A stretch of DNA of 61,382 nucleotides, taken from contig CAIMMI010000289.1 of the NCBI GenBank assembly GCA_903842505.1, positions 1-61,382 of the forward strand, given 5' to 3'. Source of the DNA: an uncultured Verrucomicrobiota bacterium (GTDB lineage: Bacteria; Verrucomicrobiota; Verrucomicrobiia; Limisphaerales; UBA9464). Each line of letters starts with the position of its first letter. Within the stretch, counting starts at the first letter, position 1. Made by a program: the position numbers and the translations under genes. Of this stretch, positions 1-61,382 are shown one piece after another. The notes below the pieces were generated by a model. It did not search any database, was not told the DNA's origin, and saw only the letters and a list, made by a program, of their open reading frames with translations.

Positions 1-3000
1 GGCGGCAATGCCGTTGGTTTCCGGGTTGAAGGTGATGTGCACGAAGGAGGGCAGGCCTTCGGGCGTGAACGTGGCTCCCTGCAGCGGAGTGTCCCCCAGG
101 TTCACCAGATGAACCGTGTTGGTGACCGGAGTCTGCGGGAACACGCGGAGTTGCTGGGATGGAGGATCAAACCGTGTTCCATAGAGCGTGAAGGAGGCCT
201 GCGGAGTGGCGTCGGAAACGCTCGGGTGGTCGGCATGAGCAGTGAAGCGACCCGCCTCGCCGGGCAAGGGTTGGAAGGTATAGGCTACCTCACCCTTGGC
301 ATTCGAGAAGACCTCGAAGCTCTGTGAGGTTCCGCGCGAGTGGATCCGGATGAGGACTGGGACGCGAGCGGCGGGGGAATTGTCCGATGGATGATACGCG
401 CGGCCGGTAAGTTGGATCGGGGTGTTCGCCGGCGCATCGCTGACGTTCGCCGCCACGGTCGCCGTATACGAGGGCTTCACGCGCAGCGCAGCGGACGTGG
501 CCAGTCGGTTGTTGAGCTTCGAGCCATCATTGACCCGGCCCGTCTCGTCCACGACCACCAGCAGGTAGAAGTCCGAGGCCACGTTTGGCAGCGTAATGGT
601 GGTCGAATTCGTGTACCGCCCATGCAGCGGAAGTCCGCCGTCGTGGAAACGCGTTCCGATCACCTGACCGCCGACACCGTCCGCACGCGTTGAAATGTAA
701 ATGCGGTCGAACCAGAAGCCATCGGCGTCGCTGAGACCGTTGTTGGTGACCACCCACGACACCGTGATGGATTCCCCGGTCGAAGCCGAAGTCGGCGCGG
801 TGATGGCCGCCGCCACCAGATCTGGGAGATCGATGTCCGAGACGGAAATGGCAGCCTGAGCCGGATTGAATCCGTTGGCCGTGGCCGTGGCGGTCACCGG
901 TCTGGTACCGGTGGGTTGGTTATCGGTGGCGGTGGATACCGGGAAGGTGAACGCCGTGGATCCCTTGGGAATGGTGACCGTGGGCGGCAGGACGAGTTCT
1001 GTGACATCACCCGAGCTCAGCGTCACCACCAAGGCTTCGGTGCCGGGCGTATTGCGCGTCACCGTGGCAGTCGTCGCATTGCTGCGGCCCTCCGAAACGA
1101 CCGGCACCCCGAAGGTCAGTCCCAGCGTGGGGCTGTTGTCATCGGTCACCGTGATCAGGTCAGGTGAAACCTCACCGATGGGAGTGGAGCCGGTGAAGTC
1201 GAGGATTTGACCGGCCAGAACCGCGGTTCGATTGCCCGTCACCAACGAGTCGCCGGTCACTCCGATATTGAAGGTCACCGCCTCGGAGTTCGCCGGGATG
1301 GTGACCGTGGTGGGGAAGTTGATGGGCGCGTCGCCCGTCTTGGACAGGCGCAGGAGCACCGGTTGATCCAACGCGCCGGCGCGGGTCAGGGTTCCGACGG
1401 CGGCCGAGGCCCCGGCGGATTTCGGGAAGATCCGTGGTGTCACCGTGAGGGTGACGCTCGGAACCACGGCGTCGCGGACTTCGAGCGCTGCGTTTGCCTT
1501 GGCGTATCCAGCCGAACTGGCGGTGAGGATCGCTGCCGTCGGGCCCTGAAGCCTCGGCAAGGCGGTCGTTGGCACCGGGAAGGTCACCGAATCACTGCCC
1601 GCCGGAATGACGATCGCGGGAGGGACGGACACCCGGAACGGGTCGGTCGAACCGAGCGACACGGTCAGGGGCGATCCATCGACGGGATACCGCGTGACGC
1701 GGGCCTGAACGAGGGTTCCTTCCACCGCGCGGTTGGTGGACAGTGTGAGCGACAACTGGGCGAAGTCATCGTCCAGCACCGTCACGGTGGCGGATGAGGG
1801 GGCGAAGGCTGCAGCGGAAGCAGTGACCACGAGATCCCGCGGCCCTGTAATGAGTCCATCGGGAAGCGGTTGGATCGGGAACGAAGTGCTGGAGGCGCCA
1901 ACCGGGATGACGACGCTCGCCGGTACCGCCGCACGGTCAGGCAGGTTGGCCACCAGCGAGACGGTCAGTGCCTGTGCGGTCGAGCCGTTGCGTGAAATCG
2001 AGGCGGATACCGGGCGGGTATCGGATTCGTGGATCGATGGTTGTCCCATCACCAGGGAGAGCACGGAGGGGATGGTGGTGCTGTCGGTGCTGTAGGCGTC
2101 GTTGTTCGACTCGTTTCCTTCGGCGATCACGTCGCCGCTGTCCGTGCGGACGCGGAATCGATACGAACCGGCGACTCCCGTGCGGGGGATGGTGAAGGAA
2201 TTGGTCACGCGCAGCGTGGCCCCGGGGGCCAGACTCGCCGTGGTCGACGAACTCCCCACGAAGGTTTCACCGGGTGCACTGGGCGCGGTGGTGAGGGCAA
2301 TCGTATCCTGCCACCTTCCCGTCAAAGTCACGTTGCCGTTGTTTCGCAGGACATAAACGAGCGGGAAGGCGACCCCCGGCGTGATGTTGGCTGGGGCGAT
2401 GACGCTGTCGATCGAGAGATCTGCACCACCCAGGATGGCGATGGCCGCCGTGTTGTTTTGTTCAGCGGTGTCGTTGGCATTGTATTCGGGGACCCCATTG
2501 ATGGGGTCGAGCCGCACCCACACGGCCAGTGAACCGTAGACATCGGCGGAATTTGGCAAGGTGAGAGCGACTGAACGGGTTGCCGCGGACGAGGCTTCGA
2601 GGCCGTCCGCCGGGAAGTTGGTGGAGATCGTGGCGAGCACGACATGGCGGGTCGTGTTACTGACGATGACCAGTTCCGTCCAGGGACCGGCAGCGTGGGC
2701 AGCGCCCGTATTGGTGGTGGTCCAGGAAATGGTCACCGGAAGCGCCGGCGTCCAACCGGCTGCGGGTTGAGCGGTCAGTGCCACCAGTTGAAGGTCCGGA
2801 TACGGTGCCAGGGTCCCCGTCAGGGACGTGGTGCGCGCATTGTTGCTTTCGCCGGTTCCCGCGTCATTGACCTCGGCATTGGAGTTGCCGGCATCGGCTG
2901 TCACGACCACCTGGAGGGGGCCTGCGGACTGGGCCCCATCGGGAAGTCGAACGGAGACACTGCGGTTGAGCGTGGCACCCGGAGGCAGCGGGGGAGTGTT

Positions 3001-6000
3001 CCCGCCTGCGGAGCGTACGGCCAGCGCGAGCCCCGATGCATTGCGCACCACCACTCGGTCCGAGAAGTGGTTCGTCGCGGGTGCATTGCCGGCGTTCCGC
3101 GTGGTCCACGCCAAATCAACCGTTCCACCCGACTGTTGGGTTTCCGGTGTGACGGACACCGAATCAACGACCAGGTCCGGTCCGCTGGCGGTGCCGAACA
3201 GGGGCAGGGTCGAAGTGGGCGGGACGGTATGGAATCCGAAGTTAACCACACCCTTTTCCGTGCCTGAAAGCGCCCGGCCATTGATCACGAAGTAATACGC
3301 CCCCGTGTAAGGCAGCACGAACACGTCGCGGTCAAATCGGACATCGTGATCGAAAAGCACCTCCCCCCGCGGGCCGAACAAGCGGGCGCCGGGCGTACCA
3401 TTGAATCCGACCGATCCGAGGCTGCGGTAGTAGAGTCGGTCTCCCGTGAGTCCCTGAAAGCGGAAGATGCGGGTCTCGTTATCGGCAAATGATTGGGGAG
3501 CGTTGACGCCGAGCGTGAGGGGAGTCCCTTCCGTGGCGTCCAACACCCGGAACAGGATCCGGTTGGTCGCCACTCCTCTGCCCTGAAGGGTAAGGGTTGA
3601 GGTTCCGGTCGGCAGAAGCTTCAACTGAGCCCGGTCAGAGTCTTCGATGTTGTACAGTTGGGTTTGGAGGACCAGTCCGGAGGACGTCTCGAGGCGTGCC
3701 TCGATGTTGTCGCCGCTTCCGATGTTGTCCAACAGCACCAGTCGCGGAGTGGAGGTGGTGAGTTGGAAGGACTGTTGCTGGCGGGGCATCTCGATCCGGC
3801 CGTCGACCAACTCACCCAAAGCCAGCGGACGTGTTCGGTCGATCACCTTCCAGAGAATGAGCTGATGGTTCCCCGCTGTGTTGGTGGCATCGCTCAGGGC
3901 GGAGACCGAGAGGACATGGGCACCGGCCTGTGGGAACACCAGACGGTCCGTGTACCCGTTGAGGCGCGGGCCGTCCCAACCACCGCCGTACGGGTAATAA
4001 ACTTCCGCGTAAGGCCCGCCGGAAGGCTCATAACCCGAGTAGCCCAGGCCTTGCATCAGGTAGGTGTCGCCGGCCTGAACATCGAACTTGTACAGCGCGG
4101 CGCGGTTGGCGGGCGCGTTGGTGCCGGTCACCGGGGTGTTGAGCGCGAGGGATTGCGCGTCTGCCAGATCACGAAGCGCGAAGCGGAACCGCGGTGTTGC
4201 CGCGCCGCTGGCCTCAAAGCGCAGGGTGTAGCTCCCGGCAGCCAGTTGGAGTTGGTTGGCCGCGGCAGAGTTGCCTTGGTCTGTGCCCGATAGATTGTAC
4301 GAGGTGAATACCGGACCCTCGGGGCGGAACAGGCTCACGGAAACCTGCGGGTTGTTGTCGGCCATTGTGTCGATCAACAACTGGCGCGGCTCAGTCAGCG
4401 TGAAGGTGTATTCCGCGTATGCCCCGGGCCCCGGGATCTGACCGTCATAGACCTGCCCGATCGAAAGGGCCACGCGGCTGTCGATACGGTGCGAGGCCAG
4501 TCGGAAATGGACCGTGCCCTTCGTCGCGGTATCCGAGGTACGCACCGTCGTGTATCCGAAGTAGTACCCCGTGGCCGGCAAGGTGAACTCGTTGTAGGTG
4601 TCGGTGTACGTGGACGAGAGGGCCGCACCGGTGGGCGTTCCCAGCCAATAGGCGGGCCGGGTGGAGAAACTCGTGTTGGGCGCGCCAGCCCAGGCCATCC
4701 GTTCACCGGCCGTGCCGAAGAAGCGGAAGACGCCCGACTGCAGCGCGGGATCCTGGACGAGGGCGAGGTCGGCGTCGACGGCCACGATGGGTGCAGCCTC
4801 AAGATCCACGAGACGGAATGCGTAGGTTTCCGACGAACCGGCGACCGTGAGTTGGTAGTCGCCGGGTTCAAGAACGAGGACACTGGCCGGGAATCCGGGT
4901 GCATCGATCGTGGATAGCGGGACTGCATCGAGGACCGTCCGTTCGCGGTTGCGCAGCGTGACGAGGACAGGTTGGGCATTCAGCGCGTCCAGATGGAGGT
5001 AACGCGTGGTGGTGGTGGAGAAGGTATAGCCATGGGCCTGCGCGTCGGTATAGCGGACACGGAATCCACCGGGACCCCCGTTGTTGGCCCAGATGAATTC
5101 GAGTCGGTTGTCGCCGGCGACAAATCCGCCCGCGAGGTTGAATTCCGGCGCGAAGCTCCCGTAACCGACCTTGCTGTATCCGGCGCTCTGCCCATTGAGC
5201 AGCACGTCGAGCAATTGGTCGTCGGTCGCGACGCCGATGCGCAACGAAGCGGATTCGGGGTTGGCACCCGTGACCTGAAAGCGGGTCTCGTATCGGTAAG
5301 CGCCCGCCGCAACGTTCGCGGTGCCGGGATGGATGGGGCCCAGCCAGCCCGAGGTCGCGTCGGCGGCGAGCCACGCCGGGTGCCCTTGGATGACCAGGGC
5401 AGGCGTGGGTGGGACAGGGGTGACGGGCTCGGCGGAGGCCAGCACGGTATAGTGAGGATCGACCGTTCCCGGCGGGAGCGGTTTGCCGTCGTTGTCCACG
5501 CCAGAATTGTACAGGCCAGTGAACCGGTTGAGGTTGGTTGCCTCCAACGTGCCTGTGACCACCGCGCCGATGGACAGGGGTTTGCCGATCCATGGAGTCG
5601 GGGCGTTGGTGCCGCCGTCCATCACCTGGAACTGCACCGTGCCGTTGGTGGCCGATTGGCTGATGGGACCCCCAATCAGCAGGACGTGCTTGCCTGGCAA
5701 GACCGCCTTGAAAGTCCTTGGACTGGTGGCGTCGGATTCCCAAACGCGCCTGCCTGCCGGATCCACCAACGACCACGCTGGATTCTGGGTGAAGCCGGTG
5801 CGCGCTATGGGTTGAAAGGTGGCTGTCTGCCCCTGGGCCAGGATTAGCGGCCTCGAGACCGTGGAACTACCCGGGGCCAGCGTTGCGGTCTGGGTAACTC
5901 CAAAGGGAATGGGGGTTCCCGCCTCCAGATCGACCATCCGGAAGGAATAGCTTCCCGTGTTCGCCTGATTTGCAAAGACCCGGAAATCATACGCCCCGGG

Positions 6001-9000
6001 AGGGAGGAGGTAGGTCCACCATCGGTCTGCCCCGAAATTGTCGTTCACCACCTCGCCTGTCGGCCCGGCGAGCAGGAACTGCCGATTGCCGGATTCGAGG
6101 CCATCGATGCTGATTCGATGCGGCGCATCCAGCGTGAAGGTGAAACGGTCCACATCGCCCGCGGGAGTGATCTCGGCTGCGATCGTCTGACCGAGCAACA
6201 GGGAGGCGTTTGAAATCGGGACTTGGGTGACTCGGATGAGCGCCGTTGCCGGGACGACGGGTTGGCTCAGGCTCCCGCCAATCATCAGGTCGTAAGCCCC
6301 CGTGACGGGCGCCTCCGTGACCGAGTTGTTGTTGAACCCGAGTTGGGTTCCGGACGGAGAGAGCAGCATCCAACCGGGACGGTAACCGGCCGAAAAGCCG
6401 GATGCCGGGTCGACTTCGACCCGGATGCGTTGGCCCGCCACCAAATGGATCCTGGCAAAACGAGTGCTGCTGGCCGACGGGAACGAGATGGACTGGGTGG
6501 TATCTGGCAGCACGGCGACGGCGTCGTCGGGTGTCACGACCTGGAAATCGTATGAAGGGGTTTCCCGACCGTCGCTTCGGAGCGTGAATGTATAGCTGCC
6601 TGCGGGGAGGTCGTATTGCCACCAACGATCGGCCCAGAGGGCGTCATCTACGACCACGCCTGCGGGACCGGAGAGATTGAACCGGATGTTGCCCGAGGCG
6701 ATCGGGTCGATACTGATCCGTGTGGGTTGGGCGAGATTGAACCGGTAGGTGCGTTGCTGGCCCGGTTGCTGGAGGGATCCGGCGACACGGGTGTTGATCT
6801 GGATGTCTTCGGTCGTGTTCTGAACGGGAAGGAAGGCGTAGGTGGCGGTACCGCTGGCCCCGCTGTCACCGGAGGCGCCGTTGATCAGCAAGGTGTAGGT
6901 GCCGGAAACCGTGGGCGTGATCACGCCGAGGTCGCGGAACGAGGTGTCCCAGACGATCCGGAGCGCGGGATCCAGCAGGGTCCAATACGCCGTGCCGTAG
7001 GTGTTGAATCCGGACTGACTGATGGCCCGGGTGTAGAACGGTTGGCCGGCCACGAGATCCACGCGCTGGATATGGCTCCAGGTGTTGGGGAGGGTGACGG
7101 TGTTCGTTTCGCTCAGGGCAATGCTGGGGCCGGAGCCCAGGTTGCTCAGCGCGAAGCGGTATCCGGGTGTGTCGCTGCCGTTGGCATAGACGACGACCTG
7201 GTAGTCACCGGGAATCAGTTCCTGAACCCAGAGGCTGTCGTTGTTGAACCGTGGATTCCACACGGTCCCGGACGGTCCATCGAGTCGCCAATAGGCGAGG
7301 GTGTTGGTCCGGATGTCCATGACGACCTGAGTGGGTTCGGAGAGGGTGAACCGATGTGTGAGGATCTGGCCCGGCATTTCGATTTTCCCGGAGCATTCGG
7401 TGCCCAATGCCAGATCGAGTTGGCGATGGGTGACGGGGATCAATGCGTAGCTGCGGGTGATTTCTGCCGGGGTTTCGTAGACGGCACTACCGAAGCCGAG
7501 GGTGTACGTTCCCGTATAGGGAGCCGTGAATGTGCCGATATCTCCATTGCCCGCTTCCACGAGGCCTCGTGAGGGATACCGGAGCGGGTTGCCAAACGGA
7601 TCGAACCAGCGCCAGGCAACGCCGTAGTCGGAGCGTGAAACCGCCTGTACCTGACTGTAGATGCGATCGCCGGCCGTGAGGTTGACCCGGACGAAGGTAT
7701 CGTCGCTGGCCGGGGAATTCGTGGCGCGGCGCGTTTGGCCGTCGGCGGTGATCAAGGGGGCGTTTGCCAGATTCTGGAAAGTGAAAGCCACGGTCTGCGG
7801 CGCGCCGGAGACGGTGCTCCAGACCTGAACCGCATAGTCCCCTTCCGGGGTTGCACGCACGACCCATTCGTCGTCGACGAGTCTTCGGGAATCGAGGATC
7901 CCCTGAGGTCCGCGCCATTCGACGCGGACCTGGGAGTTGGGCGTGTTGGGGGCGAAGGCTATCTGGGTCGGGGCGTCCAGATGGAACCGGTACACGTTGG
8001 TGAACGGCGCATTGTTCGTGTAGCGGTAGCGCTGCCCCAGGACGAGGGTTTCACCATCGGGGAAAGGCGGGGTGTTGCCGAGCGGGACGACGTTCAGGCC
8101 GAATGAGCCCGGGTTCAGATTGGGGATATAACCTTCAACCAGCACCGTGTAGTTGCCATCGGCCTGCAGGTGCTGGATTGACCCGGTCTGGCTGGTTTGG
8201 TCCAGGACCTGTCCGAACGGATCGACCAGACGTACGGAAACCGAAGGCAGGTTGGTGGCAAGCAACCGCACCTGGACCTTGTCCCCCGCCTTCCCCGGGA
8301 ATTGGTAAAGGCGGCTGGCATTCCCTGGAAACAGGGTTCCGGTGACGGCAGCTCCGGGCGTGATCAGCGCAGCGCTGGAAAGGGGCGTCAGGTTGAAGGC
8401 GTAGGTTGGTAGGGTCCTGGGATTGCCACGAACGGCGAGGTCGTAGCCACCCGGGGCCAACTTCAGGATGACCGACCCATTGTCGATGTTGTAACCGTCC
8501 GAGGATCCGAACGTTCGGTTGGCCACCGTGCCGAAGGGGCCTGTGAGCGTCCAACTCGAGTCCTGGTCGGGGATCAGGGAATCGAAGTACCAGTTCTGGA
8601 TCCGATCACCGGCCACCTCGAAGTGGTACTGGTCGGTTGCCCCATACTCGGTGATATCTCCAACAAACCCTTCAAGGGCACGCACCGTGAATCCTTGGGT
8701 CTTGGGCGATTGATTGTCCGGGCGCGTCTGGGCGATGCCGACCGTGAAGGCGAGGTCCTGGGGCACCGAAGCCACGGCTTGCAAGGTGACAGTGGCGGTG
8801 GACCCCGCCGGAATGGCACCCAGATTGGCGGTGAATCCCGTTCCGACGCTGCGGGTGGAACCCTGGGATGCGGTGATGCCTGGAAGGGTCACTTCCGACG
8901 GGATGGATCCGGTCAAAACCAGCCCCGCGGTCGGTTGGGGGCCGAAATTGCGAACGAGAAACCGGATTTCCGCCGCTTTTCCCACGGATGCGAATTTGGG

Positions 9001-9828
9001 CGATTCCACCGAGAGCGTGGTGGATGCCATCGCGTTGGTGTCGACGATCCCGATCCGTTCGACCGTCAGGGCATTGAGGATGGCGTTGTGGTCGCTGTAG
9101 TCGTTGCTGGTGTTGGAACCATCCAGACGGATGACCACGGACGGCGACAGGGCGAGGTAAGTGTGGCTGATCAGGGCTTCCTGACGACCTTGCCGAATAC
9201 CTCCTTGAGCGACGCCGGGGTTGAAGTCCTTCACCACGAGGTCGTCGTCGACGAAGACATCGAACCCACGGTTGCAACAGCCCTCCCCGAACAGCATCTG
9301 GAACTTGTATTGGTTTCCAGGCAACAGGTTCCCGAGGGTGACCGTCACCGCGGGGGTAGCCGAACCGGCCTGACTCCAACGAATGGAGCTGGTCGCCGTC
9401 TCCAGGGCGTTGTCCGCCGGACTATCGCCAAAGTTTATGGTGTAGAAATTCCGGCTCTGGTTGCCGGCCACGAGTTGGACGCCTGGGACTTCGTTGAGGG
9501 CGGAAACGCCGCGGAAGGTGGCGTCGCCGATCTTGAGGTTGAGGGCGGGGTCAGCACCCGGGGAGATGGCGTAGGGGAATTCGCCGCTCAGATCCAGGCC
9601 TTCGCCTGGGTCGCCACCGGTAACCTTGCCAATGAAAGTGGTTACGGGATTGGAAATGAACGGTTCGGCTGCCTGCGCGAGGTTGAGCCCCAGCACGGCC
9701 GAGACGGCCAGTGCCAGACCGGAGGTCACGGAGTTCTTTGCCGCCGGTAGCATGGGGAGGAGACGGTTGCTCCCTCGCCCAATGGAGGCCAGGAAGAGGA
9801 CAACCGGTGCAAGTCTGCGGACGTTCAT
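1..9828 (-). CDS. Giant exported multi-repeat surface protein (5' part; 3' end outside window)
   Basis: One minus-strand frame stays open from an ATG at 9828 to the window edge, 3,276 codons without a stop. Residues 1 to about 53 form an atypically long signal peptide with a hydrophobic stretch ending near Ala-Gln-Ala-Ala. Residues about 76-256 look like a malectin/galactose-binding fold, followed by a DUF11/CARDB-type beta domain (about 264-369). Residues about 380-2180 are tandem beta units resembling bacterial pre-peptidase C-terminal (PPC) domains, many with G-x-Y-x-F/L-x-V ends; a PA14-like unit interrupts them near 1456-1596. Then come three CARDB-like repeats (about 2196-2576), about four Calx-beta-like repeats (about 2576-2990, each with V-x-I-P-x-G), another CARDB and an Ig-like segment. 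No catalytic domain is visible in this part. The likely role is adhesion or an extracellular scaffold. The anchor or sorting signal should lie beyond position 1. Confidence 0.85.
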   Translation of the reverse strand, partial: MNVRRLAPVVLFLASIGRGSNRLLPMLPAAKNSVTSGLALAVSAVLGLNLAQAAEPFISNPVTTFIGKVTGGDPGEGLDLSGEFPYAISPGADPALNLKIGDATFRGVSALNEVPGVQLVAGNQSRNFYTINFGDSPADNALETATSSIRWSQAGSATPAVTVTLGNLLPGNQYKFQMLFGEGCCNRGFDVFVDDDLVVKDFNPGVAQGGIRQGRQEALISHTYLALSPSVVIRLDGSNTSNDYSDHNAILNALTVERIGIVDTNAMASTTLSVESPKFASVGKAAEIRFLVRNFGPQPTAGLVLTGSIPSEVTLPGITASQGSTRSVGTGFTANLGAIPAGSTATVTLQAVASVPQDLAFTVGIAQTRPDNQSPKTQGFTVRALEGFVGDITEYGATDQYHFEVAGDRIQNWYFDSLIPDQDSSWTLTGPFGTVANRTFGSSDGYNIDNGSVILKLAPGGYDLAVRGNPRTLPTYAFNLTPLSSAALITPGAAVTGTLFPGNASRLYQFPGKAGDKVQVRLLATNLPSVSVRLVDPFGQVLDQTSQTGSIQHLQADGNYTVLVEGYIPNLNPGSFGLNVVPLGNTPPFPDGETLVLGQRYRYTNNAPFTNVYRFHLDAPTQIAFAPNTPNSQVRVEWRGPQGILDSRRLVDDEWVVRATPEGDYAVQVWSTVSGAPQTVAFTFQNLANAPLITADGQTRRATNSPASDDTFVRVNLTAGDRIYSQVQAVSRSDYGVAWRWFDPFGNPLRYPSRGLVEAGNGDIGTFTAPYTGTYTLGFGSAVYETPAEITRSYALIPVTHRQLDLALGTECSGKIEMPGQILTHRFTLSEPTQVVMDIRTNTLAYWRLDGPSGTVWNPRFNNDSLWVQELIPGDYQVVVYANGSDTPGYRFALSNLGSGPSIALSETNTVTLPNTWSHIQRVDLVAGQPFYTRAISQSGFNTYGTAYWTLLDPALRIVWDTSFRDLGVITPTVSGTYTLLINGASGDSGASGTATYAFLPVQNTTEDIQINTRVAGSLQQPGQQRTYRFNLAQPTRISIDPIASGNIRFNLSGPAGVVVDDALWADRWWQYDLPAGSYTFTLRSDGRETPSYDFQVVTPDDAVAVLPDTTQSISFPSASSTRFARIHLVAGQRIRVEVDPASGFSAGYRPGWMLLSPSGTQLGFNNNSVTEAPVTGAYDLMIGGSLSQPVVPATALIRVTQVPISNASLLLGQTIAAEITPAGDVDRFTFTLDAPHRISIDGLESGNRQFLLAGPTGEVVNDNFGADRWWTYLLPPGAYDFRVFANQANTGSYSFRMVDLEAGTPIPFGVTQTATLAPGSSTVSRPLILAQGQTATFQPIARTGFTQNPAWSLVDPAGRRVWESDATSPRTFKAVLPGKHVLLIGGPISQSATNGTVQFQVMDGGTNAPTPWIGKPLSIGAVVTGTLEATNLNRFTGLYNSGVDNDGKPLPPGTVDPHYTVLASAEPVTPVPPTPALVIQGHPAWLAADATSGWLGPIHPGTANVAAGAYRYETRFQVTGANPESASLRIGVATDDQLLDVLLNGQSAGYSKVGYGSFAPEFNLAGGFVAGDNRLEFIWANNGGPGGFRVRYTDAQAHGYTFSTTTTRYLHLDALNAQPVLVTLRNRERTVLDAVPLSTIDAPGFPASVLVLEPGDYQLTVAGSSETYAFRLVDLEAAPIVAVDADLALVQDPALQSGVFRFFGTAGERMAWAGAPNTSFSTRPAYWLGTPTGAALSSTYTDTYNEFTLPATGYYFGYTTVRTSDTATKGTVHFRLASHRIDSRVALSIGQVYDGQIPGPGAYAEYTFTLTEPRQLLIDTMADNNPQVSVSLFRPEGPVFTSYNLSGTDQGNSAAANQLQLAAGSYTLRFEASGAATPRFRFALRDLADAQSLALNTPVTGTNAPANRAALYKFDVQAGDTYLMQGLGYSGYEPSGGPYAEVYYPYGGGWDGPRLNGYTDRLVFPQAGAHVLSVSALSDATNTAGNHQLILWKVIDRTRPLALGELVDGRIEMPRQQQSFQLTTSTPRLVLLDNIGSGDNIEARLETSSGLVLQTQLYNIEDSDRAQLKLLPTGTSTLTLQGRGVATNRILFRVLDATEGTPLTLGVNAPQSFADNETRIFRFQGLTGDRLYYRSLGSVGFNGTPGARLFGPRGEVLFDHDVRFDRDVFVLPYTGAYYFVINGRALSGTEKGVVNFGFHTVPPTSTLPLFGTASGPDLVVDSVSVTPETQQSGGTVDLAWTTRNAGNAPATNHFSDRVVVRNASGLALAVRSAGGNTPPLPPGATLNRSVSVRLPDGAQSAGPLQVVVTADAGNSNAEVNDAGTGESNNARTTSLTGTLAPYPDLQLVALTAQPAAGWTPALPVTISWTTTNTGAAHAAGPWTELVIVSNTTRHVVLATISTNFPADGLEASSAATRSVALTLPNSADVYGSLAVWVRLDPINGVPEYNANDTAEQNNTAAIAILGGADLSIDSVIAPANITPGVAFPLVYVLRNNGNVTLTGRWQDTIALTTAPSAPGETFVGSSSTTASLAPGATLRVTNSFTIPRTGVAGSYRFRVRTDSGDVIAEGNESNNDAYSTDSTTIPSVLSLVMGQPSIHESDTRPVSASISRNGSTAQALTVSLVANLPDRAAVPASVVIPVGASSTSFPIQPLPDGLITGPRDLVVTASAAAFAPSSATVTVLDDDFAQLSLTLSTNRAVEGTLVQARVTRYPVDGSPLTVSLGSTDPFRVSVPPAIVIPAGSDSVTFPVPTTALPRLQGPTAAILTASSAGYAKANAALEVRDAVVPSVTLTVTPRIFPKSAGASAAVGTLTRAGALDQPVLLRLSKTGDAPINFPTTVTIPANSEAVTFNIGVTGDSLVTGNRTAVLAGQILDFTGSTPIGEVSPDLITVTDDNSPTLGLTFGVPVVSEGRSNATTATVTRNTPGTEALVVTLSSGDVTELVLPPTVTIPKGSTAFTFPVSTATDNQPTGTRPVTATATANGFNPAQAAISVSDIDLPDLVAAAITAPTSASTGESITVSWVVTNNGLSDADGFWFDRIYISTRADGVGGQVIGTRFHDGGLPLHGRYTNSTTITLPNVASDFYLLVVVDETGRVNDGSKLNNRLATSAALRVKPSYTATVAANVSDAPANTPIQLTGRAYHPSDNSPAARVPVLIRIHSRGTSQSFEVFSNAKGEVAYTFQPLPGEAGRFTAHADHPSVSDATPQASFTLYGTRFDPPSQQLRVFPQTPVTNTVHLVNLGDTPLQGATFTPEGLPSFVHITFNPETNGIAA

Positions 9829-10190
9829 AAGCAAGGTCTCGGGGAGCAGGTGGCGAGCCGTTTTCACAGGTGTGAACCTTCGGGTTTTGGTGATGGCCCC
9901 TTCGGCGGATCCTTGGGGATGGGCAGTGCCGCGTGGGACCTTCACTTTCTTAGGGAAGCCCATCGTGGCGACCGCTGCAATACCTTGACTGGCATATTCA
10001 TTGCCATGGGCTGGCTTCGGGCACGGGTGTCTGGATTGGGGCTTGCGCGGTCGCGTTTGGGCGAAGCAACCTTCACGAATCAGCCTTTGTTGGTTAGGGA
10101 TTCTTCGGAAGGATTCAGGAACAGGGTTGTCCTGTGGGAGGCGCGTGGATGGGAATCCGGTCGGGGTCGTGCGCGCGGATAGGGGAATTC
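9829..10190. other. Intergenic region between divergent surface-protein and dltA-like genes
   Basis: This 362-base spacer separates the giant minus-strand gene from the plus-strand ligase operon and must hold promoters for both. The only recognisable element is a sigma-54-like site near 9990-10004, annotated separately. A Shine-Dalgarno-like AGGGGA lies just ahead of the ATG at 10191. No convincing sigma-70 pair was found for the giant gene, and no small gene is supported here. Confidence 0.5.
9990..10004 (+). promoter_or_regulatory. Candidate sigma-54 (-24/-12) promoter
   Basis: The sequence TGGCAT-N5-TTGC has the diagnostic GG (9991-9992) exactly ten bases ahead of GC (10003-10004), as in the sigma-54 consensus TGGCAC-N5-TTGC. 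It would start transcription near 10016 and leave a leader of about 175 bases before the ligase gene. A sigma-54-type activator is encoded at 55243-56622, but nothing links the two. A single match of this kind can arise by chance. Confidence 0.35.
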
Positions 10191-11717
10191 ATGCAGACGC
10201 TTGCCATTGAGTACCTGCGCGCAACAGCGCAGCGATTTCCGGAGAGGGTCGCCCTGGTCGACGGGGATCGGCGGATCACGTTTGCCGGGTTGTGGGAGCA
10301 GGGCGTGGCTTTGGCATCGGCGATCCTGCAGGCGGGCGTGGGCGGGAATATCCCGGTGCTGCTGGAAATCCCGAAATCCATCGAAGCGGTGGTGGGGTTG
10401 GTGGCGGTGCAGTTGACGGGGAACATCTACGTTCCGGTGGATCTCGCGGCGCCGGCGGCGCGGCGGGAGAGCGCGCGGTTGGTGTTGGGAGACCATGGCC
10501 GGTTGGGTTTCGTGCAGGGCGAGTTTGTCTGGGATGGGGTCGGGTTGGGCCCGGTTGGGAAGTGGTCGGGGAAAGGGTTGCCGGAGGCGGTGGGCCGACG
10601 GGTGGCGAAGCGGAACAGCACGGATCCCTTGTATGTGATCTTCACGTCCGGGACGACGGGGGTGCCGAAGGGCGTGACCATCGCGAATGCCTCGGTGATC
10701 GACTACATCGACTGGGCGGTGCGGGTGTACGGAGTGACGGAGGAGGACTCGATCGCGAGCCAGGCGCCGTTCTTCTTCGATAACTCGGTCCTGGATCTCT
10801 ATCTGATGATGGCGCGGGGCGCGACGCTGCACCTGTTGGCTCCGATGGTGCTGATGTTTCCGGCGACGCTGGTCGAGTACCTGCGGGATCAGGAGATCAC
10901 GATGCTGTTCTTTGTGCCGTCGCTGCTGAGCAACCTGGCGTCGCTGGACATGCTGGCGCAGTACTCGTTGCCGCGGTTGAACAAGATCCTGTTCGCGGGG
11001 GAAGTGATGCCATTGCCGACGTTGAAGTACCTGCGACGGCACTTTCCCGAGGCGTTGCTCTCGAACCTGTACGGACCGACGGAGATCACGGTGGATGCGA
11101 TCTACTGGGTCGCGGGGGATGCGGCATCGCTGGAGCGGTTGGATTCGGTGCCGTTGGGGTGGGCTTGCGAGAATTCGGAGATCCTGTTTCTGGACGAGGA
11201 GAACCGGTTGGTTGCGGTGCCGGACGTGCAGGCGGAGATCTGTGTGGGAGGGGTGGGCGTTGGGTTGGGGTACTGGAACAACCCGGAAAAGACGCGGGAA
11301 GTGTTCATCCAGCATCCGGGCCATCCCGCGTACCGGGACAACGTCTACAAGACGGGCGACCTGGGTTACGTGTCGTCACGGGACGGTTTGATCTACTTCA
11401 ACGGGAGGAAGGATCATCAGATCAAGCATCAGGGTTACCGCATTGAGTTGGGCGAGATCGAGACGGCCCTTTTGAAGCTGCCCGGAGTGCACCAGTGTTG
11501 CGTGCTCTACGATGCCGAGCGGAAGGAAATCGTGGCGTGGCATTCGCCGGTGGCTGGACTGGATGCCCGGAAGATGCAGGCTGCGCTGCGCGGTGCGCTT
11601 CCGGCGTACATGGTGCCCCGCCGTTTCGTGGTGGTGGAGGCCCTTCCACTGACTGCGAACGGCAAGGTGGACCGCGCTGGACTCTGGACCCTCTACCAAA
11701 AGACCCACCATGGCTGA
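10191..11717 (+). CDS. Amino-acid/acyl adenylating ligase, DltA-like
   Basis: A 508-residue ANL-superfamily enzyme that should activate a carboxylic acid (D-alanine in true DltA) with ATP and load it on a carrier protein. The adenylation P-loop F-T-S-G-T-T-G-x-P-K-G, the Y-G-P-T-E motif, Y-K-T-G-D-L-G and the C-terminal catalytic lysine in L-T-A-N-G-K-V-D-R are all present. Length fits stand-alone DltA. The ATG at 10191 is chosen because AGGGGA precedes it by four bases and the homologous region begins there; a GTG at 10134 lacks such support. The stop overlaps the carrier-protein start by 8 bases, so translation is probably coupled. The substrate cannot be read from the sequence, so D-alanine is only one possibility. 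Confidence 0.85.
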   Translation: MQTLAIEYLRATAQRFPERVALVDGDRRITFAGLWEQGVALASAILQAGVGGNIPVLLEIPKSIEAVVGLVAVQLTGNIYVPVDLAAPAARRESARLVLGDHGRLGFVQGEFVWDGVGLGPVGKWSGKGLPEAVGRRVAKRNSTDPLYVIFTSGTTGVPKGVTIANASVIDYIDWAVRVYGVTEEDSIASQAPFFFDNSVLDLYLMMARGATLHLLAPMVLMFPATLVEYLRDQEITMLFFVPSLLSNLASLDMLAQYSLPRLNKILFAGEVMPLPTLKYLRRHFPEALLSNLYGPTEITVDAIYWVAGDAASLERLDSVPLGWACENSEILFLDEENRLVAVPDVQAEICVGGVGVGLGYWNNPEKTREVFIQHPGHPAYRDNVYKTGDLGYVSSRDGLIYFNGRKDHQIKHQGYRIELGEIETALLKLPGVHQCCVLYDAERKEIVAWHSPVAGLDARKMQAALRGALPAYMVPRRFVVVEALPLTANGKVDRAGLWTLYQKTHHG

Positions 11718-11976
11718 CCCGGCTGACATCTCGCGACGTATCGGGGAGTTCTTCGAAGCGGAGTTCCCGCGTTCCGACGCGGTCCTGACGGACACGACGG
11801 ACCTCTTGAGGGACTGGTTGGTGGATTCGGCAGGAATCGTCAGCACGACGTTGTTCCTGGAGTCCGAGTTCGGGATCCAGATGCGGCGTGCGGACATCAA
11901 TGCGGTGCATTTCCAGAGCATCCGATCGTTGACAGCCTACGTCGTGGGGCGACTGGCGAATCCCCGAGGAAAATGA
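11710..11976 (+). CDS. Acyl/peptidyl carrier protein, DltC-like
   Basis: An 88-residue acidic carrier protein. The phosphopantetheine attachment serine is most likely in L-V-D-S-A-G-I (about residues 38-44), a variant of the usual D-S-L/x. A short helical region follows, ending in R-S-L-T-A-Y-V. It overlaps the upstream ligase by 8 bases and the downstream MBOAT gene by 4 (ATGA), which places it as the carrier for the residue activated by the ligase. It is small and divergent, so the call leans on gene order as much as on sequence. Confidence 0.8.
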   Translation: MADPADISRRIGEFFEAEFPRSDAVLTDTTDLLRDWLVDSAGIVSTTLFLESEFGIQMRRADINAVHFQSIRSLTAYVVGRLANPRGK

Positions 11977-13685
11977 GCGGCCTTCTGGGTGGGGCACCGG
12001 TGACGCCGGAAGAGCAGCGGAGGAACAACGGGCATCGGCACGGATGGGTGCTGGCGGTGCTGGGGGTGTTGTTCGTCTATCTCTATTGCTTCACCCATAT
12101 CGACCGGCGACTGGGCCTTCCGGCGCCACAGGATCTGGCGGAGCGGATGGGGATCCGAGTGGACCATGTCTTCGACAGCGACCGGAATGTGGACAGTGAG
12201 ATCCACGTTTCCTACAACGCGGAGACCTACTCGAACGACGACGAGCGGATGGTGTTGTTCCTCGGGGTGGGTGTGGCGTTCGTGCTGGTTTACTACCTTC
12301 CGGTGGCGTGGAAACGGCAGGCATTGCTGGCGGTGACGGTGGTGTTGGCGGTGGTGCTTTACGGTTGGGCAGGAATCGCGCTGTTCGTGGCGGCGCACAT
12401 GGGGGTGTACCTGATCCTGCACCCGGGTTTGGGGCCGCGTCCGGGATACGCCGCGTTGGCGGGATTTCTGGCGGGATCGGCGATGGTATCGAAGTCCGGG
12501 GGCATGCTGGCGGTGATGTATGGGACCTTGTGGGCGGCGATGGGAGCGGCGTTCTATCGGTTTGTGGTGTTGCCGGGCCTGGGCGTGCCGCGGTTGGCGT
12601 CGGTGCTGCGGGTGGTGGCCGTGCAGTCGGCGATGATCGTGGTCTTTGCCGGGGCGATCCTGAATGGGTTGGGTGGGGGTGAATGGTCGTTGCCGCTGGG
12701 AGTGATGCTCTTCTTTTGGAATTGGGAACGGTTGATGATGTACCACATCGACCATCAGGACGGGTTGGTGCCGGAGGATATCCCGCTCGACCGGTACCTG
12801 GGCGTCTTCCTTTCGCCGGGAACGATTCCGAACTGGAACTGGGGAGTTACGATCGGGCAGGGGTACGCGTACGTGGAGAACAACTTTCTGGCGGAGGACA
12901 AGAACCACCTGATCCGGAAGGGGCTTCAGTTGTACGGGGTGGCGCTGGTCTACATCGTGTTTGGCGACTGGGGACACGAGTGGTTGGTGAAGTTCCTCCG
13001 CTCGCAGGACCTGTATGTGTTCCACCGGGTGAAGAACCTTTCCCGGTACTTTGCGAATGGGGGTGAGGTGAGCACCCCGACGGTTTTGCTGACGACGTTC
13101 ATCGATGTCTTCCGGTGGATGGTTCTGTGGGGTGGGGTGGTCCACTTCAAGGTCGGGACGTGGCTGGTGTGCGGGTACAAGTGTGACCCGTACTTCAACC
13201 GGCCGTGGATGGCGACCAACCTGGTGACCCTGTGGAGTCGGTTCACCTTCCACTACCGCGAGTTCCTGGTGCGGGCCTTTTACTATCCGGCGTTCTTCGC
13301 GATGCCGAAGGTGGCGCGGTCGGTGCGGATCGTGTTGTCGACGCTGGCGGCGGCGACGTTCGGGAACTTCGTCTGGGGGCACATGAGCGAGGCCTTCTTC
13401 TACAAGCGGATCCGGTTCGAGAGCCTGCTCGATATCCTGCCGACGTGGCCGTACTTCGTGCTGATCGGGGTGGGCATCTCGGTGTCGGAGTTGTGGCTGC
13501 TGAGGAAGAAGCGGCTACGGCGGAAGCCGTGGACGTTGGACAAGTGGCTGCCGCTGGATGTGCTGGCGGCTTACGGGACGCTGCAGTTCTACGGGTTGAT
13601 CCACGTGTTCTTTTACCGGCACGACGGGGGTTCGACGTGGAACGACACGCGGTTGTTCCTGATTGGCTTCGGGATTCACCTCTGA
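11973..13685 (+). CDS. MBOAT-family membrane O-acyltransferase, DltB-like
   Basis: A 570-residue polytopic membrane protein with about ten or more hydrophobic segments, beginning with one at residues 24-40. The C-terminal half has MBOAT-like features: W-x-R-F-T-F-H-Y-R-E-F-L near 420-432, and a conserved-type histidine in W-G-H-M-S-E-A-F-F near 468-477. In DltB, the homologous protein moves a D-alanyl group from its carrier across the membrane. The gene overlaps the carrier gene by ATGA. It is longer than typical DltB (about 400 residues) because of an N-terminal part containing a soluble loop (about 45-85). No DltD partner follows; the next gene is convergent. Confidence 0.8.
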   Translation: MSGLLGGAPVTPEEQRRNNGHRHGWVLAVLGVLFVYLYCFTHIDRRLGLPAPQDLAERMGIRVDHVFDSDRNVDSEIHVSYNAETYSNDDERMVLFLGVGVAFVLVYYLPVAWKRQALLAVTVVLAVVLYGWAGIALFVAAHMGVYLILHPGLGPRPGYAALAGFLAGSAMVSKSGGMLAVMYGTLWAAMGAAFYRFVVLPGLGVPRLASVLRVVAVQSAMIVVFAGAILNGLGGGEWSLPLGVMLFFWNWERLMMYHIDHQDGLVPEDIPLDRYLGVFLSPGTIPNWNWGVTIGQGYAYVENNFLAEDKNHLIRKGLQLYGVALVYIVFGDWGHEWLVKFLRSQDLYVFHRVKNLSRYFANGGEVSTPTVLLTTFIDVFRWMVLWGGVVHFKVGTWLVCGYKCDPYFNRPWMATNLVTLWSRFTFHYREFLVRAFYYPAFFAMPKVARSVRIVLSTLAAATFGNFVWGHMSEAFFYKRIRFESLLDILPTWPYFVLIGVGISVSELWLLRKKRLRRKPWTLDKWLPLDVLAAYGTLQFYGLIHVFFYRHDGGSTWNDTRLFLIGFGIHL

Positions 13686-13712
13686 GGGAGCGCAGGGGAA
13701 GGGGGGTATTCC

Positions 13713-13736
13713 CGCAGTGACGCAGAGGCGCAGTGG
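13713..13736. repeat. Three 8-base tandem units, CGCAG(T/A)G(A/G)
   Basis: Three consecutive imperfect copies (CGCAGTGA, CGCAGAGG, CGCAGTGG) lie in the 127-base gap between the convergent MBOAT and AAA+ genes. Sequences of the kind GACGCAGAGGCGCAG are familiar as dispersed intergenic repeats in many environmental bacteria; that this is such an element is inference. No hairpin with a T-tract was found in this gap. Confidence 0.4.
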
Positions 13737-13812
13737 GGTGGGTGGGTGCTGGCGGTGGGGAGAGGGAAGGCTTGTCTGCCTTGCCGGCTCGGTGGCGTTG
13801 CGGGCGGGGGGC

Positions 13813-16149
13813 TCAGCGGGACCTGGTGGGTTGCTTGGCGGGGTCGGGTTGGTGGGTGACGCGGGTGGATCCGTCGTCGGCGCAGTCGAGGTGGAGGTTT
13901 CCCGGAGCGGGGTGGGGGTGGGCGACGCGCCAGCGGGCGATGGGGATGGCGACGAGGAGTTCGAGGGTGCGTTGGAGGGGGCGCGCGCCGAGTTGGCGGT
14001 CATATCCGGCGCGGGCGACGGCCTGGACGACGGACTCGGACCAGGTGAGACGAAGGCCTGCTGCGGCGAGGCCTTCGCGGGAGGCGAGGTCGTGGAGTTC
14101 CTTGCGGGCGATGGATTCGATGTTGGAGGCCGTGAGGGGTAGGAACGTGATGACCTCGTCGAGACGGTTGAAGAACTCGGGTCGGAAGAAGCGTGCCACT
14201 TCGCCGGCGTAGTCCGTCTGTTCCGCGTTGGCGAATCCCATGCCGCGGGCGGCTTCGGCGCCGAGGTTGGAGGTCAGGATGATGACGGCGCTGCGGAACC
14301 AGGTGATCCGGCCGAAGCGGTCGGTGAGTCGGCCTTCGTCGAGGAGTCCGAGGAGGACGTCGAAGACCTCTGGGGCGGCCTTCTCGATCTCGTCGAAGAG
14401 GACGACACAGAACGGTTGGCGTCGGACGCGTTCGATCCAAGCGGACGGGCGCCCCTGGGAATCGAGGAGGAGGCGGCGGGCGGCGCCCCAACCGCTGAAC
14501 TCGCTCATGTCGAGTCGGACGAGGCGGTCCTTTTGTTGGCCGGCGCCGAAGCAGAAGTCGACGAGGGTGCGGGCGAGAGCGGTTTTTCCGACGCCGGTGG
14601 GACCGCAAAAGAGCAGGACGCCGAGGGGGCGGCCGGGGTCATTGAGGCCGGTCTTGATGGCGGCGACGAGGCGTGTGGCGGCCTCGGCGGCTGCGGGTTG
14701 GCCGATCACCTGGGACGAGAACTTGCGGGAGAGATCGTGGGTATCGAGGGGCAGGTCATCCCGTAGGAACAGTTCGGGGAGGCCGGTATCGCGGACGAAG
14801 GCGGCGACGGCATCGGCATCGGTCAGTTCGCGGGGGGTGGTGGGGGTTTTGGCGCGGCGGCGGGCTTCGGTGACGGAGCGGATGAAGGCGGCGGCGGGGC
14901 CGGGGAAGGCCGAGTAGGGTTGGAAGCGTCGGAAGATGCGGTGGACGCGGGTCACGAAGCCGGGTCGCAGGGACAGGCCGGCAGCGGAAGCGCGGGTCTC
15001 GGCGATGCGGGTGAGGACGCGGTCGACCTCGGGTTCGGAGAAGGAGGGGACATGGACGGGTTGGCAGACGTCGAGGAGGCCGGGCAGGAGGCGGCGGCAG
15101 GCTTCGAGTTCGGCGGGGCTGGCTTCGCCGACGAGGCGGATCTCGCTGCGCTGGAGGTAGGGCAGGAGAAAGGCGGCCACGCTGTTGGCCGGGCCCTGGC
15201 CACCGACCGAGACGAGTTCGAGAAGGTTCTCAACGCAGAAGATCCCGTCGATGGTGGCGAGTTGGCGGATGAACTCCTCGCATCGTTCCTCCCATTCGCC
15301 GAGGTAGCGCATCCCGGCGATCATGCGCGCGCCGGTGCCGCGCCAGAATCGGTAACGGCCCAGGTCCGACGAATCTTCGTCCTGGGGTTCTGAGTCCTTG
15401 GTCCGGCTGCGGGAGAGTTTGCGGACGGCGTCGAGGAGGACGGTGGACTTTCCGGAGCCGGGTTCGCCGACGAGGACGAGGCTGGTTTTCTCCTGGGTCA
15501 GGAGATGTTGGAGGCGGGCGACGAGGGGGTCGCGTTCGTAGGCAGCGGAAGAGGCAGAGGCACGGTGGCGGTCCTGAAGGAGTGGGTCGGCGACGGTGAA
15601 GAGGACCTTGAGATCGGGGCGGGACTCCGGGGGCGGGCGGCGTTCCGAGCCGACCTTTTGGCGGAGGACGATTTCGTCGAGTTGGCAGTTGGCGGGAGGG
15701 ATCCGGAGGGCGACCTGGGAGGGATTGAGATTGCGGAGGGATTCCTTCACGTAGTGGGCGACGAGGCCTTTGAGGTCGCCGTTGGACTGGAAGGTGAACT
15801 GGACGGAGAAGTGGGGAACGACGCAGAGAGGAAGGCCGGACTCCTGCATGCCGACGACGCAGGGGACGAGCATGGGGATGGACTCCGGGCAGGGGACGAA
15901 GCGTTGGCCGGACTGGTACTGGGGGCGGACGTCGACGCGGACTTCGACCAGGCGGCATTCCTGGAGTTCGGGTTCCGCGACCCACGGTTCATTCTGGAGA
16001 TTCCACTCGATGAGTTCGCGGAGTTGGTGGAGGACCTCGGTCCGGGTGGTGGCGGAGGCGGCCGGGGTTTCGAGTTCGTTGACGATGGTTCCGGAGTGAT
16101 GTCCGGCCGAATCCGCCCAGAGCAGGACTGGGTAGCGTCGGGTGATCAT
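13813..16149 (-). CDS. Divergent Clp/Hsp100 double-AAA+ ATPase, third gene of cassette (C)
   Basis: A 778-residue protein with an unrecognised N-terminal region (1 to about 215), then two AAA+ modules. D1 has Walker A G-E-P-G-S-G-K-S (about 226-237) and a pore-loop-like R-Y-L-G-E-W-E-E-R, but its Walker B position reads V-E-N instead of D-E (about 303-316). D2 keeps G-P-T-G-V-G-K-T (about 511-523), L-F-D-E-I-E-K-A (about 581-590), T-S-N-L-G, the arginine finger in R-P-E-F-F-N-R and sensor-2 G-A-R-P-L-Q-R. The D2 pore loop lacks G-Y-V-G. A tripeptide M-G-F (about 637-639) sits where ClpA/C/X carry their ClpP-binding loop. There is no ClpB middle coiled coil. The ATG overlaps the upstream stop as ATGA. 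Unlike its two partners it ends soon after D2. Confidence 0.85.
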   Translation of the reverse strand: MITRRYPVLLWADSAGHHSGTIVNELETPAASATTRTEVLHQLRELIEWNLQNEPWVAEPELQECRLVEVRVDVRPQYQSGQRFVPCPESIPMLVPCVVGMQESGLPLCVVPHFSVQFTFQSNGDLKGLVAHYVKESLRNLNPSQVALRIPPANCQLDEIVLRQKVGSERRPPPESRPDLKVLFTVADPLLQDRHRASASSAAYERDPLVARLQHLLTQEKTSLVLVGEPGSGKSTVLLDAVRKLSRSRTKDSEPQDEDSSDLGRYRFWRGTGARMIAGMRYLGEWEERCEEFIRQLATIDGIFCVENLLELVSVGGQGPANSVAAFLLPYLQRSEIRLVGEASPAELEACRRLLPGLLDVCQPVHVPSFSEPEVDRVLTRIAETRASAAGLSLRPGFVTRVHRIFRRFQPYSAFPGPAAAFIRSVTEARRRAKTPTTPRELTDADAVAAFVRDTGLPELFLRDDLPLDTHDLSRKFSSQVIGQPAAAEAATRLVAAIKTGLNDPGRPLGVLLFCGPTGVGKTALARTLVDFCFGAGQQKDRLVRLDMSEFSGWGAARRLLLDSQGRPSAWIERVRRQPFCVVLFDEIEKAAPEVFDVLLGLLDEGRLTDRFGRITWFRSAVIILTSNLGAEAARGMGFANAEQTDYAGEVARFFRPEFFNRLDEVITFLPLTASNIESIARKELHDLASREGLAAAGLRLTWSESVVQAVARAGYDRQLGARPLQRTLELLVAIPIARWRVAHPHPAPGNLHLDCADDGSTRVTHQPDPAKQPTRSR

Positions 16150-19100
16150 GGGGCGGTTGGGTGGAGGGCGGCGACAGCGCGGGCGAGGGCGTCGTCGATG
16201 GCGGGAGGGAGTGGCAGCGCCGAGAGGAGGAATGCCCGGGCGTCGTCGTTGGATGCGGTGTTCGGGGCGAGGCGTTCGCCGGAGCTGAGGTCGTGGACTT
16301 CCTCGATGACGGGGAAGAGGGCGATGCTGGGCATGACGGCCCGTGCACGGAAACGGACCAGACCGAGGGCGTCGAGGCGGGGAACGAAGTCGGCGGGTTG
16401 CAGGGTCTCGACCCGGGCGTGGGCCTCGGCGAGGGAGTTCATCGGGATCACTTGGGTATGGGTGAAGCGGACGGATCCGTCGGGTTGGTCGACGAGCATC
16501 CAGTGCGAGCCGGTTTGGAGGATGCGGAAGAGTTGGATGCCCTGGGCGACGAAGAGGTTATTGCCGGTCCCGAGGATGCGGCGGCGGCGCGTGTGGATGC
16601 GGACGGATTCGTGCTGGAAGCCGGCGAACTGGTCGAGGGAGGCGTGGATGAGGGAGAGTTTGCCGATGCAGTCGACCTTTTCGGGATCGCCGAGGGAGCT
16701 TTCGAGGACGAGTGCGACCTGATGTTCCGGGGAGCCGGAGGAGAGGGCGTGGAGGAGGGCGATTTCGCGGAAGAGGGATTCGAGGCCGGAGGCTTCGCTG
16801 GCCGGATCGGGGTTTTCGCGGTCGGCGAGGTCGGCGAGATCGGCTTGGAGTGCGGCGGCGGCGCGTTGACGGACGAGGCGGGAGCGGGTGGAGTCGTGGG
16901 AGTGGGAGACGACCTTGACGGGTTTTGGGGAAGGGCGGCGGTTGATGGTGGGGCGCGCGCGGAGGTTGTCGGGGGTGGCTTCGACGGTGGCGAGGAGTCG
17001 TTGGATGTGGTCGAGGCGTTCGCGGCAGAGGAAGTACCGTGCGTGTTGGCGAGGGATGCGGCCGAGTTCGATGGGGCCGGAGGGGGCTTCGGGTTCGAGT
17101 TGGGCGCGGATGGCTTCGACGACGTCCTCGATGACGTCGAGGAGGAACTCCGGGCAACCGGCGGCGAGGTGTTGGGCGAGTTCGCGGGCGCGGCGAGGCC
17201 AGTGGACGGAGAGGGACGCGAGTTCGACGGTCCGCGTCTGGAGTTCGAATCCGGAGGAGTCCGCGTGGAGTTGGGCGACGAGCGGGGCGGTATCGGTGAC
17301 GTTGGCGAGGCGGGTGGCGAGCGGTTGGGCGATCTCGCGTTCAACGACGCGTTTGAGGGCGCGGGCGCCGAGTTGCGGGTGGTAGCCGAGTTGGACGAGG
17401 CGGTCGATGGCTGGAGGAGTGGTGAGGAGGAGGCAACGGCGACGGCGCAGGCCATCGCGTTCCAGGACCTGGTTGACCAGGCGGCGGGCGATTCGTTCGA
17501 GTTGGGTTCGGTCGAGGCTGCGGAAGGGAATGACGCGGTCGAGTCGGTTGAAGAACTCGGGGCGGAAGAACTGTTCGGCGGCGCGGAGGTAGATGGCGTC
17601 TTCGGAACCGGGTTCGGAGGTGGAGCTGAAACCGAGGCGCGAGCGGGCTTCGCGTGCGCCGAGGTTGGAGGTGAGGAGGATGACGCTCTGGGAGAAGTCG
17701 GCGACGCGACCGAGGGCGTCGGTGAGGCGGCCTTCGTCGAGCACGGCGAGGAGGAGGTCGGAGACCTCCGGGGCGGCCTTCTCGAATTCGTCGAGGAGGA
17801 CGATGCTGAAGGGTTGGCGGCGGATGGCGCTGGTGAGGAGTCCGTCGGGGTCGGCGGGAGTTCCGGTGAGGCGGGCGGTGCTGGCGCCGTCGACGAATTC
17901 GTTCATGTCGAGGCGGAGGAGTCGGTCCTCGGATCCGAAGAGGAGTCTGGCAAGGGCCTTGGCGGATTCGGTCTTTCCGACGCCGGTGGGGCCGAGAAGG
18001 AGGAAGGTTCCGAGGGGTCTGCCTGGGTCGTTGAGACGGGCCTTGAGGGTGACGAGGATGTCGGCGAAGGCGTGGAGGACCTGGTCCTGACCGAGGACGC
18101 CGGTGCGGAGTTCGCGGAGGATGGCCTCGCGGTTGAGGGTCTTCTGGTCATCAAGGACGGTGAGGCGGAGGCCGCTGATGCGGTGGAATTCGGCGAGGAC
18201 CGTTTCGCGGTTGATGGTGACGCCTGCGTTGCGGTTGGCGAGGTGGCGGAGGAAGGCGGCGGCCTTTCCGGGGAAGGCGGCGTCGCCGGCGTGGCGTCGC
18301 TGGAGTTCGTAGACGGCGGGGACGACCTCGACGTCGAAGCGGCAGCGGTGTTCGAGTTCGAGGCGACGGGAGACGTCGATGAGGACGCGGAGGATCTGGG
18401 GTTCGGGAGGTTCGGCGAGAGGGATGACGTGGAACAGGTCGGCGAATGCGCGGTCGCGTTCGCGGAGGATGCGCCAGGCCTCCGGGGTGATCTCGGCGAG
18501 GACGCGGACGGCGCGGCGGGTGAGGGCCGGCTTCAGGACGTGGGCGATGCTGAGGTCGGAGGCGTTGCTGTGGCCGGCAGTGAAGAGGCCGAGAAGGTCG
18601 TCGAAGTAGAGGGTTCGGTCGCGGCGGGCGGCGTGGTCGAGGATGGCGGTGACGCGACTTTCCCATTCGCCGAGGTGGCTCATGCCGCTGATGAGGCGCA
18701 TGGGGGAGAGGAGCCAGATTTCGCGGCCGCTGGCGTATTTCTCGCGTTTCCGGGCGGCGATGCGCCAAGCGAGTTCGTGGAGGAGGGTCGTCTTGCCGAC
18801 CTTGCGGGGACCGACGAGGACGATGGGGCGGCGGTCTGAAGCGGAGAGGAGGCGGGCGAGTTCGTCGACTTCGCGGTCGAGTCCGACGGCGCGCTGGAGA
18901 TCGTCCGGGTAGAGGGCGTGGAGGGGTCGGCCGATGCGACGGAGTTCGCGTTCGCCATCGATCTTTTCCTCTTCGCCGAAGAGGAGGGTGCGGGAGGGCT
19001 TGGAGGGAGCCTTGGCCAGAGCGCCGGGTTGGAGTGCAATGGGGAGGACGGCAAGGCGGGCGCGGCCGGCGAGAGCGTGTTCGGAGAGTTCGAGGAATCC

Positions 19101-19532
19101 CTCGCGTTCGATTTGACGGAAATGGCGGGTGAAGACCAGGCCTGCCCTGGATTCCAGTTGCTGGCCGGGGAGGACCTCGAAGTGGATATCGGGAAGGGCG
19201 GGGCTGAACCAGAGTTCGCGGTCGAGGGCCTGGTACCCGAGGAGGAAAAGGCGGAGTTTCTGGGCGCCGGAGTCGAGGTCGAGGCGGAGTTCCAGGGTGG
19301 CCTCCTTCAGGGGGCCACGAGAAGTCCAACGGGCGAGCGACTCGTGCCGGGGTTCGGTACCGAGTTGGTGGAGGTGGTTCTGGAGATCGGTGGTGAGGCG
19401 GGCCAGGGCGCGGCTGAGTTTGTCCGCGCGCTGGACGAAGGCGGGATCGAAGGCGGGGCGGACGATAAAGGACGGGGGCTTGCCGCCGGAGGCGGGGAGT
19501 TCCTCGATGAAGATCGGGATGTCGAAATTCAC
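16146..19532 (-). CDS. Divergent Clp/Hsp100 double-AAA+ ATPase with RF-like tail, second gene of cassette (B)
   Basis: A 1,128-residue protein. Residues 1 to about 230 match nothing I recognise. D1 has Walker A G-P-R-K-V-G-K-T (about 239-250) and the best-kept D1 Walker B of the three, Y-F-D-D (about 306-318), with Asp in place of the catalytic Glu. D2 is canonical: G-P-T-G-V-G-K-T (about 511-523), L-L-D-E-F-E-K-A (about 576-584), T-S-N-L-G, R-P-E-F-F-N-R and G-A-R. G-Y-V-G is absent. L-G-F (about 633-635) occupies the ClpP-loop position. Residues about 900-1100 resemble, weakly, the PCRF and peptidyl-transferase parts of release factors. The GTG at 19532 is chosen because it overlaps the upstream stop (GTGA) with CAGGAG five bases ahead; upstream in-frame starts would lie inside the previous gene. 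Confidence 0.85.
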   Translation of the reverse strand: MNFDIPIFIEELPASGGKPPSFIVRPAFDPAFVQRADKLSRALARLTTDLQNHLHQLGTEPRHESLARWTSRGPLKEATLELRLDLDSGAQKLRLFLLGYQALDRELWFSPALPDIHFEVLPGQQLESRAGLVFTRHFRQIEREGFLELSEHALAGRARLAVLPIALQPGALAKAPSKPSRTLLFGEEEKIDGERELRRIGRPLHALYPDDLQRAVGLDREVDELARLLSASDRRPIVLVGPRKVGKTTLLHELAWRIAARKREKYASGREIWLLSPMRLISGMSHLGEWESRVTAILDHAARRDRTLYFDDLLGLFTAGHSNASDLSIAHVLKPALTRRAVRVLAEITPEAWRILRERDRAFADLFHVIPLAEPPEPQILRVLIDVSRRLELEHRCRFDVEVVPAVYELQRRHAGDAAFPGKAAAFLRHLANRNAGVTINRETVLAEFHRISGLRLTVLDDQKTLNREAILRELRTGVLGQDQVLHAFADILVTLKARLNDPGRPLGTFLLLGPTGVGKTESAKALARLLFGSEDRLLRLDMNEFVDGASTARLTGTPADPDGLLTSAIRRQPFSIVLLDEFEKAAPEVSDLLLAVLDEGRLTDALGRVADFSQSVILLTSNLGAREARSRLGFSSTSEPGSEDAIYLRAAEQFFRPEFFNRLDRVIPFRSLDRTQLERIARRLVNQVLERDGLRRRRCLLLTTPPAIDRLVQLGYHPQLGARALKRVVEREIAQPLATRLANVTDTAPLVAQLHADSSGFELQTRTVELASLSVHWPRRARELAQHLAAGCPEFLLDVIEDVVEAIRAQLEPEAPSGPIELGRIPRQHARYFLCRERLDHIQRLLATVEATPDNLRARPTINRRPSPKPVKVVSHSHDSTRSRLVRQRAAAALQADLADLADRENPDPASEASGLESLFREIALLHALSSGSPEHQVALVLESSLGDPEKVDCIGKLSLIHASLDQFAGFQHESVRIHTRRRRILGTGNNLFVAQGIQLFRILQTGSHWMLVDQPDGSVRFTHTQVIPMNSLAEAHARVETLQPADFVPRLDALGLVRFRARAVMPSIALFPVIEEVHDLSSGERLAPNTASNDDARAFLLSALPLPPAIDDALARAVAALHPTAP

Positions 19533-22500
19533 GATGGCTCCTGTCCGGTGATGGTCCGCATCTGACCTTCGAGGCGTTCCTCGATCAGGGTGGCGAGGGC
19601 TGCCTGCCATTCGGTCGCGGGGCAGTTCCGTTCACCGAGGTGGAGGTCCCGGACGATGTCCTGGCTGGTGACGAAGGTTCGTCGGGTGGCGCCGGCGGAG
19701 GCCTTCACGCGGCCGGGTTGTTCGATGCGTTCGGGGACCTTGAGGGTGTCGAGGTCGTGTGTGTGTGTCTGGATCCAGGCCACCTGTTCGCGGCGGCCCT
19801 CGCGGAAGCAGTGCAGGCCGTCCTCAGCGGTGAATCTGGGGAAGGAGAGGTCGCCGCTGAGGCGGAGCGCCACGCCCCAGACGTCGTCCGGGAGCGGATC
19901 GGGCCACAGTTGGGGATTCGGCTGTGGTTTGCGGACGAGTCGGAGGCCGGTCTTGCGGGCCGTGTTGGATGCGGTGAAGAAGTCGATGGCCTCGACGGTG
20001 CCGAGGCGTGAGGCAATCCGGTGGTAGGTGCCGGCAAATGCGCTGAGGAGTTCGCGGGGTTCGGCGAAGAACGCCATCACGATCCCGTTGGGGTTCGGGA
20101 GGTGGGTCTGGAAGAGGTCGTGTACGACCCGCTGCCGATCGGCCTCGATGGCGGCCAGTCGGATGATGAAGGGGGATGGGTCGACGGGCAGTCGTTGGTA
20201 CAGCGGCAGGAGCAGTTCGTCCTCGAGTTGCTCAATGGCGCCCACGAGTTGGTCGCAGGAGGTCCGGCAGGCGCGGAGTCGCTCGAGCCGGGCCCGGTTT
20301 TCCGGGGTGGGCTGCCGGGTGGCGCCTCGGCGTCGTTCGGCGGCTTCCAGGAGGTGAAATTCGTCGTCGATCTGGGAGCCGGCGAAGCTTCCGGCGAGTC
20401 GGTTGATCTTCCGGCGCAGCAAGACCGAACGGTCGGCGAGGGATTGCGGGGTCGTGGCCTGTGCGTCCGGGACGGACGCCGGAGTTGGTTCATGGATGGC
20501 AGGGCGGACGAGGACGTCTGGCCGGCCATCCTTCCAGCCGACCACGGCGGCGAGGGGGGTATTGCAGGGATGGGAGTTGAGTCCGTCGGCCAGCGGCACG
20601 AGGAGTTGGCGGGCGATGGTCCTGCGGAGGGGGCGGGCACCGTAGCGGATGTCGTATCCTTCGGCTGCGAGGTGCCGGGCGACCTCGGGTTCGATCCGGA
20701 GGTTTACCGGTCGGAAGCGCAGGCCATCGCGGAGTCGGATTTCCTCGAGGTGGCGGGTGGCGATCTGGAGGACGACCGTTTCGTCGAGCGGGAGGAACGG
20801 GACGACGGCATCGATGCGGTTGAAGATTTCGGGTCGGAGGAACCGGCGCACGGCATCGGAGAAGTGTTCGCCGGCGGAGTCGCGTCGGGTGCCTCCGGTC
20901 CTGAACCCAACGGGGCCGGTATGGAAGCCCTGGGCGCCGAGGTTGGAGGTCATGATGACGACGCTGTTGCAGAAGTCGGCGACGCGGCCGGAGGCGTCGG
21001 TCAGACGGCCATCGCCGAGGAGTTGGAGTAGCAGGTCGAAGAAGGAGGGGTCGGCCTTTTCGAATTCGTCGAGGAGGATGACGCTGAAGGGTTGTTCGCG
21101 GACGCGAGCAGTGAGGAGTCCTTCGGTGCCTCCGGTGGCGGGACCGCCGATGAGTCGCTGGACGGCGATGGGATCGGCGAATTCGTTGAGGTCGAAGCGG
21201 ACCATGCGGGTGACATCGCCGAAGAGGAATTTGGCGGTAGCCTTGGCCATCTCGGTTTTTCCGGTACCGGTGGGGCCGATGAAGAGGAAAGAGGCCAGAG
21301 GTTTGCGGGGCCTGGAGAGCCGGGCCTTGACCATGGCGAGGAGGTTGAGGACGCGATCGACGGCGGCGGGTTGGCCGACGACCCGGTGGGAGAACCAAGC
21401 CTTGGTTTCGTCGAGGTCGAGCGGGACGTCGTCGTCGAGGAGGACGGTGGGAAGGCCGGTCTCGCGGGAGAAGGCGTTGAGGACTGCAGACTCGGAGAGG
21501 GACTTTTCCGGGAATTGATCGGCGAGGAGATTGTGGAGAAAGCGGAGGGGTCGGCCGGGATTGGCTGAGTAGGTGGCGTAGCGGGAGTGGAGTTGGTGGA
21601 TGCGGTCGAGGGCGAGCGTGGTCTGGGTGGAGACCCCGGTGGCTTTGCCGGGAGCGGCTTCGACGACGCGTTCGAGGATGCGGCGGACCTGGGCTGGGGA
21701 CCGTTCCGGGATGTTCCAGAGCTGGAAGGACGCGAGAAGGTTGGGCTCCTGACGATCGATGACAGCGAGTTGGTCGGGAGTCGCCTCGGCAATGGCGAAG
21801 ATCTCGCCGCGGGCGATCCAGGAGCGGAGGAATCCTCCGACGCTCTGGCCGTCGCGGGAGACTTTTCCGACCTCGATGAGTTCGGCGAGGTTGCCCAGGT
21901 GAAGGACGGCGCGGGTGCGGGCGATCTCGCGGCAGAGTTGCTGGCAGCGTTCCTGCCACATGCCGAAGCCGACGGGACCGGACATGAGGCGGGCGGCCGT
22001 GGTGGTCCAGAAGGCGGTATGGGCAAAGCCGAGGTCGGCGCGTCGGCGGGCGAGTTCCCGGACGAGCGCAGACTTTCCGCTGCCGGGTGGTCCGACGATG
22101 AGGATGCTTCTTCGGTGGGCGCCGGAGGTGGCATCGACGAAGCGTTGGAGGTCTTCCTCCAGTTCGTGGACGATTTCGGCGCCTGCCGTGGACGTTTTCG
22201 ATGGGCGGGCTTGGGCTGGGCCGGTTGCTGATTGGATCGGGGGGAGTTCCTCGGCGAGTTGCTCCAGGATGGCGGAGCGATCGGCTTCGCCCTCGGCGGC
22301 GGCGGCCTCCTGCCGGGGTGACTTGCGATGGATGCTGACTTCGAGGGATTCGGAGTGGATGGAGCGGACGCGGGCCAGTTCGGCGAGTCGCGCCAGGTTG
22401 GGCGGTTGGCTGACGCTGGCGAGGATGAGTCGGACGTGTTCCTCGACGTGTTGTCGGAGTTGGGCCGGGCGGCTAGCGAAGACGTGGGCGCCGAGGACTG

Positions 22501-22840
22501 GAACGTAGGCCTGAAGCCGGCCTTCCTCGGTCCACCGCGCAAAATGGATGGTCAGGGTGACCGGGGTTTCCCATTCAGCAGATCTTTTGGGAGGGACGAA
22601 TGTGACCTCGATGGAGTCGATTTCGACAGGCACGCCGATGCGGCGGCGGTGGAGGGAAATTGCCGGGACGAGGGTGGTGTCCTCGAGAAGGGTCTTGGCC
22701 TTGGTCGCGAGGGTCGCGTGGCCCGGGCGCGATCCATCCTCCAGCGACGAGACCTCCGGTAAGGCGAGGGCTTCGCAAAGGTGAACATCCTCATCGAGGA
22801 CGCGGATCAGGCATTTCAGGTTGATCGACTCGGGTGGCAT
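19529..22840 (-). CDS. Divergent Clp/Hsp100 double-AAA+ ATPase with RF-like tail, first gene of cassette (A)
   Basis: A 1,103-residue protein that heads the three-gene operon. The N-terminal region (1 to about 230) is not recognised. D1 has Walker A G-P-P-G-S-G-K-S (about 245-255) but its Walker B has decayed to H-L-G-N (about 312-325), so D1 probably does not hydrolyse ATP. D2 is intact: G-P-T-G-T-G-K-T (about 518-530), L-L-D-E-F-E-K-A (about 586-595), T-S-N-L-G, R-P-E-I-F-N-R, G-A-R-P-L-R-R. V-G-F (about 644-646) matches the ClpC-type ClpP loop. Residues about 915-1090 look like a release factor: a PCRF-like block, F-T-A-E-D-G-L-H-C where PCRF has E-x-G-V-H-R, then A-S-A-G-A-T-R-R where RFs have A-S-G-A-G-G-Q. 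Start: ATG 22840; an upstream ATG at 22975 would overlap the divergent moaB. Confidence 0.85.
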   Translation of the reverse strand: MPPESINLKCLIRVLDEDVHLCEALALPEVSSLEDGSRPGHATLATKAKTLLEDTTLVPAISLHRRRIGVPVEIDSIEVTFVPPKRSAEWETPVTLTIHFARWTEEGRLQAYVPVLGAHVFASRPAQLRQHVEEHVRLILASVSQPPNLARLAELARVRSIHSESLEVSIHRKSPRQEAAAAEGEADRSAILEQLAEELPPIQSATGPAQARPSKTSTAGAEIVHELEEDLQRFVDATSGAHRRSILIVGPPGSGKSALVRELARRRADLGFAHTAFWTTTAARLMSGPVGFGMWQERCQQLCREIARTRAVLHLGNLAELIEVGKVSRDGQSVGGFLRSWIARGEIFAIAEATPDQLAVIDRQEPNLLASFQLWNIPERSPAQVRRILERVVEAAPGKATGVSTQTTLALDRIHQLHSRYATYSANPGRPLRFLHNLLADQFPEKSLSESAVLNAFSRETGLPTVLLDDDVPLDLDETKAWFSHRVVGQPAAVDRVLNLLAMVKARLSRPRKPLASFLFIGPTGTGKTEMAKATAKFLFGDVTRMVRFDLNEFADPIAVQRLIGGPATGGTEGLLTARVREQPFSVILLDEFEKADPSFFDLLLQLLGDGRLTDASGRVADFCNSVVIMTSNLGAQGFHTGPVGFRTGGTRRDSAGEHFSDAVRRFLRPEIFNRIDAVVPFLPLDETVVLQIATRHLEEIRLRDGLRFRPVNLRIEPEVARHLAAEGYDIRYGARPLRRTIARQLLVPLADGLNSHPCNTPLAAVVGWKDGRPDVLVRPAIHEPTPASVPDAQATTPQSLADRSVLLRRKINRLAGSFAGSQIDDEFHLLEAAERRRGATRQPTPENRARLERLRACRTSCDQLVGAIEQLEDELLLPLYQRLPVDPSPFIIRLAAIEADRQRVVHDLFQTHLPNPNGIVMAFFAEPRELLSAFAGTYHRIASRLGTVEAIDFFTASNTARKTGLRLVRKPQPNPQLWPDPLPDDVWGVALRLSGDLSFPRFTAEDGLHCFREGRREQVAWIQTHTHDLDTLKVPERIEQPGRVKASAGATRRTFVTSQDIVRDLHLGERNCPATEWQAALATLIEERLEGQMRTITGQEPS

Positions 22841-22969
22841 GAGCGGACGCGGGAGGACAGGATGGACCAGAAAGCCGCCGGGGGGAATCCTGCGAGTGGG
22901 TAGGAATTGAAGGTGGGTTGCGGCAGAACGCGCTCCCCCTGTCGTGTTGGGTTGGGTAAGGTTCGACGC

Positions 22970-23452
22970 ATGCAAATCCAGGTTGGAATCGTGACCATCT
23001 CGGATCGGGCTTCCCAGGGAGTCTACGAGGACCTTGGAGGACCTGCCTTGAAGGCAGCCTCAACGGGTTATGGGTGGAGCGTGGTCGCGGAGGAGTTGGT
23101 GCCGGACGAGAAAGCGGCGATCCAACGGGCGATCCGTCAGTGCGCGAACCGGGGTGCGCAACTGGTGTTGACGACGGGTGGGACGGGAATTGCGCGGCGG
23201 GACGTGACGCCGGAGGCGTTGCGGGAGATTGCGGACAAGGAGTTGCCCGGGTTTGGCGAGGTCATGCGGATGAAGAGCCTGGCGCTGACGCCGAATGCGA
23301 TCCTGTCGCGGAGCCTGGCGGCGTCAGTTGGGTCGGTGCTGGTGGTCTGCCTGCCGGGCAAGCCGGCCGGCGCAGTGGATTGCCTGGGTTTTGTGGTTGG
23401 GGCGATCCCGCACACGGTCAAGGTTCTGCAGGAGGTTCCAACCAGCTGCTGA
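22970..23452 (+). CDS. moaB: MoaB/Mog-type molybdenum cofactor biosynthesis protein
   Basis: A 160-residue MoaB/MogA-fold protein. The family adenylylates molybdopterin in molybdenum cofactor synthesis. It has the molybdopterin-binding motif T-T-G-G-T-G-I-A-R-R-D-V-T-P-E-A (about 62-77) and the N-terminal G-I-V-T-I-S-D-R-A-S. Length fits MoaB. The ATG at 22970 is preceded by GGTAAGG and begins the conserved domain; an earlier ATG adds an unconserved arginine-rich leader. It is divergent from the AAA+ cassette, with a 129-base shared upstream region, so both may be controlled from the same place. No other Moco gene is in the window. MoaB and MogA subtypes cannot be separated with certainty. 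Confidence 0.85.
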   Translation: MQIQVGIVTISDRASQGVYEDLGGPALKAASTGYGWSVVAEELVPDEKAAIQRAIRQCANRGAQLVLTTGGTGIARRDVTPEALREIADKELPGFGEVMRMKSLALTPNAILSRSLAASVGSVLVVCLPGKPAGAVDCLGFVVGAIPHTVKVLQEVPTSC

Positions 23453-23612
23453 TCGATGCATCGGCGCGTTTTGGGAATGTTGTCCAATCGACAGTGAACA
23501 GCGCAGCATCGGGTCAATCGATTGGGCAAATCGGGTGGGGATGCGGTAGCAAAGGGCCGTGCTCCCGGGGATCGGGAGAGGAAAAGCGGGTTGGGAAGGA
23601 ATCGAGAACCAC

Positions 23613-24893
23613 ATGAAAAACGGGCGAAACTATCCGCTGCTGTTGGCGGGCCAGTTCCTGAGTGCTTTTGGCGACAATGCGATCCTGGCGGTGATCGTGG
23701 GTCAGTTGACGCGGATGCAGAAGTCGGGGGTGATCACGGAAGAGACGCTGAGGGCCCGGAGTGCGCTCTACACGATGCTGCTGTTCATTCCGTATATTTT
23801 TCTGGCACCGCTGGCAGGCTACCTGAACGACCGGTATGCGAAGACGACGTGGTTGGTGGGCGGCAATGCAGTGAAGTTGCTGGGAACGATGGTTTGCGGT
23901 CTGAGCATCTGGCTGGGGTACGAATGGCAGATCCCGGGATACCTGATCGTGGGGGTAGGTTCGTGCCTCTATGGACCGGCCAAATACGGAATCCTGCCGG
24001 AGATCCTGGCGTCGGACCGTCTGGTGAAAGCCAACGGGACGGTGGAGTTGCTGACGCTGCTGGCGATCATCGTCGGGGCGGTGGGTGGAGCGGCGATGAT
24101 CGATCATTTGTCCCTGGAGACCTGCTACGCGGTGTTGCTGGGGGTGTTCGGACTTTCGTTGGCGTTGAACCGGGCGATGCATGGGACCCGGGGGAATCCG
24201 ATGGTGCAGTTGAGCGAGAGTGTGGCGGGATTTGGGACCCATTTGATGAACCTGTTCGGGGATCGACGTCTGGCCCGGGTGCTGGTCGGCACGGGGTTGT
24301 TCTGGGTCTGTGGCGCGGCCATGAAGATCAACTTCCAGGCGTGGGGTCTTGGGGTGCTGAACCTGGGCACGAACCTGCAGGTTTCGCTGTTGGGCCTGTG
24401 GTTGAGCGTGGGGGTGATGGCGGGTTCGATGCTGGCGGGGCACCTGCACCGGGTGGGCGACCTGAGTTGGACGCGACGTTACGGATTCCTGCTGGTGGCG
24501 ACCCTCGGTTTGATCGGAACGGTGGGGGCGGTCCCGTGGCTGACGGGAACCCTGGTGATCGGGGAATGGACGTTCTTCCCATGGGTGGTTTGCCTGTTGG
24601 TGTCGGCGGGCTTTGCGGCCGGGTTGTTCCTGATCCCGCTGAACGCGGCGCTTCAGGCGGAATCGGACTCGACGAAGCTGGGCAAGACCATCGCGGTGCA
24701 GAACCTGATCGACAACATCGGCATGCTTTTGGCGGGCGGTCTGGTATCGGCGTGCGTGGCTTCCGAGCGGTTGGTGGGGGTGAAGATCGGTGCCGGGCAG
24801 GTCTTCTTCGTCCTGGCGGGGATGGTCCTGTTGATCCTGGTGTGGCTAAGGTTTCCGAACCGGGTTGGCAGCGATGTCGCAGCGCAGGGATAG
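23613..24893 (+). CDS. lplT: MFS transporter, LplT-like lysophospholipid flippase
   Basis: A 426-residue major facilitator with about twelve hydrophobic segments. It starts K-N-G-R-N-Y-P-L-L-L-A-G-Q-F, followed by F-G-D-N-A, as in LplT-type transporters that flip 2-acyl-glycerophosphoethanolamine inward. The next gene is an acyltransferase/acyl-ACP synthetase of the Aas type, the enzyme that re-acylates the flipped lipid, as in the lplT-aas arrangement of Enterobacteriaceae. That pairing is the main reason for the specific name. The ATG at 23613 is chosen because conservation begins there; a TTG/GTG-type start further upstream is possible. The 160 bases between moaB and this gene hold no recognisable element. 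Confidence 0.75.
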   Translation: MKNGRNYPLLLAGQFLSAFGDNAILAVIVGQLTRMQKSGVITEETLRARSALYTMLLFIPYIFLAPLAGYLNDRYAKTTWLVGGNAVKLLGTMVCGLSIWLGYEWQIPGYLIVGVGSCLYGPAKYGILPEILASDRLVKANGTVELLTLLAIIVGAVGGAAMIDHLSLETCYAVLLGVFGLSLALNRAMHGTRGNPMVQLSESVAGFGTHLMNLFGDRRLARVLVGTGLFWVCGAAMKINFQAWGLGVLNLGTNLQVSLLGLWLSVGVMAGSMLAGHLHRVGDLSWTRRYGFLLVATLGLIGTVGAVPWLTGTLVIGEWTFFPWVVCLLVSAGFAAGLFLIPLNAALQAESDSTKLGKTIAVQNLIDNIGMLLAGGLVSACVASERLVGVKIGAGQVFFVLAGMVLLILVWLRFPNRVGSDVAAQG

Positions 24894-24974
24894 AACCGAA
24901 GGCGGAGTGGCGGAAAACGGCCTGTGTCTGCAGGCTGATTCGGATGACAGGGTAGGTGCAAACGGGACAAAAGC

Positions 24975-27122
24975 ATGAAGCTGATTCTGGGACTCCTATT
25001 GAAGCTGTGGTTTCGTTTCCGGGCGTTCGATACGTCGGTGCTGAGCGCGCCAGGCCCGGTGCTGCTGATCCCGAATCACGTCTCGTGGTTGGACTGGGCG
25101 TTCCTGGCTGCGGTGCTGGATGACGACTGGAAGTTCGTCACGAGTGCCACAACGGCAGAGGCCTCGTGGTTGCATCGGAAGATCATGGTGAATCGCCGGA
25201 CTTTTCCGGTGGATGCCACCTCGCCGTATGCGGCGAAGCGGATGGCGGAGTTCCTGTCGGGTGGTGGCAGACTGGTACTGTTCGCCGAGGGGCGGATCAC
25301 GTTGTCGGGTTCGATGATGAAGCTCTACGAAGGCACGGGCTTCCTGCTGCACAAGACGCGGGCGAAAGTGATCCTTTGCTACCTGCGGGGCGCGGTTCGG
25401 GTGCCGTTCGTGAGGCATGCCGGGTGGACGAAGTGGTTTCCGAAGGTGACGGCACACTTCAGTCCACTGCTGGAATCGCCCGTCGTGGAGGGAGTCTCGA
25501 ACACGGTGGCGCGGCGGCGCCTGACGGCGTGGTTGCGGGACCAGATGCTGCGGCAGCATTACGAAGTGGAGATGGCGTTTGGTCCGTCGCACGTGCTGGC
25601 GGCGGTTGCGCAGACGGCGGCCCAGCTTCCAGGCAGGGAAGTGCTTGAGGACGTCACTTTCCAGCCGCTGACCTTTCGTCGGTTGATGACCGGAGTTGGG
25701 GTGTTGGCTGGGCGTTGGCAGGCATTGCTCGGCCGCACGCCGGTGGGCGGACGGGTGGGGGTGCTCTTGCCGAACGTGAACGCGGTCCCCGTCACGTTGC
25801 TGAGCTTGTGGGCGGTGGGCCGGGTGCCGGCGATCCTCAACTTCTCGACGGGGATCCCGGTGATGAAGCTTTGTCTGGAACTCGCGGGGGTGAAGCAGGT
25901 GATCACGTCGCGGGCGTTCCTGCAGAAGGCGAAGTTGGATCTGGCCCCGTTGACGGCCACGGGGTTGGAGTTGGTTTATCTGGAGGATGTGCGGGCCGGG
26001 GTCAGCGGGATGGCGAAGTTGGCGTGCCTGATGCGCAACCTCGTGAGTTGCGGCGGGGCCTACCGCGAGCTTTCGGCGGGTGCAGATGATACGGCGGTGA
26101 TCCTGTTCACCTCGGGTTCAGAGGGGATTCCCAAGGGGGTGGAGCTGACGCATCGGAACCTGCTGGCCAACATCCGCCAGATCACGGTCCACCTCGACGT
26201 GACGGACAGTGAAAGGTTTTTCAATGCGATGCCGTTGTTCCACAGCTTCGGTCTGACGACCTGCACGCTGTTTCCGTTGGTGCAGGGTTATTACATCTTC
26301 CTGTATCCGTCGCCGCTGCACTACCGGGCGGTTCCGGCGATGGTTTACGACAAGGCCTGCACGGTGGTGGTGGGGACCAACACGTTCCTGAACGGTTACG
26401 CACGCAAGGCCCACGCCTACGACTTCAATTCGGTGAAGTACCTCGTTGCCGGAGCCGAGAAGCTCCAGGAAGCGACAGCAAACACGTGGGCGCGGCAGTT
26501 CGGGATCCGCATCATCGAAGGGTACGGTGCCACGGAATGCAGTCCGGTGCTGTGTGCCAATTCGCGGGTGGATCCGAGGTTTGGCTCGGTGGGGCGCTTC
26601 CTGCCGGGAATCGATTACCGTTTGGAGTCGGTGCAGGGCATCGACGTGGGAGGGCGCCTGTTTGTCCGGGGAGCGAACGTGATGCGCGGCTACCTGAATG
26701 CGGATGCGAACGCGAAGTTCCAGGCGATGGGAGGTTGGTATGACACCGGTGATCTGGCGCGTGTGGATGAGGACGGGTTTGTGTTCCTGATGGGCCGGTT
26801 AAAGCGTTTTGCGAAGGTCAGCGGCGAAATGGTGAGTCTGACAGCGGTGGAGGATGCGTTTGCCGGGTCCTTCCCCCAGTACGGCAACCGATGCGAGGTA
26901 GCCGTGGTGGCAGTGCCCTGCGAAGACAAGGGCGAGAAGTTGGTGGCGGTAACGAATGAGCCACGCCTGACGCTGGCGGAGTTGCGGGAGATTATCCGGG
27001 CGAGGGGACTGCCGAACCTCGCGGTGCCGCGCGAGATCCGGCAGGTGCGCGAGATCCCAAAGTTGGGGACCGGCAAGACGAACCATCGGGAACTGATGGC
27101 GTTGATCGAATCCGGAGGGTGA
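24975..27122 (+). CDS. aas: Bifunctional 2-acyl-GPE acyltransferase / acyl-ACP synthetase (Aas-like)
   Basis: A 715-residue fusion. The N-terminal part (about 1-200) is a PlsC-type acyltransferase with N-H-V-S-W-L-D (the N-H-x4-D-type catalytic site, about 34-40) and F-A-E-G-R-I-T (about 96-102). The C-terminal part (about 230-715) is an AMP-forming acyl ligase with L-F-T-S-G-S-E-G-I-P-K-G, E-G-Y-G-A-T-E-C, W-Y-D-T-G-D-L-A and the terminal lysine in G-T-G-K-T. Aas loads fatty acid on ACP and transfers it to lysophosphatidylethanolamine at the inner membrane; length matches the family (about 720). It lies 81 bases after the LplT-like transporter. The stop is 4 bases from the stop of the convergent PQQ-like gene. 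Confidence 0.88.
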   Translation: MKLILGLLLKLWFRFRAFDTSVLSAPGPVLLIPNHVSWLDWAFLAAVLDDDWKFVTSATTAEASWLHRKIMVNRRTFPVDATSPYAAKRMAEFLSGGGRLVLFAEGRITLSGSMMKLYEGTGFLLHKTRAKVILCYLRGAVRVPFVRHAGWTKWFPKVTAHFSPLLESPVVEGVSNTVARRRLTAWLRDQMLRQHYEVEMAFGPSHVLAAVAQTAAQLPGREVLEDVTFQPLTFRRLMTGVGVLAGRWQALLGRTPVGGRVGVLLPNVNAVPVTLLSLWAVGRVPAILNFSTGIPVMKLCLELAGVKQVITSRAFLQKAKLDLAPLTATGLELVYLEDVRAGVSGMAKLACLMRNLVSCGGAYRELSAGADDTAVILFTSGSEGIPKGVELTHRNLLANIRQITVHLDVTDSERFFNAMPLFHSFGLTTCTLFPLVQGYYIFLYPSPLHYRAVPAMVYDKACTVVVGTNTFLNGYARKAHAYDFNSVKYLVAGAEKLQEATANTWARQFGIRIIEGYGATECSPVLCANSRVDPRFGSVGRFLPGIDYRLESVQGIDVGGRLFVRGANVMRGYLNADANAKFQAMGGWYDTGDLARVDEDGFVFLMGRLKRFAKVSGEMVSLTAVEDAFAGSFPQYGNRCEVAVVAVPCEDKGEKLVAVTNEPRLTLAELREIIRARGLPNLAVPREIRQVREIPKLGTGKTNHRELMALIESGG

Positions 27123-27126
27123 ACCC

Positions 27127-28374
27127 TCAGGGCTTTGGTTCGATCCAGTCGTAGGCGGCGAGGGCCTTGAGTTCGCGGATGAAGAGTTGGTCGCCGGCCA
27201 AAGCAAGATGGGCCCACGTATCCTCACCGAGCTTCCGCTTGTCCAGGATCTCCAGTTTCGTGGGGTTGGCGGCCAGGAGGAAGAGGATCCCCCGTTCGTC
27301 CAGGGCCAGGATGCGGTCCTTGGCGGCAATGAGGCTCCAGTACTTGCCAAAGCCCTCTCCGGAGGTCCACTTCTCGGTGCCGGTGGCGGCATCGATGCAG
27401 AGGGCGCGCTGATTTCGCAGGTGAAGGTAGGCGTGGCCGTCGATGAGCACTGGCGACGTCATGTATCCTTGGGCCTTGAAGGACCAAGCGGGTTGGACGA
27501 CGAAGCGTTCACCTTCCCTGAGGATGTCGTAGGCAAGGGTCTTGCCGCCGTAGGTGCTGGTGAACAGTCGGTTGGAGGAAACAACGGTTGGGGTCAGGAT
27601 GTTCATGCCCCGGAAGGCCTCCACCGGGGTTGACCAGAGTTCCTTGCCAGACTCCGGATCCAGACCGGCGAGATGGGTGCGGGTCTGGACAACCAATTGA
27701 TCCACCCCTGCGAGGCGGGCCAGCACTGGAGAGCTGAAGGCACTCCCGTTCATGCCCCCTCCGTCCGTCATCGAGCGCCAACGGATCTCGCCGGACTTCT
27801 TGTCGAGTCGGACAACCCCTCCGCCTGCCTGCACAAAGAGGGCATTGGAGGTGACGAGCGGTGAGCAGACAAATCCGAAGGCTGGTACTTCCGTCTTCAG
27901 TTCTGCCGGGAAATCCTTCCGCCATCGGATGGCCCCGGACCCAGCATCGAGGCATACCAGAACGTCGCGCATCCCTGCCACGTACAGGGAATCTCCGTCC
28001 CAAGCGGGGGTGGATCGGATCCAGTCGCCGTTGGACTTGGCGAAGAACGGCACCTTCATGGCACCTTGCCAATTGGTGCTCCAGAGTTCCTTGCCGGTCT
28101 TCCGATCCAAGGCGCGGACCACTTCGAGCTGGGCGTCAGCGGTCTCAGTGGTGAAGACGCGGTCCGGGGTGACGATCGGGCCCGAGTAGCTGGGACCGAG
28201 CGGAACGCGCCACTTCAGCTTCAGGTGACTTTCACCAATCTGACTGGGCCATTTGTCGCCCGGAACCCGACCATCGCGATCCGGACCTCGCCACTGGGGC
28301 CAGGTATCGGCTCCCAGGACTGGGAGCGACGCGGACAGGAATACCGATACCAGAAGTGCGACTTTTGGGAGCAT
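27127..28374 (-). CDS. Exported PQQ-like beta-propeller protein (first paralogue)
   Basis: A 415-residue protein with a signal peptide (residues 1 to about 21, ending V-L-G-A) followed at once by W-P-Q-W-R-G-P, the usual opening of the many secreted PQQ-like proteins in Planctomycetes and Verrucomicrobia. Repeated blades contain W-W-type pairs such as G-K-E-L-W-S-T and G-A-I-R-W-R-K with V-x-x-L-D between them, as in BamB/PQQ-dehydrogenase propellers. No dehydrogenase active-site aspartate or haem domain was seen, so enzymatic activity is unproven. It acts in the periplasm or outside. It sits 76 bases downstream of the LpxL-like gene, possibly in one transcript. A second, similar protein lies at 33075-34298. 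Confidence 0.8.
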   Translation of the reverse strand: MLPKVALLVSVFLSASLPVLGADTWPQWRGPDRDGRVPGDKWPSQIGESHLKLKWRVPLGPSYSGPIVTPDRVFTTETADAQLEVVRALDRKTGKELWSTNWQGAMKVPFFAKSNGDWIRSTPAWDGDSLYVAGMRDVLVCLDAGSGAIRWRKDFPAELKTEVPAFGFVCSPLVTSNALFVQAGGGVVRLDKKSGEIRWRSMTDGGGMNGSAFSSPVLARLAGVDQLVVQTRTHLAGLDPESGKELWSTPVEAFRGMNILTPTVVSSNRLFTSTYGGKTLAYDILREGERFVVQPAWSFKAQGYMTSPVLIDGHAYLHLRNQRALCIDAATGTEKWTSGEGFGKYWSLIAAKDRILALDERGILFLLAANPTKLEILDKRKLGEDTWAHLALAGDQLFIRELKALAAYDWIEPKP

Positions 28375-28450
28375 GGATGGTCATCGTATTGCTGAAACCA
28401 AATCGGGCAACTGATTCCCAAGGTCGGTCGATCATCCCTGATGGCGACTT

Positions 28451-29377
28451 TCACTCGGATTCCGGATCCGCGGGCTCGGTCCAAGGCTCTTGTGAAAGCT
28501 GATATGCCGATGGCTTTTTCCAACGGCGATGAACCCAGAACCAGTTGGCCGGGTCCCTCCGGATGGCCGCTTCGAAGTGGGCATTGACCTCCCGCATGAT
28601 GTCCGTGTGGGTTCGTGGGGAGCCATCTGGACTCCGGGTTGGGATCGGATCGCTGAACTCGAGTCGCCAGTGGCCCAGCTTCGTCCGAAAGCAGATTCCA
28701 ACGGCGAGGGGCGCATGGAAGCGTTGGGCGTAGACAGCCGGAGCAGCACCGGTGGAGCAGGGCTGTCCGAAGAAGGGAATCCAGAGCCCCTTCCTTCCGG
28801 CGTGCTGATCGGAAAGCAAACCGAGGAGCAGGTTTCCTTGATTCAGGGAGGATCGCAGTTTTCCTCCGTCCCGCGTGCGTTCAAAGAAGAGGATGCCTGA
28901 CTGCCTCCGCAGTTGCTGAAGCGCTCGATCGAGTGCGTCGGGCTTCAAGGCCCGGTAAGTGGTCGCGAGCTGTCGTCCACGAGCGTAGGGACGGAGTCGG
29001 GCGAAGACTTCGAAGTTTCCAAAATGTCCCAAGGCGATGACCGCGACCCGGCCCTCGGGTGGGATCAGTGCGTCGAATCCCGTGATCTCGATCCGGCCCA
29101 CGAGCTGTTCGTCGGTCATGGACGCCGTCTTGATGGCGGCGCAGTAGTTTTCACCAAGTCTTTTAAAGTGTTCCTTGGCAATGGATTCGATGGCGCTGCT
29201 GCTCGATTCGGAACCGAGGGCCAGTTGGAGGTTTTCCAGTGCGATCCTCCGATGGCGGCGATCCAGATGCCAAGCGGCACTGCCGAGGGACCGGCCGATG
29301 CGAGCTGCCAGATCGAGGGGTATCGACTGGATGAGAGCAACAGTGAGGCGAGCGATGCAGGCGAGGAGAAAACCCAT
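28451..29377 (-). CDS. LpxL/HtrB-family lipid A-type acyltransferase
   Basis: A 308-residue protein of the lysophospholipid acyltransferase (LpxL/HtrB) family: an N-terminal hydrophobic anchor, then L-G-H-F-G-N-F-E (catalytic H-x4-E-type site, about 119-126), L-L-S-D-Q-H-A-G and W-F-W-V-H-R-R-W-K near the C-terminus, all typical of late acyltransferases that complete lipid A. The ATG at 29377 begins the hydrophobic segment; an ATG 57 codons earlier would add a proline-rich leader without membrane character. The same family also makes other acylated lipids, so lipid A as acceptor is inferred. Kdo genes further on (kdsB) support an LPS-bearing outer membrane. Confidence 0.8.
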   Translation of the reverse strand: MGFLLACIARLTVALIQSIPLDLAARIGRSLGSAAWHLDRRHRRIALENLQLALGSESSSSAIESIAKEHFKRLGENYCAAIKTASMTDEQLVGRIEITGFDALIPPEGRVAVIALGHFGNFEVFARLRPYARGRQLATTYRALKPDALDRALQQLRRQSGILFFERTRDGGKLRSSLNQGNLLLGLLSDQHAGRKGLWIPFFGQPCSTGAAPAVYAQRFHAPLAVGICFRTKLGHWRLEFSDPIPTRSPDGSPRTHTDIMREVNAHFEAAIRRDPANWFWVHRRWKKPSAYQLSQEPWTEPADPESE

Positions 29378-29739
29378 GAGACAGCGAGCGTTCGGGGAGA
29401 ATGGCAGAGGCGATGGGGGAAGCGACCTGAATTCATAAAGCGGTTGCGGGTTGAGGTGGCGAATTCCGGTGCCTGAATTGGGAGGGAGATCGGGTGCGTG
29501 GTGGTGAGGATTCGAGGCGGAAGTCGCATGCCACCTCGGCGACTTCACTCATGGAAATGCCTTCGGGGCGAGGAGATGTGGAAGTTGAAGTTCAGTCTTG
29601 TCCGTGGGGAAATCGGTGGTTTTCTGGTGGCTGAGAGGTTGCTGAGACAGAGTGGGTTGGGGAAATATGCGGTTGACATCGAGTACTCCCTCCCTAGGCT
29701 CGCCGACGTAAGAAAGCCAACCTCCAAAGGGTTAAGACC
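29378..29739. other. Intergenic region between divergent acyltransferase and FecR genes
   Basis: This 362-base spacer holds a sigma-70-like promoter candidate for the FecR gene (29673-29700). An in-frame extension of the acyltransferase runs leftward into it, but the extension looks non-coding. No small gene or RNA is supported. Confidence 0.5.
29673..29700 (+). promoter_or_regulatory. Candidate sigma-70 promoter for the FecR gene
   Basis: A perfect -35 box TTGACA (29673-29678) is followed after 16 bases by TAGGCT (29695-29700), a poor -10 box that matches TATAAT at three positions. Transcription would start about 33 bases before the FecR ATG at 29740. An AAAGGG nine bases before the ATG may serve as ribosome binding site. 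Confidence 0.45.
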
Positions 29740-30426
29740 ATGAAGATTTCTGGATACCTCTCTCGCCTCGCTCTGGCTGGTGCCTTTTTGGCGCTGACCA
29801 GCATGCTGGTTTCGGCCGCGCCTCAGGCCGGTCAAGTCGAAGTGACCCGAGTTCGCGGAACGGCGACTCTCGGCAACAACCCCGCCAAGGTTGGTGATAC
29901 CGCTGGACCGGGAACCGTGATCAAGACCGGAGCCAACTCCCAGTTGGACCTGAGCTTGGGTGTCAACGGTCCCGACATCACGGTTTCGGCAGACACGACG
30001 GTCAAGGTGGATGAGTTGTCGTTTGACGACGCTGGCCCGGAGACGGTCGTGACGACCAAGTTGAATCTTCAGGCCGGCAAGGTTGCTGGGTACGTCAAGA
30101 AGACCTCCAGCCAGTCCAGCTACACGGTGGTTACCCCGACCACCACTGCGGCGATCCGCGGCACGACCTACTTGGTGACTGCCGAGGGTGATGTGTATGT
30201 CTGGGATGGTTGTGTGGACGTCTCCTTCCAGGACCGACGGTTTGCGGTTTGCGGTGGTCAGCATTTCGACCCTCGCATCGGCAAGGTCGTTCCGAACACT
30301 CTCCCCTCTGTCCTCCCGCCTCGGGTGCAGCCTCCGGTGAGTCCGGTGGGCCCCGTGATCAACCTTTCTCCGACCCAGCCTAAGGATAAGCCTCCGACTG
30401 AGTCTGGTGACTCTTCCAGGAAGTAG
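29740..30426 (+). CDS. Exported FecR-domain protein
   Basis: A 228-residue secreted protein with a clear signal peptide (residues 1 to about 27, ending V-S-A-A) and a FecR-type domain: G-x-A-x-L-G-N-N-x-A-x-V-G-D-T near 37-51, a central beta block with L-D-L-S-L-G, and V-V-T-P-T-T-T-A-A-I-R-G-T-T-Y near 128-142. A low-complexity proline-rich tail (about 190-228) may cross or interact with the cell wall. It lacks the N-terminal anti-sigma segment and transmembrane helix of regulatory FecR, so it is probably a periplasmic sensor or structural module. The next gene is a CHASE2 adenylate cyclase, and FecR/CHASE2-cyclase pairs are seen in several phyla; a sensor-partner role is inferred from that. 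Confidence 0.85.
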   Translation: MKISGYLSRLALAGAFLALTSMLVSAAPQAGQVEVTRVRGTATLGNNPAKVGDTAGPGTVIKTGANSQLDLSLGVNGPDITVSADTTVKVDELSFDDAGPETVVTTKLNLQAGKVAGYVKKTSSQSSYTVVTPTTTAAIRGTTYLVTAEGDVYVWDGCVDVSFQDRRFAVCGGQHFDPRIGKVVPNTLPSVLPPRVQPPVSPVGPVINLSPTQPKDKPPTESGDSSRK

Positions 30427-30437
30427 TTGCCCATTCT

Positions 30438-30463
30438 GTGCAGTGACTCGAGAGGTGCTGCAC
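30438..30463 (+). promoter_or_regulatory. Small hairpin upstream of the terminator
   Basis: GTGCAG (30438-30443) can pair with CTGCAC (30458-30463) across a 14-base loop, between the FecR stop codon and the strong terminator. It has no T-tract. It could be a processing or antitermination element, or nothing. Confidence 0.25.
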
Positions 30464-30480
30464 TTTGAATGAACGAAAGC

Positions 30481-30516
30481 CGCCCGGAGCTTCCCTGCTC
30501 CGGGCGTTTTGCTTTT
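30481..30516 (+). terminator. Rho-independent terminator after FecR, directly ahead of the cyclase
   Basis: A perfect 10-base-pair stem CGCCCGGAGC/GCTCCGGGCG with a 6-base loop is followed by TTTTGCTTTT. It ends 14 bases before the ATG of the CHASE2 cyclase, leaving no room for a promoter in between. The cyclase must therefore be reached by read-through or from a start inside or upstream of the hairpin. Confidence 0.85.
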
Positions 30517-30529
30517 CACAGGTAAAATC

Positions 30530-33034
30530 ATGCGCGCCCGATTCGACGCAGTCCTACGCAGGGCCATGGGATGGACATTGTTCCATGCCTCGCCGCTGAC
30601 GGTTGGCTTCGGGTTGGTGCTTTGTGCGGTCGCATTTTCGAGTTGTTCGAGGCTGCTGGATCAACGGGTCAAAGCTCGTCAAGCGGGTGCAGGTGATGCC
30701 GCTGGCATGGGGTTGGTGGGATCGATGGCTTGGCGGACACTGGAGCAGCAGTCCCGTCAGGCTGAGGAGTGGCAACGTCTGGATATCCTGCAACGTCTGG
30801 AGTGGTTGCTCTATGACTGGCGGGTCCAGTTGGCGGTGAACTCGGACCAGACCCCTTCCAGGGTTGGTCTTGTGTACGCGAGTGACAACAGTGTGGATCG
30901 CGTTGCCAATGGGGAGGCTTTTCCGGCCACCGGTGAGAAGTACGATCTCTTTTGGCCGCGATGGCCGGTGTATGGTCGGGTGCTTCGGGAACTGAGGGCT
31001 CAGGGTGCCGCGGCGGTCGCCTTTGACGTCCTGTTCATGGATCGGCGACTCAGCGAGGATGGGCTTCAGGTTCTGGAACGAAAGGGTGGCGTCGATACGA
31101 CGAATGTCGTGCGGTCGGACGAACGGTTTGGTCAGGAATTACGGCGGGCAGGGGCGTCGGCAACGGTGGCCGTCATTCCCGGGAAGATGCCCGTTCCCGT
31201 GGTTCATGCAGGTGCTGGCCGGGTAGGCGATGCGATCTCGCCTCGGGATGCAGATTCCGTTGCCCGTCGGGTACGGGCGATGACGCGGATGAGGTGGGTA
31301 AACCCGGAAATCGGAATTTTTGCCCAGCGCAACGCGGTGGATTGCTCGATCGACGATGATGGAGCGGTGCACGTCTTTAGACCTGGTCCAGGCGGGACGA
31401 ATTTCGTGCTCAAGGCGGACGAGGAAGGGAAGGTGACGTTGCCGGTGAGCGCGCGATTCTCGCGGAAGGTCTCGGTGTTTCAGGAGAAGTGGGTGTGGCA
31501 TCTTGGAATCGCATTGGCAGGAGAGGCTCTTGGGCTGGATCTCGACAATCCGCAGATCTTGCCGGGCGCAATACGGTTGAAGGGAACCAACGGTCTCGAA
31601 CGAGTCCTTCCAGTGGATGACTGTGGTTACGTTCTGGTCGACTGGCGGTTGGGTATGGCCCAGACGAACATCGTGTTCAGCGAGGACGTTGTGGATGTCC
31701 TGGTTGATTCGCAGAACCGGGAGTTTGACCCGGATCCGATTGAACCGAAGTGGACGAATCGGGTGGTGGTCTATGGATCAACCGCTTCCGGAAACAACCT
31801 TTCGGACCTGGGTGCGACGCCGCTGACGAAGGCTGATTTTCTGGTCACGACCCACATGAACGTTGCGGACATGGTCTTGCGGGGGGCGTTCATCCGGAGC
31901 ATCGGTGCAGTGGCGGAAGGCTTTGTGGTCGCCCTGATGGGAGTTGCGGCAGCGGTGCTGACATGGCGACTGCGCGGGATCGTGCTGCCGGTGGTAATCC
32001 TGGCGATCGCTGGGGCTTGGACGGTGATGTGCGTTTGGAGCTTTCGTGAGCATCGCCTTTGGCTTCCGATCGCCCATCCGGTTTTCGCGGGGTTGCTGAT
32101 CCCATACCTTGGGATGGTGACGACGCGGGCATTCGTCGAGCAGCGCGAGCAGCTTCGGGTGCGGCGTTTCTTCGAAAAGATGGTTTCCCCGGACATCGTT
32201 GAAGAAGTGCTGAAGACCCAGGAATTGGGGAAGGTTGGAGCAGGCTCACGGCGTCGGTTGACGGTGTTCTTCGCGGACATCCGAGGGTTTACCGAGATGA
32301 CAGATCATTATCAGGCGGCCGCAGATAAGTATGTGGTAGAGCAGGGCCTGAATGAGGCGGCAGTCGAGCGCTATCATGAGCAGCAGGCCAGTGAGGTTCT
32401 GGCGATGGTCAACCTGTACCTCGCGACCATCGCGGACGTGGTCAAATTCCACCGAGGGACTTTGGACAAGTACATCGGGGATTGCGTGATGGCCTTTTGG
32501 GGAGCGCCGCTTTCAAATCCGAGGCATGCCCTTGATGCGGTTCTCGCGGCGTTGGATGCCCAGTGGGCAATCCAGTATCTGAATGAGGCGCGCACCGCTG
32601 AGACGGCCAAGCGGGAGGCGGAGAATCCGGGTCGGATTGCCCGTGGTGAGCCGCCGCTGCCTCCATTGCCCGTTCTGGCCCTGGGAAGTGGTCTCAATAC
32701 CGGCGACATGATCGTAGGCTTCATGGGGTCGGAGGCGCACATCCGGAACTACACGGTATTCGGGCGCGACGTGAATCTGGCCAGTCGGTTGGAAGGGGCG
32801 TCGGGTCATGCCCGCATTTTGATCGGCGAGGCCACCTATGCTGACATTCGACGGGATGCGCCGGAGTTGGCTGAGTCTTTCAAGGCATTGCCGCCTGTTA
32901 CGGTGAAAGGGTTTCGGCAGCCGGTTCTGGTTTACGAGGTGCCTTGGCAGCAGGCCCGGGAGGCAGCCCTCCGGTGCGCGCCGCTTCTGTCGAAGTCGCT
33001 TCTGAGCCAGATGGACGATCTGGGTGGGGCGTGA
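30530..33034 (+). CDS. CHASE2-domain class III adenylate cyclase
   Basis: An 834-residue membrane cyclase. It has an N-terminal hydrophobic segment (about 20-40), an extracytoplasmic CHASE2 sensor domain (about 50-450, with A-V-A-F-D-V-L-F-M-D near 165-174), three closely spaced transmembrane helices (about 465-540), then a class III catalytic domain. The two metal-binding aspartates are in F-F-A-D-I-R-G-F-T and Y-I-G-D-C-V-M-A-F-W-G; the transition-state Asn/Arg pair is in D-V-N-L-A-S-R-L. It should make cAMP. About 25 extra residues lie between the two aspartates compared with the usual spacing. The ATG at 30530 is used, since earlier in-frame codons fall in the terminator. It is downstream of the FecR gene and 40 bases ahead of a PQQ-like protein. 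Confidence 0.88.
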   Translation: MRARFDAVLRRAMGWTLFHASPLTVGFGLVLCAVAFSSCSRLLDQRVKARQAGAGDAAGMGLVGSMAWRTLEQQSRQAEEWQRLDILQRLEWLLYDWRVQLAVNSDQTPSRVGLVYASDNSVDRVANGEAFPATGEKYDLFWPRWPVYGRVLRELRAQGAAAVAFDVLFMDRRLSEDGLQVLERKGGVDTTNVVRSDERFGQELRRAGASATVAVIPGKMPVPVVHAGAGRVGDAISPRDADSVARRVRAMTRMRWVNPEIGIFAQRNAVDCSIDDDGAVHVFRPGPGGTNFVLKADEEGKVTLPVSARFSRKVSVFQEKWVWHLGIALAGEALGLDLDNPQILPGAIRLKGTNGLERVLPVDDCGYVLVDWRLGMAQTNIVFSEDVVDVLVDSQNREFDPDPIEPKWTNRVVVYGSTASGNNLSDLGATPLTKADFLVTTHMNVADMVLRGAFIRSIGAVAEGFVVALMGVAAAVLTWRLRGIVLPVVILAIAGAWTVMCVWSFREHRLWLPIAHPVFAGLLIPYLGMVTTRAFVEQREQLRVRRFFEKMVSPDIVEEVLKTQELGKVGAGSRRRLTVFFADIRGFTEMTDHYQAAADKYVVEQGLNEAAVERYHEQQASEVLAMVNLYLATIADVVKFHRGTLDKYIGDCVMAFWGAPLSNPRHALDAVLAALDAQWAIQYLNEARTAETAKREAENPGRIARGEPPLPPLPVLALGSGLNTGDMIVGFMGSEAHIRNYTVFGRDVNLASRLEGASGHARILIGEATYADIRRDAPELAESFKALPPVTVKGFRQPVLVYEVPWQQAREAALRCAPLLSKSLLSQMDDLGGA

Positions 33035-33074
33035 GCCGGTTGACCCGGTGCGCTTCCCGGAGCAGGGTGGGCGT

Positions 33075-34298
33075 ATGAAGACTGCGTTCGCGCTGGCAAT
33101 CGGGTTGGCTGTTGGGTCCTTGGAGGCGGCGGATTGGCCACGCCATCGCGGCCCTGCCCAAAACGGCGTTTCAGCCGAGACGGATTGGGTAACGACATGG
33201 CCAGGGGGGCAGCCCAAAAGGTTGTGGAAGGCTTCGGTGGGCACTGGGTTCTCGTCGGTGGCTGTGGCTGGAAGACGAGTGTTCACCGTGGGAAGCGACG
33301 GTCTGAAGAAGGGTGGGAAAGATGTGGTTTATTGTCTGGAGGCCGAGACTGGGAAGCCTGTGTGGACGTTCGGCTATTCGCAGGATCTGGATCCCAAGTA
33401 TTACGACGGCGGTCCCGGAGCAACTCCGACCATTGACCGTGGACAGGTCTTCGTGGTGGGGCGACATGGGTGGGTTCACTGCCTGAACGCAGAGAACGGA
33501 TCAGTCATCTGGAAGCGGAATCTGGCCTCTGAGTCCGGGCTCAAGGTCCCCGAGTGGGGTTTCAACAGCTCCGTCCATGTGGAAGGTGATCAGGCGATCC
33601 TCAATGCGGGGTCCTTCGGCATCGCCTTGGATCGTTTGACCGGGAGGGAACTGTGGGTCAGTGGGAAGGACGAAGCCGGGTACGGGACCCCGGTTCCCTT
33701 TGAGTCGAAGGGGAGGCGCCTGCTAGCCATGTTTGCCGCCAAACATGCGGTTGCGGTGGATCCGAAGGATGGAACGGAGGTCTGGAGGGTTGCCTGGAAA
33801 ACCTCGTATGACGTCAATTCGTCGGATCCGGTGTTTTCGCAAAACCGGATGTTCGTCAGTTCCGGATATAACAAAGGGGGCGCGGTTTACGACCTTTCGG
33901 GTGCGGATCCCAAGCAGCTTTGGTTCAACAAGGAGGTTCGTGCGCACATGTCGGGCTCGGTGATCATCGGAGACTGTATTTATGGAGTCGATGGTCAGGG
34001 AGACGACAAGGATTCGCAGTTGAAGTGTCTGGACCTCGGAACGGGATCCGTCCGGTGGGCGTCGCCCAAGGCGGGGACCGGAAATCTGACGGCAGCGGGT
34101 AATCGGTTGCTTTGGATTACGGGCGGAGGAGAGCTTGTTGTGGTGGACGCCAAGCCAGATGCCTATCGGGAGTTGGCCCGGGCGCAGGTTGGAGGTGGAA
34201 AGCACTGGACGGCCCCCACGATCGCGAACGGGTTGGTCTACGTTCGAAGCGCGAAGGGAGACTTGGTCTGTCTGGATCTCCGCGCTTTGTCCCAATAG
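33075..34298 (+). CDS. Exported PQQ-like beta-propeller protein (second paralogue)
   Basis: A 407-residue secreted protein: signal peptide (about 1-20), then W-P-R-H-R-G-P and propeller blades with G-K-P-V-W-T-F, G-S-V-I-W-K-R, G-T-E-V-W-R-V and G-S-V-R-W-A-S. It belongs to the same broad family as the protein at 27127-28374 but the two differ throughout, so they are not a recent duplication. The ATG at 33075 has GGTGGG ahead and starts the signal peptide; a GTG 17 codons earlier does not. It follows the cyclase by 40 bases and may be co-transcribed with it. The ligand and any enzyme activity are unknown. Confidence 0.8.
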   Translation: MKTAFALAIGLAVGSLEAADWPRHRGPAQNGVSAETDWVTTWPGGQPKRLWKASVGTGFSSVAVAGRRVFTVGSDGLKKGGKDVVYCLEAETGKPVWTFGYSQDLDPKYYDGGPGATPTIDRGQVFVVGRHGWVHCLNAENGSVIWKRNLASESGLKVPEWGFNSSVHVEGDQAILNAGSFGIALDRLTGRELWVSGKDEAGYGTPVPFESKGRRLLAMFAAKHAVAVDPKDGTEVWRVAWKTSYDVNSSDPVFSQNRMFVSSGYNKGGAVYDLSGADPKQLWFNKEVRAHMSGSVIIGDCIYGVDGQGDDKDSQLKCLDLGTGSVRWASPKAGTGNLTAAGNRLLWITGGGELVVVDAKPDAYRELARAQVGGGKHWTAPTIANGLVYVRSAKGDLVCLDLRALSQ

Positions 34299-34309
34299 GC
34301 CGGTTACGG

Positions 34310-34335
34310 AAAACCCGGCTGGGGGGCCGGGTTTT
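34310..34335. terminator. Bidirectional terminator between PQQ-like gene and pyrG
   Basis: AAAACCCGGC (34310-34319) pairs perfectly with GCCGGGTTTT (34326-34335) across a 6-base loop. The A-run on one side and T-run on the other allow termination on both strands, as fits its place between two convergent genes. Confidence 0.85.
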
Positions 34336-34356
34336 CGCGAGTCCGTTACCTACGCA

Positions 34357-36006
34357 TCAGGCTCCCACTGGGGGCACGCTGGGTGCGCCCGTTGCCAACG
34401 GTTTGGCGTGGAGGCGTTCGTGGGCGGCGGCGATGAACCCGCGGAAGAGCGGGTGAGGTGCGTTGGGTTTGGAGAAGAACTCCGGGTGATACTGGGAAGC
34501 GATGAAGAAGGGGTGGTTGGGAATCTCAATCACCTCAACGAGTCGATTGTCCGGTGTTGTCCCCGCGAACACGAAGCCAGCCTTCGAATAGAGTTCACGA
34601 TAGTCATTGTTGAATTCGAATCGGTGCCGGTGACGTTCGTGGATCAGTTCGGCCTGATAAAGGGCTTGGGTCTTGGATCCAGGGAGGAGTCGGCAATTCT
34701 GCGCACCGAGGCGCATGGTACCGCCCTTTTGGGTGACGCCTTTCTGGCTCTCCTGAAGATCGATCACCGGGTACGGAGTGTTGGGATCGAACTCTGTGGA
34801 ATGGGCGCCTGACAGTCCGAGGACGTTTCGGCCGAACTCAATGACGGCGATCTGCATGCCAAGACAGAGTCCTAGGTACGGCAGTCCGTTTTCGCGAGCG
34901 TAGCGAGCCGCACGGATTTTGCCTTCGATTCCCCGGTCGCCGAATCCGCCTGGGACAAGGATTCCCCCGAGACCCTTGAAGATCTTCGCAGGATCACCGG
35001 TCTCCACTTCCTCGGCTTCGATCTGTTCGATCTGGACACCGCAATCATTGGCGATTCCGCCGTGGATCAGTGCTTCGTAGACCGACTTGTAGGCATCCTG
35101 CAGTTCGATGTACTTGCCGACGACGCCGATCCGTACCCGGTGCTGGGGGGCGATCAATCGGCGGATGATGTCCTGCCAATGCGACATCTTGGCAGGCGGT
35201 ACGTCGAGGTTGAGGGTTTTGCAGACGAGGTCGTCCAGGCGTTCACGCTGGAGCATGAGGGGAACCTCGTAGATCGAGTGATCCACGTCCTTCTCCTCGA
35301 TGACGGCCTCGAAGGGGACGTTGCAGAACATGGCCAACTTCTGGCGAAGTTCCTTGTTGATCGGATGCTCGCAACGGCAGACGAGCATGTGGGGAGCGAT
35401 GCCGATTTCGCGGAGTTTGGCGACGCTCTGCTGGGTTGGCTTCGTCTTCAGTTCCCCAGCAGCCTTGATGAACGGAATGTAGGTAACGTGGAGGAAGCAG
35501 ACATTGCCGGGACCGGCTTCCTGGGCGAATTCCCGGATGGCTTCGAGGAAGGGAAGGCCCTCGATGTCGCCAACGGTGCCGCCCACTTCCGTGATCAGGA
35601 CGTCCGGCTTGGTCTCATCCGCCAGCAGGGTGATGCGTCGCTGGATCTCGTCTGTGACGTGCGGGATGACCTGAACCGTTTTGCCGAGGTACACCCCGTT
35701 GCGTTCATTGTCGAGGACCTGCTGATAGACCTGCCCGCTGGTCGTGTTGTTCCTCCGCGAAAGCTTCGTGCTCGTGAACCGCTCGTAGTGTCCCAGGTCC
35801 AGATCGGTCTCGGCGCCGTCATCCAGCACATAGACCTCGCCGTGCTGGTACGGGCTCATGGTGCCGGGATCGAGATTGAGGTAAGGGTCGAATTTCTGGA
35901 GCGTGACTTTGAGCCCGCGATTTTCGAGGAGCGTGCCGAGCGCCGCCGCGGTCAGTCCCTTGCCGAGGGAACTCACAACGCCGCCCGTGACGAAGATGTA
36001 CTTCAT
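34357..36006 (-). CDS. pyrG: CTP synthase
   Basis: A 549-residue enzyme making CTP from UTP, ATP and glutamine. The synthetase domain opens with [16 protein letters not shown]. The C-terminal class I glutaminase has the nucleophile in L-G-L-C-L-G-M-Q (about 385-392) and the His/Glu pair in Q-Y-H-P-E-F near 520. Length matches the family (about 540). The ATG at 36006 starts the conserved domain; an upstream ATG six codons earlier is less likely. It lies 45 bases after kdsB, whose product uses CTP, a common pairing. It is the last gene of a minus-strand run beginning near 40623 and ends in a shared terminator. Confidence 0.97.
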
Positions 36007-36051
36007 GGGATTGCACCGTCCCAAGCCGTCCGTCGCAGCGCCAACGAAAAA

Positions 36052-36807
36052 TCACACGGAGCCCAGGCCTTCGGAGGCGAGGATGGCCTCCACCCGCGCA
36101 ACGTCCGTTGGTACATCAACGCCGATCGACTCGTGATCCACGGTGGCCACGGCGATGCGGATCCCCAGTTCGAGGGCCCTCAACTGCTCCAGACGCTCGG
36201 CGAGTTCGAGTGGAGACGGAGGATTCGCTACAATCCGGAGCAGGGCGTCCCTGCGATAGCCGTAAAGGCCGAGATGCTTGAGGAATGGGAATGCCCCCAA
36301 TTGGTGGGCTGGACTCTCCGAAGCGTGATCGCGGAGGTATGGAACCGTCCTGCGGGAGAAGTAGAGGGCGAAACCAGCCTGGTTGACGACGGCTTTGACG
36401 ACGTTTGGATTCTCGTAGTCGTCGAGGCGTCGGATCGGGGTGACGGCTGTGGTCATTTCCGCGTGGGGCAGCAGTGCTGCCACCGCATCAACCACTGACG
36501 GGGCTATCAGGGGTTCGTCGCCTTGGATGTTCACGAAGGCGTCTGCTTCAATTGTCTGGGCAACTTCGGCGATGCGGTCGGTGCCAGAGGGATGATCGTC
36601 CCGGGTCATGACGACGCGGCAGAAACGCTGGGCTGCAGAAGCGATGCGAAGGTCGTCTGTGGCCACGACGACCTCAGCCAGCGACCGGGACTGTTGGCAA
36701 CGTTCGATTACATGCTGAACGAGCGGTTTGCCCGCGATCAGATGAAGGGGTTTTCCTGGGAACCGTGTGGACGCAAAGCGGGCTGGGATGACACCGATGA
36801 TTCGCAT
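36052..36807 (-). CDS. kdsB: 3-deoxy-manno-octulosonate cytidylyltransferase (CMP-Kdo synthetase)
   Basis: A 251-residue nucleotidyltransferase that activates Kdo with CTP for LPS inner-core synthesis. Diagnostic motifs are G-V-I-P-A-R-F-A-S-T-R-F-P-G-K-P-L at the N-terminus, V-N-I-Q-G-D-E-P-L (about 93-101) with the metal-binding aspartate, and F-S-R-R-T-V-P-Y. Length is normal. It sits 13 bases after the preceding exported protein and 45 before pyrG. Its presence indicates Kdo-containing LPS. Confidence 0.96.
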   Translation of the reverse strand: MRIIGVIPARFASTRFPGKPLHLIAGKPLVQHVIERCQQSRSLAEVVVATDDLRIASAAQRFCRVVMTRDDHPSGTDRIAEVAQTIEADAFVNIQGDEPLIAPSVVDAVAALLPHAEMTTAVTPIRRLDDYENPNVVKAVVNQAGFALYFSRRTVPYLRDHASESPAHQLGAFPFLKHLGLYGYRRDALLRIVANPPSPLELAERLEQLRALELGIRIAVATVDHESIGVDVPTDVARVEAILASEGLGSV

Positions 36808-36820
36808 GGTTGGGAGGGGC

Positions 36821-37795
36821 TCAGTGGACAGCCTGCATCATGTCTTCCATCAAGGCCAAGGCCACAGCCTCGGTGATCTCCCGCACGTCGTACGTTCGGG
36901 CGACCTTACCGGCGAGTCGATCCGGCCCGAGGATGTCGGCGGAACTGGCCTGCCCGAGGATCTGGGCATCCGAAAGGCGAATGGCCGTCGCCTGAATGTC
37001 GGGTACCTGATAGACGGCATCCCCGGAAACGCCCGGAATCGAAAGGGCGCGCGACGAGATCAGGACCTCGACGACGACATCGGTGTTCCGCATCAGGGCT
37101 TCCCTATCCTTGGCGGCATTGGGTGTGCCGGCGGTGGACAGGAACTCCTGGACGGGACGATCGGCGAGGAGTTGCGTGGCGACGCGCTGATCGGCGAGAC
37201 GCGCGCCAGCGAGGCGAAGCGGTCGGCCCATCAGTCGTTCGACGTCGCGGACGGTCTGGCGGTCCGCGAGGGGAGCGTTGGTGCGGCCACGATGGCTGAA
37301 GGTGTTCTCAGCGGTGACTTTCTCACTGCTGCCGCGAAGTGGGGCATTCGACGCATCGACCGAGGCGTTGCCGACCACAGTGACGTTCTGTCCGAGAGGA
37401 CCAGCAGCAGAACTTCCCGTGGGGGTAAGGTCGGTCTTCAGGGTTTCCACCTTCTCGGTCCGGCCTGCGAGCTGGAGACCTGTTGAATCATCCACCAATT
37501 CGCGGTTCACGTAGATGAGCATCCTCGGAGCTGCAAGCTTGGGATAGCCGGCCTTGAATCGGTCCACGATCGTACGGGCCTGCTCTGGGCTCACGAGAGG
37601 GGCGCGGGACGCAATGACTCCTTGCTGGTAAGTGAACGCCGTTGTCGCCGAGGCGGAAGCGGAGGGTGTGTGTGGGCCCGAGGGTGGTGCCGCGACGACG
37701 GGTGGAGGCGGGTTCTTGATGGGCTTCGAAGTTGGGATAGGGCCGGCGACCAGCGGAGTCGCGGCCAAAGTGAGGAGCAGCAAGGCGGATTTCAT
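36821..37795 (-). CDS. Exported protein of unknown function in the LpoB-type cluster
   Basis: A 324-residue protein with a signal peptide (about 1-18, ending L-V-A-G), a proline/alanine-rich linker (about 20-55), and a folded C-terminal part. Blocks such as P-R-M-L-I-Y-V-N-R-E-L-V near 90-101 and D-V-V-V-E-V-L-I-S-S-R with a later A-T-A-I-R-L-S-D-A resemble the CsgG/LpoB fold seen in the LpoB-like gene of the same run. This similarity is by eye and weak. Spacing to neighbours is 33 and 13 bases, so it is probably co-transcribed with ycfL-like and kdsB. No cysteine lipobox is visible, so it is likely periplasmic rather than lipid-anchored. Confidence 0.7.
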   Translation of the reverse strand: MKSALLLLTLAATPLVAGPIPTSKPIKNPPPPVVAAPPSGPHTPSASASATTAFTYQQGVIASRAPLVSPEQARTIVDRFKAGYPKLAAPRMLIYVNRELVDDSTGLQLAGRTEKVETLKTDLTPTGSSAAGPLGQNVTVVGNASVDASNAPLRGSSEKVTAENTFSHRGRTNAPLADRQTVRDVERLMGRPLRLAGARLADQRVATQLLADRPVQEFLSTAGTPNAAKDREALMRNTDVVVEVLISSRALSIPGVSGDAVYQVPDIQATAIRLSDAQILGQASSADILGPDRLAGKVARTYDVREITEAVALALMEDMMQAVH

Positions 37796-37828
37796 GGTCG
37801 GTCGGAACCGAAGTTTAAGGGGGAGCCG

Positions 37829-38293
37829 TTAACGAGCTTCCCGAACCCGGATCGTGTAGCCCTTGGCCTTGTCATTGAAGGACTGGAATCGAACGGTTTC
37901 CTGACCGGTTTCGGTCAGGATGAGATCTTGCCACGGTGTTTCGTCGCCCGTGCCGAAGCCTTGGGCATCCTTGAACACGCACTGGATCTGGACCTGGATG
38001 CGACGCTCCAACCGGTTCCGGACATTTGCGGCGACCTCCAACCTGCCATCTTCGAGCGCACGTTCTTGCAGGCCAGAGCACGTGACGCTCCTCTGGACGC
38101 GATAGTCGAGCGTGACGAATTTGGCCTCGTTCTCGAGCGCGAACTTGGTTGTGTTCTTCGGGGCGTAGGCGCCGCCCTCGTGTCCGGTCACCACGGTGCG
38201 AGTGGTGCTGCCAATGGACTCGCCTACCGGACGACATCCAAAAGTGAGGCTGGAGGCGAGGACAAGGAGGGCAAATGCGTTACGGGTGTTCAT
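37829..38293 (-). CDS. YcfL-like (DUF1425) lipoprotein
   Basis: A 154-residue lipoprotein with a lipobox L-T-F-G-C near residues 16-20 of the chosen start. The mature part has a beta-rich pattern with V-A-A-N-V-R-N-R and F-K-D-A-Q-G-F, as in DUF1425/YcfL, whose E. coli gene neighbours lpoB. The ATG at 38293 gives a normal lipoprotein signal; one seven codons earlier is possible. Here the LpoB-like gene is two genes upstream. Function is unknown even in E. coli; an accessory role with LpoB is inferred from repeated gene association. Confidence 0.75.
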   Translation of the reverse strand: MNTRNAFALLVLASSLTFGCRPVGESIGSTTRTVVTGHEGGAYAPKNTTKFALENEAKFVTLDYRVQRSVTCSGLQERALEDGRLEVAANVRNRLERRIQVQIQCVFKDAQGFGTGDETPWQDLILTETGQETVRFQSFNDKAKGYTIRVREAR

Positions 38294-38349
38294 GGCGGAG
38301 GGAGGAGTAGTCATTGCGGGTGGTAAATATTCTGGACCTTGGATCCCGA

Positions 38350-39456
38350 TCAGGGGCGGTCACTGATGAAAAGCACGGTGTCGCGGGTCCCGGCCAGGAT
38401 GTTGAGGGAAACCTCGCGGCTGAGGACGGGGCGGCCGGTTGAATCGAGGAACTCTGCCACGAGTTGGTGCTGTCCGGTCGGCAATCTCAAAGAGGTGAAT
38501 CCGATTACGTTCGGGAGATTATCCCATGTCCGGGTATCGGCGGAGGGGGTTGTTGCGGCGCTGATGACCTTGCTGAGTAGACCGGCGACAAGCAGGCCAG
38601 CTCCGACCTCGTCCGCGGCGCTTCGACGGCCAGCGGTACTTGCCAGGATGGCTCCGGACAGAATGGCTGCATTACCGAAGGAATCGGTTGAGCCCTTGAA
38701 CACGGCTTTGTTCGCAAGAACATAGTCCATCTGGCGTCCTCCCCTGGTGGTGGCCTGAAAGGAAAGATCGTCGGCGCCAGGTGCTCGGAGGGTCTGGCTG
38801 GCGACCCGCAATTGCAGGACGGAGGCGCGCGATCCGCCGGGGCGGAAACGAAGTTGTTCCCCGTACTCGCCCGCTCCGTACTTGGTAGGGCCGTGGCCCA
38901 TCTCGAAAAAGACGAGAACGTTGGCCTCGGGGTCGAAGTCGGGCAGTGGACCAAGACGCGCGTTCGAGCGCGCCCGGGCGAGCAATTCGGCCGCACCCCC
39001 GCCCAGTTTCGTGGTCACGAGGCCGTCAAGATAGTCGAGGATCGCGAAGTCTGCCTGATACGTCCCGTCCTGCGCATCGGCGTCCTGCAGTTGGGCGCTT
39101 CGGAAGCACGCCCTCGCGTTGTCCGGTTCGCCATCCATCCAGTAGAGGATTGCCCGGTAGTAATAGGCCATCACCCGTTCATAGGGTTCTCCCCGGAAGT
39201 TCTTGGATGATTCCGATTTGAAGTACCCTCGAGCACTGCGGGCAGCGGTGTCACCGGCGGTGATTCCACCAAGGGTAGCAACGGCGTCATCCAGCAGCGG
39301 CTTTGCGGCAGAGAATTCTGCCCGGCGCATGTGGTCCGACGCCGTCCGATATTTCACCAGGAGCGCGTCCCTTGCCGGCTGCGACGAGCCCCCTGTGGAG
39401 GCGCATCCACTGGCAAGCAGTGGAAGCAGGAGAAGGAGTGCGACGAGGCTGCGCAT
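38350..39456 (-). CDS. COG3014-like lipoprotein
   Basis: A 368-residue lipoprotein: signal peptide with lipobox L-A-S-G-C, then an alpha-helical repeat-rich domain (about 25-190) with Y-Y-Y-R-A-I-L-Y-W-M and A-R-A-C-F-R-S-A patterns, and a C-terminal beta region. This looks like COG3014, a family often found beside ycfL and lpoB. The ATG at 39456 is chosen because it begins the signal peptide. It is 28 bases downstream of the LpoB-like gene and 56 upstream of the YcfL-like gene. TPR-like helices suggest a protein-interaction role in the outer membrane. Confidence 0.75.
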   Translation of the reverse strand: MRSLVALLLLLPLLASGCASTGGSSQPARDALLVKYRTASDHMRRAEFSAAKPLLDDAVATLGGITAGDTAARSARGYFKSESSKNFRGEPYERVMAYYYRAILYWMDGEPDNARACFRSAQLQDADAQDGTYQADFAILDYLDGLVTTKLGGGAAELLARARSNARLGPLPDFDPEANVLVFFEMGHGPTKYGAGEYGEQLRFRPGGSRASVLQLRVASQTLRAPGADDLSFQATTRGGRQMDYVLANKAVFKGSTDSFGNAAILSGAILASTAGRRSAADEVGAGLLVAGLLSKVISAATTPSADTRTWDNLPNVIGFTSLRLPTGQHQLVAEFLDSTGRPVLSREVSLNILAGTRDTVLFISDRP

Positions 39457-39484
39457 GGCTGGGCGGCAAGGATGGAGACGCCGT

Positions 39485-40120
39485 TCACCGGTAGGCCGCA
39501 TCGTCCAGCCCCTGCTTCTTGATCTCGGCCATATCCTCCCAGATGATCGCGCTGGTCCGTGCGTCGATGAGTTGGAAGGTATAGAGGATATAGTCGCTGA
39601 CGCCGCGCGAGCTCTTGGTCGTCGAACCGTCGAGACGGCCGGTCAGGAAGAAATCCGCGCCTTGAAACTCGACCACATTGGGGTCGCTTCCGGAGGTGAC
39701 CTGCCCGGTCTGCTTGAGTTGCTGTTCCTTCTCCAGAGCCGCCATTCGTTCCCGTGCAAGAAACAGGACCTTGCCACGCGTCTGCGAGTTCAGGCGTGCG
39801 CGGACGCGGGTGAGCAGGATGTCCTTGTTGATGGCAAAACGGGTGTTGTTTTCGATGGGAAGCAACACGACGCGTGGCTGTCCCTGGGCATGCTGGATCT
39901 GTTGGGTTTCGAGGATGCTTCGGGCCATCTTGTCCGTGACGGAGACGATGTCTTGAGATTCGACACCAGTTCCGGCGACGAAACCCTGCTCATCGGCCTT
40001 GAGGACGGTGACTCCGTTCCCGGATGGATTTTTGACCCCGTAGGAGGCGCATCCGCACAGGAGGGCTGTGGCGGCGAGCAAGTGGGTGGCGAACAGGCGG
40101 CTTGGAACAAGGCGGTACAT
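39485..40120 (-). CDS. lpoB: LpoB-like penicillin-binding-protein activator lipoprotein
   Basis: A 211-residue lipoprotein with lipobox L-L-C-G-C (about 20-24) and an LpoB/CsgG-type domain: M-A-R-S-I-L-E (about 66-72), V-V-L-L-P-I-E-N-N-T (about 84-93), A-D-F-F-L-T-G-R-L (about 155-163) and a closing T-F-Q-L-I-D-A-R-T-S-A-I-I-W-E. LpoB stimulates PBP1b peptidoglycan synthesis from the outer membrane. Partner genes of COG3014 and YcfL type follow, which strengthens the call. There is no strong Shine-Dalgarno ahead of the ATG. CsgG-like secretion lipoproteins are the main alternative, but no curli genes are present. Confidence 0.8.
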   Translation of the reverse strand: MYRLVPSRLFATHLLAATALLCGCASYGVKNPSGNGVTVLKADEQGFVAGTGVESQDIVSVTDKMARSILETQQIQHAQGQPRVVLLPIENNTRFAINKDILLTRVRARLNSQTRGKVLFLARERMAALEKEQQLKQTGQVTSGSDPNVVEFQGADFFLTGRLDGSTTKSSRGVSDYILYTFQLIDARTSAIIWEDMAEIKKQGLDDAAYR

Positions 40121-40160
40121 ACGCAGGCGTGAAGTTGGTGAGTGAATTGCCGGGGGTCAA

Positions 40161-40200
40161 CTCCGCTCCGAGTCCCGGAGCGGAGCCCAACCGGCTTGGG
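40161..40200 (-). other. Tandem hairpins between glycine-zipper and lpoB-like genes
   Basis: A perfect 10-base-pair stem (CTCCGCTCCG/CGGAGCGGAG, 5-base loop, 40161-40185) lies next to a 5-base-pair hairpin (CCCAA/TTGGG, 40186-40200) that directly follows the stop of the glycine-zipper gene. On the minus strand no T-run follows, so it is not a standard terminator. It could stabilise or cut the upstream mRNA, giving unequal expression along the operon. Confidence 0.45.
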
Positions 40201-40623
40201 TCATCTTCCGAAAAGGCCGTTGGCTTGGCTGAGAGGGGTTGCCTCGGTGATGGCGCTGCCAGCGGCAAAAATCCGCGACGGCGGCGGTTCTGGCGCCGTC
40301 TGTGTCTCGGGCGGTGGAGCGGCCTGCTGATAATAGACGACGGAGTGAACCACGGGTTGGGTATGCCAGACGGTGGACCGCCGGGCAGCTTCGCGGTCGG
40401 CGATTGAACCGAGGAGCAGGCCGACACCGGCCCCGATTGCAATTCCCTCGCCAGTCCTGCGCCCGCTGTTGTGCCCGATGATTCCTCCAGCGAGTCCACC
40501 CAGAACAGCGCCTTCGGTGGCCCGTGGGCCGAAGAGTTGGGCATCTGATTGCGTGCTGGTCAGGCAGAAACCGATCGTTAGAAGCCAGGTTTTGGACCTG
40601 AGGGGCAGACGAATAATCCGCAT
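40201..40623 (-). CDS. Glycine-zipper exported protein
   Basis: A 140-residue protein with a signal peptide (about 1-28), then a glycine-zipper segment from about residue 37 (G-A-V-L-G-G-L-A-G-G-I-I-G and G-I-A-I-G-A-G-V-G-L-L-L-G) of the type found in small outer-membrane or periplasmic proteins, and a proline/alanine-rich tail. It heads the minus-strand run containing the LpoB-like gene, 80 bases away. The function is not known; glycine zippers pack membrane helices. No lipobox cysteine is evident. Confidence 0.75.
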   Translation of the reverse strand: MRIIRLPLRSKTWLLTIGFCLTSTQSDAQLFGPRATEGAVLGGLAGGIIGHNSGRRTGEGIAIGAGVGLLLGSIADREAARRSTVWHTQPVVHSVVYYQQAAPPPETQTAPEPPPSRIFAAGSAITEATPLSQANGLFGR

Positions 40624-40791
40624 GTTGAGAATTAAGACGGAGAACGTGGATGACTATTCATGTTTGTTATCAAATTGCAGGCCAACGGTTTGTAAAATTA
40701 ATTGGTGAGAAGCCTTGCAGTTGTGAGTTGGTAGAAAACAGATGTAAGGACTTGTCTAATTGGACTCACATGGCCCTAAATCGGGCGGGTC
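40624..40791. promoter_or_regulatory. AT-rich divergent upstream region
   Basis: This 168-base stretch is visibly richer in A and T than its surroundings and separates two divergent genes. It contains runs such as TTTGTAAAATTAATTGG that could house promoters for either side, but I could not assign a -35/-10 pair with proper spacing. Confidence 0.4.
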
Positions 40792-41217
40792 ATGAAAATT
40801 GATAAACTTAAACAGTATGTCTCGCTGCGTGAACAGTTGCTCCGAGACAAAGTGGAGTTGGAGTCGCGACTGGCCGAGATCAACAAGGCTTTGGGATCCG
40901 TCACTCCCAGCGCTCCGGCGGTGGTGGCCACGGCACCCGCTGCCAAGCGTGGTCGCAAGCCTGCTGCAGTGCCTGCTGCTGCGCCTGCATCCCCTGCGGT
41001 GAAGCGGGGAGGCAAGCGTGCGAAGAATACGGTTTCCCTTCGGGATGCTGTGTTGGCTGCAACCAAAGCCAAGCCCTTGGCCAGACAGGAGATTTTGACG
41101 GCGGTTCAGGCTGCTGGATACAAATTCGCGGCGAAGGACCCGCTGAACTCGTTGAGCACGCTCCTGTACACGGACAAGGGCATCAAGAACTACGGTGGGA
41201 AGTTTGGTCCGGTCTGA
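40792..41217 (+). CDS. Small basic DNA-binding protein with coiled-coil and winged-helix-like end
   Basis: A 141-residue protein with three parts: an N-terminal coiled coil (about 1-35, L-R-E-Q-L-L-R-D-K-V-E-L-E-S-R-L), a lysine/alanine/proline-rich linker (about 40-80, A-K-R-G-R-K-P-type AT-hook-like core) and a C-terminal domain (about 82-141) with the pattern S-L-R-D-A-V, R-Q-E-I-L-T-A-V, N-S-L-S-T-L-L-Y, reminiscent of HTH domains of the HARE/winged type. The layout suggests an oligomeric nucleoid-associated protein. It is monocistronic: AT-rich region upstream, terminator right after. I do not recognise a named family. Confidence 0.75.
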   Translation: MKIDKLKQYVSLREQLLRDKVELESRLAEINKALGSVTPSAPAVVATAPAAKRGRKPAAVPAAAPASPAVKRGGKRAKNTVSLRDAVLAATKAKPLARQEILTAVQAAGYKFAAKDPLNSLSTLLYTDKGIKNYGGKFGPV

Positions 41218-41238
41218 TCGGCACCCTGCGTTCTGATT

Positions 41239-41269
41239 GAAGCCCGCCCTAGCGGCGGGCTTCTTGTTT
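41239..41269 (+). terminator. Rho-independent terminator after the small basic protein
   Basis: GAAGCCCGCC (41239-41248) pairs perfectly with GGCGGGCTTC (41254-41263) across a 5-base loop, followed by TTGTTT. It ends 20 bases before the hisF ATG, so hisF either relies on read-through or starts transcription within this short gap. Confidence 0.8.
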
Positions 41270-41288
41270 GACTTCAGAGATTTTTGCC

Positions 41289-42065
41289 ATGCTTGCCCGG
41301 AGAGTAATTCCCTGTCTCGACGTCCACGATGGCCAGGTAACGCGTGGTGTTCAGTTCGGAAGGGCGGAGGACGGAGGTCTCAGGAACGTGGGGGATCCGG
41401 TCGCCTTGGCCGTCCGCTACAATGACCAAGGGGCGGATGAGATGGTCTTCTTTGATATCACCGCTACGGCGCAAGGTCGTGCCTCCATGATATCGGTGAT
41501 CGAAAGGGCGGCGGATCAGTGTTTCATGCCGCTGACGGTCGGGGGGGGGATCCGCACCTTGGATGACATGGGCATGATGCTGAAGGCGGGGGCGGACAAG
41601 GTGAGCATCAACTCCTCTGCCTTGAGCAATCCTGAATTGATCCGATCAGGTGCGGAAAAATTTGGAAGCCAGTGCATCGTCGTCTCGATCGACTGCAAGC
41701 GGACGTCGCCGGGGATATGGGAGGTTTTTTCGGCTGGGGGGCGCAAGGCGACTGGATTGGATGCCGTGGAGTGGGCCGTGAGGGCCGTGGGCATGGGGGC
41801 GGGCGAGATCGTGCTGAACTCGATCGATGCGGACGGGACCCGTGCAGGATTTGATCTGGAGGTGACCCGGCGGGTGAGTGAATCGGTCGGGGTGCCCGTG
41901 GTGGCGAGTGGTGGTGCGGGAACTCTGGAGCACATGGCCGAGGTACTGGAGGCTGGAAGGGCTGACGCGGTCCTGGCCGCCAGCATATTCCATTTTGGAA
42001 CCTATACAGTCCGTCAGGTGAAGGAGTATCTGGCTGGTCGTGGGCTGCCTGTTCGGCTCAACTGA
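41289..42065 (+). CDS. hisF: Imidazole glycerol phosphate synthase, cyclase subunit
   Basis: A 258-residue TIM barrel that, with HisH, turns PRFAR and ammonia into IGP and AICAR in histidine synthesis. The catalytic aspartates are visible in I-P-C-L-D-V (about 9-14) and V-S-I-D-C-K-R (about 131-137). P-L-T-V-G-G-G-I-R and A-S-G-G-A-G-T phosphate-binding loops are intact. Length is exactly typical. The ATG at 41289 starts the homologous region. hisI follows in the same direction; hisH and hisA are not in the window. Confidence 0.97.
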
Positions 42066-42161
42066 TTCAATAGCTTTGGTTGCATCGTTGCGGCGCTGCT
42101 CTTCACGATGCTTCCGGGTTGCGGCAAGCAACCGGGTAGGACGAATGGGTTGGATAAAGGG

Positions 42162-42569
42162 ATGATTCAAATGAGTGACAACAGTTTCTGGAACCAGCTG
42201 AAGTGGACCGAGGACGGATTGATTCCTGCGATCATCCAGGATGTCCACACGGGCCGGGTGGTGATGATGGCGTGGATGAACCGAGCGTCCTTGGAGAAGA
42301 CTCTGGAGACCCGAAGAACGTGGTTCTGGAGTCGGTCGAGGAAGAAGTTCTGGATGAAGGGCGAGTCCAGTGGACACGTGCAGGTGGTCAAGGATGTCGC
42401 CTTTGATTGCGACGGAGATGTGCTTTTGATGCAGGTTGAGCAGACGGGGGCGGCATGCCACGAAGGGTTTCGTTCCTGCTTCTTCCGTTCCGTGAACTCG
42501 GATGGATCGGACTTTTTCGAGACCGAGGAACGATTGGAGACCCCGGAGGCCATCTACGGAAAGAAGTAG
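42162..42569 (+). CDS. hisI: Phosphoribosyl-AMP cyclohydrolase
   Basis: A 135-residue HisI without the HisE fusion. The metal-binding signature [19 protein letters not shown], followed by S-C-F-F, is complete. It hydrolyses PR-AMP in the third step of histidine synthesis. The ATG at 42162 has AAAGGG directly ahead; one at 42171 has better spacing from the same AGGG and is an equal alternative. The frame is open further upstream, where translation would give a lipoprotein-like hydrophobic stretch; see findings. hisF lies 96 bases upstream. Confidence 0.93.
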
Positions 42570-42572
42570 GCG

Positions 42573-43106
42573 ATGGCCTGGGTATTGCCGCCACTGGATG
42601 AATGGGTGAGTCCGAGGGATCTGGCATGGTGGATTGGGTTGGTGGTTGCTGGATTTGCGAGGGGTGCTGATCTGCTTTCGACCTGGATTGCGACGCCTCG
42701 GTTGCAACTGGAAGGAAACCCTTTGGCGAGGCGGTTGGGCTGGAAGGGGGGAGTAATCCTCAACCTGTTGGTGGTGCCGGTTGTGGCGTGTTGGCCCATG
42801 TTGGCTGTGTCCTTGGCGACCACGAGCAGTCTGGTGGCTGCGAGGAATCTGCAACAGGCGTGGTTGATGCGCACCATGGGTGAGGAAAGGTACAGGCTGT
42901 GGTTCACGGGGCGGGTGCTCGAAGCGTCGCGGCCATTGGTGGTTGGATGCCACATGGGGGAGGCGGCGTTGACGGGGACGATCGGCCTCGTCCTGATGTG
43001 GCTTGGACCGGTTCACCTGATCAGTTTTGGCGTCGGGTTGGGCATCGCTGCATACGGTTTTTCGGTGGCGTTGTTTACCGGGATGTCGCTTTGGCGATTC
43101 CGTTGA
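42573..43106 (+). CDS. Polytopic membrane protein of unknown function
   Basis: A 177-residue protein with about four hydrophobic segments (near 19-35, 60-90, 125-145, 148-170). Polar patches include R-G-A-D-L-L-S-T-W and E-G-N-P-L-A-R-R-L-G, both between the first two helices; the latter pattern recalls small DUF-type membrane proteins but no family is recognised. The start is 3 bases after the hisI stop, so it is probably translated with it. It may be an accidental passenger in the amino-acid run. Confidence 0.7.
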   Translation: MAWVLPPLDEWVSPRDLAWWIGLVVAGFARGADLLSTWIATPRLQLEGNPLARRLGWKGGVILNLLVVPVVACWPMLAVSLATTSSLVAARNLQQAWLMRTMGEERYRLWFTGRVLEASRPLVVGCHMGEAALTGTIGLVLMWLGPVHLISFGVGLGIAAYGFSVALFTGMSLWRFR

Positions 43107-43169
43107 AACGACAGTCGGAGCATCCGCAGAATTGCGTCGGCCCGGCCTATCCGTAGTGTTCGCGCCAGA

Positions 43170-44699
43170 ATGTATCTGCCGAGTCGAGAAGAGTTCGTAA
43201 AGCTTGCCGCCAAGGGGAACACCATCCCGGTGACCCGACGCCTGCTGGCTGATCTTGAGACGCCCCTGTCCGCTTACCGGAAGCTTCGTGGCTCCGGGGA
43301 GTCCTTCCTTTTCGAATCCGTTGAGGGAGGCGAGCACATCGGGCGGTATTCATTCCTGGGTTGCAATCCGCGGGCGGTGGTTCGGCAGGTGGGGTCCAGG
43401 GTTGAGGTCCGGCAGGATGGGGTCATCGTTGAACGGATCCAGGTGGATCCTCTCGGTGGGGGGGATCCAGCGAAGAGCGTGCGGGACGGGCTTGAGGTCC
43501 TGAAGTCGGTGATGTCGAGGTTTGTGCCGGTGGAAGTTCCAGGATTGCCCCGCTTCACGGGTGGAGCTGTGGGATTCCTGGGCTACGAGTTCATCCATGA
43601 TCTGGAGCCGGTGGTGCCGAGGCCGGCGAAGGATGAATTGGGAACACCGGTACTTTACTATCTGATTGCTGACCAGTTGGTGGTGTTTGATCGGGTCGCC
43701 CAGACCATGACCATCATCGTGAATGCGGTCGTGGAGTCCGGCGTGAAACCGGAAGACTACTACGATGACGCCGTGGGCGAGATTGAACGCATCGTGGAAT
43801 TGCTTCGACAGACCTGCGCCTCCGAGCCCGTGGACCTGCCGATCGAACCGAAGCCGGTGACGTTTGAATCGAACACCTCCAAGGAGGCGTTCTTCGCGAA
43901 CGTGGAGAAAGCCAAGCGATACATTCAGGGGGGAGACATCATCCAGGTGGTGGGATCCCAGCGATTCACCGCCAAGGTGTCCGCGTCTCCCCTGGACATC
44001 TATCGGGCGGTCCGTTCGATCAATCCCTCTCCCTACATGTTCCTCCTCGAGTTGGACGGGTTTGCCTTGGTGGGTGCTTCTCCGGAGCTTCACGTCCGTT
44101 GTGTCGACCGGGAGGTTGAGATCCGGCCGATTGCGGGGACGCGTCGGCGTGGGGTGACGGATGAGGAAGATGATCGTCTGGAAAAGGAGTTGCTGGCGGA
44201 TCCCAAGGAGAGGGCCGAGCACGTCATGCTCGTTGACCTGGCGCGGAACGATATTGGTCGTGTGTGCGACTTTGGGTCGGTGCGGGTCAAGGACATGATG
44301 ATTGTGGAGCGGTATTCGCACGTGATGCACATCGTCTCGCAAGTCAACGGCAAGCTCCGTTCTGATCAGGATACCTACGCGTTGATGAAGACCACGTTCC
44401 CGGCGGGAACGTTGAGCGGCGCGCCCAAGATCCGTGCGATGCAGATCATCTCCGAATTGGAAGGGACAACGCGCGGGCCCTACGGTGGGTGCGTGGGTTA
44501 CTTTGCGTTCAATGGGAATTCAGACCACTGCATCACGATCCGGACGGCCTTGGTGAAGGATGGAAGGGCCTACGTGCAGGCGGGAGGGGGCTGGGTGAAT
44601 GACTCGACCCCGGATGCCGAGTACGAGGAGACGGTCAACAAGTCCAAGGCGATGCGGAAGGCAGTGGCTTTGGCCGAGGGTTTTGAGCGGAGTGAGTAG
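43170..44699 (+). CDS. trpE: Anthranilate synthase component I
   Basis: A 509-residue chorismate-using enzyme. The N-terminal tryptophan-sensing element F-L-F-E-S-V-E-G-G (about 47-55) is close to the L-L-E-S motif of feedback-regulated TrpE. The catalytic half has I-R-P-I-A-G-T-R-R-R-G, D-L-A-R-N-D and L-S-G-A-P-K-I-R-A-M. It works with a glutaminase (TrpG) that is not in the window. Length is typical. No leader peptide rich in tryptophan was seen in the 63 bases upstream, so classical attenuation is not evident. The related PabB is an alternative, but the overall match favours TrpE. Confidence 0.95.
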   Translation: MYLPSREEFVKLAAKGNTIPVTRRLLADLETPLSAYRKLRGSGESFLFESVEGGEHIGRYSFLGCNPRAVVRQVGSRVEVRQDGVIVERIQVDPLGGGDPAKSVRDGLEVLKSVMSRFVPVEVPGLPRFTGGAVGFLGYEFIHDLEPVVPRPAKDELGTPVLYYLIADQLVVFDRVAQTMTIIVNAVVESGVKPEDYYDDAVGEIERIVELLRQTCASEPVDLPIEPKPVTFESNTSKEAFFANVEKAKRYIQGGDIIQVVGSQRFTAKVSASPLDIYRAVRSINPSPYMFLLELDGFALVGASPELHVRCVDREVEIRPIAGTRRRGVTDEEDDRLEKELLADPKERAEHVMLVDLARNDIGRVCDFGSVRVKDMMIVERYSHVMHIVSQVNGKLRSDQDTYALMKTTFPAGTLSGAPKIRAMQIISELEGTTRGPYGGCVGYFAFNGNSDHCITIRTALVKDGRAYVQAGGGWVNDSTPDAEYEETVNKSKAMRKAVALAEGFERSE

Positions 44700-44716
44700 A
44701 GTTGATGGAGATCTGA

Positions 44717-46174
44717 ATGAAGCCCGATTTGAACGGCGGGAGAGAGTCAGACGATCGTCTCTTGAGGGGGTTCGGGTACGAGCCGCAGCTCTCTCGCCGG
44801 ATGTCGGGCTTCTCGAACTTTGCCATCTCTCTGTCGATCATCTGCATCCTGGCTGGAGGGATCACCTCGTTCCACGTCGGGCTTGGGAGCGTTGGGGGAG
44901 GCAGCCTGGGGGTGGGTTGGCCGTTGGCCTGCCTGTTTTCCCTGGCTGTGGCATCGACGATGGCGCAGGTAGCCTCTGCATTCCCTACGGCGGGGGGGCT
45001 GTATCATTGGGCGTCTATTCTGGGAGGGCGGGGCTGCGGGTGGACGACGGCGTGGTTCAATCTCGCGGGTCTGGTTACGGTTCTGGCGACGGTGAATGCG
45101 GGAACCTACGACTTTGCTCTGGCGGCGTTCCAGTTGACGCCACCGGAGTCGAGTGCTGGGGCCTTCAAGTTGGCAGCAGTGATCGTGATGGTGATTTCGC
45201 AAGGCCTGCTCAATCACATTGGGATACGCTGGACGACCGTGCTCACGGACCTGAGCGGATGGTTGATCCTCTTTCTGGGGGCGGGGCTCACGGTGGCTCT
45301 GGTGCTTGCGACGCCTACGTTGGAATGGTCGCGGCTGTGGACCTTTGGAAACTTCAGCGGTGCGTCCGTGGGTGGGGCCGGGTTTCCGCGGCAGGAGAGC
45401 ATTGGATGGCTTTTTGCACTGGGTCTGATGCTTCCGGCGTACACGGTCACTGGTTTTGATGCCTCGGCGCATACGGCCGAGGAGACGGTGGGTGCGGCCG
45501 TCAACGTGCCGAGGGGGATCGTGCGGTCCGTGTGGGTGTCCGGGTTGATGGGATGGGGATTGGTGGTGGCACTGACCCTGGCAATGCCCTCGATTCCAGA
45601 GGGGGTGGCAAAGGGTGCTGAGGTTGTTCCGTGGGTCCTGAGGGAACGGATGCCGCAGGGCGTTGCCATGGGTTTTCTTCTGGGTGTGTTGCTCGTGCAG
45701 TATCTCTGTGGATTGGCGGCCCTGACGTCCGCTTCCCGGATGGTTTTTGCTTTTGCTCGGGACGGCGGGTTACCCGCGTCAGGATGGTTGCGGCGCGTCA
45801 ATCCAGCGTCTGGGTCACCCGCGTACGCTGTCTGGACATCGGCCCTCGGCGGGGCTGCGTTTACGGTCTTTGTGCCCTACGCGACCATCGCGGTGGTGTG
45901 CACCTCCCTCCTTTATGTCAGCTACGTCATTCCGGTTGCGGTCGGAGGGTGGGCGTGGGGAAGGACCTGGACTGTGCCCGGGCCCTGGCACCTGGGGCGG
46001 TGGTTTCGTCCGATGGCTGCGATCGCTGTTGCGGGATGTCTGTTCCTGTTGGTGATCGGGGTTCAACCGCCGAACGAACTGGCGCTTCGCATCCTGGGAT
46101 GTACCGGAGTGGCGATGTTCCTGATCTGGTTCCTTTGGGAGCGGAATCGATTTCGCGGGCCGCCGGTGCGCTGA
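44717..46174 (+). CDS. APC-family amino acid permease
   Basis: A 485-residue transporter with about twelve hydrophobic segments and the APC-family start F-S-N-F-A-I-S-L-S-I-I-C-I-L-A-G-G-I-T. Residues F-P-T-A-G-G-L-Y-H-W (about 89-98) match the first helical hairpin of amino acid/choline transporters, and G-F-D-A-S-A-H-T-A-E-E-T (about 243-254) matches the conserved helix-6 region. It begins 17 bases after trpE, suggesting co-transcription. Fungal and bacterial GABA/choline permeases share this form, so the substrate is open. Confidence 0.88.
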   Translation: MKPDLNGGRESDDRLLRGFGYEPQLSRRMSGFSNFAISLSIICILAGGITSFHVGLGSVGGGSLGVGWPLACLFSLAVASTMAQVASAFPTAGGLYHWASILGGRGCGWTTAWFNLAGLVTVLATVNAGTYDFALAAFQLTPPESSAGAFKLAAVIVMVISQGLLNHIGIRWTTVLTDLSGWLILFLGAGLTVALVLATPTLEWSRLWTFGNFSGASVGGAGFPRQESIGWLFALGLMLPAYTVTGFDASAHTAEETVGAAVNVPRGIVRSVWVSGLMGWGLVVALTLAMPSIPEGVAKGAEVVPWVLRERMPQGVAMGFLLGVLLVQYLCGLAALTSASRMVFAFARDGGLPASGWLRRVNPASGSPAYAVWTSALGGAAFTVFVPYATIAVVCTSLLYVSYVIPVAVGGWAWGRTWTVPGPWHLGRWFRPMAAIAVAGCLFLLVIGVQPPNELALRILGCTGVAMFLIWFLWERNRFRGPPVR

Positions 46175-46189
46175 GGCGCGCGAGGCGCT

Positions 46190-47032
46190 TCAGCGACCGA
46201 GGATCTGCTTCAGCAGGTCATCCGGTATCCCGATCTTCTTCAGGAAATCCTTCTGCTGGAGGATGAAGATGAAGAAGAAGGTGGTTGCATCGAAGAAGCC
46301 GTGAGCGATGACAGCCTCGGCGAGGGATCTTCGGAGGATCTGGATCAAGCCGAGGCCAACGCCGAGGAGTGCGGTGGCAAAAACAGCGATCCAACCCTGG
46401 GTTATGTGGGCGAGTCCGAAGAAGGCGGACGAAAGGACCACTGCGACCCACTCCAGGCGGCGGGAGGGGATTCCTTGGGTGCCGAATGAACCGATCCCGC
46501 GGATAACGGCCGCCCGCCACAGTTCCTCGCGCAGTCCGGCTACCACAAAGCTGAGCCAGGTGACGCAGATCAGGGCGTAGGCTGGATCGGCAAGGGCGCT
46601 TGGATCGAGGAGGTTTTCCACCTGGGGGCGGTTGGCCTTGAACTGTTCCAGTCCGTGCTCCGGGTTGAGGACGACGAAGACAACGACGGCCAGGAGGGCG
46701 GGGACCATGAGGGCCAAACGGAGTGCGACCGACCAAACGGCCCCGAGGAGCCAAGACAGCCAAAGGCTCGCGGTGGAGTCGAGGAACAGGTCGGCGCGTG
46801 AGGGACGTGTGAGGAGGACGCCGATGCCGAACGGGACGCCGAAGATCAACAGAGCCAGGACGGTGTCGGCGATGAGGCCTGGAATGTTTCCGCTGAGGGC
46901 CGGTTCCGAGGAGGTTCTGCCATGGCCCATCCAGGTCATGGCGAGGATGTAGGCCAGCATCAGCGCCAGGAAACCGATCCAGGGCAGTCGGTTTGCTGCC
47001 GGGCCATGGGGGGGCGGCGTCGGTTTATCCAT
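46190..47032 (-). CDS. CPBP-type intramembrane protease-like protein
   Basis: A 280-residue membrane protein with about seven hydrophobic segments. It carries the three CPBP/Abi motifs: R-E-E-L-W-R (about 166-171), F-F-G-L-A-H (about 200-205) and A-H-G-F-F-D (about 243-248). The first motif reads E-E-x-x-R, one residue shorter than the common E-E-x-x-x-R. CPBP proteases act in the membrane on CAAX-type or other substrates. It starts 3 bases after the MarR-type regulator and is convergent with the APC permease (15-base gap). Confidence 0.8.
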   Translation of the reverse strand: MDKPTPPPHGPAANRLPWIGFLALMLAYILAMTWMGHGRTSSEPALSGNIPGLIADTVLALLIFGVPFGIGVLLTRPSRADLFLDSTASLWLSWLLGAVWSVALRLALMVPALLAVVVFVVLNPEHGLEQFKANRPQVENLLDPSALADPAYALICVTWLSFVVAGLREELWRAAVIRGIGSFGTQGIPSRRLEWVAVVLSSAFFGLAHITQGWIAVFATALLGVGLGLIQILRRSLAEAVIAHGFFDATTFFFIFILQQKDFLKKIGIPDDLLKQILGR

Positions 47033-47035
47033 GAG

Positions 47036-47560
47036 TCAGCGTTGTGCCCGGGGTGAGTCGTCGGCGGCCTTGCGACAGGCGGCAGCGACCAGATCCAGTT
47101 GCGTCAGGAAAAGTTCCCGCACGGCGGGGTCCAATGCCGTCAACACTTCCGCCTGCAGTTCAACGGCAATATCGCGACACGTCTCGAACTGCCTGACGCC
47201 CACGGGAAGGATCCGAATGCGGTAAGCGCGACGATCTGTCTCGTGAGGTTGGCGGGTGATCCATCCGGCCTGCTCCATCCGTTCGAGGAGTGATGCGACC
47301 GTGTTGGGGTCCGACGACATCAGCACGGTCAACTCACGCTGGGTCAATCCTGAGGGGTCTGCCTCCAGAAGCGTCCTCAGCGCGGTAAACTGATCTGGCG
47401 TGACGCCCGTATGGGCGATGCGACGGCGGAACGCCTGGTTCAGGCCGTACCAGGACCGTCTCAGGAGTGGAGGCAGGCGGCGCCGGACGGGCGAATCGAT
47501 CGGAGCATTGGGAGCATCAGGAGCGATGGCGGGAGCGGGGTGTTCTGTCGGGCGGCGCAT
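47036..47560 (-). CDS. MarR-family transcriptional regulator
   Basis: A 174-residue winged-helix regulator. The DNA-binding region shows L-T-Q-R-E-L-T-V-L-M, D-P-N-T-V-A-S-L-L-E-R-M-E-Q-A-G-W-I (recognition helix and turn) and D-R-R-A-Y-R-I, the MarR wing with its arginines. The first 30 or so residues are proline/alanine-rich and probably disordered. The ATG at 47560 is chosen because it clears the upstream stop at 47583; earlier starts overlap that gene. It is sandwiched between two membrane-protein genes and likely controls this small operon or a distant target. Confidence 0.88.
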   Translation of the reverse strand: MRRPTEHPAPAIAPDAPNAPIDSPVRRRLPPLLRRSWYGLNQAFRRRIAHTGVTPDQFTALRTLLEADPSGLTQRELTVLMSSDPNTVASLLERMEQAGWITRQPHETDRRAYRIRILPVGVRQFETCRDIAVELQAEVLTALDPAVRELFLTQLDLVAAACRKAADDSPRAQR

Positions 47561-47582
47561 GTTCCGATGTGGATTCGCGGGC

Positions 47583-48056
47583 TCAGGGCTCGAACGGCGT
47601 ATCGACTTCTCCATCCCTGGGTTCGTTGGCGTTGACCCATTGGATGGTTTTCCAGATGAGGAATCCGAAGCACGAAAGGACAACGATCGCCAAGCCGAGT
47701 CCGGAGAAGACTTCGCCGCGGCGTCCGCTCTGGATGTAGCGCATCGGGTATGCGAAAGACGTCACCGCGACGACTGCGAGGAATATGCTGAAGTGTTTGA
47801 GGCCAGTTCGGGCAGAAGCCGTTCCTTCGCGCTGGGCCTTCCAAACGATGCGCCAGAATTGGACGCCGAGGCCCACGCCGCAAAGCAGGAGTGGAATGGC
47901 GGCCCAGTGCCATCGGAGGGAGAGCTTTCCATGACTTCCCCGCTCAAAAACGGCGAGGGTAGCCAGCATGCCTCCGAACGCGAGACCGGTGGCGATGGAA
48001 ACGACCCTCCGGAACAGGGGGTCGGCGGCGGCTTCGGTGCTTTCGACGGTGTGCAT
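47583..48056 (-). CDS. Small polytopic membrane protein of unknown function
   Basis: A 157-residue protein with about four hydrophobic segments (about 20-40, 50-68, 88-106, 118-138) and no recognised motif. It starts 30 bases after purM and ends 22 bases before the MarR-type gene, so it belongs to the same minus-strand run. The short soluble ends are acidic. Confidence 0.7.
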   Translation of the reverse strand: MHTVESTEAAADPLFRRVVSIATGLAFGGMLATLAVFERGSHGKLSLRWHWAAIPLLLCGVGLGVQFWRIVWKAQREGTASARTGLKHFSIFLAVVAVTSFAYPMRYIQSGRRGEVFSGLGLAIVVLSCFGFLIWKTIQWVNANEPRDGEVDTPFEP

Positions 48057-48086
48057 GGCAAATGGGGGAATCTCGTGGGCGCGGGT

Positions 48087-49145
48087 TCAGGCGACCTTGC
48101 AGACTCCCGAACCCTGAGTGATCTCTCCGATGATCCAAGCTGGGAAGCCTGATTTCCGGATGGTTTTCAGGATGGCATCCGCCTGCTCGCCGTCGACCAC
48201 GACGGTCATTCCGATGCCCATGTTGAACACCTGATAGAGTTCGTCGCGATCGACGCCTCCGCGTTCGGCGAGCAGTTGGAACAAGGGGAGCATGTCCCAG
48301 GAGCCCGCCTGGATGACCGCATCCAAACGAGGTGGGAGAACCCGTGGGAGATTGTCGACAAAGCCGCCTCCGGTGATGTGGGCGAGCGCGTGGACTGCGC
48401 CGGTCTTCCCGGGCGGATTGAAGCGGGCGAGGAGTTTCTGCACCAAGGGTCCGTAGGAAACGTGGACCTTGAGGAGTTCTTCGCCGAGGGTGCCCTCGAG
48501 GTCGGGAAGCCTGCTGGACGTCTTGAGGCGGAGTTTCTCGAACAGGATCTTTCGGGCGAGGGAATAGCCGTTGGTATGGAGCCCGGATGAAGCGATGCCG
48601 AGGATGACGTCGCCCCGGCGGACGGACTTTTGTCCGTTGAGCATCCTCGATTTGTCGACGACGCCGACGATCGTGCCGGAGACGTCATATTCTCCGCGTT
48701 GGTAGAAGCCCGGCATCTGGGCTGTTTCGCCGCCGACGAGAGCGCACCGATTGAGGGCACAGCCCCGGGCGAAGCCGGCAATGATATCCGTGAAGACGTG
48801 GGGCTCCAGCTTGCCCGTCCCGAGGTAATCGAGGAAGAACAGGGGTTCTGCGCCGAGCACGGCGATGTCGTTCACGCAGTGATTGACGAGATCCTCCCCA
48901 ATCGTGTCGTGACGCCCCATCTCGAAGGCGATCTTGAGTTTGGTTCCCACGCCATCCACGGAGCTGACCAGGATCGGGTTGGGGTTCTTTCGTGTATCGA
49001 GGGCGAAGAGGCCGCCGAAGCCGCCAACCTTGCCCAGCACGCCGGGACGGCGTGTGGATGCGAGCAATTGAGGCAATGTGGCCTTGACCTTGTTACCCAG
49101 ATCGATGTCGACGCCTGCCGCGGCGTAGGCTTTCTGCTTACTCAT
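48087..49145 (-). CDS. purM: Phosphoribosylformylglycinamidine cyclo-ligase (AIR synthetase)
   Basis: A 352-residue purine biosynthesis enzyme closing the imidazole ring of FGAM with ATP. It shows A-A-A-G-V-D-I at the N-terminus, S-V-D-G-V-G-T-K-L-K-I-A (about 58-69), H-C-V-N-D-I-A-V-L-G-A (about 85-95), V-G-G-E-T-A-Q-M-P-G and H-I-T-G-G-G-F, all standard for PurM. Length is typical. The ATG at 49145 starts the conserved domain; upstream in-frame ATGs would run into the divergent gene. It heads a minus-strand run of four genes. Confidence 0.96.
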   Translation of the reverse strand: MSKQKAYAAAGVDIDLGNKVKATLPQLLASTRRPGVLGKVGGFGGLFALDTRKNPNPILVSSVDGVGTKLKIAFEMGRHDTIGEDLVNHCVNDIAVLGAEPLFFLDYLGTGKLEPHVFTDIIAGFARGCALNRCALVGGETAQMPGFYQRGEYDVSGTIVGVVDKSRMLNGQKSVRRGDVILGIASSGLHTNGYSLARKILFEKLRLKTSSRLPDLEGTLGEELLKVHVSYGPLVQKLLARFNPPGKTGAVHALAHITGGGFVDNLPRVLPPRLDAVIQAGSWDMLPLFQLLAERGGVDRDELYQVFNMGIGMTVVVDGEQADAILKTIRKSGFPAWIIGEITQGSGVCKVA

Positions 49146-49239
49146 TACGGAGGGCAGGTTTGGGGAAGGGACGGGCTGTGTCGAGTCGCGAGGCGAACCT
49201 TCCGGATGACGAATCACCGACCAGGGATAGGTTGCCCGC

Positions 49240-49557
49240 ATGGATGATCCTTCCAAGTCCGGTGTGCCCGGCGTGGTTCCCGTTTCCATTGGGTGGAGTG
49301 AAGGTCGCGATGGATTGGAGAGGGAATTCCTGTTCGAGGACTTTGCCGCCTCCATGAACTTTGTGAATCAGGTGGCTTGGGAGGCTGAGAAGGCGTGTCA
49401 CCATCCGGATATCGACATTCGTTGGAACCGGGTGGTCCTTCGGTTGATTTCCCACGATGAAGGGAGGATCACAGAACGGGATTTCGTTCTGGCCGCCCGG
49501 TTGTCAGCCATTGCGGAAGGAAGCCATGGTGTCGGCAGTTCCCCGCGGAAGGCTTGA
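49240..49557 (+). CDS. Pterin-4a-carbinolamine dehydratase
   Basis: A 105-residue PCD/DCoH-fold protein with the active-site signature E-K-A-C-H-H-P-D-I and a later W-N-R-V-V-L-R-L-I-S-H-D-E-G-R-I-T sequence. The enzyme dehydrates 4a-hydroxytetrahydropterin, recycling the cofactor of aromatic amino acid hydroxylases, or has moonlighting roles. AGGGAT lies upstream of the ATG. It is divergent from purM (94 bases) and convergent with a glycosyltransferase (11 bases). No hydroxylase gene is nearby. Confidence 0.9.
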   Translation: MDDPSKSGVPGVVPVSIGWSEGRDGLEREFLFEDFAASMNFVNQVAWEAEKACHHPDIDIRWNRVVLRLISHDEGRITERDFVLAARLSAIAEGSHGVGSSPRKA

Positions 49558-49568
49558 ATTCGGGGGTG

Positions 49569-50696
49569 TCAGGCCCCAGCGCGGCGCCTTGAGGCAAGCG
49601 TCTGATAGAAGGCGAGGCCCCTTCTTGCGACAGCATCCCAAGTGAAGTGCTTCTGGGCGTGTTGGCCAGCGTTTACTCCGATCCTGCGGGCGTAGTCTGG
49701 GTTGCCGAGGAAGGACTCGAGGGCGTTGGTCAGTGCTGGGATATTTCTGGGTTCGACTACACACCCCGTAATTCCGTCTTGGACCAGTTCCGGCAGACTG
49801 GTGGTCCGGGTGACGATGATTGGCTTGCCCGCCATCTGCGCCTCGATGGCCACGAGGCCGAGCAGTTCCGAGCGGTCGTCCTTTCCTCCGGAGGTCGGAA
49901 GCGAGGGTTGAAGGATGACCGAGGCACCCCGGTATTGGCGTGCCAGTTCCGCATCGTCCGCATCCGTGATGAAGGTGACGTCCTTCCCGACGGCGGCAGC
50001 GCGGAGGGCGTCGAAGTAGGCGGGATCGTAAGGCCTGCCAAGAACTCGGAGTTTCCGTTGCCGTGGGAGGGCCTGAATCACCTCCAGGACGCCTTTGTGA
50101 ACGAGCAGGCGACCCACGAAGAGGGCGTAGCCGTCGAAGGTGCCTTCGTCCGGGGGGAAAGCCGGGCGGGCGCCGCCGTGCAGGACCATGGACGGCAGCG
50201 ACCACGAATCGAACATCCCAGCGGCATGATGGGATAGATGGGCCAGGCCATGGGCAAGCCGGTACGGATTGAGCCGATGGCTCAGTCGGGTCAGGTAGGT
50301 GGACACACATCGGCCTCCCCCTCCGATGTCGGTCAGGACCACCAACTGGCGCTTGAGCAGTCCAGATGCGAGGAAGCCGTCCGCGGTGCTGTTGGGAAAG
50401 CACATGATGTGGAGCACATCGTACTCGTCGAGAGCCCGGTACGCGGACGGGGTCAATGGCGGGAATCGGCCGGGTTGATTCCGGGTCCAGCGCAGCACCC
50501 GGGTTGGAGTTCCATCGTCCGGGGAGGTGGTTTGCTGATCGTGGAACAGGGCCTGTTCGGCGTGTGTCAGTCGGGCCAGGGCCCGGGTGTATTCCGCCGC
50601 GTAGCGTTCGCCACCTCCGATGGTGCGGGCTTCGAGACCGATGGATGACGGAAGGATGAGCACCCTCGGCAAGGAAGCGGGGGATGAGGCGTCCAT
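49569..50696 (-). CDS. GT4-family glycosyltransferase
   Basis: A 375-residue GT-B enzyme. The N-terminal acceptor domain has I-G-G-G-E-R-Y-A-A-E-Y (about 26-36). The C-terminal donor domain has Y-A-L-F-V-G-R-L-L-V-H-K-G-V (about 189-202) and E-L-L-G-L-V-A-I-E-A-Q-M-A-G-K-P (about 277-292), the E-x7-E-type motif of retaining GT4 enzymes. Sugar and acceptor are not readable. It starts 4 bases after the uracil-DNA glycosylase gene, so the two share a transcript, though the functional link is unclear. Confidence 0.85.
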   Translation of the reverse strand: MDASSPASLPRVLILPSSIGLEARTIGGGERYAAEYTRALARLTHAEQALFHDQQTTSPDDGTPTRVLRWTRNQPGRFPPLTPSAYRALDEYDVLHIMCFPNSTADGFLASGLLKRQLVVLTDIGGGGRCVSTYLTRLSHRLNPYRLAHGLAHLSHHAAGMFDSWSLPSMVLHGGARPAFPPDEGTFDGYALFVGRLLVHKGVLEVIQALPRQRKLRVLGRPYDPAYFDALRAAAVGKDVTFITDADDAELARQYRGASVILQPSLPTSGGKDDRSELLGLVAIEAQMAGKPIIVTRTTSLPELVQDGITGCVVEPRNIPALTNALESFLGNPDYARRIGVNAGQHAQKHFTWDAVARRGLAFYQTLASRRRAGA

Positions 50697-50700
50697 GGGC

Positions 50701-51576
50701 TCAGGCGGGCTTGGTGAAGAAGCGGCGCTGTTTCTCGGAGATGGGCATTCCGATCTGTTCCATCACGGCCATCATGTCCTCCCAGACCTTGCGCTTTTCG
50801 GTGACCGACTCGTTTCGAAGGAGGTAGGCCGGGTGGAAGGTTGGCATCAGGGGGATGTTCCGGAACTGCATCCACTGTCCACGGACCTTGGTGACCTGGA
50901 TGGGGCTTGTCCCGAGGATCCCTTCGATGGCTGTTGCACCGAGGGCGATCAGGACCTTGGGCCGGATCAGTTCAATCTGCTCCTGCAGGAACGGAAGGCA
51001 GGTGGCCATTTCTTCGGGGTTGGGTTTCCGGTTGCCACTGAACTGTCCCGGGGTGTCTGGGCGGCATTTCAGGACGTTGGCGATGTAGACCTGGTCCCGG
51101 GTGAGGCCCATGGCGGTGATGATCCTCGTGAGGAGTTCGCCGGCCTTGCCGACGAAGGGTTCGCCCATGGAGTCTTCGTCTGCGCCTGGAGCCTCGCCAA
51201 TGAAGAGGATGTCCGCATGGATGTTGCCGACGCCGAACACCACGCTTTTGCGGGAAGTAGCCAGGTTCGGACAACGCTGGCAGGACAGGGCACGTTGCCT
51301 CAAATCCTCGAATGCCGCTGCCCTGGCCGCCGGATCCAGACCCGGCGTCGATGACAAGGCGGGAAGGGAGGGAGGAGGCGAGGGGGGCTGGGGACGATCC
51401 AGGGAGGGGTTCGAAAGCTCGGGCGATCGGGGAGGATTTGCAGGGCGACGGGGAGGCTCCTTAAGGTTGGTCAGGGTTTCCGGCCGCACAGCCACGTGAC
51501 GGACTCCTTGTTGGCGGAGTTGTTCGAGATGCTCGATCGATGCATCCAGCAAGGGGCGAAATACGTCACTGGCCAT
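50701..51576 (-). CDS. Family 4 uracil-DNA glycosylase (iron-sulfur)
   Basis: A 291-residue protein whose C-terminal part (about 90-291) is a family 4 UDG: I-G-E-A-P-G-A-D-E-D (about 126-135) with G-E-P-F-V-G-K-A-G, and T-F-H-P-A-Y-L-L-R-N (about 247-256). Four cysteines for a 4Fe-4S cluster are visible: C-Q-R-C, the one in V-L-K-C-R-P-D, and one in A-T-C-L-P-F. It removes uracil from deaminated DNA. The first 85 residues are proline-rich and poorly conserved; some relatives are phage-like SPO1 polymerase-associated domains. Confidence 0.93.
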   Translation of the reverse strand: MASDVFRPLLDASIEHLEQLRQQGVRHVAVRPETLTNLKEPPRRPANPPRSPELSNPSLDRPQPPSPPPSLPALSSTPGLDPAARAAAFEDLRQRALSCQRCPNLATSRKSVVFGVGNIHADILFIGEAPGADEDSMGEPFVGKAGELLTRIITAMGLTRDQVYIANVLKCRPDTPGQFSGNRKPNPEEMATCLPFLQEQIELIRPKVLIALGATAIEGILGTSPIQVTKVRGQWMQFRNIPLMPTFHPAYLLRNESVTEKRKVWEDMMAVMEQIGMPISEKQRRFFTKPA

Positions 51577-51729
51577 TCGCCGAGGAGAGTGGCGTCGTGC
51601 CCCGGCGAAGTCGAAGCGGATTTATCGGCGTGGATCCTTCTGAGGAGTCGGCATGCGCTCCCAAACCGAGGCTTGCAGTTCCCAGCCCACCGTTGGAGGC
51701 AGCGACGGGTCGCCCCTGGCTTTCCGTGC

Positions 51730-52641
51730 TCAGGTCTCCGCTCGATCGCGGAAACGGCGTGGGGTCATGCCGACCACGCGCCGGAAGTGGTTGGTGAGGT
51801 GGCTTTGGTCGCAAAATCCACATTGCTGGGCAATTTCGGCCAGAGTGCTTTGGGTATGAGTCAGCAGATGACGGGCACGTTCGACCCGCTGGTGGATCAG
51901 GTACTGGTGGGGTGCCAGTCCCGTCGCCTGCTTGAACCGTCGTGCAAAATGGAATGGGCTCAGGCCAGCGGCGCGCGAAATGCGGGCCAGTGGCAGATCT
52001 TCTGCGAGGTGTTCGCGGATGTACTCGATGGCACGTCGGAGTTGGTGCGGGGTGAGGAGTCCTACCGTCGGGAGTTCATTGGGACGCCCCTGGGCATAGT
52101 GTCGGGCGACGTGGGCTGCGAGCGCCTGTCCCAAAACCTCCACGTACGCCCGGCCCTTGGGGTGGCCGGTGTTGACTTCGTCGCGGATCCGGTCGCACAG
52201 CGCCTTGATGACGGGATCGTGGATGCCGCGCAGGGGCAGGTACCGGGGTGGCGACGTGGATTCGGTAGACAGGCCGTGGTTCAGCATGAACTGCGGCGTC
52301 AGCGAGACGGTGTAGAACCTCCCGGCTTCCCGGGTGCGCGATGAAAAGATGGACCCACTCGGGAAGAAACTGACCTGACCCGGGAGGATGCGGTGGAGCC
52401 GAAACGGACCGTCTTCAGCGATTTCGATCTCGTTGATCCCTTCAAGGTGGACGGCGAAGACATGATTGACCGGGCTAGCCGGTGGAATGTCCAAGGCGCC
52501 AACCCGGTGTTGCTCGACACGGACGGTTGGCCATTCGCACGAGGAGGAGTCCAGCTCCGGTTCGTGCGGAATGGTCGGCCGGCGCAGCCCGGAGGCTGCA
52601 TCGATCAGCATTTCTCTGCTCTTGTTCATTCCCATCGCCAT
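51730..52641 (-). CDS. AraC-family transcriptional regulator
   Basis: A 303-residue regulator with an N-terminal cupin-like sensing domain (about 30-160) and a C-terminal double helix-turn-helix (about 200-300): L-A-R-I-S-R-A-A-G-L-S-P-F-H-F-A-R-R-F-K, then L-A-E-I-A-Q-Q-C-G-F-C-D-Q-S-H-L-T-N-H-F and T-P-R-R-F-R. ATGs at 52641, 52635 and 52629 are all possible; 52641 has AAGAG upstream. It is divergent from the CorA gene with 261 bases between. The ligand and targets are unknown. Confidence 0.9.
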   Translation of the reverse strand: MAMGMNKSREMLIDAASGLRRPTIPHEPELDSSSCEWPTVRVEQHRVGALDIPPASPVNHVFAVHLEGINEIEIAEDGPFRLHRILPGQVSFFPSGSIFSSRTREAGRFYTVSLTPQFMLNHGLSTESTSPPRYLPLRGIHDPVIKALCDRIRDEVNTGHPKGRAYVEVLGQALAAHVARHYAQGRPNELPTVGLLTPHQLRRAIEYIREHLAEDLPLARISRAAGLSPFHFARRFKQATGLAPHQYLIHQRVERARHLLTHTQSTLAEIAQQCGFCDQSHLTNHFRRVVGMTPRRFRDRAET

Positions 52642-52902
52642 CGGCCATCTCTTAGCAGTCAATGTGCCGAAAGCGTTGGCAATGAACGGGGAGTGGGGGG
52701 GCGGGTTACAGTAAAACACCAACCGGATACGGATTGTTTGGCGGCGCGTGGATTCTCCGGCTGCGAGAGCGCCAGTAGCGCTGAATGTCGGCAAGAACAT
52801 CCAACGAACGGATGGTCGTCACCGGAGGCAGCTGGAGCCGATCGGAGGGATTCCGAAGCCTTCCCAACCCGGGGCAACGGACGTACGGTTTGGAAGACGC
52901 GC

Positions 52903-53901
52903 ATGATCCGTTCCTTTGCCTTCACGACGCAGGGCCGCCTGCACAGCCGGGACATTGAGATGTTTCTCATGCCCTCGTTGCTGGCGGACACCAACCTTTT
53001 CCTGTGGGTCGATCTGGAGAATGCAACCGCTGAGGAATCGCGCCAGATCCTGGCGGAGGTGTTCCATTTTCATCCGTTGTCCGTCGATGACTGCATCCAC
53101 GTCAGTCCGTCCCCGAAGGTGGAGACCTACGAACCCAAGGAGGAGGATCGCTTTGCCCAATACCTCTTCATGGTGATCCACGCGGTGGACTACAGCCGCA
53201 AGGATGGAAGGTTTGCGACCAGTGAGCTGAACTTTTTCCTGGGAAAGAATTTTCTCGTGACGTTCCACACGGTGCCGCTGAGGAGCATCCAGATGGTGGA
53301 GGAGCGATGTCTGAAGAGTACGGTACACGTGGCCCGGGCGCCCGACCGGGTTGCGCACGCGTTGCTGGATTCCCTGGTCGAGAACTATAAGCCGGCGCTT
53401 GAGGAATTGAGTCTGGAAATCGCCGAACTCGAGGCGGAAGTCCTGCAAAGCGCTGGGCCCAGAATTCTGGAGAAGATCATCGCCGTGAAGAAGGAGGTCG
53501 TGCACCTCAAGCAGATCATCGGGCCGCAGCGTGACGTGCTGGCCCGGTTCGCCCGGGGTGAGTTCAAGCTGATCCGAGGCCATCTGGTTCCCTACTACCG
53601 CGACGTGTACGACGGCCTGTACCACATTGGAGAGATTGCGCAGGGCTACTCGGATTCCTTGTCTGGGATCCTCCAGATCTACCTGAACGTCTCGTCCAAC
53701 AAGACAGGCGAGGTCGTCAAGGTGCTGACCATGATCACCATCATCACGACGCCGCTGATGATCGTGGGGACCTGGTACGGGATGAATTTCAAGAACATGC
53801 CAGAGACGGACTGGCGGTTCGGCTACCTGTATGCGCTGCTGCTGACGTTGGTGAGCACGGCGGCGACGCTGCTTTACTTCCGGCGCAAGAAATGGCTCTG
53901 A
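52903..53901 (+). CDS. corA: CorA-family divalent cation transporter
   Basis: A 332-residue Mg2+/Co2+ channel-type transporter: cytoplasmic alpha/beta domain, long stalk helix rich in E/K (about 160-225), then two C-terminal transmembrane helices around the signature Y-G-M-N-F (about 291-295). The basic C-terminus R-R-K-K-W-L is typical. The ATG at 52903 has GGAAG ahead; extensions upstream lie in the AraC regulator. The stop overlaps the sensor kinase start by 10 bases, so transport and the two-component pair are likely co-expressed. Confidence 0.93.
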   Translation: MIRSFAFTTQGRLHSRDIEMFLMPSLLADTNLFLWVDLENATAEESRQILAEVFHFHPLSVDDCIHVSPSPKVETYEPKEEDRFAQYLFMVIHAVDYSRKDGRFATSELNFFLGKNFLVTFHTVPLRSIQMVEERCLKSTVHVARAPDRVAHALLDSLVENYKPALEELSLEIAELEAEVLQSAGPRILEKIIAVKKEVVHLKQIIGPQRDVLARFARGEFKLIRGHLVPYYRDVYDGLYHIGEIAQGYSDSLSGILQIYLNVSSNKTGEVVKVLTMITIITTPLMIVGTWYGMNFKNMPETDWRFGYLYALLLTLVSTAATLLYFRRKKWL

Positions 53902-55181
53902 ACCGAAAGACAGCTCCGAGATCGAGTTTCCTCGACAAGGTGCTCGGCCGGTTGGATCGCCTGGACAGTGAGGGGTTGCAATCCGTGGTGCAGCGTCTGG
54001 CGAGGGAGCGGGCTTTCCTGGAAACCCTGTTCAACTCGATCGAGGACGGCGTCGTGGTCGTGGATGCCGCTGGCCGGATTGTTTACTTCAATGCGATGGC
54101 GACCCGGTTGCTGGGTTTGCCGGAAGAGGGAGCCGAGGGGGCTCCGATCCTGAAGTTCGTTCCGGAACTGGATTGGGATCATCTGGCGCTTCTGGACACA
54201 TCCGGTGGGCCGGGAATCTACAGGGGCGAGTTCGAAGTGCAGTATCCGCGACCGCGGTATCTCCGCCTCTATGCTGCGCCGCTGGACGGTGAAGCACAGG
54301 GCAGCACCGGGGTTGCGCTGATCCTCCACGATGCGACCGAAGCCCGGCAGAAGACGAACGAGGCGGTGGAAAGTGAGCGGTTGCATGCGTTGACGCTCTT
54401 GGCGGCGAGCGTAGCGCATGAGATCGGCAATCCGCTGAACGCACTCCACATCCATCTCCAGTTGATTGAACGGGACCTGAAGAAACTCAAGGTTCTGGCC
54501 GGATTGGAATCTTCCACACCCCGGCCGAAGCGGTCGCGCGGACGTGCGGAGGAGACATTGGGGTTGGGCTTGGGTGAGTTGCTTGAGCGGACAACGGGGT
54601 ATGTTGCCGTGGCCAAGGGGGAGATCGGTCGACTGGATTACATCATCACCGAATTCCTTCAGGCACTGAGGCCGTCGACGCCTCGCCTGGAGGCGGGCGA
54701 CCTCAACGCAGTGGTGCAGGCGACGCTGGGATTGCTGAGGCCGGAACTGGAGAATCGGCGCTTGGTGGTTCGGGACGAGTGTATGCGGAACCTGCCCAAG
54801 GCGCGGTTTGATGGGGCGCAGATCAAGCAAGTCCTCGTGAACCTCGTGAAGAATGCGATGCAGGCGATGGCTCCGGAGGGGGTGCTGACCTTGGCGACGG
54901 GGAGTGGTCCGGACGCCGTATGGGTTGCCGTTTCGGATACTGGAAGTGGCATCCCCCCCGAGAAGCTCAGCCGGATTTTTGAACCGTTCTATACGACGAA
55001 GCAGAAGGGGTCGGGTTTGGGGCTCCTCATCGTGCAACGGATTGTGCGGGCGCATGGCGGCCGGATCGAACTCGATAGCCGGGTGGGTAAGGGGACGACC
55101 TTCCGGCTGTGGATCCCTCTGGTGGAGCCCCGGCCTCGGCTGTTGCCAGAGGCAACCGAGAACTCTGTCAAGCCAGCCTGA
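53892..55181 (+). CDS. Soluble PAS-domain sensor histidine kinase
   Basis: A 429-residue kinase without obvious transmembrane helices. A coiled-coil start leads into a PAS domain (about 45-150, I-E-D-G-V-V-V-V-D-A-A-G-R-I-V-Y-F-N), then the phosphoacceptor H in V-A-H-E-I-G-N-P-L-N-A-L (about 178-189) and a HATPase with N-L-V-K-N-A-M-Q-A-M (N box), D-T-G-S-G-I-P (G1), F-E-P-F-Y-T-T-K and G-S-G-L-G-L-L-I (G2). The form is NtrB-like, as expected for a partner of the sigma-54 regulator that follows. It overlaps corA by 10 bases and ends 61 bases before the regulator. Confidence 0.92.
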   Translation: MALNRKTAPRSSFLDKVLGRLDRLDSEGLQSVVQRLARERAFLETLFNSIEDGVVVVDAAGRIVYFNAMATRLLGLPEEGAEGAPILKFVPELDWDHLALLDTSGGPGIYRGEFEVQYPRPRYLRLYAAPLDGEAQGSTGVALILHDATEARQKTNEAVESERLHALTLLAASVAHEIGNPLNALHIHLQLIERDLKKLKVLAGLESSTPRPKRSRGRAEETLGLGLGELLERTTGYVAVAKGEIGRLDYIITEFLQALRPSTPRLEAGDLNAVVQATLGLLRPELENRRLVVRDECMRNLPKARFDGAQIKQVLVNLVKNAMQAMAPEGVLTLATGSGPDAVWVAVSDTGSGIPPEKLSRIFEPFYTTKQKGSGLGLLIVQRIVRAHGGRIELDSRVGKGTTFRLWIPLVEPRPRLLPEATENSVKPA

Positions 55182-55242
55182 ATTGACGGGCAGTGTTTGA
55201 AATGCAACGGACGTTGGCCACCGGTGGCGTGGTTGGGTTAGG

Positions 55243-56622
55243 GTGTCGGTCGTGACGCCAACCTTGCTGATCGTGGATGACGAGAAGCCGACCCGGGAGG
55301 GGTTGCGTGCCGCCTTGGAGGACAAGTTTGACGTCTACGTGGCCGAGTCCGCCGAGTCTGCGCTGCAGTTGCTCGAGAAGCAGTCGTTCGATGTGATGTT
55401 GACCGACCTGCGGATGCCTGGGACCGACGGCTTCCGGCTGATCACGCGCGCGAAATCACTTCCGAAACCGCCCGTTTGCATCCTGATGACCGCATATGGG
55501 TCGGAGGATGTCGCGGTCGAGGCCATGAAGCACGGGGCCGACGACTACGTAGCCAAGGGCCGGATGCAGATCGAGGAGTTGGAACTCCGGATCCAGCGGG
55601 CGATCAAGCGTCAGAATCTGGAGGTCGAGAATCGTCAACTCCACGAGCGGTTGGACACGAAGTACGGGGTTGCGAGCCTGGTGGGGGATTCTCCGGCACT
55701 GACGGAGGTTCTGGACGTCGTTCGTCAGGTGGCGCCGACCCGGACCACGGTCCTGATCACGGGGGAGAGCGGAACCGGGAAGGAGGTCATCGCCAAGACG
55801 ATTCACCAGTTAAGCCCTCGTTCGAGGGGGCCGTGGGTGGCGGTGCACTGTGCCGGGTTGCCGGCGGCGCTTTTGGAGAGCGAGCTCTTTGGTCACGAAA
55901 AGGGGGCATTCACCGGGGCCCACGAGCGGCGTGCGGGGCGGGTGGAACTGGCGCAGGGCGGGACCTTGTTCCTGGATGAAATCGGTGAGATCGATGCGAC
56001 TACCCAGGTGAAGCTTCTTCGATTTCTGGGAGAGCGGACCTTTGAACGTCTTGGCTCCAGCAAGACTCAGACAGCCGATGTTCGACTGGTGGCGGCAACC
56101 AACAAGGATCTCAGGGCCATGGTGAAAGTGGGGACGTTTCGGGAAGATCTCTACTTCCGGTTGGCGGTCGTACCGATCCACCTTCCGCCGTTGAGGGACC
56201 GGTTGTCGGACATTCCCCAACTTGCGGCGACTTTCGTCCGTGAGTTTGCCAAGGAAAACAGCCGGGCGGTGAAGGGGATCGAAACCGCCGCCATGGAGTT
56301 GATGCTCAAGTACCGATGGCCAGGCAATGTCCGGGAGTTAAGAACCGCCGTGGAGCACGCTGTGGTGCTTTGCCGGGGTGAATGGATCGGTACGCGGGAT
56401 CTGCCGTCGGCGGTCCGCACGCCGTCCGTTGAGGCCGTGGCGCCGGAGACCCGGCAGGTTCTGGGCGGCGGGCGTGTGACCCTGCGGGAGGCGGAGCGCC
56501 AACTACTGATCCACGCCCTTGAGGAGTGCGAAGGCAACCGGACCGAGGCCGCCAAGAAGTTGGGGATCAGCCGGAGGACCCTGCATCGGAAGCTCCACGA
56601 ATTTCATTTGGAAGGACATTGA
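55243..56622 (+). CDS. Sigma-54-dependent response regulator, NtrC-type
   Basis: A 459-residue activator. Its receiver domain (about 6-125) has the acidic D-D-E cluster, phosphoacceptor D in L-T-D-L-R-M-P-G and the conserved Lys in Y-V-A-K. The AAA+ domain (about 145-385) has G-E-S-G-T-G-K-E, the sigma-54-contacting G-A-F-T-G-A, and L-F-L-D-E-I-G-E. A Fis-type HTH closes the protein ([20 protein letters not shown]). It starts at GTG 55243 or GTG 55252 (AGGG ahead of the second). Paired with the kinase just upstream. It needs sigma-54 for its targets, one of which could be the site near 9990. Confidence 0.95.
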
Positions 56623-58418
56623 TGAATCAAGCACCCAAAGGCATCCAGGACTGGATCTACTCTCTCGAAAGCAGTGCGACGAAGCTGTGGATCCGTTGGA
56701 TTCTCGGAAGCCTGTTCCTGCTGGGGTTGGCAGCCCTGTACCTTTTTACGGAGGCGAGGAACTTTTCCAACCCAGAGGCCATGGACATGGCGCAACTCGG
56801 TCGGAATCTGGCGATGGGGCGTGGCTATACGACGCGCATGATCCGGCCGCTGAGCTTCAAGCTTTATCGGGAACGCGCGGCGGAGCGGCAGGTGAGTCAG
56901 GCAGGGTTGCTCCAGCAGCCTCATCCGGACCTCCACAATCCGCCTGTCTATCCGGTGATGCTGGCCGGCCTTTTCAAGGTATTGCCGGATTCCATGCGTT
57001 TTGGGCTGCCAGCCAACATCACTACCCAGCGTCCATGGCCGGAGATGATGATTACGGCGCTCAACTTTGGTTGGCTGGCGGTCGGTGCCGTTCTGGTCTT
57101 CCGATTGGGGCGTCGACTGTTTGATCCAGCGGTTGGTTGGATGGCGGCAGCGGTTTACGGGGGGACTGAGTTGTTCTGGCGATTCTCCAGCAATGGGTTG
57201 GCAACGCCCTTCCTCATGGTTCTCGTCCTGTTGCTGGCGGACATCCTGACCCGATTGGATGAAACGGGTACGGAGTTGGCACCCGGCGTGGTACCTCCGA
57301 TCGTGCGGCCCTTCCGGTTGGCAGCGCTGGCTGGCGCGGTGATTGGCGTCGGCTTCCTGACGCGGTACGCATTCGGATGGCTTCTGGTGCCAGCCGTCCT
57401 CTGGATGCTCGTCTCGCACGTGCGCCGAATTGGCGTGAGCTTGGTCTGTATCCTGGTGTTTGTCCTGGTTACCGGGCCTTGGGTCGGTCGGAACTATCAT
57501 CTGAGCGGACGTTTGCTTGGGTCGGCCTATTCCGCGATGGCTTCCGGGACGGAGACATTTCCCGAATCGCGGCTTGAGCGTCATCTGAAGGAGCCCAAGC
57601 AGATGCCCGATCTCACGGAGATGCGGGTCAAATTCTCGGTCAACGGGGCCGACATGCTTCGGGGTGCCATTCCGAAGCTGGGCGGGAATTGGATCACGTT
57701 TTTCTTCATCGCTGGCTTGATGCTCCCTTTCCGGAACCCCCGGCTCCGTCGGTTGAGGTGGTTCTGCGTCGGAGGACTTGGAATGCTTTTCTGTGTTGAA
57801 GCCATGGGGAAGACGCATTGGTCAACCTTGGTGCCAGACGTCAACGGACAGAATCAGATGGTCCTGTTGTCTCCGTTGGTGTTCCTGTTTGGAACCAGCC
57901 TGTTCTTCAGCCTGCTCGAATCCACCGAGTATGGGCACGCCATCTTCCGGAGCATGGTCGTGGGCGGAACTTGGTGTGTCCTGAGCTTGCCCTTGCTGTC
58001 CACCATCCTGCCGCCGCGGACTTATCCCTTGGTGGAGCCAACCTACCGACCAGACATCGTCCGTGAGCTCTGTGGCTACGTGGACCCTGGCGAGTTGATG
58101 ATGAGCGATGTCCCATGGAGCGTTGCTTGGTACGGGGATCGCGACTGCATCTGGCTGCCGCTTTGGGTCCGGGACGAAAGCGGTGAGGATTTCTTCGCAA
58201 TCAACGACTTCGAGAGGAGGGTTGCTGCCCTTTACATCTCCCCGTTTACGGCCGAGGCGCCCCTGCGTCAGGTGGGAACCAAGGATTTCGTTTGGGGTCG
58301 GTTCTATTTTGATGCGCTCTTGAGGCGCAACCTTCCCACCGGCTTTCCCTTGTTCTACGCGTATGAGGGGTCCGCCGGCGCGGGACATCTATTCCTCGCG
58401 GACAAGAAACGCTGGTAG
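56622..58418 (+). CDS. PMT/GT39-like polytopic glycosyltransferase or membrane protein
   Basis: A 598-residue membrane protein with about ten or more hydrophobic segments, a first periplasmic loop with N-P-E-A-M-D-M-A-Q-L-G-R-N-L-A, and H-P-D-L-H-N-P-P-V-Y-P-V-M-L in the second, as in PMT_2/ArnT-type enzymes that use polyprenyl-linked sugars. A C-terminal soluble domain (about 475-598) lies outside the membrane. ATG 56622 overlaps the stop of the response regulator gene (TGATG), so translation is coupled. Substrate unknown; the link to the two-component system is only by position. Confidence 0.75.
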   Translation: MNQAPKGIQDWIYSLESSATKLWIRWILGSLFLLGLAALYLFTEARNFSNPEAMDMAQLGRNLAMGRGYTTRMIRPLSFKLYRERAAERQVSQAGLLQQPHPDLHNPPVYPVMLAGLFKVLPDSMRFGLPANITTQRPWPEMMITALNFGWLAVGAVLVFRLGRRLFDPAVGWMAAAVYGGTELFWRFSSNGLATPFLMVLVLLLADILTRLDETGTELAPGVVPPIVRPFRLAALAGAVIGVGFLTRYAFGWLLVPAVLWMLVSHVRRIGVSLVCILVFVLVTGPWVGRNYHLSGRLLGSAYSAMASGTETFPESRLERHLKEPKQMPDLTEMRVKFSVNGADMLRGAIPKLGGNWITFFFIAGLMLPFRNPRLRRLRWFCVGGLGMLFCVEAMGKTHWSTLVPDVNGQNQMVLLSPLVFLFGTSLFFSLLESTEYGHAIFRSMVVGGTWCVLSLPLLSTILPPRTYPLVEPTYRPDIVRELCGYVDPGELMMSDVPWSVAWYGDRDCIWLPLWVRDESGEDFFAINDFERRVAALYISPFTAEAPLRQVGTKDFVWGRFYFDALLRRNLPTGFPLFYAYEGSAGAGHLFLADKKRW

Positions 58419-58430
58419 CGGAAGTGGGCC

Positions 58431-59546
58431 TTAACGAGTCCGGCTTTCCCGGAGCCAACCGGCCAGTTGATGAGCATTTCGATTGAGATCGAAGTGCTCC
58501 TTGAAGGTGCGCCTGCCGGAGATCGCCATCGTGGCCCGGCGGGCAGGATCGCTCAGGAGTTGAATGACCGTTCGGGCAATGGTTGCCGGCGCTGGGTCCT
58601 TCAGCAGTGCCCCGTTCCGATCCTGCTGGACGAGTTCTTCGGCTGCCCCGGTTCTGGCGCTCACGATGGGTACGCCGAATGCCAGGGCCTCCAACAGGAC
58701 AATGCCAAAGGTCTCCAGGTGCGAAGGGAAGACGAACAGGTCTGCGGAAGTCCAAAGCTCCAACCATTTCGCGGTCCCAGCCTCCACTCCCTGATGGATG
58801 TGGAGGCCGGGTTCGGACGGGATCGCGTCCCGGGTGACCACGTGCAGGTCGGCGTGCTCCCTCAGTTGGGACCGCCAGGCCTTCAGGAGCTCCGGTCCGC
58901 CCTTCCTTCTGAAATCTCCTCCGATGAACAGGAGATTGGGGCGCGGTCTCGATTGGTTCACTGGAGGACCCGGATCGCGCATGGAAGGCGGCAGGATCTG
59001 GATTCGGTCTGCCGAGACGGCGTACCCGCGGATGAGCGATTCCCGGACACGCTCTGACCAAGGAAGGAGCTTGTGGGCATGGCGGAAGAGTCGTCGTTCC
59101 TGCCTCCTCAGCCAACGGAGCGTAATCGGGTGCAGCCACCGGGATAGGCGGGATGGGCCAAACCACGGAGAAAGTGCGAGTTGCTCGAACGTGGCGTCGA
59201 GGGCGACGAAGCAAGGAATGTCGGGCAGCGCGTCCGGGATCGACAATCCGGCGCTCTGGGTGTTCACGACCACAGCCTGGATGTCGACCCGCCCGGCCAA
59301 GTCCGTCAATTGTCTGGCAGCATGCAAACTGATGGCCCGGCGCCAACGGGTGATCAGGCCATCCAGGCCAAAGCGGTGCAGACCCCGGATCCCACGCTCG
59401 GCACCCCGGAGTTCGGGCGGCAGGGGCATCGCATCGATTTGATGGGGAATGCATCCCCATTCGGGGTGTTCCTCCAGTGAACGGACAAATCTTGGGACAT
59501 GGGAGGTGTGACCCAGGCTGTTCTCGTTGATGAAGGCGATGTGCAT
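58431..59546 (-). CDS. GT4-family glycosyltransferase
   Basis: A 371-residue GT-B glycosyltransferase. It opens H-I-A-F-I-N-E-N-S-L-G-H-T-S, has L-L-F-I-G-G-D-F-R-R-K-G-G (about 206-218) and the donor-site motif L-E-T-F-G-I-V-L-L-E-A-L-A-F-G-V-P (about 275-291). The ATG at 59546 begins the conserved core; a GTG at 59573, overlapping the upstream stop by one base, is the alternative and would give 380 residues. It forms a pair with the glycosyltransferase gene upstream. It is convergent with the PMT-like gene, 12 bases apart. Confidence 0.85.
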   Translation of the reverse strand: MHIAFINENSLGHTSHVPRFVRSLEEHPEWGCIPHQIDAMPLPPELRGAERGIRGLHRFGLDGLITRWRRAISLHAARQLTDLAGRVDIQAVVVNTQSAGLSIPDALPDIPCFVALDATFEQLALSPWFGPSRLSRWLHPITLRWLRRQERRLFRHAHKLLPWSERVRESLIRGYAVSADRIQILPPSMRDPGPPVNQSRPRPNLLFIGGDFRRKGGPELLKAWRSQLREHADLHVVTRDAIPSEPGLHIHQGVEAGTAKWLELWTSADLFVFPSHLETFGIVLLEALAFGVPIVSARTGAAEELVQQDRNGALLKDPAPATIARTVIQLLSDPARRATMAISGRRTFKEHFDLNRNAHQLAGWLRESRTR

Positions 59547-59572
59547 CGGGTCCAAATCCTTGACCGTCCGCA

Positions 59573-60724
59573 CTAGGGCTTTTGCAAAGCAGCCCGAAAC
59601 TGGTCGATCAGTTGGGCAGCGACAATCCGGGGTGCATACCGGCCCGAGGTGAGCTCCAGCGCAGCCGCCCGTCGTCGGCCTTCTGGGTCATCGCCCAGTG
59701 AAAAGCGGGCGAGAGCGTCTGCCGCCGCGCCCGGTCGGGACATGTCGACCGCAATGCCCGCCTTTCCAGTAATCCATTCCGTGACCGGAAACCGGTGATG
59801 GATGACGGGGAGGCCGCAAGCCAAGGCTTCAATGATGGCAATGGAAAAGGGTTCAGCCAATGCGCCGAGGGCGTAGATGTCCGCAGAGAGGAACAGGTCC
59901 CTCAGCTTCTCACGGGGCTGTGAACCAAGAAAGCGCATCCTTTGACCCAAGGCGATCTCGCAGCGTGATCGGACCTGCGAGGCGCCCGTCTCGTCGGCGC
60001 CGACAGACAGCAGAGTCCAGCGATCGTCCCCGGTGGCGGCGACCTCCTGGGCCAGATGATCAAGGCGCTTGGACGAATCGGTTCCCACTGGCCCCACGGA
60101 AAGCACCACCCGATGGTCGGAAGGTATCCCAAGGGTCCGCCTTAGGACTTGTCGTTCCGCCTCGGATCCCGGGCGGAAAAGCGACGTGTCCACGAAGTAC
60201 GGAATCGCGAAAAAGCGATCGAACCGGTCCGGGCTTGCAGCCAACCTGGCCTCCTCCAGGTAGGTGGGCGTCAGGAGATGGATGCCATCGTAGGACTGAA
60301 GCCAGCGGGGGGAGAGTCGTACGCCATCGGAGAAGATGACCTTGGATCCGTGCCAACGCTGAAAACGCTTCAGGTTCCATCCCAAGCTGGGATCAGCACA
60401 GAAAGCGATCTCGACCCGTCGCCGTCGAAGAGCAAGGACACTGGGAAGGACCGCGCTCATCTGTTCCAGATGGTAGCGGGTGTGCCATCGCAGGGGCTTG
60501 AGCAGAGTGGAGTCCCTCGGGATCATCCGGATCCGGCGGGATGGGAACGGTTGCGACGACCGGCAACTGCCCCAAGCCTCGGCGTCCACCTGAGGATGGT
60601 TCTGCAGTTCCCGGGTCAGTTGGGCCATCCAGATCTCGAGGCCTCGGCGAACGTGACCAAGGCCGGAAGCGATGCAAGCGACCCGGAGGACGCCCGGGGC
60701 AGGTGGGGCTTGGGTTGGCTTCAC
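59573..60724 (-). CDS. GT4-family glycosyltransferase
   Basis: A 383-residue GT-B enzyme. It has G-L-G-H-V-R-R-G-L-E-I-W near the N-terminus, V-V-L-S-V-G-P-V-G-T-D-S-S-K-R-L (about 209-224) for the donor domain and A-E-P-F-S-I-A-I-I-E-A-L-A-C-G-L-P (about 289-305). It is translated just before the second glycosyltransferase. Together they suggest synthesis of a surface glycan or glycolipid. Sugars are not predictable from sequence. Confidence 0.85.
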   Translation of the reverse strand: MKPTQAPPAPGVLRVACIASGLGHVRRGLEIWMAQLTRELQNHPQVDAEAWGSCRSSQPFPSRRIRMIPRDSTLLKPLRWHTRYHLEQMSAVLPSVLALRRRRVEIAFCADPSLGWNLKRFQRWHGSKVIFSDGVRLSPRWLQSYDGIHLLTPTYLEEARLAASPDRFDRFFAIPYFVDTSLFRPGSEAERQVLRRTLGIPSDHRVVLSVGPVGTDSSKRLDHLAQEVAATGDDRWTLLSVGADETGASQVRSRCEIALGQRMRFLGSQPREKLRDLFLSADIYALGALAEPFSIAIIEALACGLPVIHHRFPVTEWITGKAGIAVDMSRPGAAADALARFSLGDDPEGRRRAAALELTSGRYAPRIVAAQLIDQFRAALQKP

Positions 60725-60739
60725 CGCGAAAACAGGGCT

Positions 60740-60777
60740 GGAAAAGCAAAAAGGCGCGGTCCTAAGACCGCGCCTTT
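60740..60777 (-). terminator. Rho-independent terminator of the PEP-CTERM gene
   Basis: AAAGGCGCGGTC (60750-60761) pairs with GACCGCGCCTTT (60766-60777) across a 4-base loop. On the minus strand the hairpin is followed by a T-rich tract (TTTTTGCTTTT), as expected for the gene ending at 60795. It separates that gene from the glycosyltransferase pair. Confidence 0.85.
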
Positions 60778-60794
60778 CTGAGTCAACCTATCGA

Positions 60795-61382
60795 CTACTG
60801 GCGACGGCGCCAGAGACCGAAGGCCACGAGACCGACACCCGCGATCATCGCGTAGGTTTCGGGCTCAGGCACCGGCGTGAAGCCGAAGTTCACGAGCTTG
60901 AAGCGATTCGCCGTCGCGAACGTGGGCGTAGCGAAGGTTCCGCCCGAGACATCACCGATGCCGCCGAAGACACCACCCGTGGTGGCATAGGTCGGAACGG
61001 AGTCACCGAGGTGAGCATCACCGAAGTTGTCACCCGAGAGGGCGGGGGAGGTGATGAGGAGACCGTAGTAGCCCGGGGCGAGCGTGGTCGTCGCGACCGA
61101 CTGCCAGACGTAGTTGCCGGACAGGGCGGTGCCGTTTCCGCTGATCGTGGTGGAGACCACGGGGGTGGCGTTGAAGAAGGCGGAGCCGTTCGGAATCGCG
61201 TTGAACGGGCTGGCCATGTAAATGCCGACGGTCACGCTTCCGCCCAATCCGTCGCCACCGGCGTCGACGAAGGCGAGAGAATTAACGTCGAGAGTCGACG
61301 TGATCTGGAAGGTGGTGCCGAGGAGGCCGTTCGGGAGAGACGTCCCCGTGAAGGTGCCGCCAATGGTGTTGAAAACCTGCCC
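60795..61382 (-). CDS. PEP-CTERM sorted exported protein (3' part; start outside window)
   Basis: The frame is open to the right edge of the window, giving at least 195 residues; the signal peptide lies beyond it. The visible part is a beta-rich secreted domain rich in Gly, Thr and Asn. It ends with V-P-E-P-E-T-Y-A-M, a hydrophobic helix and W-R-R-R-Q, the PEP-CTERM tripartite signal processed by exosortase. Such proteins usually go to the surface or an extracellular matrix. It has its own terminator. A matching exosortase gene is not in this window. Confidence 0.9.
   Translation of the reverse strand, partial: GQVFNTIGGTFTGTSLPNGLLGTTFQITSTLDVNSLAFVDAGGDGLGGSVTVGIYMASPFNAIPNGSAFFNATPVVSTTISGNGTALSGNYVWQSVATTTLAPGYYGLLITSPALSGDNFGDAHLGDSVPTYATTGGVFGGIGDVSGGTFATPTFATANRFKLVNFGFTPVPEPETYAMIAGVGLVAFGLWRRRQ

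Follow-up and report, generated by a model that had tools for sequence, protein, structure and literature searches.

A co-inherited trio of divergent Clp/Hsp100 paralogues in a Verrucomicrobiota bacterium, with release factor-like C-termini in two of them

Introduction

The bacterial Clp/Hsp100 rings known to us are homomeric, i.e. the textbook homohexamers. ClpI of the Actinomycetota, a recent further class of double-ring Clp, has LGF loops, the marker of ClpP docking, present or absent; the portion of that paper available to us (PMC10149685) describes intact ATPase modules, an M-domain and a single gene, and reports no release-factor domain. Pex1/Pex6 has been called the sole known double-ring type II AAA+ heterohexamer, in which the inactive D1 is an ATP-bound assembly layer (PMC10518020). 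Three-gene AAA+ units are described among the MoxR-vWA ternary conflict systems, also in Verrucomicrobia and Planctomycetes (PMC7159879), and homologues of release factors have been connected with ribosome-targeting conflicts (PMC6514570).

Here we analyse three genes, named A, B and C, within a window of 61,382 nucleotides (the whole stretch of DNA studied). Among the family libraries and the literature searched, we know of no named family and no paper that describes a co-inherited Clp trio with a worn-out release-factor copy. The fusion of Clp with a release factor is likewise missing from these libraries; none of the open-access papers searched joins PCRF with Clp and AAA, and 'Clp' is unmentioned in a review of release-factor evolution.

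Locus layout and neighbourhood

The features of the locus are presented in Table 1. The preliminary description of this DNA reported three Clp/Hsp100 paralogues, each with two AAA+ modules, whose genes overlap by 4 bases, and this is confirmed by the open reading frames, the sequence and Pfam. Full-length homologues of the three proteins share 32-73% identity, which rules out chance for A, B and C.

Table 1. Positions of the genes, domains and overlaps of the locus within the window
Feature	Position	Strand	Description	Evidence
Gene A	19529-22840	minus	1103 aa; N-domain, D1 limited to ATP binding, D2 with active motifs, and an eroded RF2-like region at the C-terminus	ORF, Pfam, motif table, profile comparison
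Gene B	16146-19532	minus	1128 aa; N-domain, D1 with DD as its Walker B, D2 with active motifs, and an RF2-like region at the C-terminus	ORF, Pfam, motif table
Gene C	13813-16149	minus	778 aa: N-domain, D1, D2; stops after D2-small, without RF2-like region	ORF, Pfam
A D2 AAA+ module and D2-small (aa 513-755)	20576..21304	minus		PF07724 4.4e-39, PF10431 5.1e-13
B D2 AAA+ module and D2-small (aa 505-743)	17304..18020	minus		PF07724 1.3e-39, PF10431 1.1e-11
C D2 AAA+ module and D2-small (aa 507-739)	13933..14631	minus		PF07724 1.8e-34, PF10431 2e-11
A C-terminal RF2-derived region (about aa 790-1103)	19529..20473	minus	GGQ and SPF both missing	hhalign, tail motif
B C-terminal RF2-like region (about aa 760-1128)	16146..17255	minus	most eroded	hhalign, orthologue tails
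C N-terminal domain (aa 1-200)	15550..16149	minus	without Pfam match	hhalign to A
GTGA overlap, A stop / B start (GTG)	19529..19532	minus		sequence
ATGA overlap, B stop / C start	16146..16149	minus		sequence

The surroundings in the window are housekeeping genes (CTP synthase, anthranilate synthase, CorA). An all-against-all flank comparison of the first loci gave no conserved partner genes beyond near-species synteny, so the module is self-contained. The matches in PADLOC are of generic AAA+ similarity only. No plasmid record matched A beyond generic Clp/AAA+ similarity, and the phage search returned only ordinary ClpA-like matches.

AAA+ modules and N-domains

In Pfam, each of the three proteins has one strong module of AAA_2 and ClpB_D2-small, which is D2; the first module has weak generic AAA matches only. 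The tandem D1-D2 architecture with the ClpB D2-small C-terminal subdomain, which defines Clp/Hsp100 proteins, is present in A, B and C. The D1-D2 of B aligns to positions 168-717 of the ClpA model, and the trio proteins score below the cut-offs of the curated ClpA and ClpB models.

Motif counts in the aligned family bear out the proposal of a degenerate first and an intact second AAA+ module. Walker A of D1 (GK[ST]) is found in 10/11 rows of A, 11/11 of B and 13/13 of C, and the Walker-B DE and the paired arginines of D1 are essentially missing across the family; the lone 'DE' at this position among the A rows is an out-of-register match. Walker A, Walker B, sensor 1, the arginine finger and sensor 2 of D2 are kept in every aligned row. 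Class I Clp ATPases have catalytic motifs in both modules, and the trio departs from this by the loss of Walker B and the arginine fingers in D1. The pattern of an inactive D1 and an active D2 is judged from motifs alone. The middle coiled coil of ClpB is missing, as had also been noted earlier: Walker B of D1 and Walker A of D2 are separated by 207-213 residues in the A, B and C of the window, compared with 270 in the ClpC and 334 in the ClpB of this genome.

No Clp_N domain is found among the Pfam matches listed for A, B and C (the best 25 for A and C), the N-domain being of another kind, and a Pfam search with it matched no family. The N-domain of C is related to that of A (hhalign P 2.8e-5) and more weakly to that of B; a HicB-like fold is suspected by eye.

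The xGF tripeptide occupies the ClpP-docking position in 39/41 members, the exceptions being one GY and one AF. The residue preceding GF is hydrophobic in most members, whereas part of the A and C proteins have S, A or T there. The loop is also found in ClpC of Verrucomicrobiota, not in their ClpB, and the genome contains one copy of ClpP. By this loop, A, B and C may dock on ClpP. The D2 pore-loop Tyr (GYVG) is found in none of the 41 family members vs 5/5 reference Clp proteins, which makes processive threading into ClpP doubtful. Also, a C-terminal extension of 350 residues on the ClpP-facing side of the ring might block docking.

Compared with known systems, the trio shares with ClpC/ClpA the two AAA+ modules, the xGF and the lack of a long M-domain (as in ClpA), but differs in that no Clp_N was found, D1 is degenerate, the D2 GYVG is deleted, the C-terminus is RF2-derived and three co-inherited paralogues exist. 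ClpB/Hsp104 gives the best D2 profile match, whereas the trio lacks the M-domain and the D2 GYVG, has a D1 that is non-hydrolytic by motif, and contains the xGF. ClpI is likewise a double-ring Clp, but it has intact ATPase modules and an M-domain and is a single gene (PMC10149685). One class of the MoxR-vWA systems has paired AAA+ domains with an inactive first domain, like the trio, which however is without MoxR, vWA, FtsH or effector gene; release factors are unmentioned in that work (PMC7159879).

Release factor-derived C-termini

The closest known sisters of the trio are single-gene HEAT-Clp proteins, which end in a complete RF2 fold minus GGQ and SPF. Pfam PCRF is above cut-off in three of these singletons. 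Their C-terminus matches RF2 in the PDB (phmmer 6e-7; profile E 9e-15 over residues 17-369 of 380) and NCBIfam prfB (4.5e-7), and the AlphaFold model of a sister C-terminus (pLDDT 82, pTM 0.78) matches RF2 1gqe (Foldseek 3.7e-16, 359 columns). Profiles and predicted model together show the release-factor fold, domains 1-4, in the single-gene sisters. They share with class I RF2 (prfB) the whole four-domain fold, collinear to the DLRTG tail, and differ in the deletion of GGQ and SPF and in the fusion behind an Hsp100. A singleton D1 scan across the phylum found none in 388 genomes (positive control 1e-137). Bona fide RF1 and RF2 are both encoded in this genome as well.

In A and B, the last 350-390 residues also appear to be release factor-derived. 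The fused RF2, catalytically dead, is the defining trait of the family; the preliminary description mentions neither it nor the loss of the D2 pore loop. Against a profile of the singletons and RF2, the C-terminus of A gives an hhalign P of 2.7e-8 (score 66.7; maximum 22.3 in 200 column shuffles) and that of B 6e-5 (score 43.3; maximum 19.7 in 150 shuffles); N-domain, reversed and shuffled comparisons were the controls. Judged by its profile, A appears to keep an eroded version of the RF2 domain of the sisters; B does so less certainly, its similarity being moderate, and no RF2-like region was seen in C. The tail motif RDxxLGxR of A lines up by eye with KDLRTGxxT of RF2, and B orthologues retain DLRTG, DLRSG or DFRTG close to the C-terminal end. 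When the C-terminal profiles of A and B were used by themselves against PDB sequences there was no match, and a Pfam search of the A C-terminus gave no release factor; the link of A and B to RF2 is one of profile-profile comparison with the sister family and RF2 only. The AlphaFold model of the A C-terminus (six sequences: the A of the window and five sister proteins) has a pLDDT of 43 and is uninformative. GGQ is missing in the C-terminal part of every family member, and both its loop and the segment of the SPF stop-codon tripeptide are deleted in the alignment with RF2.

Distribution and co-inheritance

C is carried by 13/320 genomes of the order, which together with two genomes from another order make up the 15 carriers. 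Ten of these have A-B-C in order (G000, G002, G006, G046, G245, G275, G680, G614, G685 and the frameshifted G518). A and B are adjacent and C is on a separate contig in G012, and the three genes are on three separate contigs in G665; both genomes keep the full set. Recurrence with conserved order, which the preliminary description had proposed as the mark of a system, is thus found. The conservation of the overlaps holds for one junction: A/B overlap or lie within 6 bases in 10/10 genomes examined, and B/C spacing varies from -19 to +21; it is thus A/B that is tightly coupled. Genes found only singly would have spoken against a system; no carrier of one intact subunit alone was found among these genomes, and the sole carrier of C material without A and B (G525) has a degraded remnant.

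In the tree, A, B, C and the singletons form one clade each (100/99 or better); the core tree unites C with A (89/90, not starred). The A, B and C distance matrices correlate (Mantel r 0.977, 0.986 and 0.977; 0/5000 permutations as high). Trees and distances show, at the level of sequence, that A, B and C are paralogues long inherited together.

Proposed machine and alternatives

We consider it probable that a single heteromeric Clp/Hsp100-type unfoldase is built from A, B and C, each a dedicated subunit, and that it arose when a fusion of Clp with a pseudo-release factor was triplicated. The single-gene ancestor would have triplicated and its copies specialised, from which we infer that all three assemble in the same mixed double ring. 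A fixed ratio, for example the A2B2C2 of the preliminary description, would be a further, putative property of this ring. D1, having Walker A but neither Walker B nor the arginine fingers, would be the ATP-bound assembly ring and bear those aromatic pore loops that can be recognised; D2, with complete catalytic motifs in all three and without GYVG, would be the motor; and the xGF loops beneath D2 would pass substrate to the only ClpP of the cell. In A and B, the pseudo-release-factor portion may serve for targeting or docking, with the translation machinery as the most plausible goal, and would stand in for the usual Clp N-domain adaptors. SPF and GGQ are the best-known ribosome contacts of RF2; as both are lost, the putative ribosome targeting may be wrong.

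As an analogue, the heterohexamer Pex1/Pex6, whose double ring includes an inactive, ATP-bound D1 layer, fits better than the dynein or Rvb assemblies named earlier (PMC10518020). It works like the proposed machine in its double ring, degenerate D1, motor in D2 and paralogous subunits, but belongs to another AAA+ clade and has two subunits and aromatic D2 pore loops; the heteromer is demonstrated there and inferred for the trio (PMC10518020).

It is rather unlikely that A, B and C are three separate homohexameric Hsp100s of one pathway, merely co-expressed, with the operon setting expression stoichiometry and not assembly. Each subunit has the complete D2 site that an autonomous ring needs, which would allow homohexamers, and the established bacterial rings that we know of are all homomeric; also, the unlinked genes of G012 and G665 indicate that strict co-translation is dispensable. 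However, co-occurrence is near-perfect, with the full set kept even when unlinked, distance correlations are 0.98, carriers with a single intact subunit were not found, and all three have lost the D1 fingers and Walker B, a loss shared with Pex1/Pex6, an obligate heteromer.

That two subunits (e.g. A/B) form the ring, while C makes a ring of its own or is a partner for regulation and substrate loading, seems distinctly unlikely. The A/B junction is tighter and better conserved than B/C, C is without the RF2-like tail of A and B, and C alone has moved in G012; but the core tree places C with A and not as an outlier, its D1/D2 motif pattern is that of A and B, and A and B are also on different contigs in G665. 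Least probable, by a small margin, is an anti-phage or conflict system in which attacks on translation are sensed through the pseudo-release factor, for which the patchy, accessory occurrence (13/320), the self-contained module and the conflict-linked release-factor homologues (PMC6514570) would speak, but against which stand the generic PADLOC matches, the housekeeping neighbours, the absence of a toxic effector domain and the plasmid and phage results.

Concerning the favoured heteromeric unfoldase, a bolder and in our view unlikely extension is a three-subunit bacterial Hsp100 ring whose pseudo-release-factor tails would dock on ribosomes and which would extract proteins at stalled or terminating ribosomes for ClpP, as an analogue of extractors of the Cdc48/Pex1-Pex6 type, constructed out of a dead release factor.

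Significance

The family adds an Hsp100 clade in which, by motif, the D2 pore loop is removed and the D1 ATPase is off, a natural experiment on the role of each ring. Since it occurs in a single-gene form as well as in a form of three genes inherited together, the step from a homomeric to a heteromeric AAA+ ring would become directly testable. A complete but catalytically erased RF2 fused to a Clp unfoldase is unexpected, and this fusion suggests that translation is linked to Clp-type proteolysis.

Domain organisation of the trio proteins

The genes A, B and C (the trio) are three adjacent Clp/Hsp100-type paralogues arranged head to tail; their positions and those of the other features are listed in the Table. 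Each protein contains an AAA_2 and ClpB_D2-small module (AAA_2 E-values of 1e-34 to 1e-39), and the first AAA+ module (D1) matches more weakly than the second (D2). Across the aligned family, the D1 Walker A (GK[ST]) is kept in nearly all rows, with no in-register Walker-B DE and no paired arginine fingers in D1, while Walker A, Walker B, sensor 1, arginine finger and sensor 2 of D2 are found in all rows. In the same comparison, five reference Clp proteins retain all D1 and D2 motifs. The distance from the D1 Walker B to the D2 Walker A is 207-213 amino acids in the window proteins (ClpC: 270, ClpB: 334), which excludes an M-domain. The degenerate D1, the intact D2 and the missing ClpB middle coiled coil of the preliminary description are thus confirmed, as are its 4-base overlaps in the window, GTGA (A/B) and ATGA (B/C).

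C ends after D2. The N-domains of the three proteins are mutually related (C vs A: P 2.8e-5) and have no counterpart in Pfam; on visual inspection, they may be tandem HicB-like folds.

Positions of the trio, its surroundings and related features
Feature	Sequence	Position	Strand	Remarks
Gene A	window	19529-22840	minus	1103 aa
Gene B	window	16146-19532	minus	1128 aa
Gene C	window	13813-16149	minus	778 aa
N-domain of C	window	15550-16149	minus	
Open frame antisense to B	window	16161-18839	plus	892 aa
AMP-ligase	window	10134-11717	plus	flanks trio
Protein with membrane-like segments	window	11973-13685	plus	570 aa; no Pfam/NCBIfam match; flanks trio
Acyltransferase-AMP-ligase fusion	window	24975-27122	plus	flanks trio
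Lipid A acyltransferase	window	28451-29548	minus	flanks trio
CHASE2-guanylate cyclase	window	30509-33034	plus	
PQQ/BamB-like beta-propeller	window	27127-28374	minus	adjoins CHASE2-guanylate cyclase
PQQ/BamB-like beta-propeller	window	33024-34298	plus	adjoins CHASE2-guanylate cyclase
S gene	L047	3114-6596		
Third PCRF match	G007:C160	35444-35933		across two adjacent reading frames
Trio of G518	L084	2979-12176		frameshifted
Lone C fragment	G525:C99	118244-118723		contains a stop

Distribution and inheritance of the trio

A, B and C form a system: they recur together and in order across genomes. The A-B-C order is shared by G002 and G006 (two species of the genus), by G046 from another family within the order, and by G245 and G275, which belong to a different order of the class. 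Using the N-domain of C, which is absent from ordinary Clp, as a probe, we found matches in 13/320 genomes of the order; the carriers are without exception draft genomes from uncultured bacteria, and the prevalence figures rest on sampling of the order and the phylum. Among the newly found carriers, A-B-C is complete in G680, G614 and G685 and frameshifted in G518, where the frameshifts may be assembly errors. The loci of G500 (B-C) and G462 are interrupted by contig ends. The A-B pair of G012 is on a separate contig from C, and G665 has all three genes on three contigs. C material alone is seen only in G525, as a fragment. The G518 and G525 loci appear to reflect decay of the system in some lineages, or assembly errors.

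In 10/10 genomes examined, the A/B genes overlap or lie within +6 bases (seven of them at -4 or equivalent), whereas the B/C distance ranges from -19 to +21. Of the coupling proposed for all three genes, the A/B overlap therefore stands as a conserved feature and the B/C coupling is loose.

A tree built from the D1-D2 core resolves each of A, B and C as a single clade (support 100/99 or better). A fourth clade, S, comprises single-gene sisters and falls outside the trio branch (93/94). Across ten genomes, correlations between the identity matrices of the three proteins are r = 0.977-0.986, with 0/5000 permutations as high. Taken with the clades, this indicates that the triplication is older than the split of the orders, or that the whole unit was transferred. 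Carriers of the trio and of S do not overlap among 58 relatives, numbers too small for calling exclusion.

Beyond near-species synteny, comparing the flanks of the first trio loci showed no neighbour gene conserved with the trio, and the surrounding window genes are housekeeping ones, so the three proteins appear self-sufficient. The four flanking genes look like lipid or envelope metabolism. Long plus-strand open frames over the trio, one of which a gene caller could annotate, are most likely antisense shadows of the GC-rich genome and its codon usage. The source genome also encodes an ordinary ClpB (C201) and ClpC (C142), both identified from their sequences, other AAA_2 proteins and one ClpP.

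A release factor-derived domain

The S proteins consist of HEAT repeats, a Clp core and ~360 residues of release factor 2 (RF2). They are found at loci L027-L030 and in named MAGs (L047-L052), all Verrucomicrobiota; L053 is a truncated one from a Planctomycetia MAG. The family (L047, L049, L050, L051, L052 and the partial L053) deserves separate study. Pfam PCRF is above its curated cut-off in three S proteins. With one S sequence as query, E. coli RF2 is matched at 6e-7 and release factors fill the significant list; a five-sequence S profile matches RF2 at 9e-15 (residues 17-369 of 380), and NCBIfam prfB matches S at 4.5e-7. The AlphaFold model of the domain (pLDDT 82, pTM 0.78) has free RF2 (1gqe) as its top Foldseek match (3.7e-16 over 359 columns), with lower TM-scores against ribosome-bound, opened RF2. 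Aligned with the phylum's own RF2, the S tail IRRYDLGIGSRIKDLRTG parallels the RF2 tail IRSYVF..RMVKDLRTG, and deletions have removed both SPF, the stop-codon tripeptide, and the catalytic GGQ loop. S is therefore a fusion protein in which a Clp unfoldase is followed by a release factor that is complete but functionally erased. Separately, a third PCRF match in genome G007 may represent a further relative of release factors, or else a broken gene.

Concerning A and B, direct searches with either C-terminus found nothing. In profile-profile comparison with an S + RF2 profile, the C-terminus of A scores 66.7 (P 2.7e-8, 215 columns in register) and that of B 43.3 (P 6e-5, 171 columns). Column shuffles reach at most 22.3 for A (200 shuffles) and 19.7 for B (150 shuffles), reversed sequences 21.6 and 16.9, and N-domain controls give P 0.2-0.5. 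The RF2 tail motif, a D[LFYH]R[ST]G box, is present near the end of 11/12 B proteins readable to the end; the window B has DLSSG, and A tails are mostly RDxxLGxR. As the AlphaFold model of the A C-terminus reached a pLDDT of only 43, an RF2 origin is well supported for A and probable for B. The preliminary description, correct on the modules, had overlooked this domain.

Predicted mechanism and relation to known systems

In Pex1/Pex6, D1 binds ATP without hydrolysis and has an assembly role (PMC10518020). By analogy, the D1 ring of the trio is probably an ATP-binding but non-hydrolysing layer for assembly, and D2 would be the motor of the predicted unfoldase. In D2, 41/41 family members show a deletion of the GYVG pore loop that Clp proteins have there; D1 keeps its aromatic pore-loop residue in S and C and in roughly half of the B proteins, and in A this residue lies at a shifted position. 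This points to D1 as the module that would grip the substrate, with D2 supplying the power. At the position of the ClpC MGF, D2 has an xGF tripeptide in 39/41 members (one GY, one AF), which is absent from the source genome's ClpB. Since LGF loops are an accepted marker of ClpP docking (PMC10149685), docking of these loops on the cell's single ClpP is likely, though the C-terminal domains, on the ClpP-facing side, could hinder it. Docking is also the most likely role of the dead release factor, with the translation machinery as the obvious candidate target; having lost SPF and GGQ, it may be retained only as a protein-binding scaffold.

The family reaches none of the curated Clp family cut-offs. 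In the open-access literature we found no paper combining PCRF, Clp and AAA; Clp goes unmentioned in the main review of release-factor evolution, as do release factors in a paper on multi-gene NTPase conflict systems. The family falls within Clp/Hsp100, and its uncommon traits are the pseudo-release factor fusion and the three-gene form. We know of no heteromeric ring for bacterial Hsp100; if the mixed ring proposed for A, B and C is true, it would be the first.
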